From Ascidia mentula (Eukaryota > Chordata > Ascidiacea > Phlebobranchia > Ascidiidae), in assembly GCA_947561715.1 (NCBI GenBank), contig OX387199.1, positions 17,799,001 to 17,863,000 on the forward strand: a DNA stretch of 64,000 nucleotides, read 5' to 3'. Shown piece after piece: positions 1-64,000 of the stretch. The translations under genes were made by a program, and so were the position numbers. Position 1 is the first letter of the stretch; each line of letters begins with the position of its first letter. The notes under the pieces were generated by a model. The model saw only the letters and a program-made list of their open reading frames with translations. It had not been told where the DNA came from and made no database searches.

Positions 1-341
1 TACACAACACGCCTCCTTTGAACGTTTCCTGAATTTCTTTTTTGACGATTTTCAACATCACGGGTGAATCCAACTACATTTTGTAAATTACTAGTTGATT
101 TACCTACAGGAAGCGCTCTATTTCCTATTTCCCTTTTACGACGATTTTCAAAATCACGTTTGAATCCAGATATGGCAGGTAACACTTGAATTTTGGCATT
201 TCTTCTTTGGAGATTCTTTATGTAACCATTAATTCCACCGAGAGGCCCGCGATTTTCTGCATTACTGTCTTCACCATTGGAACATAACCATAATCCACAC
301 GACAACAACACGACTAACGCTATGTTGACTTTGCTTCCCAT
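1..341 (-). CDS. Secreted repeat-peptide precursor, partial at window edge (locus a)
   Basis: The start codon is at 339-341 and the frame stays open to the window edge, so the 3' end is missing. The first residues, MGSKVNIALVVLLSCG, are followed by LWLCSNGED, a hydrophobic leader typical of a signal peptide. The mature part has basic clusters (RR, RRKR, RQKR) separating segments that contain GF motifs such as GFKRDFENRRKR and GFTRDVENRQKR. RxKR is the furin consensus, so I infer a secreted precursor cut into short peptides. The closest relative in the window is the plus-strand gene at 43678, and the upstream flanks of the two are also homologous in inverted orientation. No known peptide family was recognised. 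Confidence 0.75.
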   Translation of the reverse strand, partial: MGSKVNIALVVLLSCGLWLCSNGEDSNAENRGPLGGINGYIKNLQRRNAKIQVLPAISGFKRDFENRRKREIGNRALPVGKSTSNLQNVVGFTRDVENRQKRNSGNVQRRRVV

Positions 342-344
342 TTT

Positions 345-1510
345 CGGTCAAATTGCAATAAGTCTACTAGAAAAGCCCCTTTATCCAAACTTTGCAGAAT
401 GAACAGGTTTGGCGTGGAAATAATCTTTATGAATGGACCAATTTGGGTCTTAACTGTCCTTTTGCGCCACCTAGTAACCGTTCATATTTTTTCGTTCAAT
501 TCGTGTCTTACGTATACAATTTCAAAAATTTCAAAAAATCTTCTTGGGAAAATACAATTTTACTCCATTTTCTCTTTTGTTTTCCGTTCCGTTAGCGCAC
601 GTTTTGATTACAGTCAAATGTACAACCTCAAAACTGGAGCTCACATACTTAAAAAATTTCATTGTAATAGCACTACCGGTTTAACGTCGCAGTTAACCAA
701 CCATAAATGCAACAACGAATAGGTTCCTTGGATACCTTGGACTGTGTGCGTTTAAAATTCGTTTCTGTTTACCTGATACAGATGTTTCTATGATCTATTT
801 GTGTTTAACTCCCCAACATTGGTACCAAGCTTTAGTCCAGCATTACCAAGCAATCATTCTGAAGCAGTTTATCCAAATAAGTTTGTAATTCCAAAGCTTA
901 AAAAGCTAAAGATTGTTTCATAATTTTGGATGCAATGTTGATCATGAAGTAGTTACATGAAGTAGGGCACAGTGGTTTTTATAGTGGGGTACATGTTATG
1001 TACATAAATTGACTAGTGTGTTTTCAGTCCATTGGCGCTACCACGTGGGCTGATTTTTAGGTAAATGCTGAATCTAGGTGGGGGACTTGCGTGCATCGGC
1101 GATTTACAGCTGAAATGGGTAAAAAGCACGACCCATATACCATGAAGAAAACGTGATAGGGATTCGCGAAGCTACAGTTACATAAATAACGTAAACGTAT
1201 TTCCTTTCAGGGTATATATTCACATTTACTTGTATTCTGTAATATTAGCAACTGGTTTCCATGATAGTATTTGGACAAACAAAGTAAATAAACGCTATCA
1301 TTCTATGCGTAATCGTTAAATCTATAAGTGGTGCTGATGCGCAAACCCAGTGATCAGAAAAGAAATCTTGTGGATACAGTACAACTATATTAAAATTAAC
1401 ATACGATTTTGTCATTTGTTTAAACAACACAGTAATGTTTAATTAATTTCATAATAATGAGTACATAATTTCTAATTTGATTACATGACAGGGAATAAAA
1501 AAAGTTAAAT
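345..1510. repeat. Upstream flank shared, inverted, with 42745-43675
   Basis: This flank is homologous in reverse complement to the flank of the peptide gene at 43678. Matching landmarks include the stretch around 960-1110 (CCATTGGCGCTACC, TCTAGGTGGGGG) against 42930-43070, and 1410-1510 against 42745-42860. The peptide loci at 1-341 and 43678 are therefore inverted segmental copies rather than just similar coding sequences. The short open frames here (such as 1420-1839) show no recognisable domain and I leave them uncalled. Confidence 0.7.
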
Positions 1511-2089
1511 GCTTCTTTCTTGGAACCATGAAGAATTGACCAGGTAAAAAACCCGACATTTTCGTTTTTTATATCACATTTGCAGTTGTGCCATATCTGC
1601 ATCCGCTTGTTACTTTGAACGCTCGCTGGTGGTATGAAAACTAGGTGAGAGAACATATTCTTATAAACCAAACTGAGACAAAACAAAAAGGATTGATATT
1701 TCACACTATATCCAAATAACCCTACATCATTTTCGACTGAAACGTCTTTTTCCCGACAAGTTATGAGCGTTTTATAAAAGGTGCGTACATTTGTTTCATT
1801 AAGTTTACAGCATAACAACAATTTTTGCAAAAATCCCAAGAGAATACGTATGACAAATCCTTTGCTTCCAAATTGTTAGCATTTCTAAAAAATTAAACAA
1901 TGTTCATGTCTTTCAAAGGATTTGTGAACTTTATAGACTCAGCAGGGCTTCGAATTTTTAGGGTTTGTCAGCTCGTATTTGTACTTGATCACTTAAACAT
2001 GACCTACGCGCACTCCACTGGTGTGAAAACTTAAGACAGAAATCTCAAAATTGACACCACCAAAATGTGGCGATTGAAATTGAAGTTGC

Positions 2090-2720
2090 AATGAAATGAT
2101 AAAATGTTGTATTAGTCCTGATGTAATTTATAATTACATTACATCAATTTATACACATGGTGCGATACGTTATTACTTGATAATGTTTGTTGAAATTCTT
2201 TCGTCGACATTCAACATAAAAGCACATAGTCTGTTTTTGTCAATGCCTAAAGATACTACAATGTGTGGCTGTACATATCATCAAAATGCCGTTGGCCATC
2301 ACGACTTCAATTTACAGATAAATTTTGTTTAAATAATATAATCACTAATAAGTGGATCAGTTTAAAGATGAAACGTTTTGCTTGGCTGATTTTAGATAAG
2401 CGGGTCACTTAGCCAAGTTTCTTTTTGCAAACATGGAGTCGTGTTGTAATAGTGGTTGCTGACTTGGATTAGACCGCACAGTACTTTTGGCAGCACCGCA
2501 TTTTTGTGATTGTGTACAAACCTCTGTAGTCGTCCACATGACCATGACCTGTGTAATGTGCCCAACCCACTCTTACATTTTATATGCGAACGCTCATAGT
2601 TCTGGATTGTCTGTTAACATTATGCTGTTCTCGTTTGTATTACATTAATTTGTGTTATTGATTACTCATTTTCCCGAAATAAAACTTTCAAAATCGTTGC
2701 AAAGTGTGGCTAACGGATAC
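2090..2720. repeat. Dispersed peptide-locus flank block
   Basis: This non-coding block recurs, diverged, at about 26460-27000, 40640-41060, 46900-47450 and 52390-52880. Shared landmarks are an AAACGTTTTGCTTGG-type motif followed by AGATAAG, a TTTGACCGCACAGTACTTTT stretch, and CCCAACCCACTC. Its copies lie near or downstream of the repeat-peptide genes, so it marks the ancient duplicated locus. Its own function is unknown. Confidence 0.65.
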
Positions 2721-2869
2721 ATTTCCTATGGTCTAAGTTAAAGTACCGGAAATTTTAAATATAGATTTCTGTTCATCCAAAATCGTCACAATCTGTGCCG
2801 TTTTGTCGTTGAAATTGTCGAGTCTTATAAACAAAATAATTTTGAGTTGTTACTGTCCTTTATCTTCAC

Positions 2870-3420
2870 ACGGTATATTATCACTTTTCTTGTATTTTTT
2901 TGTCACTTTCATTTACAATAACGAACCATGTGCAAAAATTGCTTGAAAATTTTCCTGGGAAATACAGAATCCCAAATGTTACAATCGCTATTAAAGCATT
3001 TAAATTAGTGATTAGATTAAAAATTCCCTGTAACTTTAATCCAAAGGAATGATACAAATTCCACAAATATGCTTGTGGAGCAAGATCTGTTTGCCTTCTG
3101 TAAATACTAAACTACAATCTTAACTAAAGGGTCGCAAGAACAATTCGACGAAAACAACCGCTAAGATTTAATGATTTCCTTTGGTAGAATTAATAGTCCA
3201 TCTTAGAACAGACATACTTGTCGCCGATATGTCCGAAGCAGAGTAGTTTGTTGATATGTCCGTAGCAGAGTAGTTTGTTGAAGCGAAGGGATTTTGTTAC
3301 TGCTGACTTGGGGTTTATCCAGCAGTACTTGACACGATATTTTTGGTTTATGAGCTCACGTTGGCAGTCGACCTTGACCTAAACGCGAGCTGAATGTAAA
3401 CCAGAAGAAGAAAAAACATT
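2870..3420. repeat. Second dispersed flank block
   Basis: It matches, in reverse complement, the stretches at about 50030-50540 and 59230-59750, and in the same orientation 42120-42480. It contains GGCAGTCGACCTTGACC, a version of a short motif found seven times in the window. No gene was recognised here. From 3420 to 4080 I see nothing else I can support. Confidence 0.55.
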
Positions 3421-4086
3421 TGAAGCTTTAAGTTAAAACCTTATGTGCTTTAATATCACTAAAATTTCCATTGCCACAAAAATGAAACACATAATTTCAA
3501 TAAATTACTGATAATTTGCCTGAATCATTTGCTTTTTGGAAAAATTTAGATATCGAACAACATTTTGTTGCGGTTGGATCCACAATGCTATATATGTGTT
3601 CTATTTTGTCTCAAACAACGTGAAATGTATGCTTTTTGTTGCTTTTCGACAATAGTAATTTTCATATTTCTTATAGCAGGACAAAGGGTTATTGTATGGA
3701 CATATTTGTGGAGGTAAATGGAATTCCGCATCTGTCATACCTACTTTCTGTTTCACATCGATTGACATATCCTAAGAACAAAACAAATTTCTTTTGAGTA
3801 AAATTGGGAAGAATATTGCTTGTTACAATAATTTATACAAACAATCAAAACATTTCTGCGAGACTTAAAAAAGAAATGATTTGGCGTTTGAAAACTTCAT
3901 GACATAAAATTTCCGTCCGCTGCAGAAGGTAAGGTCACATTCAGTCTGTCAATTTTGTCTTCATGCTTACTGGTGCGTTTAACCCAATATTTGCTCCTGA
4001 TACGACCGAGGCCTGCTGCTATCCCTGTTTTGTCTGATTGTTTTTTTCTATCAAATATAATGTTTCTGTTGCATATTGTAATTTAA

Positions 4087-4170
4087 TAGTCTGTTTTTCT
4101 GGCACAATAAAAACCTAACTTTATTAACCGACGTTTCGCCTGTTATCCAACAAGGCATCCTTAGGGTAAT
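4087..4170 (-). mobile_element. Penelope-like element 3' end fragment
   Basis: Read on the minus strand, it has a short hairpin (GCCT, a loop, AGGC) followed directly by GAAACGTCGG and then TTAATAAAG. The same hairpin-plus-GAAACGTCG arrangement occurs at 31717-31752 and 63462-63497; the latter lies next to a GIY-YIG coding fragment. It is therefore called a solitary terminal fragment of a Penelope-like element. No coding part is attached. Confidence 0.5.
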
Positions 4171-4860
4171 GATACTGGTACAGCACACAACCAACACCAA
4201 GAAAACGCATCACCACGTTTTTTTCGTTTTACATGACTTTGTATCAGGCTATATAATGTTAATAGTTTGTGCTAAATGCAATTACCTTACATTGAATTAT
4301 TCTACGAAAAACATTTCGAACAAACGTTGCTTTGTAAAGAGGCTTTAACATGGTTAAAAATATTATCTAAATCATGTGTGGTTTCCTTCATACAATTGTT
4401 GACATTTCGTTGGGCTTTTGCAAGGTTTCTATCAACAAAAAATACAAAGCTTCGCCTGGTTGATCCCAGATAAGTCGGACTCAAAAGAGTGAATGCATTT
4501 TTTTGCGGAGACGTGTTATTATGGTAGTTGAAGACCTTGCTCGAGAGATAGTCGGGTTCGACATTCCGTATTTGCAGTTGTGCATTTGCCCATGACCTCA
4601 ATGCGCCCTGCACTACAGAACAATGACGGTGTAAACCTGGGCTGGAAATAGACAACAGCGCTATTGGAAAATCAAATCCCCCTCGACAAATTTTCACAGC
4701 AAATAAAGATAGAGGAAAACGGATCAGATGTGTATGTGTACATTTTCTTTTATAACCTCCTTGATTGGTTGTTACAAATACGAGCGATTTTCAACTGGCG
4801 TAGCGTTTATATTTCCCAGATTCTTGTGACAGATTTCTGTCAACTAATCGGATGTTTGTG

Positions 4861-7593
4861 ACCTCACAATTAACTGCGATGATCAAAGTGACGAAAAAAA
4901 ATGCACAAAGGACGGGAGGTTTTATTGCGAAAACAAAGATCCATTGTTCGTTAAGAAGGAAAAGGTAAACACATGTTAACAATATTTTAAGTTGTGTGTC
5001 CTGTGACAAAGATGTTTTGATTCCGTTCATGTTGCTGTTGTGACCGAAATTTAAGTCAGTGATCCCGAATTCGGACTAAAGTTATTGGGAGGGCGGGTAT
5101 GGAAGTTTTAGGACCGATGTAGAAAAATCTTTTCTCCGTTTTTTAGCGCTTAATTTCCCAACCCCAACTATGGTAAACGCTAAGTTCACCCTACACTAAC
5201 GACTCAACGTCAAAACAAAAGTTGGGAGCCGAACTACAGAGTCGGCTACTTTCATAATTAACTAAAATGACGTCAATATGAATGAAACTTTAGAAGCACC
5301 CAATGATAAAAGGACGAATACCAAAGAATAAAGTGCGACCCACTGCAAAAATCATGTTCTTTACACCTAACGACACAAGCACACCTCCATGTTTGCCACC
5401 AGATGAGAACTGCCAGTTTACCAATTATTTTTTGTTTTTGTCGCCAGATTACTGGCCAATTAGCGCCTCACACGCATTTGACTTACACAAAATTACACAT
5501 GCATATTACAGTACACATTTTTTGTCCAATTTCCATAGTTCCGTTGTTCACCAATTACATACAAAACAGTAATTCCGCATTATGCTGTTTACAGACGCCA
5601 ATATGACCAACTTAACTACAAAGTTTTCTTTAATTTACTCCATATAGCAATTCAATGGAGTCGGCGACTGCTCTGATTGGTCAGACGAGTGCCCAACAAC
5701 TACAAAAGTGATCAACGAAAACATATTTTCATCACGATACGAGTTGATTGCAAACCCATTTCTACGAGCTATTGTGTGGGTAATGGGGATGCTCGCCATT
5801 GCCGGAAATTTGGTAAATTAAACTAAGTTTGTTTTGTCTTTGTTGCACAATAAGAACACCTTTAATTTGTTTTGAGGCTGTCATGGTGATGGAAGGCAAA
5901 ACGTTGGCGACGACAAAATCACAATCTGCTGCATTTCACACAAACCATCTGCTCGTTTTGAATCTATCCGTTTTATTAGATCATGCTGGGAGCCGCTGGT
6001 GTCAGATATTCCGGAAATTATTGTGCCAATGACTTTATTTGGAGATCAAGCGGAAGTTGCACCACAATGGGGGTATTGGTTTTACTTTCAAGCGAAACAT
6101 CGGTGTTTACAATGGTCCTGTTGACCATATTCCGTCTGTATGCTGTGAAAAACGTAAGTGAAACAACTGTATTTGGTTAATTCAGCTATTGCCAACTTCG
6201 TTTAACCGGCGACGACCCGTTGCAAAAGTTTATGACAACTTTCTCTGTGGAAATCTTTTATCTCCGGAAACCTATTTATTATCACTCTAACAGCTATCGC
6301 TAGAATCTAAGCCTGACATGAGAAACGAAACTGAAAGAAATATTGTTGAAATGACGTAGTTTTGCTCAATTTGGGAACTACAGGCTAGAGAAAGAGTAAA
6401 CAATTTCCAGTCCGATGGGATTCGAACTGACAATTACATTCCCCGTCCCTCGATGTGAAATAACCACCGAGCTTGCAAACGTATGGCTTTCAATAAAAAC
6501 ACGTTAATGTTCTCTTTTGTTTCAGCCACTCGATGCATCCTTGAAACCGGAATTGAAAATTGTCATCCTTTCCATTATCCTCTCCTGGGTATTCTCGTTT
6601 ACAATTGCTTTTATTCCACTCACAACTCAACTTCAACATTTGTTTGAAACCAAAGCTTGGATGAATGAGAATCCGTTTTTTGACAATGTTGCAGTCGACT
6701 TTTCTAGTAAGACATTGTCGTTGATGTTGGTGGTGAAACCAGTTTCGAATGACTCTAGCGTAGCGTATACAGGCATGAATAACTTCATGGATCGATTTGT
6801 AACTTTCCAACACCACTTCACAAGCAACGATTCCCAGGTATTAAACACTGCCCTCATGCGAGTAAATGATGCTAATTCTTGGATGGATTTTATGGATATT
6901 CTTGAGGATTACAATTACACTGAGCTATTTGATATTTCTGGATATTTAGGGTTCGTTTTTATTCGAGCAAAATCTTCAATTTTATCACCAAAAAATTGTT
7001 TATGTGTAGATATTACAGCAGCAGCAGTGTTTGCATTAGCAAACTGTATGTAACGACTAACGACAAGGCATGGGGATATTCAATCGCCATCATTACTCTT
7101 AACTTCCTGGCCTTCATGCTTGTGGCAATTACGTATTTTTGGATATACAAGAAGACAACTGCCAGTGCCCGGCAAGTGAACGAGAGAGATGGAAGGGCGG
7201 CAAAGACAAAACAAAGGTAAGCACATTCGTATTTGCAGACATATCATATCATTAATGCTGTTTGTTTCGGCAGAAATGCAAAAGAAAATCCTTCGACTGA
7301 TAATTACTGATTTTCTTTGCTGGGTTCCAATTTTCATCATGGCATTTATATACTTCGGTGGATTACCTATGCCTCCAGTGATGTACGCTGTGTCAGCAAT
7401 TATCCTACTCCCCATCAACAGCTCTCTAAATCCCCTCATCTACTCCAACGCACCGAAACTACTTTATGATAGAGTCCGGGATGACCTACGTGCCGTTTTC
7501 AAACGTGAACCACAGGAAGGACAACAGGAAAATGTGGTTGTGGTTGCTAACCGAGAAAACTTACATGTGGTTGAAGCAGAAACCGCTCTGTAA
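4861..7593 (+). pseudogene. LDLa-repeat rhodopsin-like GPCR (LGR/relaxin-receptor or GRL101-like), apparent frame breaks
   Basis: Exons read, with GT-AG boundaries: about 4861-4964 (LDLa: CDLTINCDDQSDEKKC, then GRFYCENKDP), 5648-5812 (GDCSDWSDEC, then TM1 ending AIAGNL), 5877-6153 (TM2 to TM3), 6526-6950 (TM4 and extracellular loop 2), 7010-7216 (TM5, starting YYSSSSVC), and about 7274-7593 (TM6 DFLCWVPI, TM7 NPLIY, stop). This is the architecture of LDLa-containing class A receptors acting at the cell surface through G proteins. The usual E/DRY is replaced by FRLYAV. Three places break the frame: a stop just before the LDLa exon, a shift at about 5982 within TM2, and a wrong phase at the TM5-TM6 junction unless a 22-bp intron is assumed. 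It may be a decaying receptor or a gene carrying assembly errors. An AATAAA lies at 8533, 940 bp past the stop. Confidence 0.7.
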
Positions 7594-8530
7594 ATAATCC
7601 TTTCATTCAGCATCTGCAACATGTGTTTTTCCTGGCATCGAATGGATATAACTGAATCTTTTTTGACGTCACGCGTACCTTCTTTGTGTAAAATACTATT
7701 TAGTTTGTGATGGCAAAGTAATCGCAACATAAAATTGATATCAAGTCATAACTTTCCATTTGAAAATCTCACAAGTAGGACAAAGTAACATCTTTGACGT
7801 CAGACCTAAACAACGGAACAAACATACGTGAATGCTTTTTTTTTATTTTGTGGGTCTTCATTTTATGTGCCATAGTATGAGGTCACGTGATGAGTTGGTT
7901 GGACTCTTCGTCCACGTCACACGTCATTCAACACATGGACACTTTTATTATGTACAAGTGTTGGAACACTTGACATCAACTTGGGTAGAATCATTTTGGA
8001 CATTACTATAATGCGGTGATTCCCCTTTGCTTTCAGTGACTTCCTTAATACATTTTGTTTCTGGATCAACGTTAACTTGTAAATATGATGTCATGATGTT
8101 GGAAACATTTCATGCAATCAACTCATGGAATACAAACTATCGACAGATGAAATTGTATTCCGCTACCTTCAATTATCACCAAAAAAAATGTTTAAAACAC
8201 CCCCTGAAAACCCCTCTCACACGCCTTGTACATAAACCTCGCCCTGTGTATTTTGTATATCGTACATAAAATGCAAGTCAGAATTCGTAAAATTCTTGGC
8301 AGGACAAACTCTCTGTGTAAATCTCATCATAATTCACATTCCATCGTTAACATTGGATCAAAGTCCAGCTGCAAGATTTTTGGTTGAAGTTTTTTTTTCT
8401 AACCATCAATTACTGTTTGACATTCAATATCGGCTTGGTCTTTCGCGGCTAATTCAAACTTTCACCAAAATGTAATCGTTGTGTTGAATGTTTGCTGATT
8501 GCGAATATTTTGTGCTACTTGTTGTTGTTA
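7594..8530. other. 3' flank of the receptor gene, no gene seen
   Basis: This stretch follows the receptor stop codon. It is AT-rich with only short chance open frames. It probably holds the 3' untranslated region; an AATAAA occurs at 8533-8538. Confidence 0.4.
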
Positions 8531-9165
8531 TCAATAAAAACAGTGTTGAGAGGGTAAAAGTGTGTGTATTCTTGAACTTGTGAATTGTGATGAGGTACAA
8601 GTTCCAACCACACTTCATGAGTCTGTTTGAATTGTCGCCCGCTGTTCATCTCCGTTATGAAGTTGGCAACCACAACGAAGGTGGAGACCAAATGGCTGCA
8701 ACAAAAATATTTTTATAAGGATTACCTCTGAGACAAAGGTAGGTGGCATCCAGGTCCAAACGAAGACATCTACAATGTGTGACAGCAACGAGCAACGTTG
8801 TTTCAATGTGAAGTCGTTTCGTAATCTTTCTGCTGCTACGTTCGCGGCCAACATTACCGGTACGTTGGTGAACAGGAAAACACATCGAACGAAACCATTA
8901 CCTCTTCTTGTACACACACCTCTTTTTCTGCGCAGCAAAACTTTTTGACGGCTTCATTCGTCCTTCCACCACGGGTGGCCACGTTCAGCAAGATTGTCTG
9001 TAAACGAGATTCAAATGGATACCAAGCTCGTGAATTTCCCGAAAGTCACATATCTTTATTTACTTTTAAACCATATCTGTCCCTGACTATTTTATTTACC
9101 TTACGCTCAACAACACGACGAAGGCCCAGTTTCAACTCGCAGTTCGTCTCTTCGTATTCCAACAT
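8530..9165 (-). CDS. Unrecognised multi-exon gene, tentative
   Basis: A start codon at 9163-9165 opens a 22-codon exon (9100-9165) that ends in a clean AAG|GTAAAT donor. After an acceptor at about 8998 the frame continues as TILLNVATRGGRTNEAVKK and then a cysteine pair, to a donor at about 8901-8919. A further coding-like stretch lies at about 8720-8840, and after a possible 30-bp intron comes VVVANFITEMNSGRQFKQ and a stop near 8530. I could not find one splicing pattern that keeps a single frame through all pieces, so the last joins are uncertain. The helical, leucine-rich character would fit an armadillo-like protein, but that is a guess. It converges on the receptor gene. Confidence 0.35.
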
Positions 9166-9831
9166 TGAGCTCTGTTGCCAGCTCTATCAAAGGCGACTGC
9201 AAGGTTTTAATGCAGCTGACCAAGGTCTGTGATAGACCGCAGAAGAGGGAGGGTTTGACTGTCGTCAAGTTGTTTGTTCACTGGGGGTTATAAATTGTTT
9301 ACAATTGCACGACAATTTGCCGAAAGCAGTTTCCTTGTTACTTCAAGCAGAGGGTTGCCAACAGGTTCGCTTTAGAAGTGACTTCATTTGCGTAATGTGA
9401 AATTACCTATTTTATTGAAGTCATGCTGCGGAATGGAGCCAAAGTACTTGATTAACGATTAAAAAAGTAAGAGGAAGAGGGAAGTCGCGTGAAAAACAAC
9501 ATTATAGATTAGAATTATGTCGCTTTCTCGCGACCAACGTCATGATGATGGGAATATTTGAATGTCGAGCAGGAAATCAGTTGCCACGCTGTTTAAAAGA
9601 GAGACCTAGTATTGAAAAACTAATCTGCGGGGAAAACAGAGCTGTGACTCCGGCTAGGTTAAATTTAAATTCAAATCTGACAAGGTTAATTTAATTCAGA
9701 TTGCGTTTTCGGAAAAGGTACAACTACATACAGCAGATGAGATGACAAGTCGTTTATATGACGTTTACCTTACCTGGGTTGAACATCAACGAACATACGT
9801 GGGTACATGAAGTTATCCACAAAGGAACTTT
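9166..9831. other. Intergenic, no gene seen
   Basis: Only short chance open frames are visible, and I recognise no repeat family member here. Confidence 0.3.
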
Positions 9832-9892
9832 TGACCATAGGATAAGGCGTTTGACTTCAAATTAGAAGTATGAGTGATCGAGTTCCTTAGTG
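9832..9892 (+). pseudogene. Degenerate tRNA-Arg-like sequence
   Basis: The stretch has the order of a tRNA-Arg gene: GACCAT, GGATAAGGCGTTTGACTTC (D arm into anticodon stem), then an AGAAG segment and a CGAGTTCC T-arm remnant. D-loop bases are missing and the T arm is mutated. It is probably a dead tRNA copy or the head of an old SINE. Confidence 0.4.
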
Positions 9893-10407
9893 CTTATACT
9901 TTTGTCAATGTCAAACCCCTGTATAAATGTATAGAAGAAAAACTTGTTCAAATTAACGAAAACAAATAAAGCTGAGCAATTTTGAAAAGCTTAATTCGCG
10001 CTGATCTGAGCTGGGCGCCGATAAACGCGACATCGTTTGACGGTTTTCGCAGTAGCTAAACCATTGTTTTCAATTTGGGGTAAAGTGACGTTTTCAACTT
10101 TGGCCGCAGCAATTTTCGAACACATGTAAGCATTTATTTTTGTAGTAACTGTAACAAAATGCCAAGTTGTGTCATGCAACTAGACTTATTACCATCTTGT
10201 TATACAATAACAACAAAGATAACTTTTATGCAACAAAAGGATGTATTATTTCGAATTACTCGGATATCCCACAAAAAAATGTGTGCAACATATGGATGAC
10301 GGAAAGACAAAATGTGACTGAACAACATTCTTACTTTCATGCCTTTGAAACAAATATGTTTTTTCGCAGCGGACAAATGGCCAAATGGAAAAGACGTAGA
10401 AAAAATT

Positions 10408-10443
10408 AATCAGAAGAATAAGGGTTCGAGTCCTTCGTGGTCC
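10408..10443 (+). pseudogene. tRNA-Arg 3'-half fragment at duplication edge
   Basis: The string AATCAGAAG, then GGGTTCGAGTCC and TTCGTGGTCC, matches the anticodon-arm, T-arm and acceptor half of animal tRNA-Arg genes. The 5' half is absent. An almost identical fragment sits at 27966-28002. Both mark the left edge of the duplicated units. Confidence 0.6.
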
Positions 10444-11011
10444 GTTTCGTGGTATTCTGCCCGGTAATATTGGAATAATTGGGGTATGTAAAGGAAGGAA
10501 GTCTGGATTGTCTTGTGTATTACGAGACATTCATGCTGTATTCTTTGAGAAGCTGCCCCTAATTTCGCTTTCAAATTGATGAAAATTATTGCCTCCCAAC
10601 GGAATAAGGCAGTTTACACGCAAATCAACAAAATGTGAGACGATAAACGTGACGTAAATTTTTTGCAGTTAATTTCCAATCACTGTGCTTGTCATATGGC
10701 TTTCGATTTGCGATAAAATGACGAGCTTCGCAAGGATTTTTGGAGTTCGGGCTGCAATTGCAGAATATTTTTGCGTCGCTCGCATTTATTTTCGTTCCCA
10801 TAAATCATGTATTTGTGTAGCAGTTGTAAGGAAAATTTAAGTTGTTTCATGCAACCAAAATACCTCGGAATTCACATTCTACTTTATATAAAAGTGCTAC
10901 TGAGAAAAAACTAAAACAAATAAGAGAGTTCAGGAAATAAATTCAACATCGCCAAGAAATATCAATAAAGTTCAAGATTTAAGACAAGATCTCGATTTAT
11001 CAGAAAAACAT

Positions 11012-12082
11012 TTACTCAGGGTAGAATTTTTTGTAAAAAAGCATAAAGTGTTTATCATCCATACTACCAGGAGATTCTTTTGTTATTCTGAGACATTCTT
11101 TCAAAGAAATAATGAGTGTTTCTTTACCAAGTTCTTCACGAATATTCTTATATTCTTCCACTTGTTTATTGTTACCGTAAGCTGCACAAATTTTCAGGAA
11201 CAAATTATCGTCGTCTATTTTGTAATTTTTCCAGGCAGCTTTACATAAACTGATCATCTGTGACAGCAAAGCGAGAATTTGTACAACTGCCGACATACGA
11301 ATGATATGGGGTTTTGTGTAACTGCAAACAAATTCGTGATTCAGGCATGTGCAGAAAAAGATTATATTTTCATCAAGTATTGTATTTAACACTGCTGTTA
11401 AGTACCCTACCCAGGTAATGCAAATAAATAATGACAAAATATTTCTCCTAAAATACACATTCGAAGTTGATTGCAGTTTCGATAAGTTATTTCCTGATTG
11501 CGTGTTTGTTTTGTTGTTGACGATAAGTTTCGAATTTTTCGCTTTTCCTGAATGATTAGGAACACTTTTCTTTTTATCTGGCAAAGAAGCAAAAGTTTCA
11601 AGAATTTCTCTGCACCGGAATCGGTCTTCCTTTTCCTGTGGGGATGTATCAGACCCATTTCTCGAGGTTGCTAATTCAATTGTTTCTTCTGTGCTTCTGT
11701 CAAATCCAATAAATAACTCAAACTTTGCATGAAACGAAGCAATGGAATCTGCACATATTGGAAAGTACTCCCAGGCGTTATTTGCAACGAACAACAAACT
11801 GAAAAACATGATTCCAATCCACCAGAAATGCAGCAGTACTACTTTGTTTGCATGCTCTACACACTGTCCGTTTACAAACAATGCAACCGGCTGACCAAAC
11901 TGAATGCTTGTATTTAAATTGATGGGAGCACAGGTGACTGCATTGGAAGATGTTTCGTGAAAAAGCAAAACAGTCGCCGTTGTCAACAAAGCCAGCGAGT
12001 AGGAACGAAGAGATTCCCACCATGGTTTCATTTTGTGCTCCGAAAAAAGGTCTCTCCATGTAAATATCTTTTCAAGCATCAT
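11012..12082 (-). CDS. LRRC8/pannexin-like four-helix membrane protein, copy A
   Basis: A 356-residue uninterrupted frame. The N-terminus HKMKPWWESLRSYSLALL resembles the KPWW segment leading into helix 1 of LRRC8 volume-regulated anion channel subunits. Hydrophobic segments lie near residues 27-47, 83-101, 216-235 and 263-281. Extracellular cysteines occur after helix 1 (TCAP, GQC) and between helices 3 and 4 (FFCTCLNHEFVC), as expected for the pannexin/LRRC8 fold. The C-terminal MDDKHFMLFYKKF resembles the stretch before the LRRs in LRRC8, but the frame ends there with no leucine-rich repeats. It would thus be an LRR-less channel-like protein in the plasma membrane. The channel role is inferred from architecture only. 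Copy B is at 28517. Confidence 0.6.
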   Translation of the reverse strand: MMLEKIFTWRDLFSEHKMKPWWESLRSYSLALLTTATVLLFHETSSNAVTCAPINLNTSIQFGQPVALFVNGQCVEHANKVVLLHFWWIGIMFFSLLFVANNAWEYFPICADSIASFHAKFELFIGFDRSTEETIELATSRNGSDTSPQEKEDRFRCREILETFASLPDKKKSVPNHSGKAKNSKLIVNNKTNTQSGNNLSKLQSTSNVYFRRNILSLFICITWVGYLTAVLNTILDENIIFFCTCLNHEFVCSYTKPHIIRMSAVVQILALLSQMISLCKAAWKNYKIDDDNLFLKICAAYGNNKQVEEYKNIREELGKETLIISLKECLRITKESPGSMDDKHFMLFYKKFYPE

Positions 12083-12184
12083 TTTGTACCTGATTTATTA
12101 TTGTTTTTACAACAACCCTACTTTGTGTAGCTGCGTAACAGTCAAACGACCACAAAGTCACTAGGTTGTGGCAGTAAACCAATA

Positions 12185-12532
12185 TTAACAATTCATGTTT
12201 GGTGCTATGGTAGTACCTGAATTACCACACATGTGTTTGCTTATTTTCTCGGAAAATACACGGCATTTTGCGGGGAATATAAATGTTAAATATGTTACTG
12301 TAACTACATGACAGGCAAACACTACAACGCTCATAATACCTATTAAATCCAAGACGAATATCATCATTGGAAAGGCCCATGACTGACTGAGCGACGATAC
12401 AGGAAAAATGTACAAATTCAGACCAACGGTTCTAGTCTTTAAAAGCATACGCATGTAAAGACTAAATACGGAATTTCTGCGACTTTCACATAAACATTCA
12501 TTTGAACTGTCTCTTACGTACTTCAACCACAC
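12185..12532 (-). other. Open frame with one membrane segment, uncertain
   Basis: A 115-codon frame containing a hydrophobic stretch (MMIFVLDLIGIMSVVVFAC) lies just upstream of the LRRC8-like gene on the same strand. In copy B the matching frame has a TAG where this one has TGG, leaving only about 60 codons. It ends near a possible splice donor (TTCAG|GTACTA), so it could be a 5' exon, a separate small gene or chance. I recognise no family. Confidence 0.2.
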
Positions 12533-13056
12533 AACAATTCACCTATATTCATGACTGTTATTTCGCAAAATTCAAAGACAAATCATCGCATTTTTTGCTG
12601 TAGTATTGAGCTTAAAAATCGTAGAACTGTTTAACTAGCGAGCAACGCGAGCATTACACAATCACCAGTCAACTACTGAGCTTGGTTTTATCTCTTTTCG
12701 TTTTAGTGACACCAGACGAAGCCATACGAAGCCATTCTCTGTGTTTCGGTTGAATGGTTCACTGTGCGTGATCGCTGATTGAATTCCGTGTCGCCATTTT
12801 ATAGTCGCCAGACTGTGTTTGTGTTGAAAATAAAGGAGTGGTATGGAGTTACACGTGGAGTGCGTATTCTTGTTGCCCCCCAAAAAATAAACTTATTTTA
12901 CACAAACTAAAATCTAATTAAACAAGCTTTTGTGCTCATTTAAGTCAAAGGATATATGAAGGATGGGATTTAAGCTGAACACTTTTACTCTGCCAAAACG
13001 ATCAGTCGCACAACGGTAAATAATCTAGGTCAGTCCTATAGTGATCACATATTTAA

Positions 13057-13735
13057 TTCCCGCAGCTTCCGGTTGTCGCTTATCGCCAACCACCTAACCT
13101 GAAAACATTGTTAACCCACACGGGGACTACTACCAAGAAGAACTTTGGGACATACCCATGTGGAGGTGCGAGATACGCATTATGCCACCATATACACCGG
13201 TCTAATCACCTCATGACTAAGCATAGGCAAAATTTCTCACCACAGGGAACATTTTCCTGCAGGTCAACCAACGTCATTTACGCCTTAACGTGTGCTCGCT
13301 GTCCAGGAGCTTTGTGCATCGGACAAACCGGACAAACACTAAGACAACGAATGAACGGACACAAGAGCGATATTCGGCACAACAATACCGAGAAACCGGT
13401 AGGAGCTCATTTCAACGAGCCTGACCACAGTGTTGAAGACATGAGGGTTATGGTTCTGCAGAAGGTCCAGAGAAGAACTAGACTAGCGAGAGAGACGGCG
13501 GAACAACGCCACATCGAAAAGTTTGACTCTATCAACCACGGTCTCAATAGAGACTGGGGCTTTACGAGTCACTACGCGCACCAAGATGCCACGGGCACTA
13601 ACTGACCAACAATGATCACCTCTTCGTGCGTTTTTCCTTTTTTTCTTTCTTGTTAGCGCTGTTACCGCATTTTATTTGACACGTCATTTGCTGCACCTGA
13701 AGAAGCGAGATCAATCTCGCGAAAGCTCGTGCTAA
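13057..13735 (+). mobile_element. 5'-truncated Penelope-like element with GIY-YIG domain, copy A
   Basis: The frame runs from 13057 to the stop at 13603-13605. It begins VVAYRQPPNLKTLL, the conserved linker after the reverse transcriptase of Penelope-like elements, then a cysteine-rich stretch and the GIY-YIG nuclease region (VIYALTCARC, CIGQTGQTLRQRMNGH, then GAHFNEPDH). The YIG tyrosine reads as cysteine in both copies. The reverse transcriptase is missing. Downstream at 13693-13733 is a stem-loop (GCGAGA, TCAA, TCTCGC) flanked by short complementary arms and then AATAAAG, taken as the element's 3' end. It is present in both duplication units, so the insertion predates the duplication. Confidence 0.85.
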
Positions 13736-13811
13736 TAAAGTGGTTTCATAGTCAGTCTCTTATAAAAGCAGTGCACAAGCAAGCAATATATTCACATATT
13801 TAATAAAAGTG

Positions 13812-13999
13812 TTCACAGTGGCTGATCGGGAAAAGTGGCTGATCCAGCTTGGCTGCAATGCCTTGGCTGCGAAGCCTGTGAACCTTATGATCAGAATATT
13901 AGAGCTGTGATCGCCAAATATAAAGGGCCTGCGCAGTGGGATGATCCCGCCTTGCTATGCGTAAGCATGGCATTACTTCTGCGTTGTTTAATAAAAGTG
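13812..13999 (+). mobile_element. tRNA-derived SINE body, 5' truncated
   Basis: This is the body of a SINE also seen at 35445-36073 and 63145-63330 (GTGGCTGATCCAGCTTGGC, CGCCAAATATAAAGGGCCTG). It is flanked by 13-bp direct repeats TTTAATAAAAGTG at 13799-13811 and 13987-13999. Unit B has a single TTTAATGAAAGTG at the matching place (about 31355), an empty site, so this copy inserted after the duplication or was lost from B. The tRNA head is missing. The frame through it is not a gene. Confidence 0.75.
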
Positions 14000-14503
14000 C
14001 TGTTGTTTTATCTGCTCGGAAGATGAACACAGTTGTATTTGAAACACCAGCATAATTACATAAAGTTTGCCTTCAAATTTGTAACTCGGGAATTAATCTG
14101 GAATTAGCATGCGTAAAAACACACTTTGCTTGTTTATTTGAAATAATTGTTGGACATTTTTAAGGATCTTAGCTTAACTGCGGCCAGCAAAGATCCTTCA
14201 TCCCAACCCACCGAGGTTTACTGTACTTCCCAACACTATTATTTACGACAATGTTAATGCAACAAAAATGTTATTTACCAAAATGTTAAAGCAAAGGTTA
14301 TACGTCCAGGTTGCTTGTGCAAATGTTTACATAGTATTGACTAATTTTCGTAATAACGCTTTCCGGCTAACAGCACGAATGCAAATTTGGTTGTTGGTAA
14401 TGCTGGGCAAAACTTTAGACAAAAACACAACCAACTTTTTCGGCAGTACGTTGTTTCGTCAAGAAAAAAAAATCGACTTATTGTTTGGGAAATATACTGG
14501 TTT

Positions 14504-15554
14504 TTAGCCATAATAATACAGTCCGCTTATTCCGTCTTTGAACACATCTTTGCCATAAAATCTTGAGTAAATGGGCCTGTTAACAGCATCTAAAATCCAA
14601 GGCCTTGTGACATCCTTTTGTCCTTCACAATGTCCGACGACAACATCGAATAATTCCATGACTTGATCATTTGCACCATAGCTCGCTATCTTTTGCCTTT
14701 GTGTACATTGGGGGCCAACCCAGTGAACAAAGGCCATTTTCTTGAGGAATGAACCATCGTAGCCTTCACCAATAGCTTCGAAAGCCAAGTATCTGTACAG
14801 GTATACACAGGTAACGGCAAATAAGAGAATTTGTGTGCTTTTTTTATGTACAGCATTTACTCGATTAGCCGCCATCGATTTTAAACTACATGCATATGTG
14901 ACAGGCAATTTTGTAGCACAAGCATTGCCATCAAGTTACGCTGAAAACCAATTTTGACATATTGTTACACAATGGTCGGTAAAGGCGGATCTTAAATAAT
15001 AGAAATAAGAGCTACAGAATATATAAACTATAATTGTTTTTGATGCTGAGGTTAATTGACAAGAAATGTAAACTTCTGATGCGAACCCATGGATTCAAAT
15101 GTAACAAATAATGTTTTCTTCGTTTATTTTTAAGATTGCGTCGTACAATCTTACTCCGACTGATTCATTTTTCAGATAAATATTTGTTAATTGTAATAGA
15201 ACGACCGATCGTCTTACATGGTTGTTATATACATGAAGCCAATTTGTTTCCTTTCAGTCACCTAAACATGCCTATATGACGCAAATTTTAAAAAAGAGAG
15301 GTTTTGTTTGTTGTTTAATGAAAAGATTCCAACTGATCATTAACAAATTTTTACTTTTCTCACCGTGCGCTCTCATCATCGAATATATCCACCAAGTCTT
15401 GAAAGGGGTCAGAACTGATGCTAGCGATAGTCTTGTCCACCTTTAAGCAGTATCGTATTGAACTTGCATCGAGCAACATGGAGAAACCGCGATATTTCTT
15501 CTTCTGAACTATTTCGTTATATAAAGTAAACACATCAGCATCCACGTCGAACAT
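14504..15554 (-). CDS. ADF/cofilin-homology domain protein (two exons)
   Basis: Exon 1 is 15554-15364 (start ATG at 15552-15554) and exon 2 is 14792-14504. The junction GCACG|GTGAGA to TGTACAG|ATAC keeps phase, giving 159 residues. The product has the ADF-homology layout of cofilin and related actin-depolymerising proteins: DVFTLYNEI near the start, then SARYLAFEAIGEG (compare the RYALYD strand of cofilin), KKMAFVHWVGPQ (compare VFIFWAP) and RQKIASYGANDQV (the long actin-binding helix, compare KSKMIYASSKDAI). Its likely role is actin binding in the cytoplasm. Sequence similarity is weak and the C-terminus (SGLYYYG) is unusual. It is absent from duplication unit B, where Penelope and inverted-repeat fragments take its place. 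Confidence 0.6.
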
Positions 15555-16444
15555 ATTGCTGTAAGCAGCTTTTGGGTTTAGTTGCTACGTGTACATAAAC
15601 ATTTGTCGTGCTTGATGCGTGGTTGCGATGAAATAACAGCTACTTCCTCCGTGCATGGCGTAAATTACGAGAACTTTGTCAATGCTTGCGTCGGTTCTTG
15701 AATCATCTGCAAAACGTAACAGGTCAAATCCGACCCAAGTAAAGTTCTTCAATAAAAACAGATCTCTTTTAATAGAGTTGTGTAAATTTTGTGGGTTTCT
15801 ATCGTTGGTAAAACAGTTAAAAGGACCAGTTTTGAATGTAAGAAAACAACGCCTAATTTCCCTATTTTCATGATTACTTACAACAATTTTTTTTTGCGCG
15901 AAAACATGGTGTTTGATCGCTTATGTTTGCTAACAATCGCAACTGAAATATATTTGCAAAAAATCTACAGAGACGAAAAAAACTTTATGCATTTTTTTTA
16001 AACCATAATTCCCCTGAAAACCAATCTTCAAAAACTCATATGTGTGTATGACAAGGATTTCCAAGCAGCCATGTTTCACAAAACTTTTACTTGCTACTAA
16101 CGTTGTGTGTAACTACAACAAGGTACGAGATATAGGAAATACTGGAAAGACGCAATCGTCACAGTGGATTGAATATTTCTTCAACGCAAACCAACCAATA
16201 CGACAATTCAATAGTCATACGTTCCGCAATACAAAGCAAAAAAAACACATCAGTAAAGCAACTGGTAGGGATATAATCATAAAAAGTACTGAACACCAAC
16301 TACATAAATTCGAGTGTTTAGGACGCAATATTTCCATAAAATACTGTTTGTGGACAGCAAGTGGAATTGTTACTCGTCCAAATTTTCTTGAGATTCAACA
16401 TCAACAAATTAAAATATCCTAAAAATTAAAATCAATCAATTTCC

Positions 16445-19400
16445 TCATGGCGTCAGTTCTTGGTAATGAGAACGCTTTAAAGTCTCCAGGAAAAACTCTT
16501 CATCCTCCAAGAAGTCTCTGTCCTAAAACAAATCGTATATTACGTCATACCCCTATAACACAACCAACCAATCACTGACGTCCCACACCTTATCGGCAGA
16601 ATGTTGCCACAATAGTGAGTCTGCGTCTGGAGATGGAAGAACCGGTGTTACTGGATGAGCGCTCAGTTTTACTGGCGTTACGTCATACTGACGTAGATGT
16701 AACGGAATGGGTGACGCGGTACGTACGGGTTGAATGACGTGGCGCGACGTATCAAGCCTGTCTTCCACGACAAGTTTTCTTTCCTGTTTTAATTCAAAAC
16801 TTGAGACTTAAAACAAGGCAAAAATGTGAAACTGCAAATCAAAAGTGACGACAGCAACTTTAATCAACAGAATCGCGGTTAAACACTTTGACGGCAGCAG
16901 TTGCTTGGCGCCAATGCTGGTGCTTCTTATATCAGTTGAAAAGTAATGCAATCTCTAATTCGAATATACTTTGGGAAACAAATAACAAAATAATTAACTT
17001 CTGCAAAGTTTGCTACAATCGCGTACCTCTGCCAGCAGTTGGCGCTGTCGAGCCAGTTCCTCGGATTTTGTGTGAATATCGCTCAAGCGTATCCGATGTT
17101 CCGCTTCGATGCGCTTTGCTTCTTGCAACGCTCGACTGCTTTCGGTCATTTTTTCCGAATGTTTCTATTTATAAAAAAAATATTTTATAGATTTGGGCCG
17201 AAAAACACAACAGACTGGCTGCACAGAACAACAGAAATTGTTTTGTTGACGAAAATTAGTACGCGCATCAAATCAAATAACTGATAGAGAGAATTATCCA
17301 CAAGTAAGGAAACTGTGATGGTGCAAAAAATATATACCATTAGAAAGTATTTCCCTGGCTATTTTGTTTGAAAATGTTTGCTGGTGTGAATTGTGATGGA
17401 AATTACTAACCTCCCGTAGTGTTTTTACATCTCTCTCCTGCGCCAATACCGTCTTCCTCCGTTCCTCCAACTCCTGTTCCGACTCCGCAACACCATCGAT
17501 CCTCCTTTCAACATCTTTCTTCTCCAAATTTAATCTCGTTTCCAACACTGCCAAACGCTCAGCCTTTCCAGCTAACTGAGCCCGCTCCTTTGCCAGTTCT
17601 TCCGCCGCGATTCGACGCTCGGTTTCCCGCTGCGACATTCTTTCCGACTCGGCCGCTCTGGCTTCCTCTAGCGCCCGAGCTGCGATTCGTGCTTCCTCGT
17701 CTCTTCGAGCAAATTTCTCTCTTTCTTCGCGAGCTTCTCGTTGAAATGTTTGTTGCATCATCATTGCTTCGTTCTATCCAATAATGACAAAGGGTCAGTT
17801 TTGCTGCATACAGATGATCACTGTTTCGACCTGCGAAGCTTCATCATTACAGCTTGATGCGACTATGTACGATCTTGGTGTGACTATGTACGACATACTA
17901 AGGCCAAGGCCAAGCAAAAGTGAAACCAACAGTGTCACCAGGTCCAGTGTAACAAAATATTTTGGCCCCATGTTTATTTAAAGTTAAAATTGTTTGCAAA
18001 CAAATTGAAACTTTGGAAATTGTTGTGATAAATATGGCGTTCAGTGCTGTTGCGTAAAAGTCTAAGAAAAATAAATCCTACATGAGCTTTTCTTGCTTGC
18101 TCCCTCTCTAGTGCCACCTGTTGGACAAGTTGTCGTTTTTCATTTTCCAGTGAGCTTTGGGCAACCTGAAGATTCTTTTGTTCCATCTATAGCAGAAAAT
18201 TGGTTTTTATTTCGTAAAGCGTCATCCAAATAACCGCCTTGGGTTTCAACTCAATGTTTATGGCTATTCACAAAAATAAATGCATTTATTTTATAGTGAG
18301 CTCCTGATAGGGCAACTGTCAGTACAGCTAGGACTTCAACGATATTGTCGGCTAAATATCCGGCAAGACTTCCACCTTGTGGTCACAGATCGTTGAAAGT
18401 AGCACCATAGCTGCACTGATGAGACATATTAGGTCGAAACAGTTGCCCTCTCTACAGCTCACCATAAAAACAACATTATTACATCCGTTAAGTTTAAGCA
18501 TATTCGAATTTTAGGAATGAGGCATTCATTTAACATACCAGTAAACACAGTTGTTTTTCGTTATGAAAAATTTAAATAAGATCTTTACCTGCATTTGATA
18601 CTGAAGCTCTTCGAACCTCCTGTTCATTTCACTTGTTGTAGATTCCAATCTGAAAACAAAATGCGCAATATTTTAAATCCTCATGAAGTAAATGAAATCT
18701 TCGCCCACAGTGGGATCAATAATCTACAGACAGATGACATTTTAATCAGGGGGTGCTGTGTGACTGTGCATTTTTTTAAAAACACCACCTGACCCAAATT
18801 AGCCTCTAGATACGACTTTTTGGAAGGGGTTTAGCTTACAGTACAAATATGTATCACATGTCTATACCAGAAAACCTCCTAACAAAGCATGGCGGTATTC
18901 GTTTGACTTGATAACCTGTGTTTTTATCAGAGCCCACGTCACTTTATTTTATTTTGTTTGCAGCTACTTTTTTTCCAAAACAGCTCACTCACTTTGATGC
19001 AGTATGTTGCAGGGAGTTGTGAGATTCGGTGTTGCTCCGTTGGATGGCCTGAAGTTGCGCTTGGATTGCTGTGAAAATAAGTAAGACGAATAATTCGCGT
19101 GTGTGTGTGATAAGTCACAGAAACAATACAGTTTGCAACTTTACGCAAAAAAAACTGGTTACAAATTTACGCCTAGTGCAATACTTGGATACCATACTAC
19201 TTCAAGCAGAAAAATACAGTGGCTACCATCGCACAGTGATAGAAATACATTTTACACATGGAATCGCAACGATAATGTGTTACGCACTGGATTGTATCTT
19301 GCTGTTGTCCGATGCCATGCTTTCGCAATGCTGAGTCATCGTTTGAAACGCTGAGTCAAATTTTACGGTTACTTGTTGTAACAGCTGGGTGGCGCTATCG

Positions 19401-22400
19401 AGCTTCTCCGTTGTCTCCGTTACACTTCTGGAAAAAAAATGATTCTTGGAAACAAAACCGGAGAATTTATTAGGCTAACAAAAAATGAGTTAAAAAAACT
19501 AACCTTAAAATTTGGGAAGAATTCCTGATGGTGTCAATCTCTTGAGCGTGGGAATTCTTTAATCTCGTCATTTGCATTTCGTAATCGTTTCGCGTGTCCT
19601 CCAGCGCCCTTAAGTGAAACTCTCGCAATCTACAAGTATTAAGTATTAATTTTATTTTTCCCGTCGTGATAGCAGTGTAAATACGCTGTAAACATGTGCA
19701 GTGAACTGACGAGAACCGAACAGCTTTAAACCGTAAGCGGTTATCGAGAAGCTGCCGGGAGAAGGTGGAGGTATTTACACATTAAAACAAGCATACGCAT
19801 GAAAAAGAAGAAAGCGCAAGGCAAAAACTTGCGTACACTAGAAAACAGAAGGCGAAAACAGTTGCGACCCAATCGTGGTGAACGAAAAATTAAGGCATGA
19901 GCAAGTTAACACCATTGTTTGGGAAGTTTTGTTCACAAAAAACGAATAAATCGTTGAAATGTGGATGTATTTTGCTTAAATAACAATTTAAGTAAATATG
20001 TGTTTGGAGTAAGCCATAGTAGCAGCAATTATTATAACTTAAAGTTAGACTACGAAAAATTGCATTGAATTTTGTATTGTACATAAGCAAACATTTTATT
20101 GTACAGTATTTATGTTGATAAGGTTAATATTTATGAGGTATTGATGGAAGTAAATTGACATACAGGACAAGGAAACATTATTGGGTCATGTTTATGCTTG
20201 AGAATAAACAGTGTCACCTTTTTATCTCATCCTGTTCGGCGAGATCCCTTCCGGCAGCTTCTCTCGCATGCTCTCGTGATTGTTCTCTCACAGCATCTAA
20301 CCTTGCCCCATAGGATTCTTTGATGCTTTCAATCTCTCGTTCTGATCGTTGTTGGATTTCGACCAGAGAACGTTGAAGTAACTTAATATTAAGTGACGAA
20401 TATTTTATAAACTGGTGCAAACACATATTTCCTTATAAATCTAAAATAATATGCAAAAATGCTCGTCCACTACTCGGCCTACATTTGTTTATGCCATTGC
20501 AGCGTTTGTAAAGGTTACATTAGGTCATTGTCGGTACACGGGTTACTGTAGGTCACCTCCACTCTTCCGTCGTATGCTTGTTGTGTCAGCTCCAAATCCG
20601 ACCGAAACCCGAGTTGAGCTTCGTGCAACAGCCCCCTCAGGTGGTGAAGTTGCGACTCTAGCGATCGGAGTTGGGAGTCGGAGGTGGAAGATGGCGGTTG
20701 ATGAGGAAAAGGCTTGTTAAATCCTGGACGCACATCTGGGAAGTTGTGAGAAAGGTTGTAAATTCAGTGAAGATTTTAATGCTGGAAAGAGTTTCTATTA
20801 TCCGTCGCAAAAAAATGACTACATGTAACATACTTTTTTAAACGGTAAAACTAAACGCCCGATTGGCAACAGTGGTAATGTCATTAGAATATAACTTACT
20901 TCTAGCAAATTAATACACAACAACACTGGAAAACAAATCACTTCGAACTTCGTTACTAAATAGAAGATCTTGACGAACTGCTTGGATATTAGACGATTAC
21001 CAGCGTAATGTTTTCTTTACCTTCCGTGGTAATGAAGTTCTGTATCGGAAGTCTGTCATTGCGCGGTTGATTGAATACATCATCACGTGACTGTTGGTGC
21101 GCAGACACGCGTGACGGACGCCTCTGATTAGTCGGTTCGATTTCATCGAGGATGTTAGCCTCGGACACGTGCTGGGGAACTTTGCTGTTGAGAGAAAAAA
21201 AGCAAATCCAAACGACTTAGATATTTTGCACAGGAGACCTAGTGTTTAATGACCAGAGTAGTGACAGAAATATGTGGAGACACAATCACGAACTGATCAT
21301 ACTTACAAGTTGACTAAAGTTGCAACTGAAAGTAACACATCAAATCAACCTTACGACATAACCCTACACATTCACCTGAAAGGTAGTTTAGATGGAGTTG
21401 TCGCCACAGGGGATGATGGGGCAACTAAGGGGGAAGCAATAGGTGATGATCTCACTCTAGGTGGTTTACCCACAGTTGGAGGGGGCTCCGTTGAAGTCAC
21501 AGAATCATTATCATCGCCCTGTGACAAATCATATTTGCCAACAATTTAGTACTGACGGTCATACTTTGCAACAAACAACACAAGAGAGAACTACAACTTT
21601 TAACACACAAACATTTTATCGCAGGACAGAAAATCGCAACACACACTTTGAAAGAAGTTTCCAATTTTCTAGGCCTTCTGTTGGAAGGTGTTGAGGTTGG
21701 CCTGTAAAAACATATATAGTAAAATCAGGAATATATTTGGGCATTTTTTTTACTTGACAGCTGCGATTTCTTCATCAGAAAGTGGTGAAATATTGGATTG
21801 AAAATAAAATCACATAAAAGAGAATACAGTTATTTTGACATCTTAACTGCATGGACAAAGTTTATGTTAGCAACATAAGTTTAACTACAACACACCTAGG
21901 TAGACTCGGTTTGTCGCTGAGAACTGAATCGAGATCAACTTCATCACCAAGACCCAGAAATTCCATTGATTTTGATCTTTCATTACCAGGCTTTCCTGGT
22001 GCGGGGGTTGGTACTAAATATTATTTTAAAAACAATTTTTATATTGAAATGATGAATACAAAAAAAAGTAGATCAGCACAGACCTAGAGAAAATTTCATT
22101 ACAGGTGTTAATAATTGTAACTAGTACCAAAAACAAAAGTGCACGAATGTTTTTACACAAGTTCACCTTTTGGTGTGACAGAACTAGAATCAGCATCGGT
22201 CAGAAAATCAAAGAAATTGTCCGTCTTTCGACTGTACAATAAAAAAAATCATAAAAATTGAATATTTTTATATGTCTTACATCATAAAACAACATACTTT
22301 GTGCCTAGAGGTGGTTTCTGTCTTCTGTCGGATGGTGTGCTAGTGCTGGATGGTTGATATCCACCAAATGACACTTCCTTTGGTTCAACTGGTTTGGGAC

Positions 22401-24121
22401 TGGGTTTGGAAAACTGTTGGGCTTGAAATGAGTCTTAAATGACAAAACAACATTAGTATCACAAATAGTTGAAAAAATTTTGATTGTAATGAATACAATG
22501 CCAACAGTAAAATAATTTTTGTACAAAATAAAATGGATATTAGATTGACAAGTTTGCTGAGAAATACCACCTTTCATGAAGTTCCCATCTTTATCGAACA
22601 ACGTTTTTCTTGGTTTTTCCTCCGACTTTTATTAACGGGCCGGGTGGAAAGCAAGTCGTCCAATCGTGACAGGCTGTCATTCTCTTTACTGTAAGAGAAC
22701 AAACAACTAATACAAAAACAATATCAAAAAACTCTATAAAAAGACATTTACAAAATGCACCTTTGTTTTGGTAATTGTTTGTCATCATCTAACCCAAGAG
22801 CATCAAATACATCGTTGTCATCGTCAGCAAATGCCACATCTTCACTTTCAAGTGACACCTTAGTTGACACTAGGAAAATAGTTACAGAAGAATGTGATCA
22901 ATGAAAAGTTTAATGCAGCCAATCACAAACTATCAACCACCAATGCAACTGGATGTGATCCTACACCAGATTGATTCTCCGCAAAAATTACTTTTTATAG
23001 GGTATCTGACAATAGAATCCTAATGGTTTATTAGTGTTCAGACTTTTTTATTGTCATAATTTTATTAGTATGTGTGATATGTACTTGATATTAATGTAAA
23101 ATAGATGTGATTTGTTTTTTAAGTGACAGTGCCAACGACAATCAAAAACCTGGTTTTGTGCTGGATTTCCCTGCTGGTTTCTTGGTAAATTTTTTTTCCT
23201 TTTCAACTTTTGGAACTGGCTCGTTTATTTGAAATGAATCATCATCTGACAAAAGGTCTTTTAGTGGATCATCTAGGTCAAAGTCAAGGTCATCTGCACA
23301 TATAAGTCAATTAGTCGTAAACTTCAAAATCTTTCCAAACATTTTTTTTTACCGTGATCATCTTTTTTCACATCCTGTACACTGCTGTTATGGAAACTTA
23401 CTCTTTTCTTTTCACCAAATGACGACTTCTTTGCGGAACTTAAAGTTGAATTAAGCTGAAATACATTCACAGTTCAATGTATTGCTGACTAAAGTTTATA
23501 TTTAGCATGAAGATATACAGTTAAGAAATTGTGCACTTTTAATTAAACTTAGCAAACACTTGAAAGTTCTTGCTCAAACCAGTAAACTAGATTAGAAAAC
23601 TAGTTTCACAAAAAAACCTTTTGGTTGCTCAGAGTTGTCTTTTCTTTCAGTACTGTCTTTTTTTCACCAAATAACTCTGCATCCAAATCATCCATACCCT
23701 ACAAAATAAGAATTATACATACTCTGCATTTTGGGTAAACACACAAAATGTCCCACTTTTAATGATTCAAGAAGAGCTTGTGGATCTGCATCAGACATCT
23801 CGGATGCGGTTCCATCATCAACACTGTCCTTAAGTGAAAAAAACATTACATTAAAAAGATCATTATTTTTTTGTAATTACAATACAAATGCTTACCATGC
23901 TTGCACTTCAGTTACAGACAATTTTTTAGTTTTTTTCTCTAATAACCTAAAAATAAAGGCTGGAACGGCAACATAATAATAGATTATGATAAGCAAATGA
24001 AAAAGTATATATACTTTTGCAGAAGCGCGTACAGTTTGCAACGGATTAGGTTAATTGCAAAAATTATCTGAAGCAAATTGCTAAAAAATTCCAAAATTAC
24101 CGGTTGAAGTTTTGTTGACAT
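16445..24121 (-). pseudogene. FBF1: Fas-binding factor 1 (FBF1)-like ciliary coiled-coil gene, copy A, frameshifted
   Basis: A many-exon minus-strand gene. The start exon is 24101-24121 (MSTKLQP), followed by exons such as 23757-23828 (SDADPQALLESLK) and 23618-23698 (GMDDLDAELFG). Then come acidic exons with DVFDALGLDDD and EVSFGGYQPSS, long coiled-coil exons (17411-17766, rich in RREERE and AAEELAKERAQL runs) and a last exon ending FLEDEEFFLETLKRS before the stop at 16445-16447. These motifs fit FBF1, a transition-fibre protein of the ciliary base. A run of four T at 22627-22630 is five T in copy B. In copy A the exon LSRLDDLLSTRP therefore shifts frame and stops before its donor. Copy A is probably non-functional unless this is a sequencing error. 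The second exon (about 23895-23950) is uncertain. Confidence 0.7.
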
Positions 24122-24164
24122 TCGTTGCGCTTCGCTTGCGTTGAGATTGTCACGCTTCAGAAAT

Positions 24165-24548
24165 TCTGAGATGTAAATATACGTGTACGATTTCTTTGTT
24201 TGGTTGCATGCGATCGCACTTTTTTGTCTTGTTATTCCATGATAAACATTTCGACATGAAAAAAATCACAAAACTGAAGGATAGGTGTAGAAAAGAAAGG
24301 GTTATTGCGACCATGATTACCAGAAACACAATATGGGCTACTTCAGTCCACTTTCTGATTTTTGGTTGCAAAAATCTTTACCGCAAAGCTAAGGTAGGTT
24401 AGTTTGGACCAGTTTTTCCAAATGATTCTTCACTCTAATTTCGGTCAGTTTTGCTTAAATATCTAAACCGTTTCCTTTTTAAGACTTTGGGTGTTATTCT
24501 CGACAAGGCACTTGCTCTATTTTGTCAAAAATTATTTTGCTTATCACC
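24165..24548. other. Upstream flank of FBF1 copy A, no gene seen
   Basis: Homology to unit B stops at about 24165. The remaining bases up to the open frame at 24549 show no recognisable feature. Confidence 0.3.
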
Positions 24549-25085
24549 TTAACGAAACTTATGATTAACAAGGCTATTTTGCCGCAATGGATGCAGAGGA
24601 TCGCACAAGTCGTGTATCGGTGGCAGACAACCTTGTACTCCAAACCTGCTGATAATTTGGCAGAGAGGCAGCGCTCTGAAATAACGGAGAGCCTCAACGG
24701 GTTCGTACCCAGGTGTACTAACGACCCGTGAATTTTGCCCCTCTGGATGATATTCGAATTGGCCGACTCTCAGCCTTTCTTCGTACATGTAATGAAAGAG
24801 AAGACTCCTGACGTCGTCACCCCGGCTAGTAAATTCCGAATTTGGTGGTCTTTCAAAACTTGCGTAACCACCAGACTTAATCACCCACTGGTGACTAAAT
24901 GTAGAATAAGTAAAGTAATCTTGAATCGGTCTTTGGTGTGAGCAATGATTCCGAGGCGAGGTAAAGAACTCTCGCAGTAACTCTTGATCAGCAATTAACT
25001 CAGGCGACACCCCGTACGCAGACCAATCTGCTTGCCTGTACCCGTAGATCCTTTTCAAAGCTTTCAACCAATTGTAGTTGTCCAT
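24549..25085 (-). CDS. Unrecognised ORF, possible retroelement gag-like fragment
   Basis: A frame of 178 codons starts at the ATG at 25083-25085 (MDNYNWLKALKRIYGY). It is rich in aromatic and charged residues, with no motif I can name. It exists only in unit A, between the FBF1-like gene and the peptide pseudogene, so it looks inserted. Upstream on the same strand are a TATATAA box at 25251-25257 and three near-copies of GAATAAATCCAAC (25104-25136, plus strand). That arrangement would fit the 5' end of an LTR retroelement reading into gag, but I see no second LTR, primer-binding site or polymerase. A single-copy unknown gene is the alternative. Confidence 0.35.
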   Translation of the reverse strand: MDNYNWLKALKRIYGYRQADWSAYGVSPELIADQELLREFFTSPRNHCSHQRPIQDYFTYSTFSHQWVIKSGGYASFERPPNSEFTSRGDDVRSLLFHYMYEERLRVGQFEYHPEGQNSRVVSTPGYEPVEALRYFRALPLCQIISRFGVQGCLPPIHDLCDPLHPLRQNSLVNHKFR

Positions 25086-25250
25086 ATATCCATTTATTGA
25101 TAAATCCAACGAATAAATCCAACGAATAAATCCAAGTACAGTATAGTATAATTGTAACTCCTATACAGTGTACTAGAGCAGAACCAACATCTTAGATCCT
25201 CACACCGCAACGGTTAGACCAGACTGACCGGCGAGCCCTAGTGGCCCTGC

Positions 25251-25257
25251 TTATATA
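25251..25257 (-). promoter_or_regulatory. TATA box upstream of the ORF at 24549
   Basis: The minus strand reads GGCTATATAAGCAGGG. A near-consensus TATA box in a locally GC-rich context lies about 165 bases before the start codon. It could be the U3/R region of a retroelement or an ordinary core promoter. Confidence 0.4.
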
Positions 25258-26200
25258 GCCTGCGGTTGGCCACGTATTGCCCCCCTACTAGGGGTTATTG
25301 CGCAACATGCATGCAACCTGAGCTTGCTTACCGATTTGGCCGATTACGTCAGTGATTTATATAGCTTGATTATCTAAGTGCCCCTAATACGTTATTTATG
25401 TTTAAATTTCATCTTAGTAATTATTTGCCGAGAAAAATATATGTTGAAATTTTACCATTAATTACTTGTCCTGGAAATACCTACATTTAGGCTCACTTTA
25501 ACAATTATTTGCCCAGAAGATACTTTAATTTAATAAACTTACTCTTTATTTGCCAAGCAAGTGCCTATATTTATTTCAACCTCATTTGCGTATTTTGTAA
25601 CCATCTAACCAAGTTTATAATGCAACTACAATGTCGCTGCCTTCACCAGCTTGCGTCTATTCTGCTGCCACCTCTTCTGCAAATTTTCGCTACTAAATTA
25701 TCCGCTCAGGAATTGACCTAAACCGGAAATGAGATTCGTGTCTTTTGCTTTTTTTCCCATGGCACGTTGTTGTCCATCAGGACTTTGGCATGCGTTGTAC
25801 GCATGATCGGAAAACTTTGGATTTTAACACTCGGCCATAGCGTAGTTATAACTGTTAGAGCCTTCCTAGGTTATTTTTATGTTTTAATACCTATGTTGTG
25901 CAGCGACAATTTGAAATTCTATTTATCCGCATATTAAACAAAATACATTTCGGATCGTTTCAAACTGCCAATTTCTGGTCGTTTAAATTTTTAACTCATC
26001 GTAATGAGACCCTTCAAGTAGATTTTTCGTTTCGGCAGATGATTTAACAAAAGGTGTCTGTGACAACAAAAATGCGAGAAACCATTAAAAAAGTATATTC
26101 TTGGTCTAGTTAAATATCATATGCTGCAATAAACTTAAGCTTTGCGCTCTTTGGAGTATTGTTTTTTTTAATATTTTTATTTTTCGATAAAATATTTTTC
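25258..26200. other. Intergenic, no gene seen
   Basis: AT-rich sequence with several near-repeats of an AATTATTTGCC-type string at about 25420-25560. No coding or RNA feature was recognised. Homology to unit B resumes at about 26200. Confidence 0.3.
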
Positions 26201-27382
26201 GGCGAGACCTCTTCACGTCCAACAAACTTCAGCGCCATACATAATTATGTTGACAACAAAACTCCTAATTGAAGTTTTAGCCCAGCTAGGGTGCCTTCAT
26301 TGCTTTTGCGTTGCATGGCGCATTGAGGTCATGGTCAAACGCACGTGATAGCTGACGAATACAATTTCTGAAAAACTACATTTCGAGTCTGCTGAGACCA
26401 ACATATCTGGATGCAAGCTAGCGAAACTCTTCTGATTACATTACAATCAAATAATACTCATGGTTACGATGAACAGGATATGAACGTCATTAAGTGATAA
26501 CGTTTTTCAAAATTGTTACGTCGACATTCAAAATAAAAGCCTGTTTTTGTAAATGTCTTATGACACAAAATAGTGCAATGTGTTGTTTTTCATATAAAAA
26601 AAAGCCGTTGGCGACAGTTTACAAAAAAATTTTGTCCTAAAATTTGCACAGGAATTCCTCGTGTCTCCATTAAAGGAAGGAACGTTTCGCTTGATTGATT
26701 TCAGAGAAGCGGCCACTTAACGTTGTATTTTGCATACATAAGAGGCGTGTTGCAATTGTGGTTGCTTATACTTGGATTTGACCGCACAGTACTTTTGGAA
26801 GCACGCTTTTCTGTGATTGTGTATTAACATTTGTAGTCGTGCATTCGACCATGACCTTAACATTGGGCTCACCTAATTGTTACATATTTGTGAATTACCT
26901 GGTAATATTGTGTTGTTTACGTTTATATTACATTAATTTATGTTATTAATCCCCATATTTCCCGAAATTGTACTTTTGAAATCGTTGTAACGCGTGCCTT
27001 ATTATCGAAAAACTACAATTTTCGCCAGGATTTAATAAAACATATTGTTTTGGGGGTTAGATGTGTATTAATATTAACACAACGAATATTTACAAACCAG
27101 TTGATAAACGAACTGATTCAAAGAAAAGCAACTCAACAATCAAAAAATTGATGACACGATGTCAATATCCATGGCAAGCTATTGTACAAAGGTGAGTTAT
27201 TATAATCCAATATTTAACTAAACCTTTACAGAAATAGTTTTCAAAAACAAAATTTGATCTGATATCCTCTTTAAAATATGCACTGTACATTCTGACACCG
27301 AAAAACATGGTTTATCAAACCATTTTTCACCATTTTTTTCCGTCGTGATTGATGGAATTTGTTTTTTTCCAATATTCCTTTT

Positions 27383-27932
27383 CTAAACAATGGTTTCGAA
27401 ATCATTTAATTTAGTAGGTGGACCTTGACGTAGACGATTTTCCACATTCCCTTTTTGGCGATTTTCCATAATACTGTTTAATTGGCCCCCACTGGAGGCG
27501 TTCCATTTTTCAAATTCGGCGAGATCCAAAATTAATATGCAATCCAACCACAGGAGGATCGTCATTTTCCTCACTTCGTTTTTGGCGATTTTCCATGATA
27601 CTGTCGAATCCAGCCATGGGAGGATCGCCATTTTCCTCACTCCGTTTTTTGCGATTTTTCATGTAACTGTTGAATCCAGCTATGGGAGGTCTGCCATTTT
27701 CCTCACCCCGTTTTTGTCGATTTTGATAATTCTTGTTGAATCCTGGTATAGGTGGGGCGATATCCGCATTCCGCTTCTGACGATTTTTGGCATTACTTAT
27801 GAATCCCGATGGAAGCTTGCTTTTTTCAAACATTTGTCTATTTAATGCACTGCTATCTTCGCCGTTGGAACATAACCACAGTCCACACAACAACAGTAAC
27901 ACGACTAACCCTATGTTGGCTTTGCTTTTCGT
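27383..27932 (-). pseudogene. Secreted repeat-peptide gene, broken (locus b)
   Basis: This is the unit A counterpart of the intact gene at 41261-41749. The leader LLLLCGLWLCSNGEDSSA and repeats such as GFNSYMKNRKKRSEEN and GFDSIMENRQKRSEEN are readable. The start codon has become ACG (27930-27932). A deletion of about 7 bases near 27505 shifts the frame, so the C-terminal part (GQLNSIMENRQKGN, ending LNDFETIV) continues in another frame. Homology to the promoter of the intact copy stops about 30 bases upstream, exactly at the duplication junction at 27964. The copy probably lost its promoter when the tandem duplication formed, and then decayed. Confidence 0.8.
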
Positions 27933-27965
27933 TTTTGTCTACTTTGAGCAAACTTGGAATATCTT

Positions 27966-28002
27966 AATCAGAAGATTAAGGGTTCGAGTCCCTTCGTGGT
28001 CC
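27966..28002 (+). pseudogene. tRNA-Arg 3'-half fragment, unit B
   Basis: AATCAGAAGATTAAGGGTTC followed by GAGTCCCTTCGTGGTCC is closer to an intact tRNA-Arg 3' half than the copy at 10408. No 5' half precedes it: the upstream sequence is the flank of peptide locus b. Confidence 0.65.
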
Positions 28003-28516
28003 GTTTCGTGGTATTCTGCCTGGTAATATTGGAATAATTGGGGTATGTGAAAGAAAGAAGTCTGGATTGTCCTGTGCATTACGAGACATTCATGCTGTTT
28101 TCTTTGAGAAGCTGCCCCTAATTTCCCTTTCAAATTGATGAAAATTATTGCCTCCCAACGGAATAAGGCAGTTTACACGCAAATCAACAAAATGTGGGAC
28201 GATAAACGCGACGTAAATTTTTTGCAGTTAGTTTACAATCACTGTGCGTGTGGTATGGTTTCGAATTTGCGATAAAATGACGAGCTTCGCAAGGGTTTTG
28301 GGAGTTCGGGATGTAACTGCAGAATATTTTTGCGTCACACGCATTTCTTTTCGTACCCATAAATCATGTATTTATGTAGCAATTGTAAGGAAAATTTCGT
28401 TACTACTGAGAAAAAACTAAAATAAATAAGAGAGTTCAGGAACAAATTCAACATCGTCAAGAAATATCAATAAAGTTCAAGATTTAAGACATGATCTCGA
28501 TTTATCAGAAAAACAT

Positions 28517-29590
28517 TTACTCAGCGTGGAATTTTTTGTAAAAAAGCATAAAGTGTTTATCATCCATACTACCAGGAGATTCTTTTGTTTTACTGAGACA
28601 TTCTTTCAACGAAGAAAGTGTTACTTTACCAAGTTCTTTGCGAAATGTCTCATATTCTTTCACTTGTTTCTTGTTACCGGAAGCTGCACAAATTTTCAGG
28701 AACAAATCGTCGTCGACAAATTTGTAAGTTATCCAGGCAGCTTTACATAAACTGATCATTTGTGGCAGCAAAGCGAGAATTTGTACAACTGCCGACATAA
28801 GAATTATATGGGGTTTTGTGTAACTACAAACAAATTCGTGGTTCAGGCAAGTGCAGAAAAAGATTATCTTTTCATCAAGTAGTATCTTTAACACTGCTGT
28901 TAAATACCCTACCCAGGTAACGCAAATAGGTAAAGACAAAATGTTTCTCCAATAATACACTTTTGAAGTTGATCGCAGTTTTGACAAGTCTATTTTATTT
29001 GCTGATTGCATGTTTGTTTCATTTTTGATAAGTACAATCGAATCTTCCGCTATTCCTAAATTATCAGGAACACTTTTCTTCTGATCTTGCAAAGAAGCAA
29101 ACATTTCAATTATTTCTCTGCATCGGAAACGGTCTTCCTTTTCCTGTGGGGATGTATCAGACCCATTTCTCGAGGTTGCTAATTCAATTGCTTCTTCTGT
29201 GCTTCTGTCAAATCCAATAAATAACTCAAACTTTGCATGAAACAAAGCAATGGAATCTGCACATATTGGAAAGTATTCCCAGGCGTTATTTGCAACGAAC
29301 AACACACTGAAAAACATGATTCCAATCCACCAGAAATGTAGCAGTACTCCTTTGTTTGCATGCTCTACACACTGTCCGTTTACAAACAATGCAACCGGCT
29401 GACCAAACTGAATACTTGTGTTTAAATTGATGGGGACACAGGTGACTGCATTGGAAGATGTTTCGTGAAAAAGCAAAACAGTCGCCGTTGCCAACAAAGC
29501 CATAGAGTAGGAACGAAGAGATTCCCACCATGGTTTCATTTTATGCTCCGAAAAAAGGTCTCTCCATGTAAATATCTTTTCAAGCATCAT
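28517..29590 (-). CDS. LRRC8/pannexin-like four-helix membrane protein, copy B
   Basis: An intact frame of 357 residues, the paralogue of 11012-12082. The N-terminal half is almost identical (HKMKPWWESLRSYSMALL, QPVALFVNGQCVEHANKG). The cytoplasmic segment after residue 165 and the tail have diverged more, with one extra residue. Four hydrophobic helices, the extracellular cysteines and the lack of leucine-rich repeats are as in copy A. Both copies being open suggests that both may be under constraint. The start ATG-ATG is preceded by a possible splice acceptor (AAATCAG|GTACAAA), so a 5' non-coding exon is likely. Confidence 0.6.
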   Translation of the reverse strand: MMLEKIFTWRDLFSEHKMKPWWESLRSYSMALLATATVLLFHETSSNAVTCVPINLNTSIQFGQPVALFVNGQCVEHANKGVLLHFWWIGIMFFSVLFVANNAWEYFPICADSIALFHAKFELFIGFDRSTEEAIELATSRNGSDTSPQEKEDRFRCREIIEMFASLQDQKKSVPDNLGIAEDSIVLIKNETNMQSANKIDLSKLRSTSKVYYWRNILSLPICVTWVGYLTAVLKILLDEKIIFFCTCLNHEFVCSYTKPHIILMSAVVQILALLPQMISLCKAAWITYKFVDDDLFLKICAASGNKKQVKEYETFRKELGKVTLSSLKECLSKTKESPGSMDDKHFMLFYKKFHAE

Positions 29591-29692
29591 TTTGTACCTG
29601 ATTTATTATTGTTTTTACAACAACCCTACTTTGTGTGGCTGCGTAACAGTCAAACGACCACAAAGCCATTAGGTTGTGGCAGTAAACCAATA

Positions 29693-30040
29693 TTAACAAT
29701 TCATGTTTGGTGCTGTGGTAATACCTGAATTACCACACACGTGTTTGCTTATTTTCTTGGAAAATACACGGCATTTTGCGAGGAATATAAATGTTAAATA
29801 TGCTACTGTAACTACATGACAGGCAAACACTGCAACGCTCATAATACCTATTAAATCCAAGACGAATATCATCATTGGAAAGGCCTACGACTGACTGAGC
29901 GACGGTGCAGGGAAGATGTACAAATTCAGACCAACGGTTCTAGTCTTTTAAAAGCATACGCATGTAAACACTAAATGCGGAATTTCTGCGACTTTCACAT
30001 AAACATTCATTTGAACTGTCTCTTACGTACAATGTATTGC
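29693..30040 (-). other. Copy B of the uncertain membrane-segment frame, with a stop
   Basis: Counterpart of 12185-12532. The codon TGG before FPMMIFV in A is TAG here, so only the last 60 codons are open. An extra stretch of about 40 bases occurs upstream at about 30030-30075. This weakens the case that the frame is a protein-coding gene. Confidence 0.2.
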
Positions 30041-30610
30041 TTGGTTTCACTTTCTACGGTCTGATGTGTACCAGGTTCAACCACACAACAATTCACCTAT
30101 ATTCATGACTGTTATTTCGCAAAATTCAAAGACAAATCATCGCATTTTTTGCTCTAGTATTCAGCTTAAAAATCGTAGAACTGTTTAACTAGCGAGCAAC
30201 GTGAGCATTACACAATCACCAGTCAACTACTGAGCTTGGTTTTATCTCTTTTCGTTTCAGTGACACCAGACGAAGCCATACGAAGCCATTCTCTGTGTTT
30301 CGGTTGAATGGTTCACTGTGCGTGATCGCTGATCGAATTGCGTGTCGCCATTTTATAGTCGCCAGACTGTGTTTGTGATGAAAATAAAGGAGTGGTATGG
30401 AGTTACACGTGGAGTGCGTATACTTGTTGCCCCCCAAAAAATAAACTTATTTTACACAAACTAAAAATTAATTAAACAAACATTTGTGCTCATTTAAGTC
30501 AAAGGATAAATGAAGGATGGGATTTAAGCTGAACACTTTTACTCTGCCAAAACGATCAGTCGCACAACGGTAAATAATCTAGGTCAGTCCTATAGTGATC
30601 ACATATTTAA

Positions 30611-31275
30611 TTCCCGCAGCTTCCGGTTTTCGCTTGTCGCCAACCACCAAACCTGAAAACATTGTTAACCCACACGGGGACTACTACCAAGAAGAACTTT
30701 GGGACATACCCATGTGGAGGTGCGAGATGCGCATTATGCCACCATATACACCGGTCTAATCAGCTCATGACTAAGCATGGGCAAAATTTCTCACAGCAGG
30801 GAACATTTTCCTGCAGGTCAACCAACGACATTTACGCCTTAACGTGTGCTCGCTGTCCAGGAGCTTTGTGCATCGGACAAACCGGACAAACACTAAGACA
30901 ACGAATGAACGGACACAAGAGCGATATTCGGCACAACAACTACGAGAAACCGGTAGGAGCTCATTTTAACGAGCCTGACCATAGTGTTGAAGACATGAGG
31001 GTTATGGTTCTGCAGAAGGTCAGGAGAAGAACTAGACTAGCGAGAGAGACGGCGGAACAACGCCACATCGAAAAGTTTGACTCTATCAACCACGGTCTCA
31101 ATAGAGACTGGGGCTTTATGAGTCACTCCACGCACCAAGATGCCACGGGCACTTAGTGACCAACAATGATCACCTCTTCGTGCGTTTTTCCTATTTTTCT
31201 TTCTTGTTAGCGCTGTAACCGCATTTTATTTGACACGTTATTTGCAGCACCTGAAGAAGCGAGATCAATCTCGCG
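30611..31275 (+). mobile_element. 5'-truncated Penelope-like element with GIY-YIG domain, copy B
   Basis: Duplicate of 13057-13735. The frame 30611-31156 carries the post-RT linker, the cysteine-rich stretch and the GIY-YIG region, again with CIG for YIG. It differs by scattered substitutions and ends a codon earlier (GTGACC context). The 3' stem-loop (GCGAGA, TCAA, TCTCGC) has complementary arms AGCAC and GTGCT here, one pair longer than in copy A. Confidence 0.85.
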
Positions 31276-31639
31276 AAAGCTCGTGCTAATAAAGTGGTTC
31301 ATAGTCAGACTCTTATAAAAGCAGTGCACAAGCAAGCAATATATTCACATATTTAATGAAAGTGGAAGATGAACACAGTTGTATTCGAAACACCAGCATA
31401 ATTACATAAAGTTTATCTTCAAATTTGTAACTCGGGAATTAATCGGGAATTAGCATGCGTAAAAACACATTTTGCTTGTTTATTTGAAATAATTGTTGGA
31501 CATTTTTAAGGATCTTAGCTTAACTCCGGCCAGCAAAGATCCTTCATCCCAACCCACCGAGGTATACTGTACTTCCCAACACTATTATTTACGACAATGT
31601 TAATGCAACAAAAATTGTATTTACCAAAATGTTAAAGCA

Positions 31640-31765
31640 AATAGTTTGTTGCTAAGGCTGCCAGGCATACTTTTTGTAATTAAAAGCTCTTCTGGCAAAA
31701 GAAAAACTTGTTTGTTCGACGTTTCGGTTGTTATACAACAAACCTTCATCAGGATAATGAAGTAA
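31640..31765 (-). mobile_element. Penelope-like element 3' end, second family
   Basis: On the minus strand: CCTGATGAAGGTT, a loop, AACCGAAACGTCG, then TTTGCCAGAAGAGC and ATGCCTGGCAGCC. The same order is found at 63405-63497 next to a GIY-YIG frame, so this is the 3' terminus of that family without its coding part. It occupies the place of the ADF-like gene of unit A. Confidence 0.65.
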
Positions 31766-31842
31766 AAACGCCCACACGGTGATAAATATTCACGCGCGCA
31801 TAAAGCAAAAAAAGGCGAAAGAAACAACACAAGCTAGGAAGC

Positions 31843-31998
31843 GGGGTGGGGGGGGGGGGAACACCAATAATAGAAAATGCGCGTCAACAGGACGAAACCG
31901 AGGTCTAAAGCATAGCGCCTCGAGGTGCGCAAGACCATCACGTTCAACCAGGGGGCATGTCATTTTCTATTATTGGTGTTCCCCCCCCCCCCCTCCCC
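31843..31998. mobile_element. Small element with long terminal inverted repeats
   Basis: The left arm 31843-31879 (GGGGT, a G run, then AACACCAATAATAGAAAATG) is the near-perfect reverse complement of the right arm 31961-31998; only one base and the length of the G/C run differ. The core of about 80 bp has no coding capacity. It resembles a miniature inverted-repeat element or a foldback insertion. No target-site duplication is obvious. It is found only in unit B, directly after the Penelope 3' end. Confidence 0.6.
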
Positions 31999-32482
31999 GA
32001 ATTGCTAACAATCGCAACTGAAATATATTTGCAAAAAATCAACAGAGACGAAAACAACTTTATGCATTTTTTTTAAACCATAATTCCCCTGAAAACCAAT
32101 CTTCAAAAACTCATATGTGTGTATGACAAGGATTTCCAAGCAGCCATGTTTCACAAAACTTTTACTTGCTACTAACGTTGTGTGTAACTACAACAAGGTA
32201 CGAGATATAGGAAATACTGGAAAGACGCAATCGTCACAGTGGATTGAATATTTCTTCAACGCAAACCAACCAATACGACAATTCAATAGTCATACGTTCC
32301 GCAATACAAAGCAAAAAAAAACACATCAGTAAAGCAACTACATAAATTCGAGTGTTTAGGACGCAATATTTCCATAAAATACTGTTTGTGGACAGCAAGT
32401 GGAATTGTTACTCGTCCAAATTCTCTTGAGATTCAACATCAACAAATTAAAATATCCTAAAAATTAAAATCAATCAATTTCC

Positions 32483-35400
32483 TCATGGCGTCAGTTCTTG
32501 GTAATGAGAACGCTTTAAAGTCTCCAGGAAAAACTCTTCATCCTCCAAGAAGTCTCTGTCCTAAAACAAATCGTATATTACGTCATACCCCTATGACACA
32601 ACCAACCAATCACTGACGTCCCACACCTTATCGGCAGAATGTTGCCACAATACTGAGTCTGCGTCTGGAGATGGAAGAACCGGTGTTACTGGATGAGCGC
32701 TCAGTTTTACTGGCGTTACGTCATACTGACGTAGATGTAACGGAATGGGTGACGCGGTACGTACGGGTTGAATGACGTGGCGCGATGTATCAAGCCTGTC
32801 TTCCACGACAAGTTTTCTTTCCTGTTTTAATTCAAAACTTGAGACTTAAAACAATGCAAATATGTGGAACTGCAAATCAAAAGTGACGGCAGCAACTTTA
32901 ATTAACAGAATCGCCGTTCAACACTTTGACGGCAGCAGTTGCTTGGCGCCAATGCTGGTGCTTCTTATATCAGTTGAAAAGTAATGCAATCTCTAATTCG
33001 AATATACGTTGGGAAAGTAATGAAAACATAAATAATTAACTTCTGCAAAGTTTGCTACAATCGCGTACCTCTGCCAGCAGTTGGCGCTGTCGAGCCAGTT
33101 CCTCGGATTTTGTGTGAATATCGCTCAAGCGTATCCGATGTTCCGCTTCGATGCGCTTTGCTTCTTGCAACGCTCGACTGCTTTCGGTCATTTTTTCCGA
33201 ATGTTTCTATTTTTTTAAAAAATTATTTTGTAGATTTGGGCCAAAAAACACAACAGACTGGCTGCACAGAACAACAGAAATTGTTTTGTTGACGAAAATT
33301 AGTACGCGAATTAAATCAAATAACTGATAGCGAGAATTACCCACAAGTAAGGAAACTGGGATGGTGCAAAAATATATACCATTAGAAAGTATTTCCCTGG
33401 CTATTTTGTTTGAAAATGTTTGTTGGTGTGAACTGTGATGGAAAATACCAACCTCCTGTAGTGTTTTTACATCTCTCTCCTGTGCCAACACCATCTTCCT
33501 CCGTTCCTCCAACTCCAGTTCCGACACCGCAACTCCATCGATTCTCCTTTCAACATCTTTCTTCTCCAAATTTAACCTCGTTTCCAACACTGCCAAACGC
33601 TCTGCCTTTCCAGCTAACTGAGCCCGCTCCTTTGCCAGTTCTTCCGCCGCGATTCGACGCTCGGTTTCCCGCTGCGACATTCTTTCTGATTCAGCAGCTC
33701 TAGCGTCCTCTAGCACCCGAGCTGCGATTCGTGCTTCCTCGTCTCTTCGAGCAAATTTCTCTCTTTCTTCGCGAGCTTCTCGCTGAAATGCTTGTTGCGT
33801 CATCATTGCTTCGTTCTGTCCAATAATAACAAAGGGTAAATTTTGTGAGCTGCATACAGATGGGCACTGTTTCGACCTGCGAAGCTTCATCTTTACAGCT
33901 TGGTGTTACTATATGCACGATCTTGGTGTGACTATATAGGAAACGTTTAGGCCAAGCAAAAGCGAAACCAATAGTGCCACCAGGCCCCGTGTCACAAAGT
34001 ATTTTGTTACGTATAAAGACTAAGAAATATATGTAGAAATCGTACATGAGCTTTTCTTGCTTGCTCCCTCTCTAGTGCCACCTGTTGGACAAGTTGTCGT
34101 TTTTCACTTTCCAGTGAGCTTTGGGCAACCTGAAGATTCTTTTGTTCCATCTATAGCAGAAAATTGAGATTGTTTTCATTTTTATTTAGTAAAACATCAT
34201 CTATAACTTCAGCATTTAGCTAACAAATAACCGCCTTGAGTTTAAAATACTAATACAAGCATATTCGAATATTAGGATGTGGCAGTCATTTAACATGCAC
34301 CAGTAAACCCATTTTTTTCTCGTAATAAATAATTCAGATAAGAACTTTACCTGCATTTGATACTGAAGCTCTTCGAACCTCCTGTTCATTTCACTTGTTG
34401 TAGATTCCAATCTGAAAACGAAATGCGCAATATTTTAAATGCTCATTAAGTAAATGGAACCTTCGCCCACAGTGGGATCAATAATCTACAGACAGATGAC
34501 ATTTTAATCAGGGGGTGCTGCATGACTGCAATTGTTTTACAGCACGTGATCAGCCTCTAGATACGAATTTTTGGGAGGGATTTAGCTTACAGTATAAATA
34601 TTTGTTACATGTCTAAGCCAGAAAGCTTCCCAACAAAGCATGGCGTTATTCGATAACCTTCATGTTTTTATCAGAACACACGTCACACTCACTTTGATGC
34701 AGTTTGTTGCAGGGAGTTGTGAGATTCGGTGTTGCTCCGTTGGATGGCTTGAAGTTGCGCTTGGATTGCTGGGAAAATAAGCAAGACGCATAATTCGCAT
34801 GTGTCTGTGATAGGTCACAGAAACAATACAGTTTGCAACTTCAGGCAAAAAAACTGGTTACAAATTAACGTTTGGTGCAATACTTAGATATCATACTAAT
34901 TCTAGCAGAAAAATACAGTGGCTACCATCGCGCAGTGATTGAAACACATTTTACACATGATATCGCAACGATAATGTGTTACGCACTGGATTGTATCTTG
35001 CTGTTGCCCGATGCCATGCTTTCGCAATGCTGAGTCATCGTTTGAAACGCTGAGTCAAATTTCACGGTTACTTGTTGTAACAGCTGGGTGGCGCTATCGA
35101 GCTTTTCCGTTGTCTCGGTTACACTTCTGCAAAAAAAGGATTCTAGGAAGAGCTTAAAACCAGAGAATTTATCAAGCTAATAAAAAATGAGCTTTCTGTG
35201 TTCACGTCACAATACTTCAACAATCGTTCAAAACTAACCTTAATATTTGGGAAGAGTTCCGGATGGTATCAATCTCTTGAGCGTGGAAATTCTTTAATCT
35301 CGTCATTTGCATTTCGTAATCGTTTCGCGTGTCCTCCAGCGCCCTCAAGTGAAACTCTCGCAATCTACAAAGGGTAAAAATTTAGAGTTAGACCACAACA

Positions 35401-38400
35401 TTGACGTTTTTATCGTACATGAAAAAACATTTTATTGTACAGTAGAATTAATGCCATGCTTACGCATAGCAAGGCGGAATCGCCCCACTGCGCAGGCCCT
35501 TTATATTTGGCGATCACAGCTCTAATATTCTGATCATGAGGTTCACAGGCTTCGCAGCCAAGGCATTGCAGCCAAGCTGGATCAGCCACTTTTCCCGACA
35601 AGTCGGAGCGAGATCTGAAAAATCAAGCTCCCGGTGAGGTTTGAACTCACGACTTGTCGGGAAAAGTGGCTGATCCAGCTTGGCTGCAATGCCTTGGCTG
35701 CGAAGCCTGTGAACCTCATGATCAGAATATTAGAGCTGTGATCGCCAAATATAAAGGGCCTGCGCAGTGGGGCGATCCCGCCTTGCTATGCGTAAGCATG
35801 GCATTAATTCTGCGTTGTCTGATTACGGTGGTGGAGATCCTCTACGCATGTGAAGGTCGCCTGACAAGTTGTGCGCTTGCGCACCAGTGTACCTTGGCCA
35901 CAATATACCCCGTGAAGCCACTGAGCTCCTGTAGCTCAGTTGGTAGAGCGTTGGGCCTGGTTAGCCCAAGGTCGTGAGTTCAAACCTCACCGGGAGCTTG
36001 ATTTTTCAGATCTCGCTCCGACTTGTCGGGAAAAGTGGCTGATCCAGCTTGGCTGCGAAACCTGTGAACTTCATTATTGTACAGTATTTATGTTGTTAGA
36101 GTTAATATTTATGAGCAATTTGATGCAAGTGAATTGACATACAGGACAAGGAAACATTATTGGGTCATATTCATGCTTGAGAATAAACAGTTTAACCTTT
36201 TTATCTCATCCTGTTCGGCGAGATCCCTTCCGGCAGCTTCTCTCGCATGCTCTCGTGATTGTTCTCTCACAGCATCTAACCTTGCCCCATAGGATTCTTT
36301 GATGCTTTCAATCTCTCGTTCTGATCGTTGTTGGATTTCGACCAGAGAACGTTGAAGTAACTTAATATTAAGTGACACATATTTTATAAACTGGTGCAAA
36401 CACATATTTTCTTTTAATCTAAAATAATATGTAAAAATGCTCGTCCACTACTCGGCCTACATTTGTTTATGCCGTTGCAGCGTTTGTAAAGGTTACATTA
36501 GGTCATTGTCGGTACACGGGTTACTGTAGGTCACCTCCACTCTTCCGTCGTATGCTTGTTGTGTCAGCTCCAAGTCCGACCGAAACCCGAGTTGAGCTTC
36601 ATGCAACAGCCCCCTCAGGTGGTGAAGTTGCGACTCCAGTGATCGGAGTTGGGAGTCGGAGGTGGAAGATGGCGGTTGATGAGGAGAAGGCTTGTTAAAT
36701 CCTGGACGCACATCTGGGAAGTTGTGAGAAAGGTCGTAAATTCAGTGAAGATTTTAATGCGGGAAAGAGTTTTTTTATTTTCTATTATCCGTCGCAAAAA
36801 AATGACTACATGCAACATACTTTTTTAAACGGTAAAACTAAACGCCCGATTGCCAACAGTGGTAATGTCATTAGAATATAACTTACTTCTAGCAAATTAA
36901 TACACAACAACACCGGAAAACAAATCACTTCGGACTCCGTTACTAAATAGAAGATCTTGACGAATTGTTTGGATATTAGACGATTACCAGCGTAATGTTT
37001 TTTTTACCTTCCGTGGTAATGAAGTTCTGTATCGGGAGTCTTTCATTTCGCGGTTGATTAAACACATCATCACGTGACTGTTGGTGCGCAGACACGCGTG
37101 ACGGACGCCTCTGATTAGTCGGTTCGATTTCATCGAGGATGTTCGCCTCGGACACGTGCTGGGGAACTTTGCTGTTGAGAGAAAAAAAGCAAATCCAAAC
37201 GACTTAGATATTTTGCACACAAGACCTGGTGTTTATAATGACCAGAGCAGTGACAAAAATATGTGGAAACACAATCACGAGCTGATCATAATTACAAGTT
37301 GACTAAAGTTACAACTGAAAGTAGCACATCAAATCAACCTTACGACATAACCCTACACATTCACCTGAAAGGTAGTTTAGATGGAGTTGTCGCCACAGGG
37401 GATGATGGGGCAACTAAGGGGGAAGCAATAGGTGATGATCTCACTCTGGGTGGTTTACCCACAGTAGGAGGGGGCTCCGTTGAAGTCACAGAATCATTAT
37501 CATCGCCCTGTGACAAATCATATTTACCAACAATTTATTACTGACGGTCATACTTTGCAACAAACAACACAAGAAAGAACTACAACTTTTAACACACAAA
37601 CATTTTATCGCAGGACAGAAAATCGCAACACACACTTTGAAAGAAGTTTCCAATTTTCTAGGCCTTCTGTTGGAAGGTGTCGAGGTTGGCCTGTAAAAAC
37701 ATATATAGTAAAATCAGGAATATATTTGGGCATTTTTTTTACTTGACAGCTGCGGTTTCTTCATCAGAAAGTGGTGAAATATTGGATTGAAAATAAAATC
37801 ACATAAAAGAGAATACAGTTATTTTGACATTTTGACTGCATGGACAAAATTTATATTAGCAACATAAGTTTAACTACAACACACCTAGGTAGACTCGGTT
37901 TGTCGCTGAGAACTGAATCGAGATCAACTTCATCACCAAGACCCAGAAATTCCATTGATTTTGATCTTTCATTACCAGGCTTTCCTGGTGCTGGGGTTGG
38001 TACTAAAGTTATTATTTTGAAAACAATTTTTATATTAAACTCAAAAATACAAACAAAGTAGATTAGCACAGACCTAGAGAAAATTTCATTACAGGTGTTA
38101 ACAATTTTAACTAGTACCAAAAACAAAAGTGCATGAATGTTTTTTCACAAATTCACCTTTTGGTGTGACAGAACCAGAATCAGCATCAGTCAGAAAATCA
38201 AAGAAACTGTCCGTCTTTCGACTGTACAATAAAAAAAATCATAAAAATTGAATATTTTTATATGTCTTACATCATAAAACAACATACTTTGTGCCTAGAG
38301 GTGGTTTCTGTCTTCTGTCGGATGGTGTGCTAGTGCTGGATGGTTGATATCCACCAAATGACACTTCCTTTGGTTCAACTGGTTTGGGACTGGGTTTGGA

Positions 38401-40140
38401 AAACTGTTGGGCTTGAAATGAGTCTTAAATGACAAAACAACATTAGTATCACAAATAGTTGAAACAATTTTGATTGTAATAAATACAATGCACACAGTTA
38501 AATAATTTGTGTAAAATAATGTGGATATTATCTTGACTAGTTTGCTAAGGAATACCACCTTTCATGAAGTTCCCATCTTTGTCAAACAACGTTTTTCTTG
38601 GTTTTTCCTCCGACTTTTTATTAACAGGTCTGGTGGAAAGCAAGTCGTCCAATCGTGACAGGCTGTCATTCTCTTTACTGTAAGAGAACAAACAACTAAT
38701 ACAAAACAATATCAAGACGCTTTATAAAAAAGACATTTACAAAAAGCACCTTTGTTTTGGTAATTGTTTGTCATCATCTAACCCGAGAGCATCAAACACA
38801 TCGTTGTCATCGTCCTCAAATGCCACATCTTCACTATCAAGTGGCGCCTTAGTTGACACTAGGAAAATAGTTACAGAAGAATGTGATTTATGAAGAGTCT
38901 AATGCAACCAATCACAAACTATCAACCACCAATGCAACTGGATGTGATCCTACACCAGATTCATTCTCTGTAAAAATTACTTTCATAAGGGTATCTGACA
39001 TTATTACCCTAATGGTTCATACTTTTTTATTGTCATAATATTATTAGCTTGTGTGATATATACTTGATATTAATGTAAAAAGATGTGATTTTTTTTTAGG
39101 TGACAGTGCCAACGACAATCACAAACTTGGTTTTGTGCTGGATTTCCCTGCTGGTTTCTTGGTAAATTTATTTTCCTTTTTAACTTTTGGAACTGGCTCG
39201 TTTATTTGAAATGAATCATCATCTGACAAAAGGTCTTTTAGTGGATCATCTAGGTCAAAGTCAAGGTCATCTGCACATATAAGTCAATCAGTCATAAACT
39301 TCAAAATCTTTCCAAACATTATTTTTTACCGTGATCGTGTTTTTTCACATCCTGTACACTGCTGTCATGGAAACTTACTCTTTTCTTTTCACCAAATGAT
39401 GACTTTTTTGTGGAACTTAAAGTTGAATTAAGCTGAAATACATTCATATTTAAATGTATTGCAGACTGAAGTGAATATTTACCACAAAGAGTACAAAAAT
39501 TTGCACTTTTAATTAAACTTAGCAAAAACTTGAAAGTTCTTGCTGAAACCAGTAAACTAGATTAGAAAACTAGTTTCACAAAATTCAATCTCCTAAATAA
39601 TTTTTAGTTGTAACCTTTTGGTTGCTCAGAGTTGTCTTTTCTTTTTGTACTGGCTTTTTTTCACCAAATAACTCTGCATCCAAATCATCCATACCCTACA
39701 AAACAAGAACATGAATTATACATATTCTGCATTTTCGGTAAACACACAACATTGCCCACTTTTAATGATTCAAGAAGAGCTTGTGGATCTGCATCAAACA
39801 TCTCGGATGAGGTTCCATCATCCACACTGTCCTGAAGTGAAAAAAATATTACATTAAAAAGATCATCATTTATTTTGTATTTACAATACAAATGCTCACC
39901 ATGTTTGCACTTTGGTTACAGACTATTTTTTGGTTGTTTCCTTAAATAACCTAAAAATAAAGGCTGGAACAACAACATAATAACAGACTATAAACAGCAA
40001 AATGAAAAAGTATATTTTGCAGAAGCAATTCACACATAGTGCAACATTAGGTTGTTGCAATAATCATTTCTGTAAACTTAGTGCATTTCTTAATCAAATG
40101 CCAGAAATTCTAAAATTACCGGTTGAAGTTTTGTTGACAT
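32483..40140 (-). CDS. FBF1: Fas-binding factor 1 (FBF1)-like ciliary coiled-coil protein, copy B
   Basis: The exon structure is the same as copy A: start exon 40120-40140 (MSTKLQP), SDADPQALLESLK exon at about 39770, then DDLDFDLDDPLKDLLSD, DVFDALGLDDD, a reader-frame exon LSRLDDLLSTRPVNKK that runs on to KTLFDKDGNFMKG, EVSFGGYQPSS, proline-rich exons, and coiled-coil exons including 33450-33815 and 36200-36360. The last exon ends before the stop at 32483-32485. FBF1 sits on transition fibres at the ciliary base and is needed for cilium assembly; that is family knowledge. The exons I followed are open, so B looks like the working copy. The second exon (about 39895-39950) has a stop in every frame and may not be an exon. 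A 629-bp SINE cluster sits in an intron. Confidence 0.7.
35445..36073 (+). mobile_element. Nested and inverted tRNA-SINE cluster
   Basis: The insertion is flanked by 13-bp direct repeats TTATTGTACAGTA at 35432-35444 and 36074-36086. Unit A has a single copy of that 13-mer at 20096-20108, an empty site. Inside are an inverted SINE body (35445 to about 35650), a forward body (about 35648-35830), and a forward copy with a full tRNA head (35925-36060) that breaks off early in the body. The head-to-head junction at about 35645-35655 shares CGAC. The frames reading SGKVADPAWLQCLGCEACEP on both strands are SINE sequence, not genes. Confidence 0.8.
35925..35997 (+). tRNA. tRNA-like head of the SINE (73 nt), anticodon unclear
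   Basis: It has a complete cloverleaf shape: acceptor GCTCCTG/CGGGAGC, D arm TAGCTCAGTTGGTAGAGC (A box), and T arm GTGAG/CTCAC with GAGTTCAAACC (B box). The anticodon arm closes as TTGGGC/GCCCAA around CTGGTTA, which would give GGT (Thr), but this needs one extra base pair. It continues directly into the SINE body, so it is the polymerase III promoter of the SINE rather than a working tRNA gene. Confidence 0.5.
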
Positions 40141-41260
40141 TCGTTTTGCTTCACTTGCGTTGCGATTGTCACGCTTCAGAATTTTTTTAAGCGATTGTTT
40201 CTACATGACTTTTTTTTTTAAATCCGACTTAGTCAACAATTTTTAGAAATATTTACCAAAGTGCGCCGCTTCAATACCTTGTTTTCGCGCTAAATTTAAA
40301 ACTGTTCAACCAATTTGACAAATATGTAATTGAAACGATCGCAACTGCTATGTTATTAAGTGGTGAAGATGCACCAGTATGAATGAAATGTTGACAGGAT
40401 AACTAATTCAGCACCATATGTAATTACGTTCCCCATATGTAATTATGTTAGGGTGTCATATATATGCCGTGCGTTGCAACGCGCATTGAGGTCATGGTCA
40501 AATGCACATAATAGCCGTCGAAAATAATTTCCTAAAATATACATTCTGAGTTTGAGGCCAACTTAGCTGGAAGTAACCAATCGAAACTTTGCATTCTCAT
40601 ACGATCCATTGTAATTCCCAATTACATTACAATCAATTGATACTCAACGTCATAATTTGATAAAGTTTGACAAAATTCTTTCGTCGACATTCAACATAAT
40701 ATCATATAGCCGGTTTTTGTTAATGTCTCAACACAAAATATTTCAAAGTATTGTTTTGCGCATAAAAAATAAAGCCGTTGGCGACTGTTTACAGATTTGT
40801 TTCAAAAATTTGAGTAGAAATTTCTTGTTTAAGGATGGAAAGTTTCGCTTGGTTGATTTCAGATAAGTGGGTCACTTAGCCTTTAAGTTGCTTTTTGCAA
40901 ACATGGAGGCGTGTTGTAATGGTGATTGCTGACTTGGATTTGACCGCGCAGTACTTTTGGCAGCACCGCATATTTACGTTTATATCACATAAATTTATGT
41001 TATCAATCCCTATATCTCTAGGAATGGAACTTTTGAAATCGTTGTAAAGCGTGGCTTATTATCGAAAAACTACACAATTTCCGCCTGAATTTAATAAAAC
41101 ACATCATTGTTTTGGGGTTTAGATGTGTATTAATATATAACACAACGAATATTTACAAACCAGTTGATAAAAGCACAGATTCAAAAAAGCAACTCAACAA
41201 TAAAACAATTAATGACACGATGTCAATATCCATGCTTTGTTCTTATACAATTTTCCTTTT

Positions 41261-41749
41261 CTAAACAATGGTTTTAAAATCATTGAATCCAGAAGGTGGA
41301 CGTGGACGATAAATTTCCACATTCCTTTTTTGGCGATTTTCCATAATACTGTTTAATTTGCTCCCAGCTGAAGGCGTTCCATTTTTCAAATTCCTTCTGC
41401 GACGAGACCCTAAATTAATATTAAATCCAGCGACAGGAGGTTTGGCATTTTCCTCACTCCGTTTTCGGAGAATTTTCATATAACTGTTGAATCCAGCAAT
41501 GGGAGGAAACGCTTTTTCTAAATTCCTCTTCTGACGATTAAGAATATTAATATTAATTCCTGGTGGAGGTGGGACGAGTTTCGCATTCCGTTTCTGGCGA
41601 GTTTTGACATTAGTAGTAAATCCTGTTGGAGGTTTGTTTTTTTCAAACATTTGTCTATTTACTGCACTGCTATCTTCGCCATTGGAGCATAACCACAGTC
41701 CACACAGCAATAGTAACACGACTAATCCTTTGTTGGCTTTGATTTTCAT
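41261..41749 (-). CDS. Secreted repeat-peptide precursor (locus c)
   Basis: An intact frame of 162 residues starting at 41747-41749. The leader MKIKANKGLVVLLLLCGL continues to WLCSNGEDSS, a signal peptide with cleavage probably after SNG. The mature part is split by basic sites RQKR, LRKR and RRRR into five or six segments with GF or PG motifs (GFTTNVKTRQKR, PGININILNRQKR, GFNSYMKILRKR), ending LNSIMENRQKRN and FNDFKTIV. The segments have diverged from one another, unlike the homogenised arrays further right. The likely product is several secreted peptides released by furin-type cleavage; this is an inference from the sites. A conserved block at 41941-42005 lies upstream. Confidence 0.75.
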   Translation of the reverse strand: MKIKANKGLVVLLLLCGLWLCSNGEDSSAVNRQMFEKNKPPTGFTTNVKTRQKRNAKLVPPPPGININILNRQKRNLEKAFPPIAGFNSYMKILRKRSEENAKPPVAGFNINLGSRRRRNLKNGTPSAGSKLNSIMENRQKRNVEIYRPRPPSGFNDFKTIV

Positions 41750-41940
41750 TTTTGACTATTTGAGAAAACTTGAAATATCCGTGGGCAATCAACGTCAGTA
41801 TGAAGTTTATTTTGTGAAAAATTAATAACTGTGCCTTTTAAAAAACGATAAAATTCTTCAACAGAAACCAACACTAAAAGCGCGATTACCCATCGGTTTC
41901 TCGTCTGAGGAGAGAAATGCACGCAAGGTTGTAGTCTTAA

Positions 41941-42005
41941 ACATGAAATAAGGTAAAAGGCAGTGACGTAAACTTGCGATAAAGCGTGTTGACACGCACA
42001 TATAT
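41941..42005 (-). promoter_or_regulatory. Conserved upstream block with CRE-like TTACGTCA (gene c)
   Basis: Read on the minus strand, it gives TATATGTGCGTGTCAACACG, then TTTACGTCACTGCC and TTTTACCTTATTTCATGT. It lies about 190-255 bases upstream of the start of gene c. A closely similar block in the same orientation to its gene precedes gene f (50783-50845). TGACGTAA is a CREB/ATF-type half palindrome. Confidence 0.5.
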
Positions 42006-42119
42006 GAGGAAATTCCTGCATGTCTAATACCCCAAAAAGATTTTTTCCTAAAGAATGAGTTTTTTCAGAAAACTTTTTTGTTTGTTATTATGTAAATAAC
42101 AATGATATGAAAACGACGC

Positions 42120-42480
42120 TCATTTTTCTTTAAATTTAATGAACCGGGATGATACAAATTACATGAAAAAATATGTTGAAGTGCGAGATCTGTTGACGTG
42201 TTTATATCAATAATTAACTTTATCGACATCATAAAGGGTTGCGAGAATAATTTGTGGAAACAAAACGCTATGGATCAATGCTTTTCTTGAGTAGCTTTCT
42301 TATCTGAGGACCTCGTGCACTTGTGCCGATAGGTCCGCAGCGAAAGAGTTTGTGGTGCGAAGTTATTTTGTGGTTACTGCTTTGGCGTTGACCCAACAGT
42401 CCTTGACACAACATTTTTGGGTTTGTCAGCTCACGTTGGCAGTCGACCGTGACCTGAAAGCAAGCTGAATGTCAACCAGA
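42120..42480. repeat. Dispersed flank block copy
   Basis: Homologous to 2870-3420 and, inverted, to 50030-50540 and 59230-59750. It contains GGCAGTCGACCGTGACC. There is no gene here. The following 42745-43675 is the inverted partner of 345-1510. Confidence 0.55.
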
Positions 42481-43677
42481 ATTCTTTGACAACGCCAATA
42501 TCTGCAAACTCAAGCCATTTGTACTGTCCAATATAACAGAAAATGACATTTCTTCAAAAATCAAATGTTGATTTCAATAAAATGCTAATAAGTTGTCTAA
42601 ATCATTTGCTTTGTGGAAAAACTTAGATATCCCAAAGGCATTGTTTTGCTATTTTAGCCACAGGCGTGCTACATATGTTAAATAGCATTCACACGGACTT
42701 GTCTACAAGCAACCAAACGGAACCCGGAGAAAGAAGAATTTAACTCCATGTTTATTCCCTGTCATGTAATCTAATTAGAAATTATGTAGGCTATTCTTAT
42801 TATTATGTCAATTAATCATTACTGCGTTGTTTATATAAATGACAAAATCGTTATTTAGGTAACTGTAGCGTCACGAATCCCGACCAGGTTTTCTTCTAGG
42901 AATATGGGTCGGGCGTTTGACCTTTTCCCCCACCTAGATTCAGCAGTTAACTAAAAAAAATAGCCTACATTGTAGCGCCAATGGACTGAAAACACACTAG
43001 TCAATTTACGTACAAAACATGTAGCCTATCTCACTATAAAAACCACTGTGCCCATATAACTACTTCATGATCAACATTGCATCCAAAATACTGGTTAAGA
43101 AACAATCTTTAGCTTTTTAAGCTTTTGAATTACAAATTGATTTAGATAAACTGCTTCAGAATAATTGCTTGGTAATGCTGGGCTAAAGCTTGGTACACAA
43201 CGCTGGGAGTCAAACACAAATAGGTCATAGAAACATCTGTATTAGGCAAACAGAAACGAATTGTAAACGCACACAGTCCAAGGTATCTAAGAACCTATTC
43301 GTTGTTGCATTTATGGTTGGTTAACTGCGATGTTAAACCGGTAGTGCTTTTACAATAAAAATGTTTAAGTATGTGAACTCCAGCTTTGCGGTTGTGCATT
43401 TGACTATAATCAAAACGTGCGCTAACGAAACAGAAAACAAAAGAGAAAATGGAGTTAAGTTGTCTTTTCACAAGAAGATATTTTGAAATTTTTTAAATTG
43501 TATACATAAGACATACGAATTTAACAAAAAAATATGAGAGGTTACTAGGTGGCGCAAAAGGACAGTTAAGACCCAAATTCGTCCATTTATAAAGATCGTT
43601 TTCACGCCACACCTGTTCATTTTGCGAAGTTTGGATGAAAGGGCTTTTCTAGTAGACTTATTGCAATTTGACCGAAA

Positions 43678-44985
43678 ATGGGAAGCAAAGCCAACATAGC
43701 GTTAGTCGTGTTGTTGTTGTTTGGATTATGGTTATGTTCCAATGGTGAAGACAGTAATGCAGAAAATCGCGGTCCTCCCGGTGGAATTAATGGTTACATA
43801 AAGAATCGCCAGGGAAGGGATGTCAAAAATCAAATGTTACCTCCCATATCTGGATTCAAACTTAATTTTGAAAATCGTCGTAAAAGGGATATGGAGAATA
43901 GAGCGTCTCCTGAAGGTAAATTAACCAGAAATTTACAAAATGTAGTTGGATTTACCCGTGATGTTGAAAGTCGTCAAAAGAGGAATTCAGGAAACGTTTT
44001 ACCACCTCGTGGATTCACCAGTGATGCTGTAAATTTCCTAAAAAGAATGAAAAGACCACGTCCTCCACCATCTGGATTCATCAGTGATGTCGAAAATCGT
44101 CAAAAGAGGAATTCAGAAAACGCTCTACCACCCCCTGGATTCACCAGTGATGTTGAAAATCGTCAAAAGAGGAATTTAGGAAACCTTCCACCACCTCCTG
44201 GATTCACCAGTGATGTTGAAAATCGTCAAAAGAGGAATTTAGGAAACCTTTCACCACCTCCTGGATTCATCAGTGATGTTGAAAATCGTCAAAAGAGGAA
44301 TTTAGGAAGCCTTCCACCACCTCCTGGATTCATCAGTGATGTTGAAAATCGTCAAAAGAGGAATTTAGGAAACGCTCCACCACCTCCTGGATTCACCAGT
44401 GATGTTGAAAATCGTCAAAAGAGGAATTTAGGAAACGTTCCACCACCTCCTGGATTCATCAGTGATGTTGAAAATCGTCAAAAGAGGAATTTAGGAAACG
44501 CTCCACCACCTCCTGGATTCACCAGTGATGTTGAAAATCGTCAAAAGAGGAATTTAGGAAACGTTCTACCACCTCCTGGATTCATCAGTGATGTTGAAAA
44601 TCGTCAAAAGAGGAATTTAGGAAACCTTCCACCACTTCCTGGATTCACCAGTGATGTTGAAAATCGTCAAAAGAGGAATTTAGGAAACGTTCCACCACCT
44701 CCTGGATTCATCAGTGATGTTGAAAATCGTCAAAAGAGGAATTTAGGAAACCTTCCACCACCTCCTGGATTCACCAGTGATGTTGAAAATCGTCAAAAGA
44801 GGAATTTAGGAAACCTTCCACCACCTCCTGGATTCACCAGTGATGTTGAAAATCGTCAAAAGAGGAATTTAGGAAACCTTCCACCACCTCCTGGATTCAC
44901 CAGTGATGTTGAAAATCGTCAAAAGAGGAATTTAGGAAACGCTCCACCACCTCCTGGATTCACCAGTGATGTTGAAAATCGTTAA
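43678..44985 (+). CDS. Secreted precursor with 21-residue repeats, ending at an early stop (locus d)
   Basis: It starts MGSKANIALVVLLLFGL and WLCSNGEDSN, a signal peptide. Four or five diverged segments come first (GGINGYIKNRQGR, GFKLNFENRRKR, GFTRDVESRQKR). About 14 near-identical 63-bp units follow, each reading NLGN, a proline run PPPPGF, T or I, SDVENRQKR. The RQKR at each end is a furin-type site, so about 20-residue proline-containing peptides could be released. The stop TAA at 44983-44985 replaces the CAA of RQKR. Beyond it the same frame continues through one more repeat (GFGHYMQNRQKR) to a natural-looking TGA at 45076-45078. So the stop is a recent nonsense change that removes only the tail. 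The function of the peptides is unknown. Confidence 0.8.
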   Translation: MGSKANIALVVLLLFGLWLCSNGEDSNAENRGPPGGINGYIKNRQGRDVKNQMLPPISGFKLNFENRRKRDMENRASPEGKLTRNLQNVVGFTRDVESRQKRNSGNVLPPRGFTSDAVNFLKRMKRPRPPPSGFISDVENRQKRNSENALPPPGFTSDVENRQKRNLGNLPPPPGFTSDVENRQKRNLGNLSPPPGFISDVENRQKRNLGSLPPPPGFISDVENRQKRNLGNAPPPPGFTSDVENRQKRNLGNVPPPPGFISDVENRQKRNLGNAPPPPGFTSDVENRQKRNLGNVLPPPGFISDVENRQKRNLGNLPPLPGFTSDVENRQKRNLGNVPPPPGFISDVENRQKRNLGNLPPPPGFTSDVENRQKRNLGNLPPPPGFTSDVENRQKRNLGNLPPPPGFTSDVENRQKRNLGNAPPPPGFTSDVENR

Positions 44986-44995
44986 AAGAGGAATT
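44104..44995 (+). repeat. 63-bp coding minisatellite
   Basis: Fourteen tandem 63-bp units within gene d. Variation is limited to Ala/Val/Leu before the proline run and Thr/Ile before SDVEN. The high identity indicates recent expansion or homogenisation. Confidence 0.9.
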
Positions 44996-45078
44996 TAGAA
45001 AACGTTCCACCACCTCCTGGATTTGGACACTACATGCAGAATCGTCAGAAAAGGAGTGTTATGAAACAAAATATTTGA

Positions 45079-46500
45079 ACTGATGTTGGATTGAGTCGAA
45101 AAGAATGGAAATTTCTTGTAAAAAATGTAAATTGATTACTAACACTATTTTGCGGTACATTTTTCAACAGAGAGTACAGTAAACGTTTGTTTGGATGTTT
45201 TACATGGCCACAAATTAAATTATTGTTTAGTCACCGAAATATACATGAAGCAAGTGAATAAAAACTGCAAGTAGTTTTGCATCGTGCAACATAACGAAAA
45301 TTTTATGTTTCTGTATATATTACAGCAATTTTCAACAATTTGCAACTCTGTTCGTATTGTTTGTTACCAATAAACAATTAGTCGGATCAATATTTGTGTG
45401 AAACGTTTGCAGAGAGTTAATAAAATTATACCCTCTGCTTGGGTTTTACATCTCCACCTACAGGGATGTTCAAGAGTATTTTCCTGGACATATTCTTTCC
45501 ACTACATGTGGGTGAGACTGACGTAGAATGACACGAACTTTTTTACACATCAGCAAGATCATGTTCAAATGCACAACGTATGTGTGGACAAACACAAAAA
45601 TGCCATACTGCTAAAAGTACTGCGTGGTCACACCTATGTCACTGACCACAGTTATAACACGCCATCATGTTTGATAAAAAAAAACATTTAAACGAAGAGT
45701 GGCATACTTGATTCACGAGGAAATTGTGCCAATTTTTTTAAACCAAGTTTTCCATAAATTGTCGTCGTGATGGTCAACGACTTTTTATTGACACGTAAGG
45801 CATTATGTTGTGCTGTTATGTATCTTGTTACAGTAACAAAAACAAGTTGTATGCTTTTACGTTGAACGAAAGGATTTTGACGAAAAGTTTTTAGTATCGA
45901 CGTTCATATCGTGTGCACCGAACTATGCCTACAGATTTATTGCCAGTTAATTGACAATTACAATCACATCAATACAACATCATATCAGATTTTAATCCAA
46001 CTCACGTATATAAAAAACATTTTAAATAGCAACGAGAGTTCCACTTTTTCTTCTTACTTTTAAAGCAAGTTGTATGCGTTTACGTTGAAGTCGAAGGAAG
46101 GAATTTTGAACGAAATTATCAGCAATGACGTTCTCATATCGTGTGTATTACACTATACCTACAGATTCATTCTGACTTTATCGACAATTACAGTAACAAT
46201 TATACAACAGCATGTCAACATTTCATGTATAATTTTATTTATCCGTATTTTAAGGAGCAACGAGAGTTCCATTTTTCTCCCTAGTTTGCCAGTCCGCCAG
46301 GGTGCGTTCAGGTCATGGCTAAATGCACAAAAATACACATACGTGCTGGCCAACCCAAATTCGAGTCTAGTCTTTGTTTGATCAACGTCTACAACCACAA
46401 ACACAACACGCCTCCTTAATTTTCTAAAAACTACATTCAGAGTTTGGAACCAACTTATCAGCAAGCAACCAAGCGAAACATTGTATTCTTAGTAAATTTT
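45079..46500. other. Intergenic with dispersed flank copies, no gene seen
   Basis: It holds partial copies of the locus flank repeats (about 45540-45830 and 46050-46470, including CAGGTCATGGCTAAATGCAC). No open frame has recognisable content. An AATAAA is at 45258 downstream of gene d. Confidence 0.4.
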
Positions 46501-47694
46501 TAGTAGAATCATAATCGTGCAGGTCACGGTCGACTGCCAACGTGAGCTGACAAACCCCAAAATGCGCCTTGCTAAGTCAATGCCAAGTGAGCAACCGCAA
46601 AATTACTTCGCAACAATAAAGTACTAAGCCACAGACATATCGGCGCCAGTACAAGATAGCTTCTGACTTTTATGTCTACCCAAGAAAAGCATTAAATTTT
46701 AACGTTTTTTTTTAGAAATAGTTCTCCTTCGCAACACTTTTTTGGGAGTGTCGACATAATTATGTACTTCCCAAATTAACAGATCTAAAAATATGGACAA
46801 ATGAAATTATACATGAAATGCTAACATGCTGTTGTATTATTGTTGCTGTAATTGTCGATTAAGTTACAATAAATCTATAGACGTAGTGCGATACACACGA
46901 TATGAACGTCGTTACATGTCAAAATCAAGTTTGTCAAAATCCTTTCGTCCACTTTCAACGTAAAAGCATACAACCTGTTTTTGTTAATGACAAAAGATAC
47001 ACAATAGTACAATATAATATATTACATATCATTAAAAAGCCGTTGGCCATTACGACGACAGTTTACAAATAAACTTTGTTTCAAAAGTTTGGGCAGAAAT
47101 TCCTCGTCTAAGGATGCAAAGTTTCGCTTGGTTGATTTCAGAAGAGCGGGTCACTTAGCCTTTAAGTTGCTTTTTGCATACATGGAGGATGTTGTAATTG
47201 TGGTTGTTGACTTGGATTTGACTGTATAGTAATTTTAGCAGCACGGCACTTTTTGTTTGTGTGCAAACATCTGTAGTCGTGCATTGTCCATGACCTTAAC
47301 AAAGTGCCCAACCCACTCTCACATTTTTTCTGTGGACGCTCGCTGTTGCGGATTGTTTCATATTATTATGTTGATCACATTTTTAAAACGTTTTCGTGTT
47401 ATTTATTGATTATTAATGTAAACTTGTAAAATCATTAATAATAATCAACAGAATACAAATTACATATGTAAACCAAGATATACAACTCCCATTTGCAAAT
47501 CAGATGATAAAAGTAATTTTTCAGTTTGTAAAAGCAATTAACACAACTATTAAACTATAACTGTAACAACTTCTATGCAAGGATACGACGCCAATACCCG
47601 AATCAACTTCTATACAAGGATACTGAAACAAATCTAATATTGACCAAAAGATTCAACGAAATAATTGCAAAAACAAACAATTGTTCTCAAAAAA

Positions 47695-48801
47695 TTATCC
47701 GTATATCCCATTAATATATATATATTCCGACACGGAAAAATTTTTGACAGATGGGGCATTTTCTTTACTCCGTTTTTGGCGATTTTCCATGTAACTGTTG
47801 AATCCACCAATGGGAGGTCTGGCATTTTCTTTACTCCGTTTTTGGCGATTTTCCATGTAACTGTTGAATCCAACATTGGCAGGTGGGGCATTTTCTTTAC
47901 TTCGTTTTTGGCGATTTTCCATGTAACTGTTGAATCCACTAATGGGAGGTCTGGCATTTTCTTTACTCCGTTTTTGGCGATTTTCCATGTTACTGTTGAA
48001 TCCACCAATGGGAGGTCTGGCATTTTCTTTACTCCGTTTTTGGCGATTTTCCATGTAACTGTTGAATCCACCAATGGGAGGTCTGGCATTTTCTTTACTC
48101 CGTTTTTGGCGATTTTCCATGTAACTGTTGAATCCAACATTGGCAGATGGGGCATTTTCTTTACTTCGTTTTTGGCGATTTTCCATGTAACTGTTGAATC
48201 CACCAATGGGAGGTCTGGCATTTTCTTTACTCCGTTTTTGGCGATTTTCCATGTAACTGTTGAATCCAACGTTGGCAGGTGGGGCATTTTCTTTACTTCG
48301 TTTTTGGAGATTTTCCATGTAACTGTTGAATCCACCAATGGGAGGTCTGGCATTTTCTTTACTCCGTTTTTGGCGATTTTCCATGTAACTGTTGAATCCA
48401 ACGTTGGCAGGTGGGGCATTTTCTTTACTTCGTTTTTGGCGATTTTCCATGATACTGTCGAATCCAGCCATGGGAGGAGCGGCATTTTCTTTACTTCGTT
48501 TTTGGCGATTTTCCATGTAACTGTTGAATCCACTAATGGGAGGTCTGGCATTTTCTTTACTCCGTTTTTGGCGATTTTCCATGTAACTGTTGAATCCAAC
48601 ATTGGCAGGTGGGGCATTTTCTTTACTCCGTTCTAGGCGATTTTTCGTGTAACTGTTGAATCCAGACATGAATCCCTCTGGTGGTATAATTTTTTCAAAC
48701 ATTTTGCTATTTACTGCATTACTGTTTTCGCCGTTGGAACATAACCACAATTCACACAACAACAGTAACACAACTAAACCTTTGTTGGCTTTGCTTTCCA
48801 T
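47695..48801 (-). CDS. Secreted precursor with 13 repeats of a 22-residue unit (locus e)
   Basis: The frame has 368 residues: a 58-residue head (MESKANKGLVVLLLLCEL, WLCSNGEN, up to NRLER), 13 units of 22 residues, and a 24-residue tail ending SVSEYIYINGIYG. Units begin SKEN, carry PPANV or RPPIGG/RPPISG, then GFNSYMEN, and end RQKR. One unit has FDSIMEN, one lacks the furin arginine (MENLQKR), and one has NSNMEN. RQKR fits furin-type cleavage of a secreted precursor. The head and tail match gene g almost perfectly, so e and g are recent duplicates with different array lengths. It is paired head-to-head with gene f. No known peptide family was recognised. Confidence 0.85.
   Translation of the reverse strand: MESKANKGLVVLLLLCELWLCSNGENSNAVNSKMFEKIIPPEGFMSGFNSYTKNRLERSKENAPPANVGFNSYMENRQKRSKENARPPISGFNSYMENRQKRSKENAAPPMAGFDSIMENRQKRSKENAPPANVGFNSYMENRQKRSKENARPPIGGFNSYMENLQKRSKENAPPANVGFNSYMENRQKRSKENARPPIGGFNSYMENRQKRSKENAPSANVGFNSYMENRQKRSKENARPPIGGFNSYMENRQKRSKENARPPIGGFNSNMENRQKRSKENARPPISGFNSYMENRQKRSKENAPPANVGFNSYMENRQKRSKENARPPIGGFNSYMENRQKRSKENAPSVKNFSVSEYIYINGIYG
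47770..48627 (-). repeat. 66-bp coding minisatellite, 13 units
   Basis: It is exactly 858 bp, or 13 times 66 bp, inside gene e. Units are more varied than those of the 70-unit array at 53215. Confidence 0.9.
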
Positions 48802-51101
48802 TTTTGTCTACTTTGAGGAAAAATTCTAAATCTGAAACGAACACTAATAACCGCGATAGGCGCGATAACCCCTCGGTATCTCATCTGTGGAGAGAAATGC
48901 ACACAAGGTTCCAAGCTTGTGTGCAACAACAATATTTCATTGAAGTTCTATCCCAGTCACGGTGCCTTCATCGCTGTGCTTTACAACGCACATTAAGGTC
49001 ATGGTCAAATAAACATAATAGCTGACAAACCCTACTTCCTAAAAACTACATTCAGACTTTGAGCTCAACTTATCTGGAAGCAACCAAGCGAAACTTCGTA
49101 TTTCCTCTCTTATTTACCTGTGAACCACCAGTGCACGCAGCCCTGTTGGATTAAGTCGAGAAGAACGGAAATAACAAGTTTCCTCTTGTGCAAGTCGTCT
49201 AGGGGTATTTGATTTTCTGCCCAGTTTTCCTATATCGTAATCAAACACTATTTTATTGATCTGGATCAACCAAGCGAAACTTTGTATTCTTTTTAGATCA
49301 GCATTGTGCAAAACCCTAATAAAACCACTGTGTGAAGAAAACAACACACCACACAATTAAAAGAAGGCTTCCACACAAGCAACGTCAGGTCTTTATGTTG
49401 ATTTTACAGATGATAATTCAAGTTAATTATCGTTAGAATTAATCGATAAAATCATGAACATGAACGCATGTCAAAGTCAGGATCAACGAAAAAGATCCAG
49501 CAATCAGTCAAAACAGGGATAGCAGCAGGTCACGTGTGTGTTGGGAGAAAAGCGTGTGCAAAAGTGGGATTTAACGCACCACTGGGCCGCGGCAGAATAT
49601 GGTACCGACATTTGCGAATCTAATTTTTGCAGCGAATGTGTGTTAGATCTTGGAATTTAGAAACGTCAAGTTAATTCTTCTTAACAGTACTAAAAGATTT
49701 TTTATTGTTTAAAGAAATTGAGTAATATTTATCCCCATGTACCTCATGACAAATTTGTACAGTATCTAACATATGTGCAGAGATGCTTATCGTTGTGAAA
49801 CAGAAAATAATGATGAATTGATTACGGAAATTGATTTACTTCCATTAACGGTACATTGTACAGTTGAGACAAAACAGTTTAACAAAACAGCCCTAAAATT
49901 GCCTATATTGCAAATATTTTAGGCAACTCAGCATTTGAATGAAATTTATTTTCGTAAATTGTGTGAGAGGGTTTTACTCTTTTTTTAGTTTTGAAGAATA
50001 GTTTTTTTTCTTTGTGGCCCGATTCAGCTCGCGTTCAGGTCACGGTCGACTGCCAATGTGAGCGGGCAATCCTTAAAATGTGGTGTCAAGCACTGCTAGG
50101 TTAACGCCTAGTCAGCAACGACAAAATATCTTCGCCAACACGAAGTACTTTGTGACGGACCAATTGGTGTCAGTATAAATGATCTAAGATAGCTACTAAG
50201 TTTTAGTTCTACCCAAGAATAGCATTGAATCTTGGCATTTGTTTATCCACAACAATTTCTCCCAAAATTTGTGATGTCGTTGTATTTATGTATTTATCTA
50301 AACAGATCTCGCACTGCAACATGTTCAAGTAATTTGTATCATTCGGGTACACCAAAGTTAAAGAGAAACATGTCGTTTCGTATAGAAATATTATTTACAT
50401 GATCACAAATGAAAAAGTCTTCTGACAACAACTGTGTTATTTTATTTTTTGTAAGCTTTTTTATTTCGCAGGAAATGTTTTATGCAAGTTTTTCCCAAAG
50501 TTCGTTATCGTGAATGACAGTGACGAAAAAATACAAGAAACATGATAATTTACTGTGGCGGTATAGGACGGTATTAACCGAAATATATTTGTTTATAAAA
50601 CTCGACAAGTTTGACGACAAGACGGCAGAGATTGTGTCGATTTGGGATGAATGGATAAATCTATATAAAATTTCAGGTACTTTAACTTAGAACATAGCAT
50701 AGAACATCTATTAACATGCAGCAACAAAGTAACTAGCTTCAAGAAACAACTTCGGGGATATTAGTCATGTAGGCGAAACATCTATATGTGCGCGTCAACA
50801 CGCTTCATCACATGATTACGTCACTGCCTTTTACCTTATTTCATGTTTAAGACTAGGACCTTTAGTGTATCTCTCTCACCAACTTGAAATCGTGGGGTTG
50901 TCGCGCCGCTCGCAGTTTTTAGTATTGGTTTCAGATGAAGAATTTTATGGTTTTTGTATTTGATCTGGCAGTCGGATAATTATGTTCAATATTCAATGTT
51001 TAGCTTGTTTTTTTTACTAATTGCGTTGTTCACTCAGGACAAAAACTGACGATATCAGGCACATTCCCAGCAATATTTTTGTGCTTACTCAAAGCAGACA
51101 A
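48802..51101. other. Spacer between head-to-head genes e and f
   Basis: The spacer of about 2.3 kb must contain the promoters of both genes. It includes a flank block (50030-50540) and the CRE-like block at 50783-50845. It is duplicated at 58009-60207. No coding frame was recognised. Confidence 0.5.
50783..50845 (+). promoter_or_regulatory. Conserved upstream block with CRE-like TTACGTCA (gene f)
   Basis: It reads TATATGTGCGCGTCAACACG, then ATTACGTCACTGCC and TTTTACCTTATTTCATG. It lies about 255-320 bases upstream of the start of gene f. Gene c has the same block in the same orientation. The duplicate gene h lacks it because a stretch of about 100 bases is missing after CATGTAGGCG. Confidence 0.5.
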
Positions 51102-51479
51102 ATGGGAAGCAAAGCCAACATAGCGATGGTCGTGTTGTTGTTGTGTGGATTGTGGTTGTGTTTCAATGGCGAAAACCGTAATGCAGAAAATCGCAAGCCT
51201 CCAGTTGGATTTATTACTAATGCCAAAAATCATCAGAAGATGATTCTTTCCATTGCTGGATTCAACGGTTATATGAAAAATCGACAAAAACGGAATGAGG
51301 AAAATTTTGCACCCCTCGTGGGCGGATTTAACAGTAATTTTGCATATCGACGGAGAAGGAATTTGAAAAATAAAATTCCTCCAGCAGAAGGCAGATTGAA
51401 AAGTGGTATTCAAAATCGCCAAAAAAGGAGTCTGGAAAATCCTCGACCTCGATATCCACCTGCTGGATTTAATAATTGA
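51102..51479 (+). CDS. Short secreted repeat-peptide precursor (locus f)
   Basis: The frame of 125 residues starts at the ATG at 51102-51104, chosen because the leader MGSKANIAMVVLLLCGL and WLCFNGEN matches the family; a longer in-frame extension upstream is not conserved in the family. The mature part has GFITNAKNHQK, GFNGYMKNRQKRNEEN, GGFNSNFAYRRRRNLK and SGIQNRQKRSLEN, ending PPAGFNN. The basic sites RQKR and RRRR would release three or four different peptides. It is transcribed away from gene e. A CRE-like block lies upstream. A broken duplicate is at 60208. Confidence 0.75.
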   Translation: MGSKANIAMVVLLLCGLWLCFNGENRNAENRKPPVGFITNAKNHQKMILSIAGFNGYMKNRQKRNEENFAPLVGGFNSNFAYRRRRNLKNKIPPAEGRLKSGIQNRQKRSLENPRPRYPPAGFNN

Positions 51480-53139
51480 AAAAGATTTCGCAGTAAATAT
51501 CTTGTGGAAAAGAAAGCATTCCCTCGATTACGCCGTTAATTCTTCCTAAAAAAAATCATTGAATCTTAGCGTTTTCTTGTGGTATTCTACATTTGCAAGG
51601 AAAATTTTCTCGCAATTTTTGCACATGGTTCGTTATTGTAAATGACAGCGACAAAAAAAAAATACAAGAAACGTGATAATTTATCGTGTGGAGGTAAAGG
51701 ACAGTAACAACCAAAAAATATTTTCTTTATAAAGCTCGTCAAGTTTGATGACAAGGCGGCACAGATTGTTGCGTTTTCAAATGAATGGAAATGTAAATTT
51801 GAAATTTGCGGTAAAACAGGTATAGCAGCAGGTCACGGATATGTCGGGAGGATAACGAGTGCAAATGTGGGTTTTAACGCACCAGTAGCCCCACAGCCGA
51901 ACATGGTGCAGACAAGTAGTTTTTTTTGCAGCTAATTTGTGTTATTGCAGTGAGCAACATTTATCCCAACTTTACTGAAAACAAATTTGTACGTTACGTA
52001 ACATATGTACAGAGCTGCTCACCGATGCGAAACATCTAGTAAGGATGATCAGCTCGCGTTCAGGTCACGGTCGACTGCCAACGTGAGCTGACAAACCCAA
52101 AAATGCGCCTTGCTAAGTCAATGCCAAGTGAGCAACCGCAAAATTACTTCGCAACCATAAAGTACTAAGCCACAGACATATCGGCGCCAGTATGAGATAG
52201 CTTCTGACTTTTATGTCTACCCAAGAAAAGCATTAAATTTTAACGTTTTTTTTTAGAAATAGTTCTCCTTCGCAACACTTTTTTGGGGGTGTCGACATAA
52301 TTATGTACTTCCCAAATTAACAGATCTAAAAATATGGACAAATGAAATTATACATGAAATGCTAACATGCTGTTGTATTATTGTTGCTGTAATGCACTTT
52401 CAACGTAAAAGCATACAACCTGCTTTTGTTAATGACAAAAGATACACAATAGTACAATATAATATATCACATATCATTAAAAAGCCGTTGGCCATTACGA
52501 CGACAGTTTACAAATAAACTTTGTTTCAAAAGTTTGGGCAGAAATTCCTCGTCTAAGGATGCAAAGTTTCGCTTGGTTGATTTCAGAAGAGCGGGTCACT
52601 TAGCCTTTAAGTTGCTTTTTGCATACATGGAGGATGTTGTAATTGTGGTTGTTGACTTGGATTTGACTGCATAGTACTTTTAGCAGCACGGCACTTTTTG
52701 TTTGTGTGCAAACATCTGTAGTCGTGCATTGTCCATGACCTTAACAAAGTGCCCAACCCACTCTCACATTTTTTCTGTGGACGCTCGCTGTTGCGGATTG
52801 TTTCATAATATTATGTTGATCACATTTTCAAAACGTTTTTGTGTTATTTATTGATTATTAATGTAAACTTGTAAAATCATTGATAATAATCAACAGAATA
52901 CAAATTATATATGTAAACCAAGATATACAACTCCCATTTGCAAATCAGATGATAAAAGTAATTTTTCAGTTTGTAAAAGCAATTAACACAACTATTAAAC
53001 TATAACTGTAACAACTTCTATACAAGGATACGACGCCAATACCCGAATCAACTTCTATACAAGGATACTGAAACAAATCTAATATTGACCAAAAGATTCA
53101 ACGAAATAATTGCAAAAACAAACAATTGTTCTCAAAAAA

Positions 53140-56100
53140 TTATCCGTATATCCCATTAAAATATATATATTCCGACACGGAAAAAATTTTGACAGATGGG
53201 GCATTTTCTTTACTCCGTTTTTGGCGATTTTCCATGTAACTGTTGAATCCAGTAATGGGAGGTTTGGCATTTTCTTTACTCCGTTTTTGGCGATTTTCCA
53301 TGTAACTGTTGAATCCAACATTGGCAGGTGGGGCATTTTCTTTACTCCGTTTTTGGCGATTTTCCATGTAACTGTTGAATCCAACATTGGCAGGTGGGGC
53401 ATTTTCTTTACTTCGTTTTTGGCGATTTTCCATGTAACTGTTGAATCCAACATTGGCAGGTGGGGCATTTTCTTTACTTCGTTTTTGGCGATTTTCCATG
53501 TAACTGTTGAATCCACCAATGGGAGGTCTGGCATTTTCTTTACTCCGTTTTTGGCGATTTTCCATGTAACTGTTGAATCCAACATTGGCAGGTGGGGCAT
53601 TTTCTTTACTTCGTTTTTGGCGATTTTCCATGTAACTGTTGAATCCACCAATGGGAGGTCTGGCATTTTCTTTACTCCGTTTTTGGCGATTTTCCATGTA
53701 ACTGTTGAATCCAACATTGGCAGGTGGGGCATTTTCTTTACTTCGTTTTTGGCGATTTTCCATGTAACTGTTGAATCCAACATTGGCAGGTGGGGCATTT
53801 TCTTTACTCCGTTCTTGGCGATATTCCATGTAACTGTTGAATCCACCAATGGGAGGTCTGGCATTTTCTTTACTCCGTTTTTGGCGATTTTCCATGTAAC
53901 TGTTGAATCCACCAATGGGAGGTCTGGCATTTTCTTTACTCCGTTTTTGGCGATTTTCCATGTAACTGTTGAATCCAACATTGGCAGGTGGGGCATTTTC
54001 TTTACTCCGTTTTTGGCGATTTTCCATGTAACTGTTGAATCCAACATTGGCAGGTGGGGCATTTTCTTTACTTCGTTTTTGGCGATTTTCCATGTAACTG
54101 TTGAATCCACCAATGGGAGGTCTGGCATTTTCTTTACTCCGTTTTTGGCGATTTTCCATGTAACTGTTGAATCCAACATTGGCAGGTGGGGCATTTTCTT
54201 TACTTCGTTTTTGGCGATTTTCCATGTAACTGTTGAATCCAACATTGGCAGGTGGGGCATTTTCTTTACTTCGTTTTTGGCGATTTTCCATGTAACTGTT
54301 GAATCCACCAATGGGAGGTCTGGCATTTTCTTTACTCCGTTTTTGGCGATTTTCCATGTAACTGTTGAATCCAACATTGGCAGGTGGGGCATTTTCTTTA
54401 CTCCGTTTTTGGCGATTTTCCATGTAACTGTTGAATCCAACAATGGGAGGTGGGGCATTTTCTTTACTCCGTTTTTGGCGATTTTCCATGTAACTGTTGA
54501 ATCCAACATTGGCAGGTGGGGCATTTTCTTTACTCCGTTTTTGGCGATTTTCCATGTAACTGTTGAATCCAACATTGGCAGGTGGGGCATTTTCTTTACT
54601 TCGTTTTTGGCGATTTTCCATGTAACTGTTGAATCCACCAATGGGAGGTGGGGCATTTTCTTTACTCCGTTTTTGGCGATTTTCCATGTAACTGTTGAAT
54701 CCAACATTGGCAGGTGGGGCATTTTCTTTACTTCGTTTTTGGCGATTTTCCATGTAACTGTTGAATCCAACATTGGCAGGTGGGGCATTTTCTTTACTTC
54801 GTTTTTGGCGATTTTCCATGTAACTGTTGAATCCACCAATGGGAGGTCTGGCATTTTCTTTACTCCGTTTTTGGCGATTTTCCATGTAACTGTTGAATCC
54901 ACCAATGGGAGGTCTGGCATTTTCTTTACTCCGTTTTTGGCGATTTTCCATGTAACTGTTGAATCCAACATTGGCAGGTGGGGCATTTTCTTTACTCCGT
55001 TTTTGGCGATTTTCCATGTAACTGTTGAATCCAACATTGGCAGGTGGGGCATTTTCTTTACTTCGTTTTTGGCGATTTTCCATGTAACTGTTGAATCCAA
55101 CATTGGCAGGTGGGGCATTTTCTTTACTTCGTTTTTGGCGATTTTCCATGTAACTGTTGAATCCACCAATGGGAGGTCTGGCATTTTCTTTACTCCGTTT
55201 TTGGCGATTTTCCATGTAACTGTTGAATCCAACATTGGCAGGTGGGGCATTTTCTTTACTCCGTTTTTGGCGATTTTCCATGTAACTGTTGAATCCAACA
55301 TTGGCAGGTGGGGCATTTTCTTTACTTCGTTTTTGGCGATTTTCCATGTAACTGTTGAATCCAACATTGGCAGGTGGGGCATTTTCTTTACTTCGTTTTT
55401 GGCGATTTTCCATGTAACTGTTGAATCCAACATTGGCAGGTGGGGCATTTTCTTTACTTCGTTTTTGGCGATTTTCCATGTAACTGTTGAATCCAACATT
55501 GGCAGGTGGGGCATTTTCTTTACTTCGTTTTTGGCGATTTTCCATGTAACTGTTGAATCCAACATTGGCAGGTGGGGCATTTTCTTTACTTCGTTTTTGG
55601 CGATTTTCCATGTAACTGTTGAATCCAACATTGGCAGGTGGGGCATTTTCTTTACTTCGTTTTTGGCGATTTTCCATGTAACTGTTGAATCCACCAATGG
55701 GAGGTCTGGCATTTTCTTTACTTCGTTTTTGGCGATTTTCCATGTAACTGTTGAATCCACCAATGGGAGGTCTGGCATTTTCTTTACTCCGTTTTTGGCG
55801 ATTTTCCATGTAACTGTTGAATCCAACATTGGCAGGTGGGGCATTTTCTTTACTCCGTTTTTGGCGATTTTCCATGTAACTGTTGAATCCAACATTGGCA
55901 GGTGGGGCATTTTCTTTACTTCGTTTTTGGCGATTTTCCATGTAACTGTTGAATCCACCAATGGGAGGTCTGGCATTTTCTTTACTCCGTTTTTGGCGAT
56001 TTTCCATGTAACTGTTGAATCCAACATTGGCAGGTGGGGCATTTTCTTTACTCCGTTTTTGGCGATTTTCCATGAAACTGTTGAATCCACCAATGGGAGG

Positions 56101-58008
56101 TGGAGCATTTTCTTTACTCCGTTTTTGGCGATTTTCCATGTAACTGTTGAATCCAACATTGGCAGGTGGGGCATTTTCTTTACTCCGTTTTTGGCGATTT
56201 TCCATGTAACTGTTGAATCCAACATTGGCAGGTGGGGCATTTTCTTTACTTCGTTTTTGGCGATTTTCCATGTAACTGTTGAATCCAACATTGGCAGGTG
56301 GGGCATTTTCTTTACTTCGTTTTTGGCGATTTTCCATGTAACTGTTGAATCCAACATTGGCAGGTGGGGCATTTTCTTTACTTCGTTTTTGGCGATTTTC
56401 CATGTAACTGTTGAATCCAACATTGGCAGGTGGGGCATTTTCTTTACTTCGTTTTTGGCGATTTTCCATGTAACTGTTGAATCCACCAATGGGAGGTCTG
56501 GCATTTTCTTTACTCCGTTTTTGGCGATTTTCCATGTAACTGTTGAATCCAACATTGGCAGGTGGGGCATTTTCTTTACTTCGTTTTTGGCGATTTTCCA
56601 TGTAACTGTTGAATCCAACATTGGCAGGTGGGGCATTTTCTTTACTTCGTTTTTGGCGATTTTCCATGTAACTGTTGAATCCAACGTTGGCAGGTGGGGC
56701 ATTTTCTTTACTTCGTTTTTGGCGATTTTCCATGTAACTGTTGAATCCACCAATGGGAGGTCTGGCATTTTCTTTACTCCGTTTTTGGCGATTTTCCATG
56801 TAACTGTTGAATCCAACATTGGCAGGTGGGGCATTTTCTTTACTTCGTTTTTGGCGATTTTCCATGTAACTGTTGAATCCAACATTGGCAGGTGGGGCAT
56901 TTTCTTTACTTCGTTTTTGGCGATTTTCCATGTAACTGTTGAATCCACCAATGGGAGGTCTGGCATTTTCTTTACTTCGTTTTTGGCGATTTTCCATGTA
57001 ACTGTTGAATCCAACATTGGCAGGTGGGGCATTTTCTTTACTTCGTTTTTGGCGATTTTCCATGTAACTGTTGAATCCACCAATGGGAGGTCTGGCATTT
57101 TCTTTACTCCGTTTTTGGCGATTTTCCATGTAACTGTTGAATCCAACATTGGCAGGTGGGGCATTTTCTTTACTTCGTTTTTGGCGATTTTCCATGTAAC
57201 TGTTGAATCCAACATTGGCAGGTGGGGCATTTTCTTTACTTCGTTTTTGGCGATTTTCCATGTAACTGTTGAATCCAACGTTGGCAGGTGGGGCATTTTC
57301 TTTACTTCGTTTTTGGCGATTTTCCATGTAACTGTTGAATCCACCAATGGGAGGTCTGGCATTTTCTTTACTCCGTTTTTGGCGATTTTCCATGTAACTG
57401 TTGAATCCAACATTGGCAGGTGGGGCATTTTCTTTACTTCGTTTTTGGCGATTTTCCATGTAACTGTTGAATCCACCAATGGGAGGTCTGGCATTTTCTT
57501 TACTCCGTTTTTGGCGATTTTCCATGTAACTGTTGAATCCACCAATGGGAGGTCTGGCATTTTCTTTACTCCGTTTTTGGCGATTTTCCATGTAACTGTT
57601 GAATCCAACATTGGCAGGTGGGGCATTTTCTTTACTCCGTTTTTGGCGATTTTCCATGTAACTGTTGAATCCACCAATGGGAGGTGGGGCATTTTCTTTA
57701 CTCCGTTTTTGGCGATTTTCCATGTAACTGTTGAATCCAACATTGGCAGGTGGGGCATTTTCTTTACTTCGTTTTTGGCGATTTTCCATGTAACTGTTGA
57801 ATCCAACATTGGCAGGTGGGGCATTTTCTTTACTCCGTTCTAGGCGATTTTTCGTGTAACTGTTGAATCCAGACATGAATCCCTCTGGTGGTAAAATTTT
57901 TTCAAACATTTTGCTATTTACTGCATTACTGTTTTCGCCGTTGGAACATAACCACAATTCACACAACAACAGTAACACAACTAAACCTTTGTTGGCTTTG
58001 CTTTCCAT
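53140..58008 (-). CDS. Giant secreted precursor with 70 repeats of a 22-residue unit (locus g)
   Basis: The frame has 1622 residues: a 58-residue head with signal peptide (MESKANKGLVVLLLLCEL, WLCSNGEN), exactly 70 units of 22 residues, and a 24-residue tail ending SVSEYIYFNGIYG. Each unit begins SKEN, has a variable core, then GFNSYMEN and RQKR. By my count 46 units have APPANV, 19 have ARPPIGG, three are APPPIGG hybrids, and one each has PPPIVG and KPPITG. Only unit 61 loses the site consensus (MEYRQER). Furin-type cleavage after RQKR would give up to 70 nearly identical peptides of about 20 residues. The leader, head-to-head partner and tail are shared with gene e. The role could be a neuropeptide, an antimicrobial or a structural secretion; the sequence does not decide this. 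Confidence 0.85.
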   Translation of the reverse strand: MESKANKGLVVLLLLCELWLCSNGENSNAVNSKMFEKILPPEGFMSGFNSYTKNRLERSKENAPPANVGFNSYMENRQKRSKENAPPANVGFNSYMENRQKRSKENAPPPIGGFNSYMENRQKRSKENAPPANVGFNSYMENRQKRSKENARPPIGGFNSYMENRQKRSKENARPPIGGFNSYMENRQKRSKENAPPANVGFNSYMENRQKRSKENARPPIGGFNSYMENRQKRSKENAPPANVGFNSYMENRQKRSKENAPPANVGFNSYMENRQKRSKENAPPANVGFNSYMENRQKRSKENARPPIGGFNSYMENRQKRSKENAPPANVGFNSYMENRQKRSKENARPPIGGFNSYMENRQKRSKENAPPANVGFNSYMENRQKRSKENAPPANVGFNSYMENRQKRSKENARPPIGGFNSYMENRQKRSKENAPPANVGFNSYMENRQKRSKENAPPANVGFNSYMENRQKRSKENAPPANVGFNSYMENRQKRSKENARPPIGGFNSYMENRQKRSKENAPPANVGFNSYMENRQKRSKENAPPANVGFNSYMENRQKRSKENAPPANVGFNSYMENRQKRSKENAPPANVGFNSYMENRQKRSKENAPPANVGFNSYMENRQKRSKENAPPPIGGFNSFMENRQKRSKENAPPANVGFNSYMENRQKRSKENARPPIGGFNSYMENRQKRSKENAPPANVGFNSYMENRQKRSKENAPPANVGFNSYMENRQKRSKENARPPIGGFNSYMENRQKRSKENARPPIGGFNSYMENRQKRSKENAPPANVGFNSYMENRQKRSKENAPPANVGFNSYMENRQKRSKENAPPANVGFNSYMENRQKRSKENAPPANVGFNSYMENRQKRSKENAPPANVGFNSYMENRQKRSKENAPPANVGFNSYMENRQKRSKENAPPANVGFNSYMENRQKRSKENARPPIGGFNSYMENRQKRSKENAPPANVGFNSYMENRQKRSKENAPPANVGFNSYMENRQKRSKENAPPANVGFNSYMENRQKRSKENARPPIGGFNSYMENRQKRSKENARPPIGGFNSYMENRQKRSKENAPPANVGFNSYMENRQKRSKENAPPANVGFNSYMENRQKRSKENAPPPIGGFNSYMENRQKRSKENAPPANVGFNSYMENRQKRSKENAPPANVGFNSYMENRQKRSKENAPPPIVGFNSYMENRQKRSKENAPPANVGFNSYMENRQKRSKENARPPIGGFNSYMENRQKRSKENAPPANVGFNSYMENRQKRSKENAPPANVGFNSYMENRQKRSKENARPPIGGFNSYMENRQKRSKENAPPANVGFNSYMENRQKRSKENAPPANVGFNSYMENRQKRSKENARPPIGGFNSYMENRQKRSKENARPPIGGFNSYMEYRQERSKENAPPANVGFNSYMENRQKRSKENAPPANVGFNSYMENRQKRSKENARPPIGGFNSYMENRQKRSKENAPPANVGFNSYMENRQKRSKENARPPIGGFNSYMENRQKRSKENAPPANVGFNSYMENRQKRSKENAPPANVGFNSYMENRQKRSKENAPPANVGFNSYMENRQKRSKENAKPPITGFNSYMENRQKRSKENAPSVKIFSVSEYIYFNGIYG
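53215..57834 (-). repeat. 66-bp coding minisatellite, 70 units
   Basis: It is 4620 bp, or 70 times 66 bp, with no frame-changing indel. Units fall mainly into two classes that differ in the 20-bp variable core and often in the preceding Arg codon (CGG or CGA). Runs of the same class, up to seven long, alternate with mixed stretches. Confidence 0.95.
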
Positions 58009-60207
58009 TTTTGTCTACTTTAAGGAAAAATTCTAAATCTGAAACGAACACTAATAACCGCGATAGGCGCGATAACCCCTCGGTATCTCATCTGTGGAGA
58101 GAAATGCACACAAGGTTCCAAGCTTGTGTGCAACAACAATATTTCATTGAAGTTCTATCCCAGTCACGGTGCCTTCATCGCTGTGCTTTACAACGCACAT
58201 TAAGGTCATGGTCAAATAAACATAATAGCTGACAAACCCTACTTCCTAAAAACTACATTCAGACTTTGAGCTCAACTTATCTGGAAGCAACCAAGCGAAA
58301 CTTCGTATTTCCTCTCTTATTTACCTGTGAACCACCAGTGCACCATCCCTGTTGGATTAAGTCGAGAAGAACAGGAATAACAAGTTTCCTCCTGTGCAAG
58401 TCGTCGAGGGGTATTTGATTTTCTGCCCAGTTTTCCTACATCGTAATCAAACACTATTTTATTGATCTGGATCAACCAAGCGAAACTTTGTATTCTTTTT
58501 CAATCAGCATTGTGCAAAACCCTAATAAAACCACTGTGTGAAGAAAACAACACACCACACAATTAAAAGAAGGCTTCCACACAAGCAACGTCAGGTCTTT
58601 ATGTTGTTTTTACAGATGATAATTCAAGTTAATTATCGTTAGAATTAATAGACAAAATCATGAACATGAACGCATGTCAAAGTCAGGATCAACGAAAAAG
58701 ATCCAGCAATCAGTCAAAACAGGGATAGCAGCAGGTCACGTGTGTGTTGGGAGAAAAGCGTGTGCAAAAGTGGGATTTAACGCACCACTGGGCCGCGGCA
58801 GAATATGGTACCGACAATTGCGAATTTAATTTTTGCAGCGAATGTGTGTTAGATCTTAGAATTTAGAAACATCAAGTTAATTCTTCTTAACAGTACTAAA
58901 AGATTTTTTATTGTTTAATGAAATTGAGTAATATTTATCCCCATGTACCTCATAACAAATTTGTACAGTATCTAACATATGTGCAGAGATGCTTATCGTT
59001 GTGAAACAGAAAATAATGATGATTTGATTACGGAAATTGATTTACTTCCATTAACGGTACATTGTACAGTTGAGACAAAACAGTTTAACAAAACAGCTCT
59101 AAAATTGCCTATATTGCAAATATTTTAGGCAACTCAGCATTTGAATGAAATTTATTTTTGTAAATTTTGTGGGATGGTTTTACTCTTTTTTTAGTCTTGA
59201 AGAATAGTTTTTTTTTTGTGGCCCCATTCAGCTCGCGTTCTGGTCACGGTCGACTGCCAATGTGAGCGGGCAATCCTTAAAATGTGGTGTCAAGCACTGC
59301 TAGGTTAACGCCTAGTCAGCAACAACAAAATATCTTCGCCAACACGAAGTACTTTGTGACGGACCAATCGGTGTCAGTATAAATGATCTAAGATAGCTAC
59401 TAAGTTTTAGTTCTACCCAAGAATAGCATTGAATCTTGGCATTTGTTTATCCACAACAATTTCTCCCAAAATTTGTGATGTCGATGTATTTATGTATTTA
59501 TCTAAACAGATCTCGCACTGCAACATATTCAAGTAATTTGTATCATTCGGGTACACCAAAGTTAAAGAGAAACATGTCGTTTCCTATAGAAATATTATTT
59601 ACATGATCACAAATGAAAAAGTCTTCTGACAACAACTGTGTTATTTTATTTTTTGTAAGCTTTTTTATTTCGCAGGAAATGTTTTATGCAAGTTTTTCCC
59701 AAAGTTCGTTATCGTGAATGACAGTGACGAAAAAATACAAGAAACATGATAATTTACTGTGTGGCGGTATAGGACGGTATTAACCGAAATATATTTGTTT
59801 ATAAAACTCGACAAGTTTGACGACAAGACGGCAGAGATTGTGTCGATTTGGGATGAATGGATAAATCTATATAAAATTTCAGGTACTTTAACTTAGAACA
59901 TAGCATAGAACATCTATTAACATGCAGCAACAAAGTAACTAGCTTCAAGAAACAACTTCGGGGATATTAGTCATGTAGGCGTAACCTCTTGAAATCGTGG
60001 GGTTGTCGCGCCGCTCGCAGTTTTTAGTTTTGGTTTCAGATGAAGAATTTTATGGTTTTTGTATTTGATCTGGCAGTCGGATAATTATGTTCAATATTCA
60101 ATGTTTAGCTTGTTTTTTTTTACTGATTGCGTCGTTCACTCAGGACAAAAACTGACGATATCAGGCACATTCCCAGCAATATTTTTGTGCTTACTCAAAG
60201 CAGACAA
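58009..60207. other. Spacer between head-to-head genes g and h
   Basis: Near-identical to 48802-51101 apart from small changes and the missing stretch of about 100 bases near 59980 that holds the CRE-like block in unit 1. No gene was recognised. Confidence 0.5.
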
Positions 60208-60560
60208 ATGGGAAGCAAAGCCAACATAGCGATGGTCGTGTTGTTGTTGTGTGGATTGTGGTTGTGTTTCAATGGCGAAAACAGTAATGCAGAAAATCGC
60301 AAGCCTCCAGTTGGATTTATTACTAATGCCAAAAATCATCAGAAGATGATTCTTTCCATTGCTGGATTCAACGGTTATATGAAAAATCGATGAAAACGGA
60401 ATGAGGAAAATTTTGCACCCCTCGTGGGCGGATTTAACAGTAATTTTGCATATCGACGGAGAAGGAATTTGAAAAGTAAAATTCCTCCAGCAGAAGGCAC
60501 CAAAAAAGGAGTCTGGAAAATCCTTGACGTCGATCTCCACCTGCTGGATTTAATAATTGA
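60208..60560 (+). pseudogene. Short secreted repeat-peptide gene, broken (locus h)
   Basis: Duplicate of gene f. The leader and first segments are intact (MGSKANIAMVVLLLCGL, GFNGYMKNR). The CAA of the first RQKR-type site is TGA at 60391-60393, ending the protein after 61 residues. Further on, a deletion of about 25 bases at about 60500 shifts the frame of the last repeat. The upstream CRE-like block present in f is also missing. A secreted 61-residue peptide could still be made, but loss of function is more likely. Confidence 0.8.
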
Positions 60561-60649
60561 AAAAGATTTCGCAGTAAATATCTTGTGGAAAAGAAAGCAT
60601 TCCCCCGATTACGCCGTTAATTCTACCCCAAAAAATCATTGAATCTTAG

Positions 60650-62400
60650 CGTTTTCTTGTGGTATTCTACATTTGCAAGGAAAATTTTCTCGCAATTTTT
60701 GCACATGGTTTGTTATGTCAATATCATAAAGTGTTGCGAAATCGATTTGGCGAAAAATACAATAAGGTTTAATATTTTACTTGGTGAAAAATGAAAGTCA
60801 GAAGCTATCTTAGGATCATGCATACTAGCGAATTTGTGTCATTAAAGTAAGCAACATTTATCGCAATGTAACTCAAAACAAATTTGTACGTTACGTAACA
60901 TATGTACAGAGCTGCTCACCAATGCGAATCATCTAGTAAGGATGATCAGCTCGCGTTCAGGTCACGGTCGACTGCCAACGTGAGCTGACAAACTCCAAAA
61001 TGCGCCTTGCTAGGTCAATGCCAAGTAAGCAACCGCAAAATTACTTCGCCACCACAAAGTACTAAGCCACAGATATATCGGCGCCAGTATATGGGGTCCT
61101 AAGATAGCTACTGACTTTTATGTCTACCCAAGAAAAGCATTAAATTTTAAAGTTTTTTTTTCTAGAAATATTTCTCGCAACTCTTTGGGGTGTCGATATA
61201 ATAAAATACTTATATAAACAACACAAACAGCATATTCTCGCTCCACAACATATTCAAGTAATTTGTATTATTCGTGTATAACAAAGTTAAAGAAAAATGA
61301 GTGTCGTTTCCTACATCAATGCATCATCGCAAAGGTAAAAGTCTTCAAATAACGATTGTGATTTGTTTAAATATAATTTTTTCTTCATGGTGTTGTATGT
61401 GTTTCTTCTCCCTGCTCTCGCGCTCATCTAAAGACAATTAGATTGAATTATTATCTGCAAAAAAACATCAAGACCAGACGTTGCTTGTGTGAAAAGGCTT
61501 CTTTTAAATGTGTGATGTATTGTTTTCATCACACAGTAGTTGGAAATCTGTTGGCTTTTGCAAAATGCTGATCTACAAAGAATACAAAGTATCGCCTGGT
61601 TGATCCGGATTTAATTATGTTATTAATTATGTTAAAGTGGTACAACGAAAGACTTTAAAAATCGATTGTGGATCAACAAATGAAAAACGTTTCGCTTGGT
61701 AGCATCCAAATACGTCGGCCTCACATCTGTGAATGCGTTGATTCGCAAATTCGGGAGGCGTTGTATTTGTGATGTGACGTCGACCCACGAAATCGGGTTT
61801 GGTCGCCTTTATTTGTGGCCATGGTCAAATGCACAGCAACACTGCGCGTTGCAATTCTGAGAAATAATTGCGATGAAACTGGGCTGAAAGAAAAACTTGC
61901 GCTATTGGAAAATCCTCCTCCTCGCCAACTTTTCACACCGAATGAAAACGGAACGAAGCAGATAAGATGCGTATAATTGTTTTCATTCTACGTCAGACTT
62001 ATATAAACACATGAAGTGGAAACAATATGACCTTGGAAATTCTACGGAACATCTAACCCTAACATAAGGTATAATGTTATTGACTCTCTGCAAACGTTTC
62101 ACACAAATATTCATCCGATTTATTGTTTATTTGTGACAAAAGATTTTCAATAGAATTGTTGAAAATTGCTGTGATAATTACAGAAACAATTCAGATCATC
62201 GATTATAAAACTTCTGTTATGTTGCACGATGCGAATCTAGTTGCCGTATTTACGTACTGGCTACATGCAAATTTCGTCGACTAAACATTTATTTAATATG
62301 GTGGCCTTGAAAAAGCATCGAAACGAACGTTCACTGTTTGCTCGTTAAAATGTGTACCAAAAACTGGTTTTAGTGATCAATTGATTTACGAAACTTGTTA
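60650..62400. other. Intergenic with partial flank copies, no gene seen
   Basis: It holds the start of a third repeat unit (60940-61160) and other diverged flank pieces, including CCATGGTCAAATGCACAGC near 61820. No coding frame with recognisable content was found. Confidence 0.4.
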
Positions 62401-62419
62401 TTCCCGTTCTTTTCGACGT

Positions 62420-62911
62420 AATCCAACAGCAGGTCGAATATTTAATTTCCAACATTCCTTTTCTCACGATTCTGCATGTAGTATTTAAATCCAGGTAATC
62501 CTGCTGGTGGAAGTTTTCCTGAATTCCTCTTTTGGCGATTTTCAATATCACTGGTGAATTTACCTGGATTTTGTGTATTACTGATAAATTTACCTATCAT
62601 TTTCTAAATTCCTGGTGAATTGATGTAGTTTTTATTACTGATGAATTTAACTACATTTTGTAAATTAATGGTGACCTGGTGGAGGCAATCCGTTTTCCAA
62701 TTCCCTTCTTCGACGATTTTCAAAATTTCTTTTGAATCCAGATAAGGAAGGAAAGATTTGATTTTTGGCATTCCTTCTCTGGAGATTTTGTGAAAGCTTG
62801 ACATCCAAGTGGAGACCTGCGATTTTCTGCATTCCTCTTTTCAACATTGGAACATAACCACAATCCACACAACAACAACACGACTGGAGCTTTGTTGACT
62901 TTGCTCCCCAT
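62420..62911 (-). pseudogene. Secreted repeat-peptide gene, broken (locus i)
   Basis: It starts at 62909-62911 with the leader MGSKVNKAPVVLLLCGLWLC. After about residue 37 the family sequence continues in other frames: LQRRNAKNQ and GFKRNFENRRRRELEN (62665-62800), then a segment like KFTSDIENRQKRNSG (about 62520-62570), and a final FKYYMQNREKRN. At least two frameshifts and a stop separate the pieces. It is closest to loci a and d in segment order, and its 5' flank (CCTGTTCA, TTTGC) resembles theirs. It is a decayed family member. Confidence 0.75.
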
Positions 62912-63144
62912 TTTCGGACAAATTACAATGTAAGTCTGGCAGCAATGCTCGTTTATCCTAACACCGCAAACTGAACAGGTTTGGGCCTAAACCTTCATAA
63001 ATGAACTAATTTTAGTCGTTGTTGTCTTTTAGCGCCACCTAGTGATCTAATAATTTTTTGGGAGAATTAAACAAAATAATACTGCATGTTGAAAACATCT
63101 TGTTGCAACGTAAGTTCAATTTTCCTGATTCCTGGTTAGCACAG

Positions 63145-63335
63145 GGTCTTGAGTTCAAACATTAACGGGAGATTGATTTTGAAATCTCGCACCGATTTGT
63201 CATTAAAAAGTGGCTGATCCAGGTACACTGCAATGTCTGGGCTTCGAATCCTGTAAACCTAATGATCTCGATACGATAGCTGTGATCAACAAGTAAGGGA
63301 CCTGCGCAGTGGGGCGATGCTGCCAATCTTGCCAT
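63145..63335 (+). mobile_element. Diverged tRNA-SINE fragment
   Basis: It begins in the tRNA T arm (GAGTTCAAACATTAACGGGA), then the body: AGTGGCTGATCCAG, CTGTGATCAACAAG, GGGACCTGCGCAGTGGGGCG. It is more diverged than the copies at 13812 and 35445, hence older. Confidence 0.65.
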
Positions 63336-63404
63336 TGCATGAAACCTTACTGCCATTCGATAGGCGCACATATAGGTTAAAATCAATTGTTACTGATGCT
63401 GCCA

Positions 63405-64000
63405 GGCATATTTATTGCTTAATACTGCTCTTCTGGCAAACTTTATTGTATTTACGTTTCTCGACGTTTCGGCTATTATGCAACAGCCTTCATCAGGAGG
63501 AAGTATCTAAGTCTACCACAGTGGACGATTTGAGGCACATAAACAGAAACGCTAAAAAGAAAGAAGAAGTGAAACAACGAAAAAGCGATAAGGGCGAACA
63601 CATCTGCACAGTATACTTATCACTAACCGCACGGTTTTATCACGGTTTTTGAAGTGCGTAATGTCTATCGGCATAATTTTTCTCTAGCAAGTGTCGATAC
63701 ACCGGTGGAAACAGAGTTTGTTTCTTGTCATTGAGTGATGACGCATGCGTATTGATGTTTAACGACTCTAAAAACATCCTCTTGTGCCTATCGGACTCGC
63801 GTTCCAAAATGATCGTTTTTGTAAAGTCCACCGCATGTCCTGATTCGGCCGCATGTTGCGAAAGAGCCGTTTTTTCCTCATGGTTTCTCACGTCCCTTTG
63901 GTGCTCTTTTAATCTTGTTCTTAGCGCACGGCCAGTTTCACCAATGTATACGCCGCTGCAACCACCGCAGGGAATACTGTAGACCACACCCCTCGTGTCG
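63405..64000 (-). mobile_element. Penelope-like element 3' part with GIY-YIG domain, cut by window edge
   Basis: The minus-strand frame is open from the window edge to 63640 and reads GVVYSIPCGGCSGVYIGETG, then RALRTRLKEHQRDVR, with later SQHAAESGH. This is the GIY-YIG endonuclease domain of a Penelope-like element with an intact YIG. About 140 bases after the stop are the hairpin CCTGATGAAGGCTGTTGC to AATAGCCGAAACGTCG and a second stem GCCAGAAGAGC. This is a different family from the copies at 13057 and 30611. The upstream reverse transcriptase should lie outside the window. Confidence 0.8.

Follow-up and report, generated by a model that had tools for sequence, protein, structure and literature searches.

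A 70-unit tandem-repeat gene of the ascidian Ascidia mentula as a candidate secreted multi-copy propeptide

A gene that repeats one short unit 70 times may be a peptide precursor whose products are used, or a repeat that merely happens to stay open, and the locus studied here raises the question of which it is. It lies in a 64,000-nucleotide stretch of the Ascidia mentula genome (hereafter the window; contig C52), where positions 53140-58008 of the minus strand form a single open frame of 1622 residues. The first-pass annotation had read this frame as a secreted precursor made up of a head of 58 residues, an array of 1540 (70 x 22) and a tail of 24, with no frame-changing indel, and this division proves correct to the residue, the stop codon following the tail. 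TRF gives a period of 66 bases, 71 copies, 0% indels and a score of 8254 for the array, which is far beyond chance. The elements of the gene are, in positions of the window:

57937..58008, minus strand: putative signal peptide of about 24 residues (MESKANKGLVVLLLLCELWLCSNG)
57835..57936, minus strand: spacer, residues 25-58, with RLER at its end
53215..57834, minus strand: array of exactly 70 x 22 residues, with RQKR at 69 of the 70 unit ends
53140..53214, minus strand: tail of 24 residues and stop codon
52847..52852, minus strand: candidate polyadenylation signal AATAAA, the sole AATAAA on that strand in 52600-53140
58039..58040, minus strand: candidate cis- or trans-splice acceptor, an AG behind TTCGTTTC, 30 bases before the ATG and also present in the 13-unit neighbour described below

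The array is composed of 46 units SKENAPPANVGFNSYMENRQKR, 18 units SKENARPPIGGFNSYMENRQKR and six rarer forms. Near-universal RQKR ends had been claimed and are indeed found, the one exception being RQER, and in the 69 RQKR units a furin-type R-X-K/R-R stands ahead of the predicted cut. The signal peptide that had been proposed is supported by the hydrophobic core read from the sequence and by the likeness among eight aligned heads, this one included. The frame thus presents the sequence features of a multi-copy secreted propeptide, namely a signal-peptide-like head and tandem copies between putative convertase sites, and the layout of a secreted precursor with furin-consensus boundaries is supported by this reading. 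A glycine for amidation before the dibasic site is absent, its place being taken by Gln in all 69 RQKR units.

We consider it probable that the gene belongs to a family of ascidian multi-copy propeptides which are secreted, are cut at RQKR by furin-type convertases and release unamidated peptides of about 20 residues. The precursor would enter the secretory pathway by way of its signal-peptide-like head, furin or a related convertase would cut after each RQKR, and a carboxypeptidase would trim KR to leave peptides ending in ENRQ. A single molecule could in this way yield as many as 70 hydrophilic peptides without amidation, some 20 residues long (SKENAPPANVGFNSYMENRQ, with a calculated average mass of about 2253.4, and SKENARPPIGGFNSYMENRQ, with one of about 2295.5), and array length would then set the peptide dose.

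Does the intact array itself prove that the product is used? It had been argued that a frame and a cleavage site kept over 70 units speak for use, and this argument turned out to be weak. Since 66 is a multiple of three, two further frames are also open across the array (1581 residues on the minus strand and 1577 on the plus strand), and with three frames open, openness by itself is no evidence of coding. The 70 units comprise just 11 distinct DNA sequences; hence the array is young and does not amount to 70 independent tests of selection. Moreover, only 9 of the 198 possible single-base changes in the consensus unit create a stop, which together with the 11 DNA types implies so few independent changes that an intact frame is unsurprising even without selection. 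The array shows no sign of purifying selection, as 9 of its 12 variable positions alter the residue. The comparison with the 13-unit neighbour likewise revealed no significant constraint on the head relative to the flanks, the head differing at 1 of 174 bases and the flanks by 1.6% (binomial 0.23, Fisher p 0.52). A control for expansion without coding exists within the genome: at C52:16339545-16342999, the first part of a related array is in frame, further on the frame is lost, and the array nevertheless continued to expand, with 48 unit-like copies, all frames together, before the sequence examined ends. Arrays of this family expand regardless of coding, and frame retention was dropped as proof of use.

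Within the window, tblastn with the head of the 70-unit gene found the following members:

47695..48801, minus strand: 13-unit neighbour, with head of 58 residues, 13 x 22 residues and tail of 24; RQKR in 12 of 13 units and LQKR in one; flanks 1.6% different from those of the 70-unit gene
43678..44985, plus strand: relative (W43) of mostly 21-residue units (NLGNLPPPPGFTSDVENRQKR), with a stop codon at 44983 and unit-like sequence continuing past it
41261..41749, minus strand: relative (W41) of 162 residues with diverged units
51102..51479, plus strand: relative (W51) of 125 residues with diverged units
27510..27929, minus strand: relative (W27) that lacks the ATG at its usual position and is probably decaying
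60208..60468, plus strand: copy of W51 (W60) carrying an in-frame TGA, probably a pseudogene
3..341, minus strand: short relative (W0) at the left edge of the window
62683..62911, minus strand: head of a relative (W62) plus remnants

In the genome as searched (195.8 Mb in 79 contigs), at least 48 places have a related head, and stops are present in some of these. Heads of the type of the 70-unit gene account for 14 of these. At least 33 further places, counted by hand among the matches listed, lie in C52:16.17-16.55 Mb, match from residue 1 or 2 of a second type of head, and belong to what we call the D type or D cluster, of whose units DSDMVGPPPGFNDNAENRQKR is an example. The third type has 26-residue units (SLEHHSDLQDLPGGRFNGNVENRQKR) that end in RFNGNVENRQKR or similar, and begins at C52:17874434; 23 full units fall within the 655 residues fetched, which are free of stops to the end of the fetched stretch, and the open frame measures 753. 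The largest relative, at C67:7459626-7474670, comprises 226 units of 22 residues in one stop-free frame of 5014 residues, so that 70, which had been described as an extreme copy number, is far exceeded within the family itself. All 226 of its units end in KR, and 75 of them carry Cys instead of Arg at P4; the full furin consensus is hence not always kept. In this gene a run of 62 units recurs identically 61 units further on, and runs of identical units are seen at lags of 61 and 54; the 62-unit run shows that it grew by duplication of large blocks. Altogether, the sequences show that genes of this family grow, shrink, duplicate and decay fast. As a separate observation, matches in C52:16.2275-16.2422 Mb and 16.4329-16.4475 Mb are spaced 205,392 bases apart for three genes and 205,413 for one, and may go back to recent duplication of the segment or to its duplication in the assembly.

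The diverged relatives provide better evidence of use than the 70-unit array, in the form of dN/dS ratios, codon positions and a kept scaffold, and we rate this evidence as good, though short of final. Seven pairs of relatives were compared, which share members, are not independent and include decaying copies (W27 enters three pairs, W60 one), and in which the aligned repeats may be non-orthologous or misaligned. In six of them, dN/dS amounts to 0.26, 0.33, 0.38, 0.49, 0.56 and 0.59; the seventh pair, which includes a copy with a stop, stands at 1.06. Of six pairs put to Fisher tests, with the pair W51-W60 left out, five gave p values between 5.9e-10 and 0.02 and the sixth gave 0.16. Over the last 14 codons, compared among 15 of 16 genes (W51 yielded no units), mean differences are 3.64 at codon position 1, 3.13 at position 2 and 5.03 at position 3, and the third position differs most in 89 of the 105 gene pairs. 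The frame is also kept in units of 21, 22 and 26 residues alike. In the D cluster, the ten stretches fetched gave 142 units of 21-22 residues, for which KR, the residue behind it and the length served as the only delimiters (one 20-residue unit out of 143 was excluded). Of these units, 140 keep the F, 140 the G, 139 the first P, 139 the Arg at P4, 136 the N and 134 the Gln at P3. Arg at P4, which belongs to the cutting site, therefore is among the best-kept parts of the unit, and a PPxGF...RQKR scaffold is kept around variable residues without being imposed by the rule by which units were cut.

With this in mind, the alternatives can be weighed. A coding minisatellite without present use, arisen by unequal exchange in a dispensable gene copy with a 66-base period helping to hold the frame open, would account for the three open frames, the youth of the array, the continued expansion of the frame-broken relative and the pseudogene-like appearance of some neighbours. 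We nevertheless judge it rather improbable, since the diverged relatives are constrained in this very frame and the 226-unit relative runs through its entire length without a stop. A repetitive protein that is secreted and serves, uncut and with RQKR as mere repeat sequence, as a structural or matrix component of tunic, egg coat or mucus appears about equally improbable: the long, hydrophilic repeat and the side-by-side arrays of widely differing length would suit such a protein, but a basic site that is among the best-kept parts of the repeat would be unexpected if the chain were never cut. Proline-rich antimicrobial peptides are cationic. An array of defence peptides of this kind, in keeping with proline-containing, convertase-bounded units in multiple copies and with the many gene copies, is very unlikely here, as the net charge computed for six trimmed peptides ranges from +0.5 to -3.5 and only the untrimmed 22-mer would reach +1.5; the antimicrobial identity was rejected on charge.

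If the propeptide is indeed processed, two settings come into question. A signal peptide and many copies between dibasic sites are the standard look of precursors of neuropeptides or hormones, which neurons or endocrine cells would secrete and whose kept PPxGF...EN core would engage a receptor, and the core of the unit is kept while its flanks vary. Against this reading, which we hold to be unlikely, stand the missing amidation glycine before the cut site, the presence of at least 48 fast-changing copies, in our judgement unlike a receptor-bound hormone, and the failure to find any of 11 unit strings in the literature searched. Gene number, rapid turnover, the missing amidation and the uniform context of the sites lead us to prefer bulk secretion from a non-neural tissue such as a gland, epithelium, blood cell or gonad, which we put forward tentatively and think likelier than a classical neuropeptide role.

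A more far-reaching and improbable idea is that the family constitutes a genome-encoded combinatorial library of peptides, i.e. a secreted repertoire, distributed across some 48 genes and remnants of genes with as many as 226 units apiece, that would differ between individuals and serve, for example, as a signal of identity, mating or defence. It draws on two hypervariable residues that flank PP in the scaffold xPPxGF...N...RQKR and form 29 residue pairs among 67 distinct 21-residue units of the D cluster, with values of 2.7 and 2.9 bits as compared to 0.1-0.2 at the P, P, G and F next to them. Positive selection at these sites was considered, and the figures looked promising at first, with pN of 0.57 and 0.73 there and pS of 0.17 over the whole unit (42 distinct units from 7 of 9 D genes). 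The count test showed no significant nonsynonymous excess at the two sites (25:7 versus 65:24, Fisher p 0.64) and thus no support for diversifying selection; in this test the unit pattern imposed PP, GF, R and KR and some 22-residue units were recounted in a shifted register, and the constancy values given above were not taken from that pattern.

No relative of the family turned up in the collections compared. Searches of 5.8 billion proteins, a set that may lack tunicates, returned no relative of the 70-unit gene, of the 13-unit neighbour or of a seven-member alignment (7999, 8000 and 6813 candidates scored). Alignment A1 did not include the relative L034. The PDB, queried with the 13-unit neighbour, and phage records, queried with W27, yielded no relative either. 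None of the 11 unit strings occurred in the literature searched, and a keyword search of the literature brought up nothing on the family; that the peptide had looked unfamiliar at first reading agrees with the comparison, within the limits of a protein set that may lack tunicates. A match of the 70-unit gene to Calcitonin/CGRP/IAPP (PF00214) scored 34.1 over the whole protein, above the cut-off of 22.3, but 0 stretches pass; five scanned relatives have no PF00214 match and the candidate was dropped. In the Pfam scan, the 70-unit gene, the 13-unit neighbour and the 26-residue type each matched a different family, 0 stretches passing in any of them, and three more relatives matched none; of two further members in a separate scan, one gave such a non-passing match and the other none. 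These matches look like artefacts, and we read the calcitonin score as inflated by the repeat.

The closest precedent in form is Lom-SG-SASP of Locusta migratoria, described in the available part of PMC5533153 as a neuropeptide-like gene with a signal peptide and several 20-residue copies between Lys-Arg sites, positive by RT-PCR in the salivary gland only and with no orthologue identified in any other arthropod. Both have a signal peptide, copies of about 20 residues between basic sites and the build of a neuropeptide-like gene, whereas the sequences look unrelated by eye and the locust case, as far as that excerpt goes, is a single described gene with several copies. Cnidarian RFamide precursors resemble the family in carrying many near-identical peptides per precursor. 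They encode amidated neuropeptides, and the 36 copies of Antho-RFamide in the precursor of Renilla koellikeri are the highest number noted in the review material seen (PMC7266959), as compared to 70 in the present gene and 226 in the relative on C67; we do not claim either number as a published record. Among ascidian peptides, which include 23 imaged neuropeptides of Ciona (PMC12441681), the Ciona hemocyte peptide CiEMa antigen, CNERKGAEPQFPPEM-amide, as given in part of PMC10888236, bears no resemblance to the units.

Should these peptides be produced, an invertebrate chordate would possess single genes that release 70 or 226 copies per precursor, more than the 36 of the portion of PMC7266959 cited above, from a family of at least 48 genes or remnants without a relative in the collections searched. 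The family would then also offer a direct system for studying copy-number change in coding arrays (13 versus 70 units at 1.6% divergence), the survival of a frame and its cutting sites under such turnover, and the role of a large, variable secreted repertoire in an animal closely related to vertebrates.

Several observations concern the genomic setting. A 16-base sequence given as the spliced leader of C. intestinalis in the available text of PMC7986045 occurs 2157 times in the genome (1091 + 1066), and its reversed control 0 times. At C1:15239666-15297871 the leader 16-mers stand in blocks, 719-720 bases apart among the matches listed, pointing to arrays of leader genes. On contig C79, COX1 read with table 13 (ascidian) aligns without gaps over 445 residues with mammalian COX1, and its 16 AGR codons fall on glycine in 13 cases, alanine in two and glutamine in one; AGR would be serine in tables 5, 9 and 14 and arginine in table 4, and table 2 leaves no frame of more than 300 residues. 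The mitochondrial code and the leader both mark the host as an ascidian. Within the window, positions 10406-24165 and 27964-40184 form a large segmental duplication with pieces 84-97% identical. Paired frames of about 360 residues are duplicated at 11012-12094 and 28517-29602, only the latter being weakly pannexin/LRRC8-like (E 0.002, below the cut-off), and similar frames lie at 13057-13605 and 30611-31156, the first GIY-YIG-like (E 0.0011, below the cut-off) and perhaps part of a retroelement. Frames at 6508-7593 may represent exons that encode a receptor of the rhodopsin type (7tm_1 match below the cut-off, E 0.005), and a tRNA-Thr gene is located at 35924-35999.
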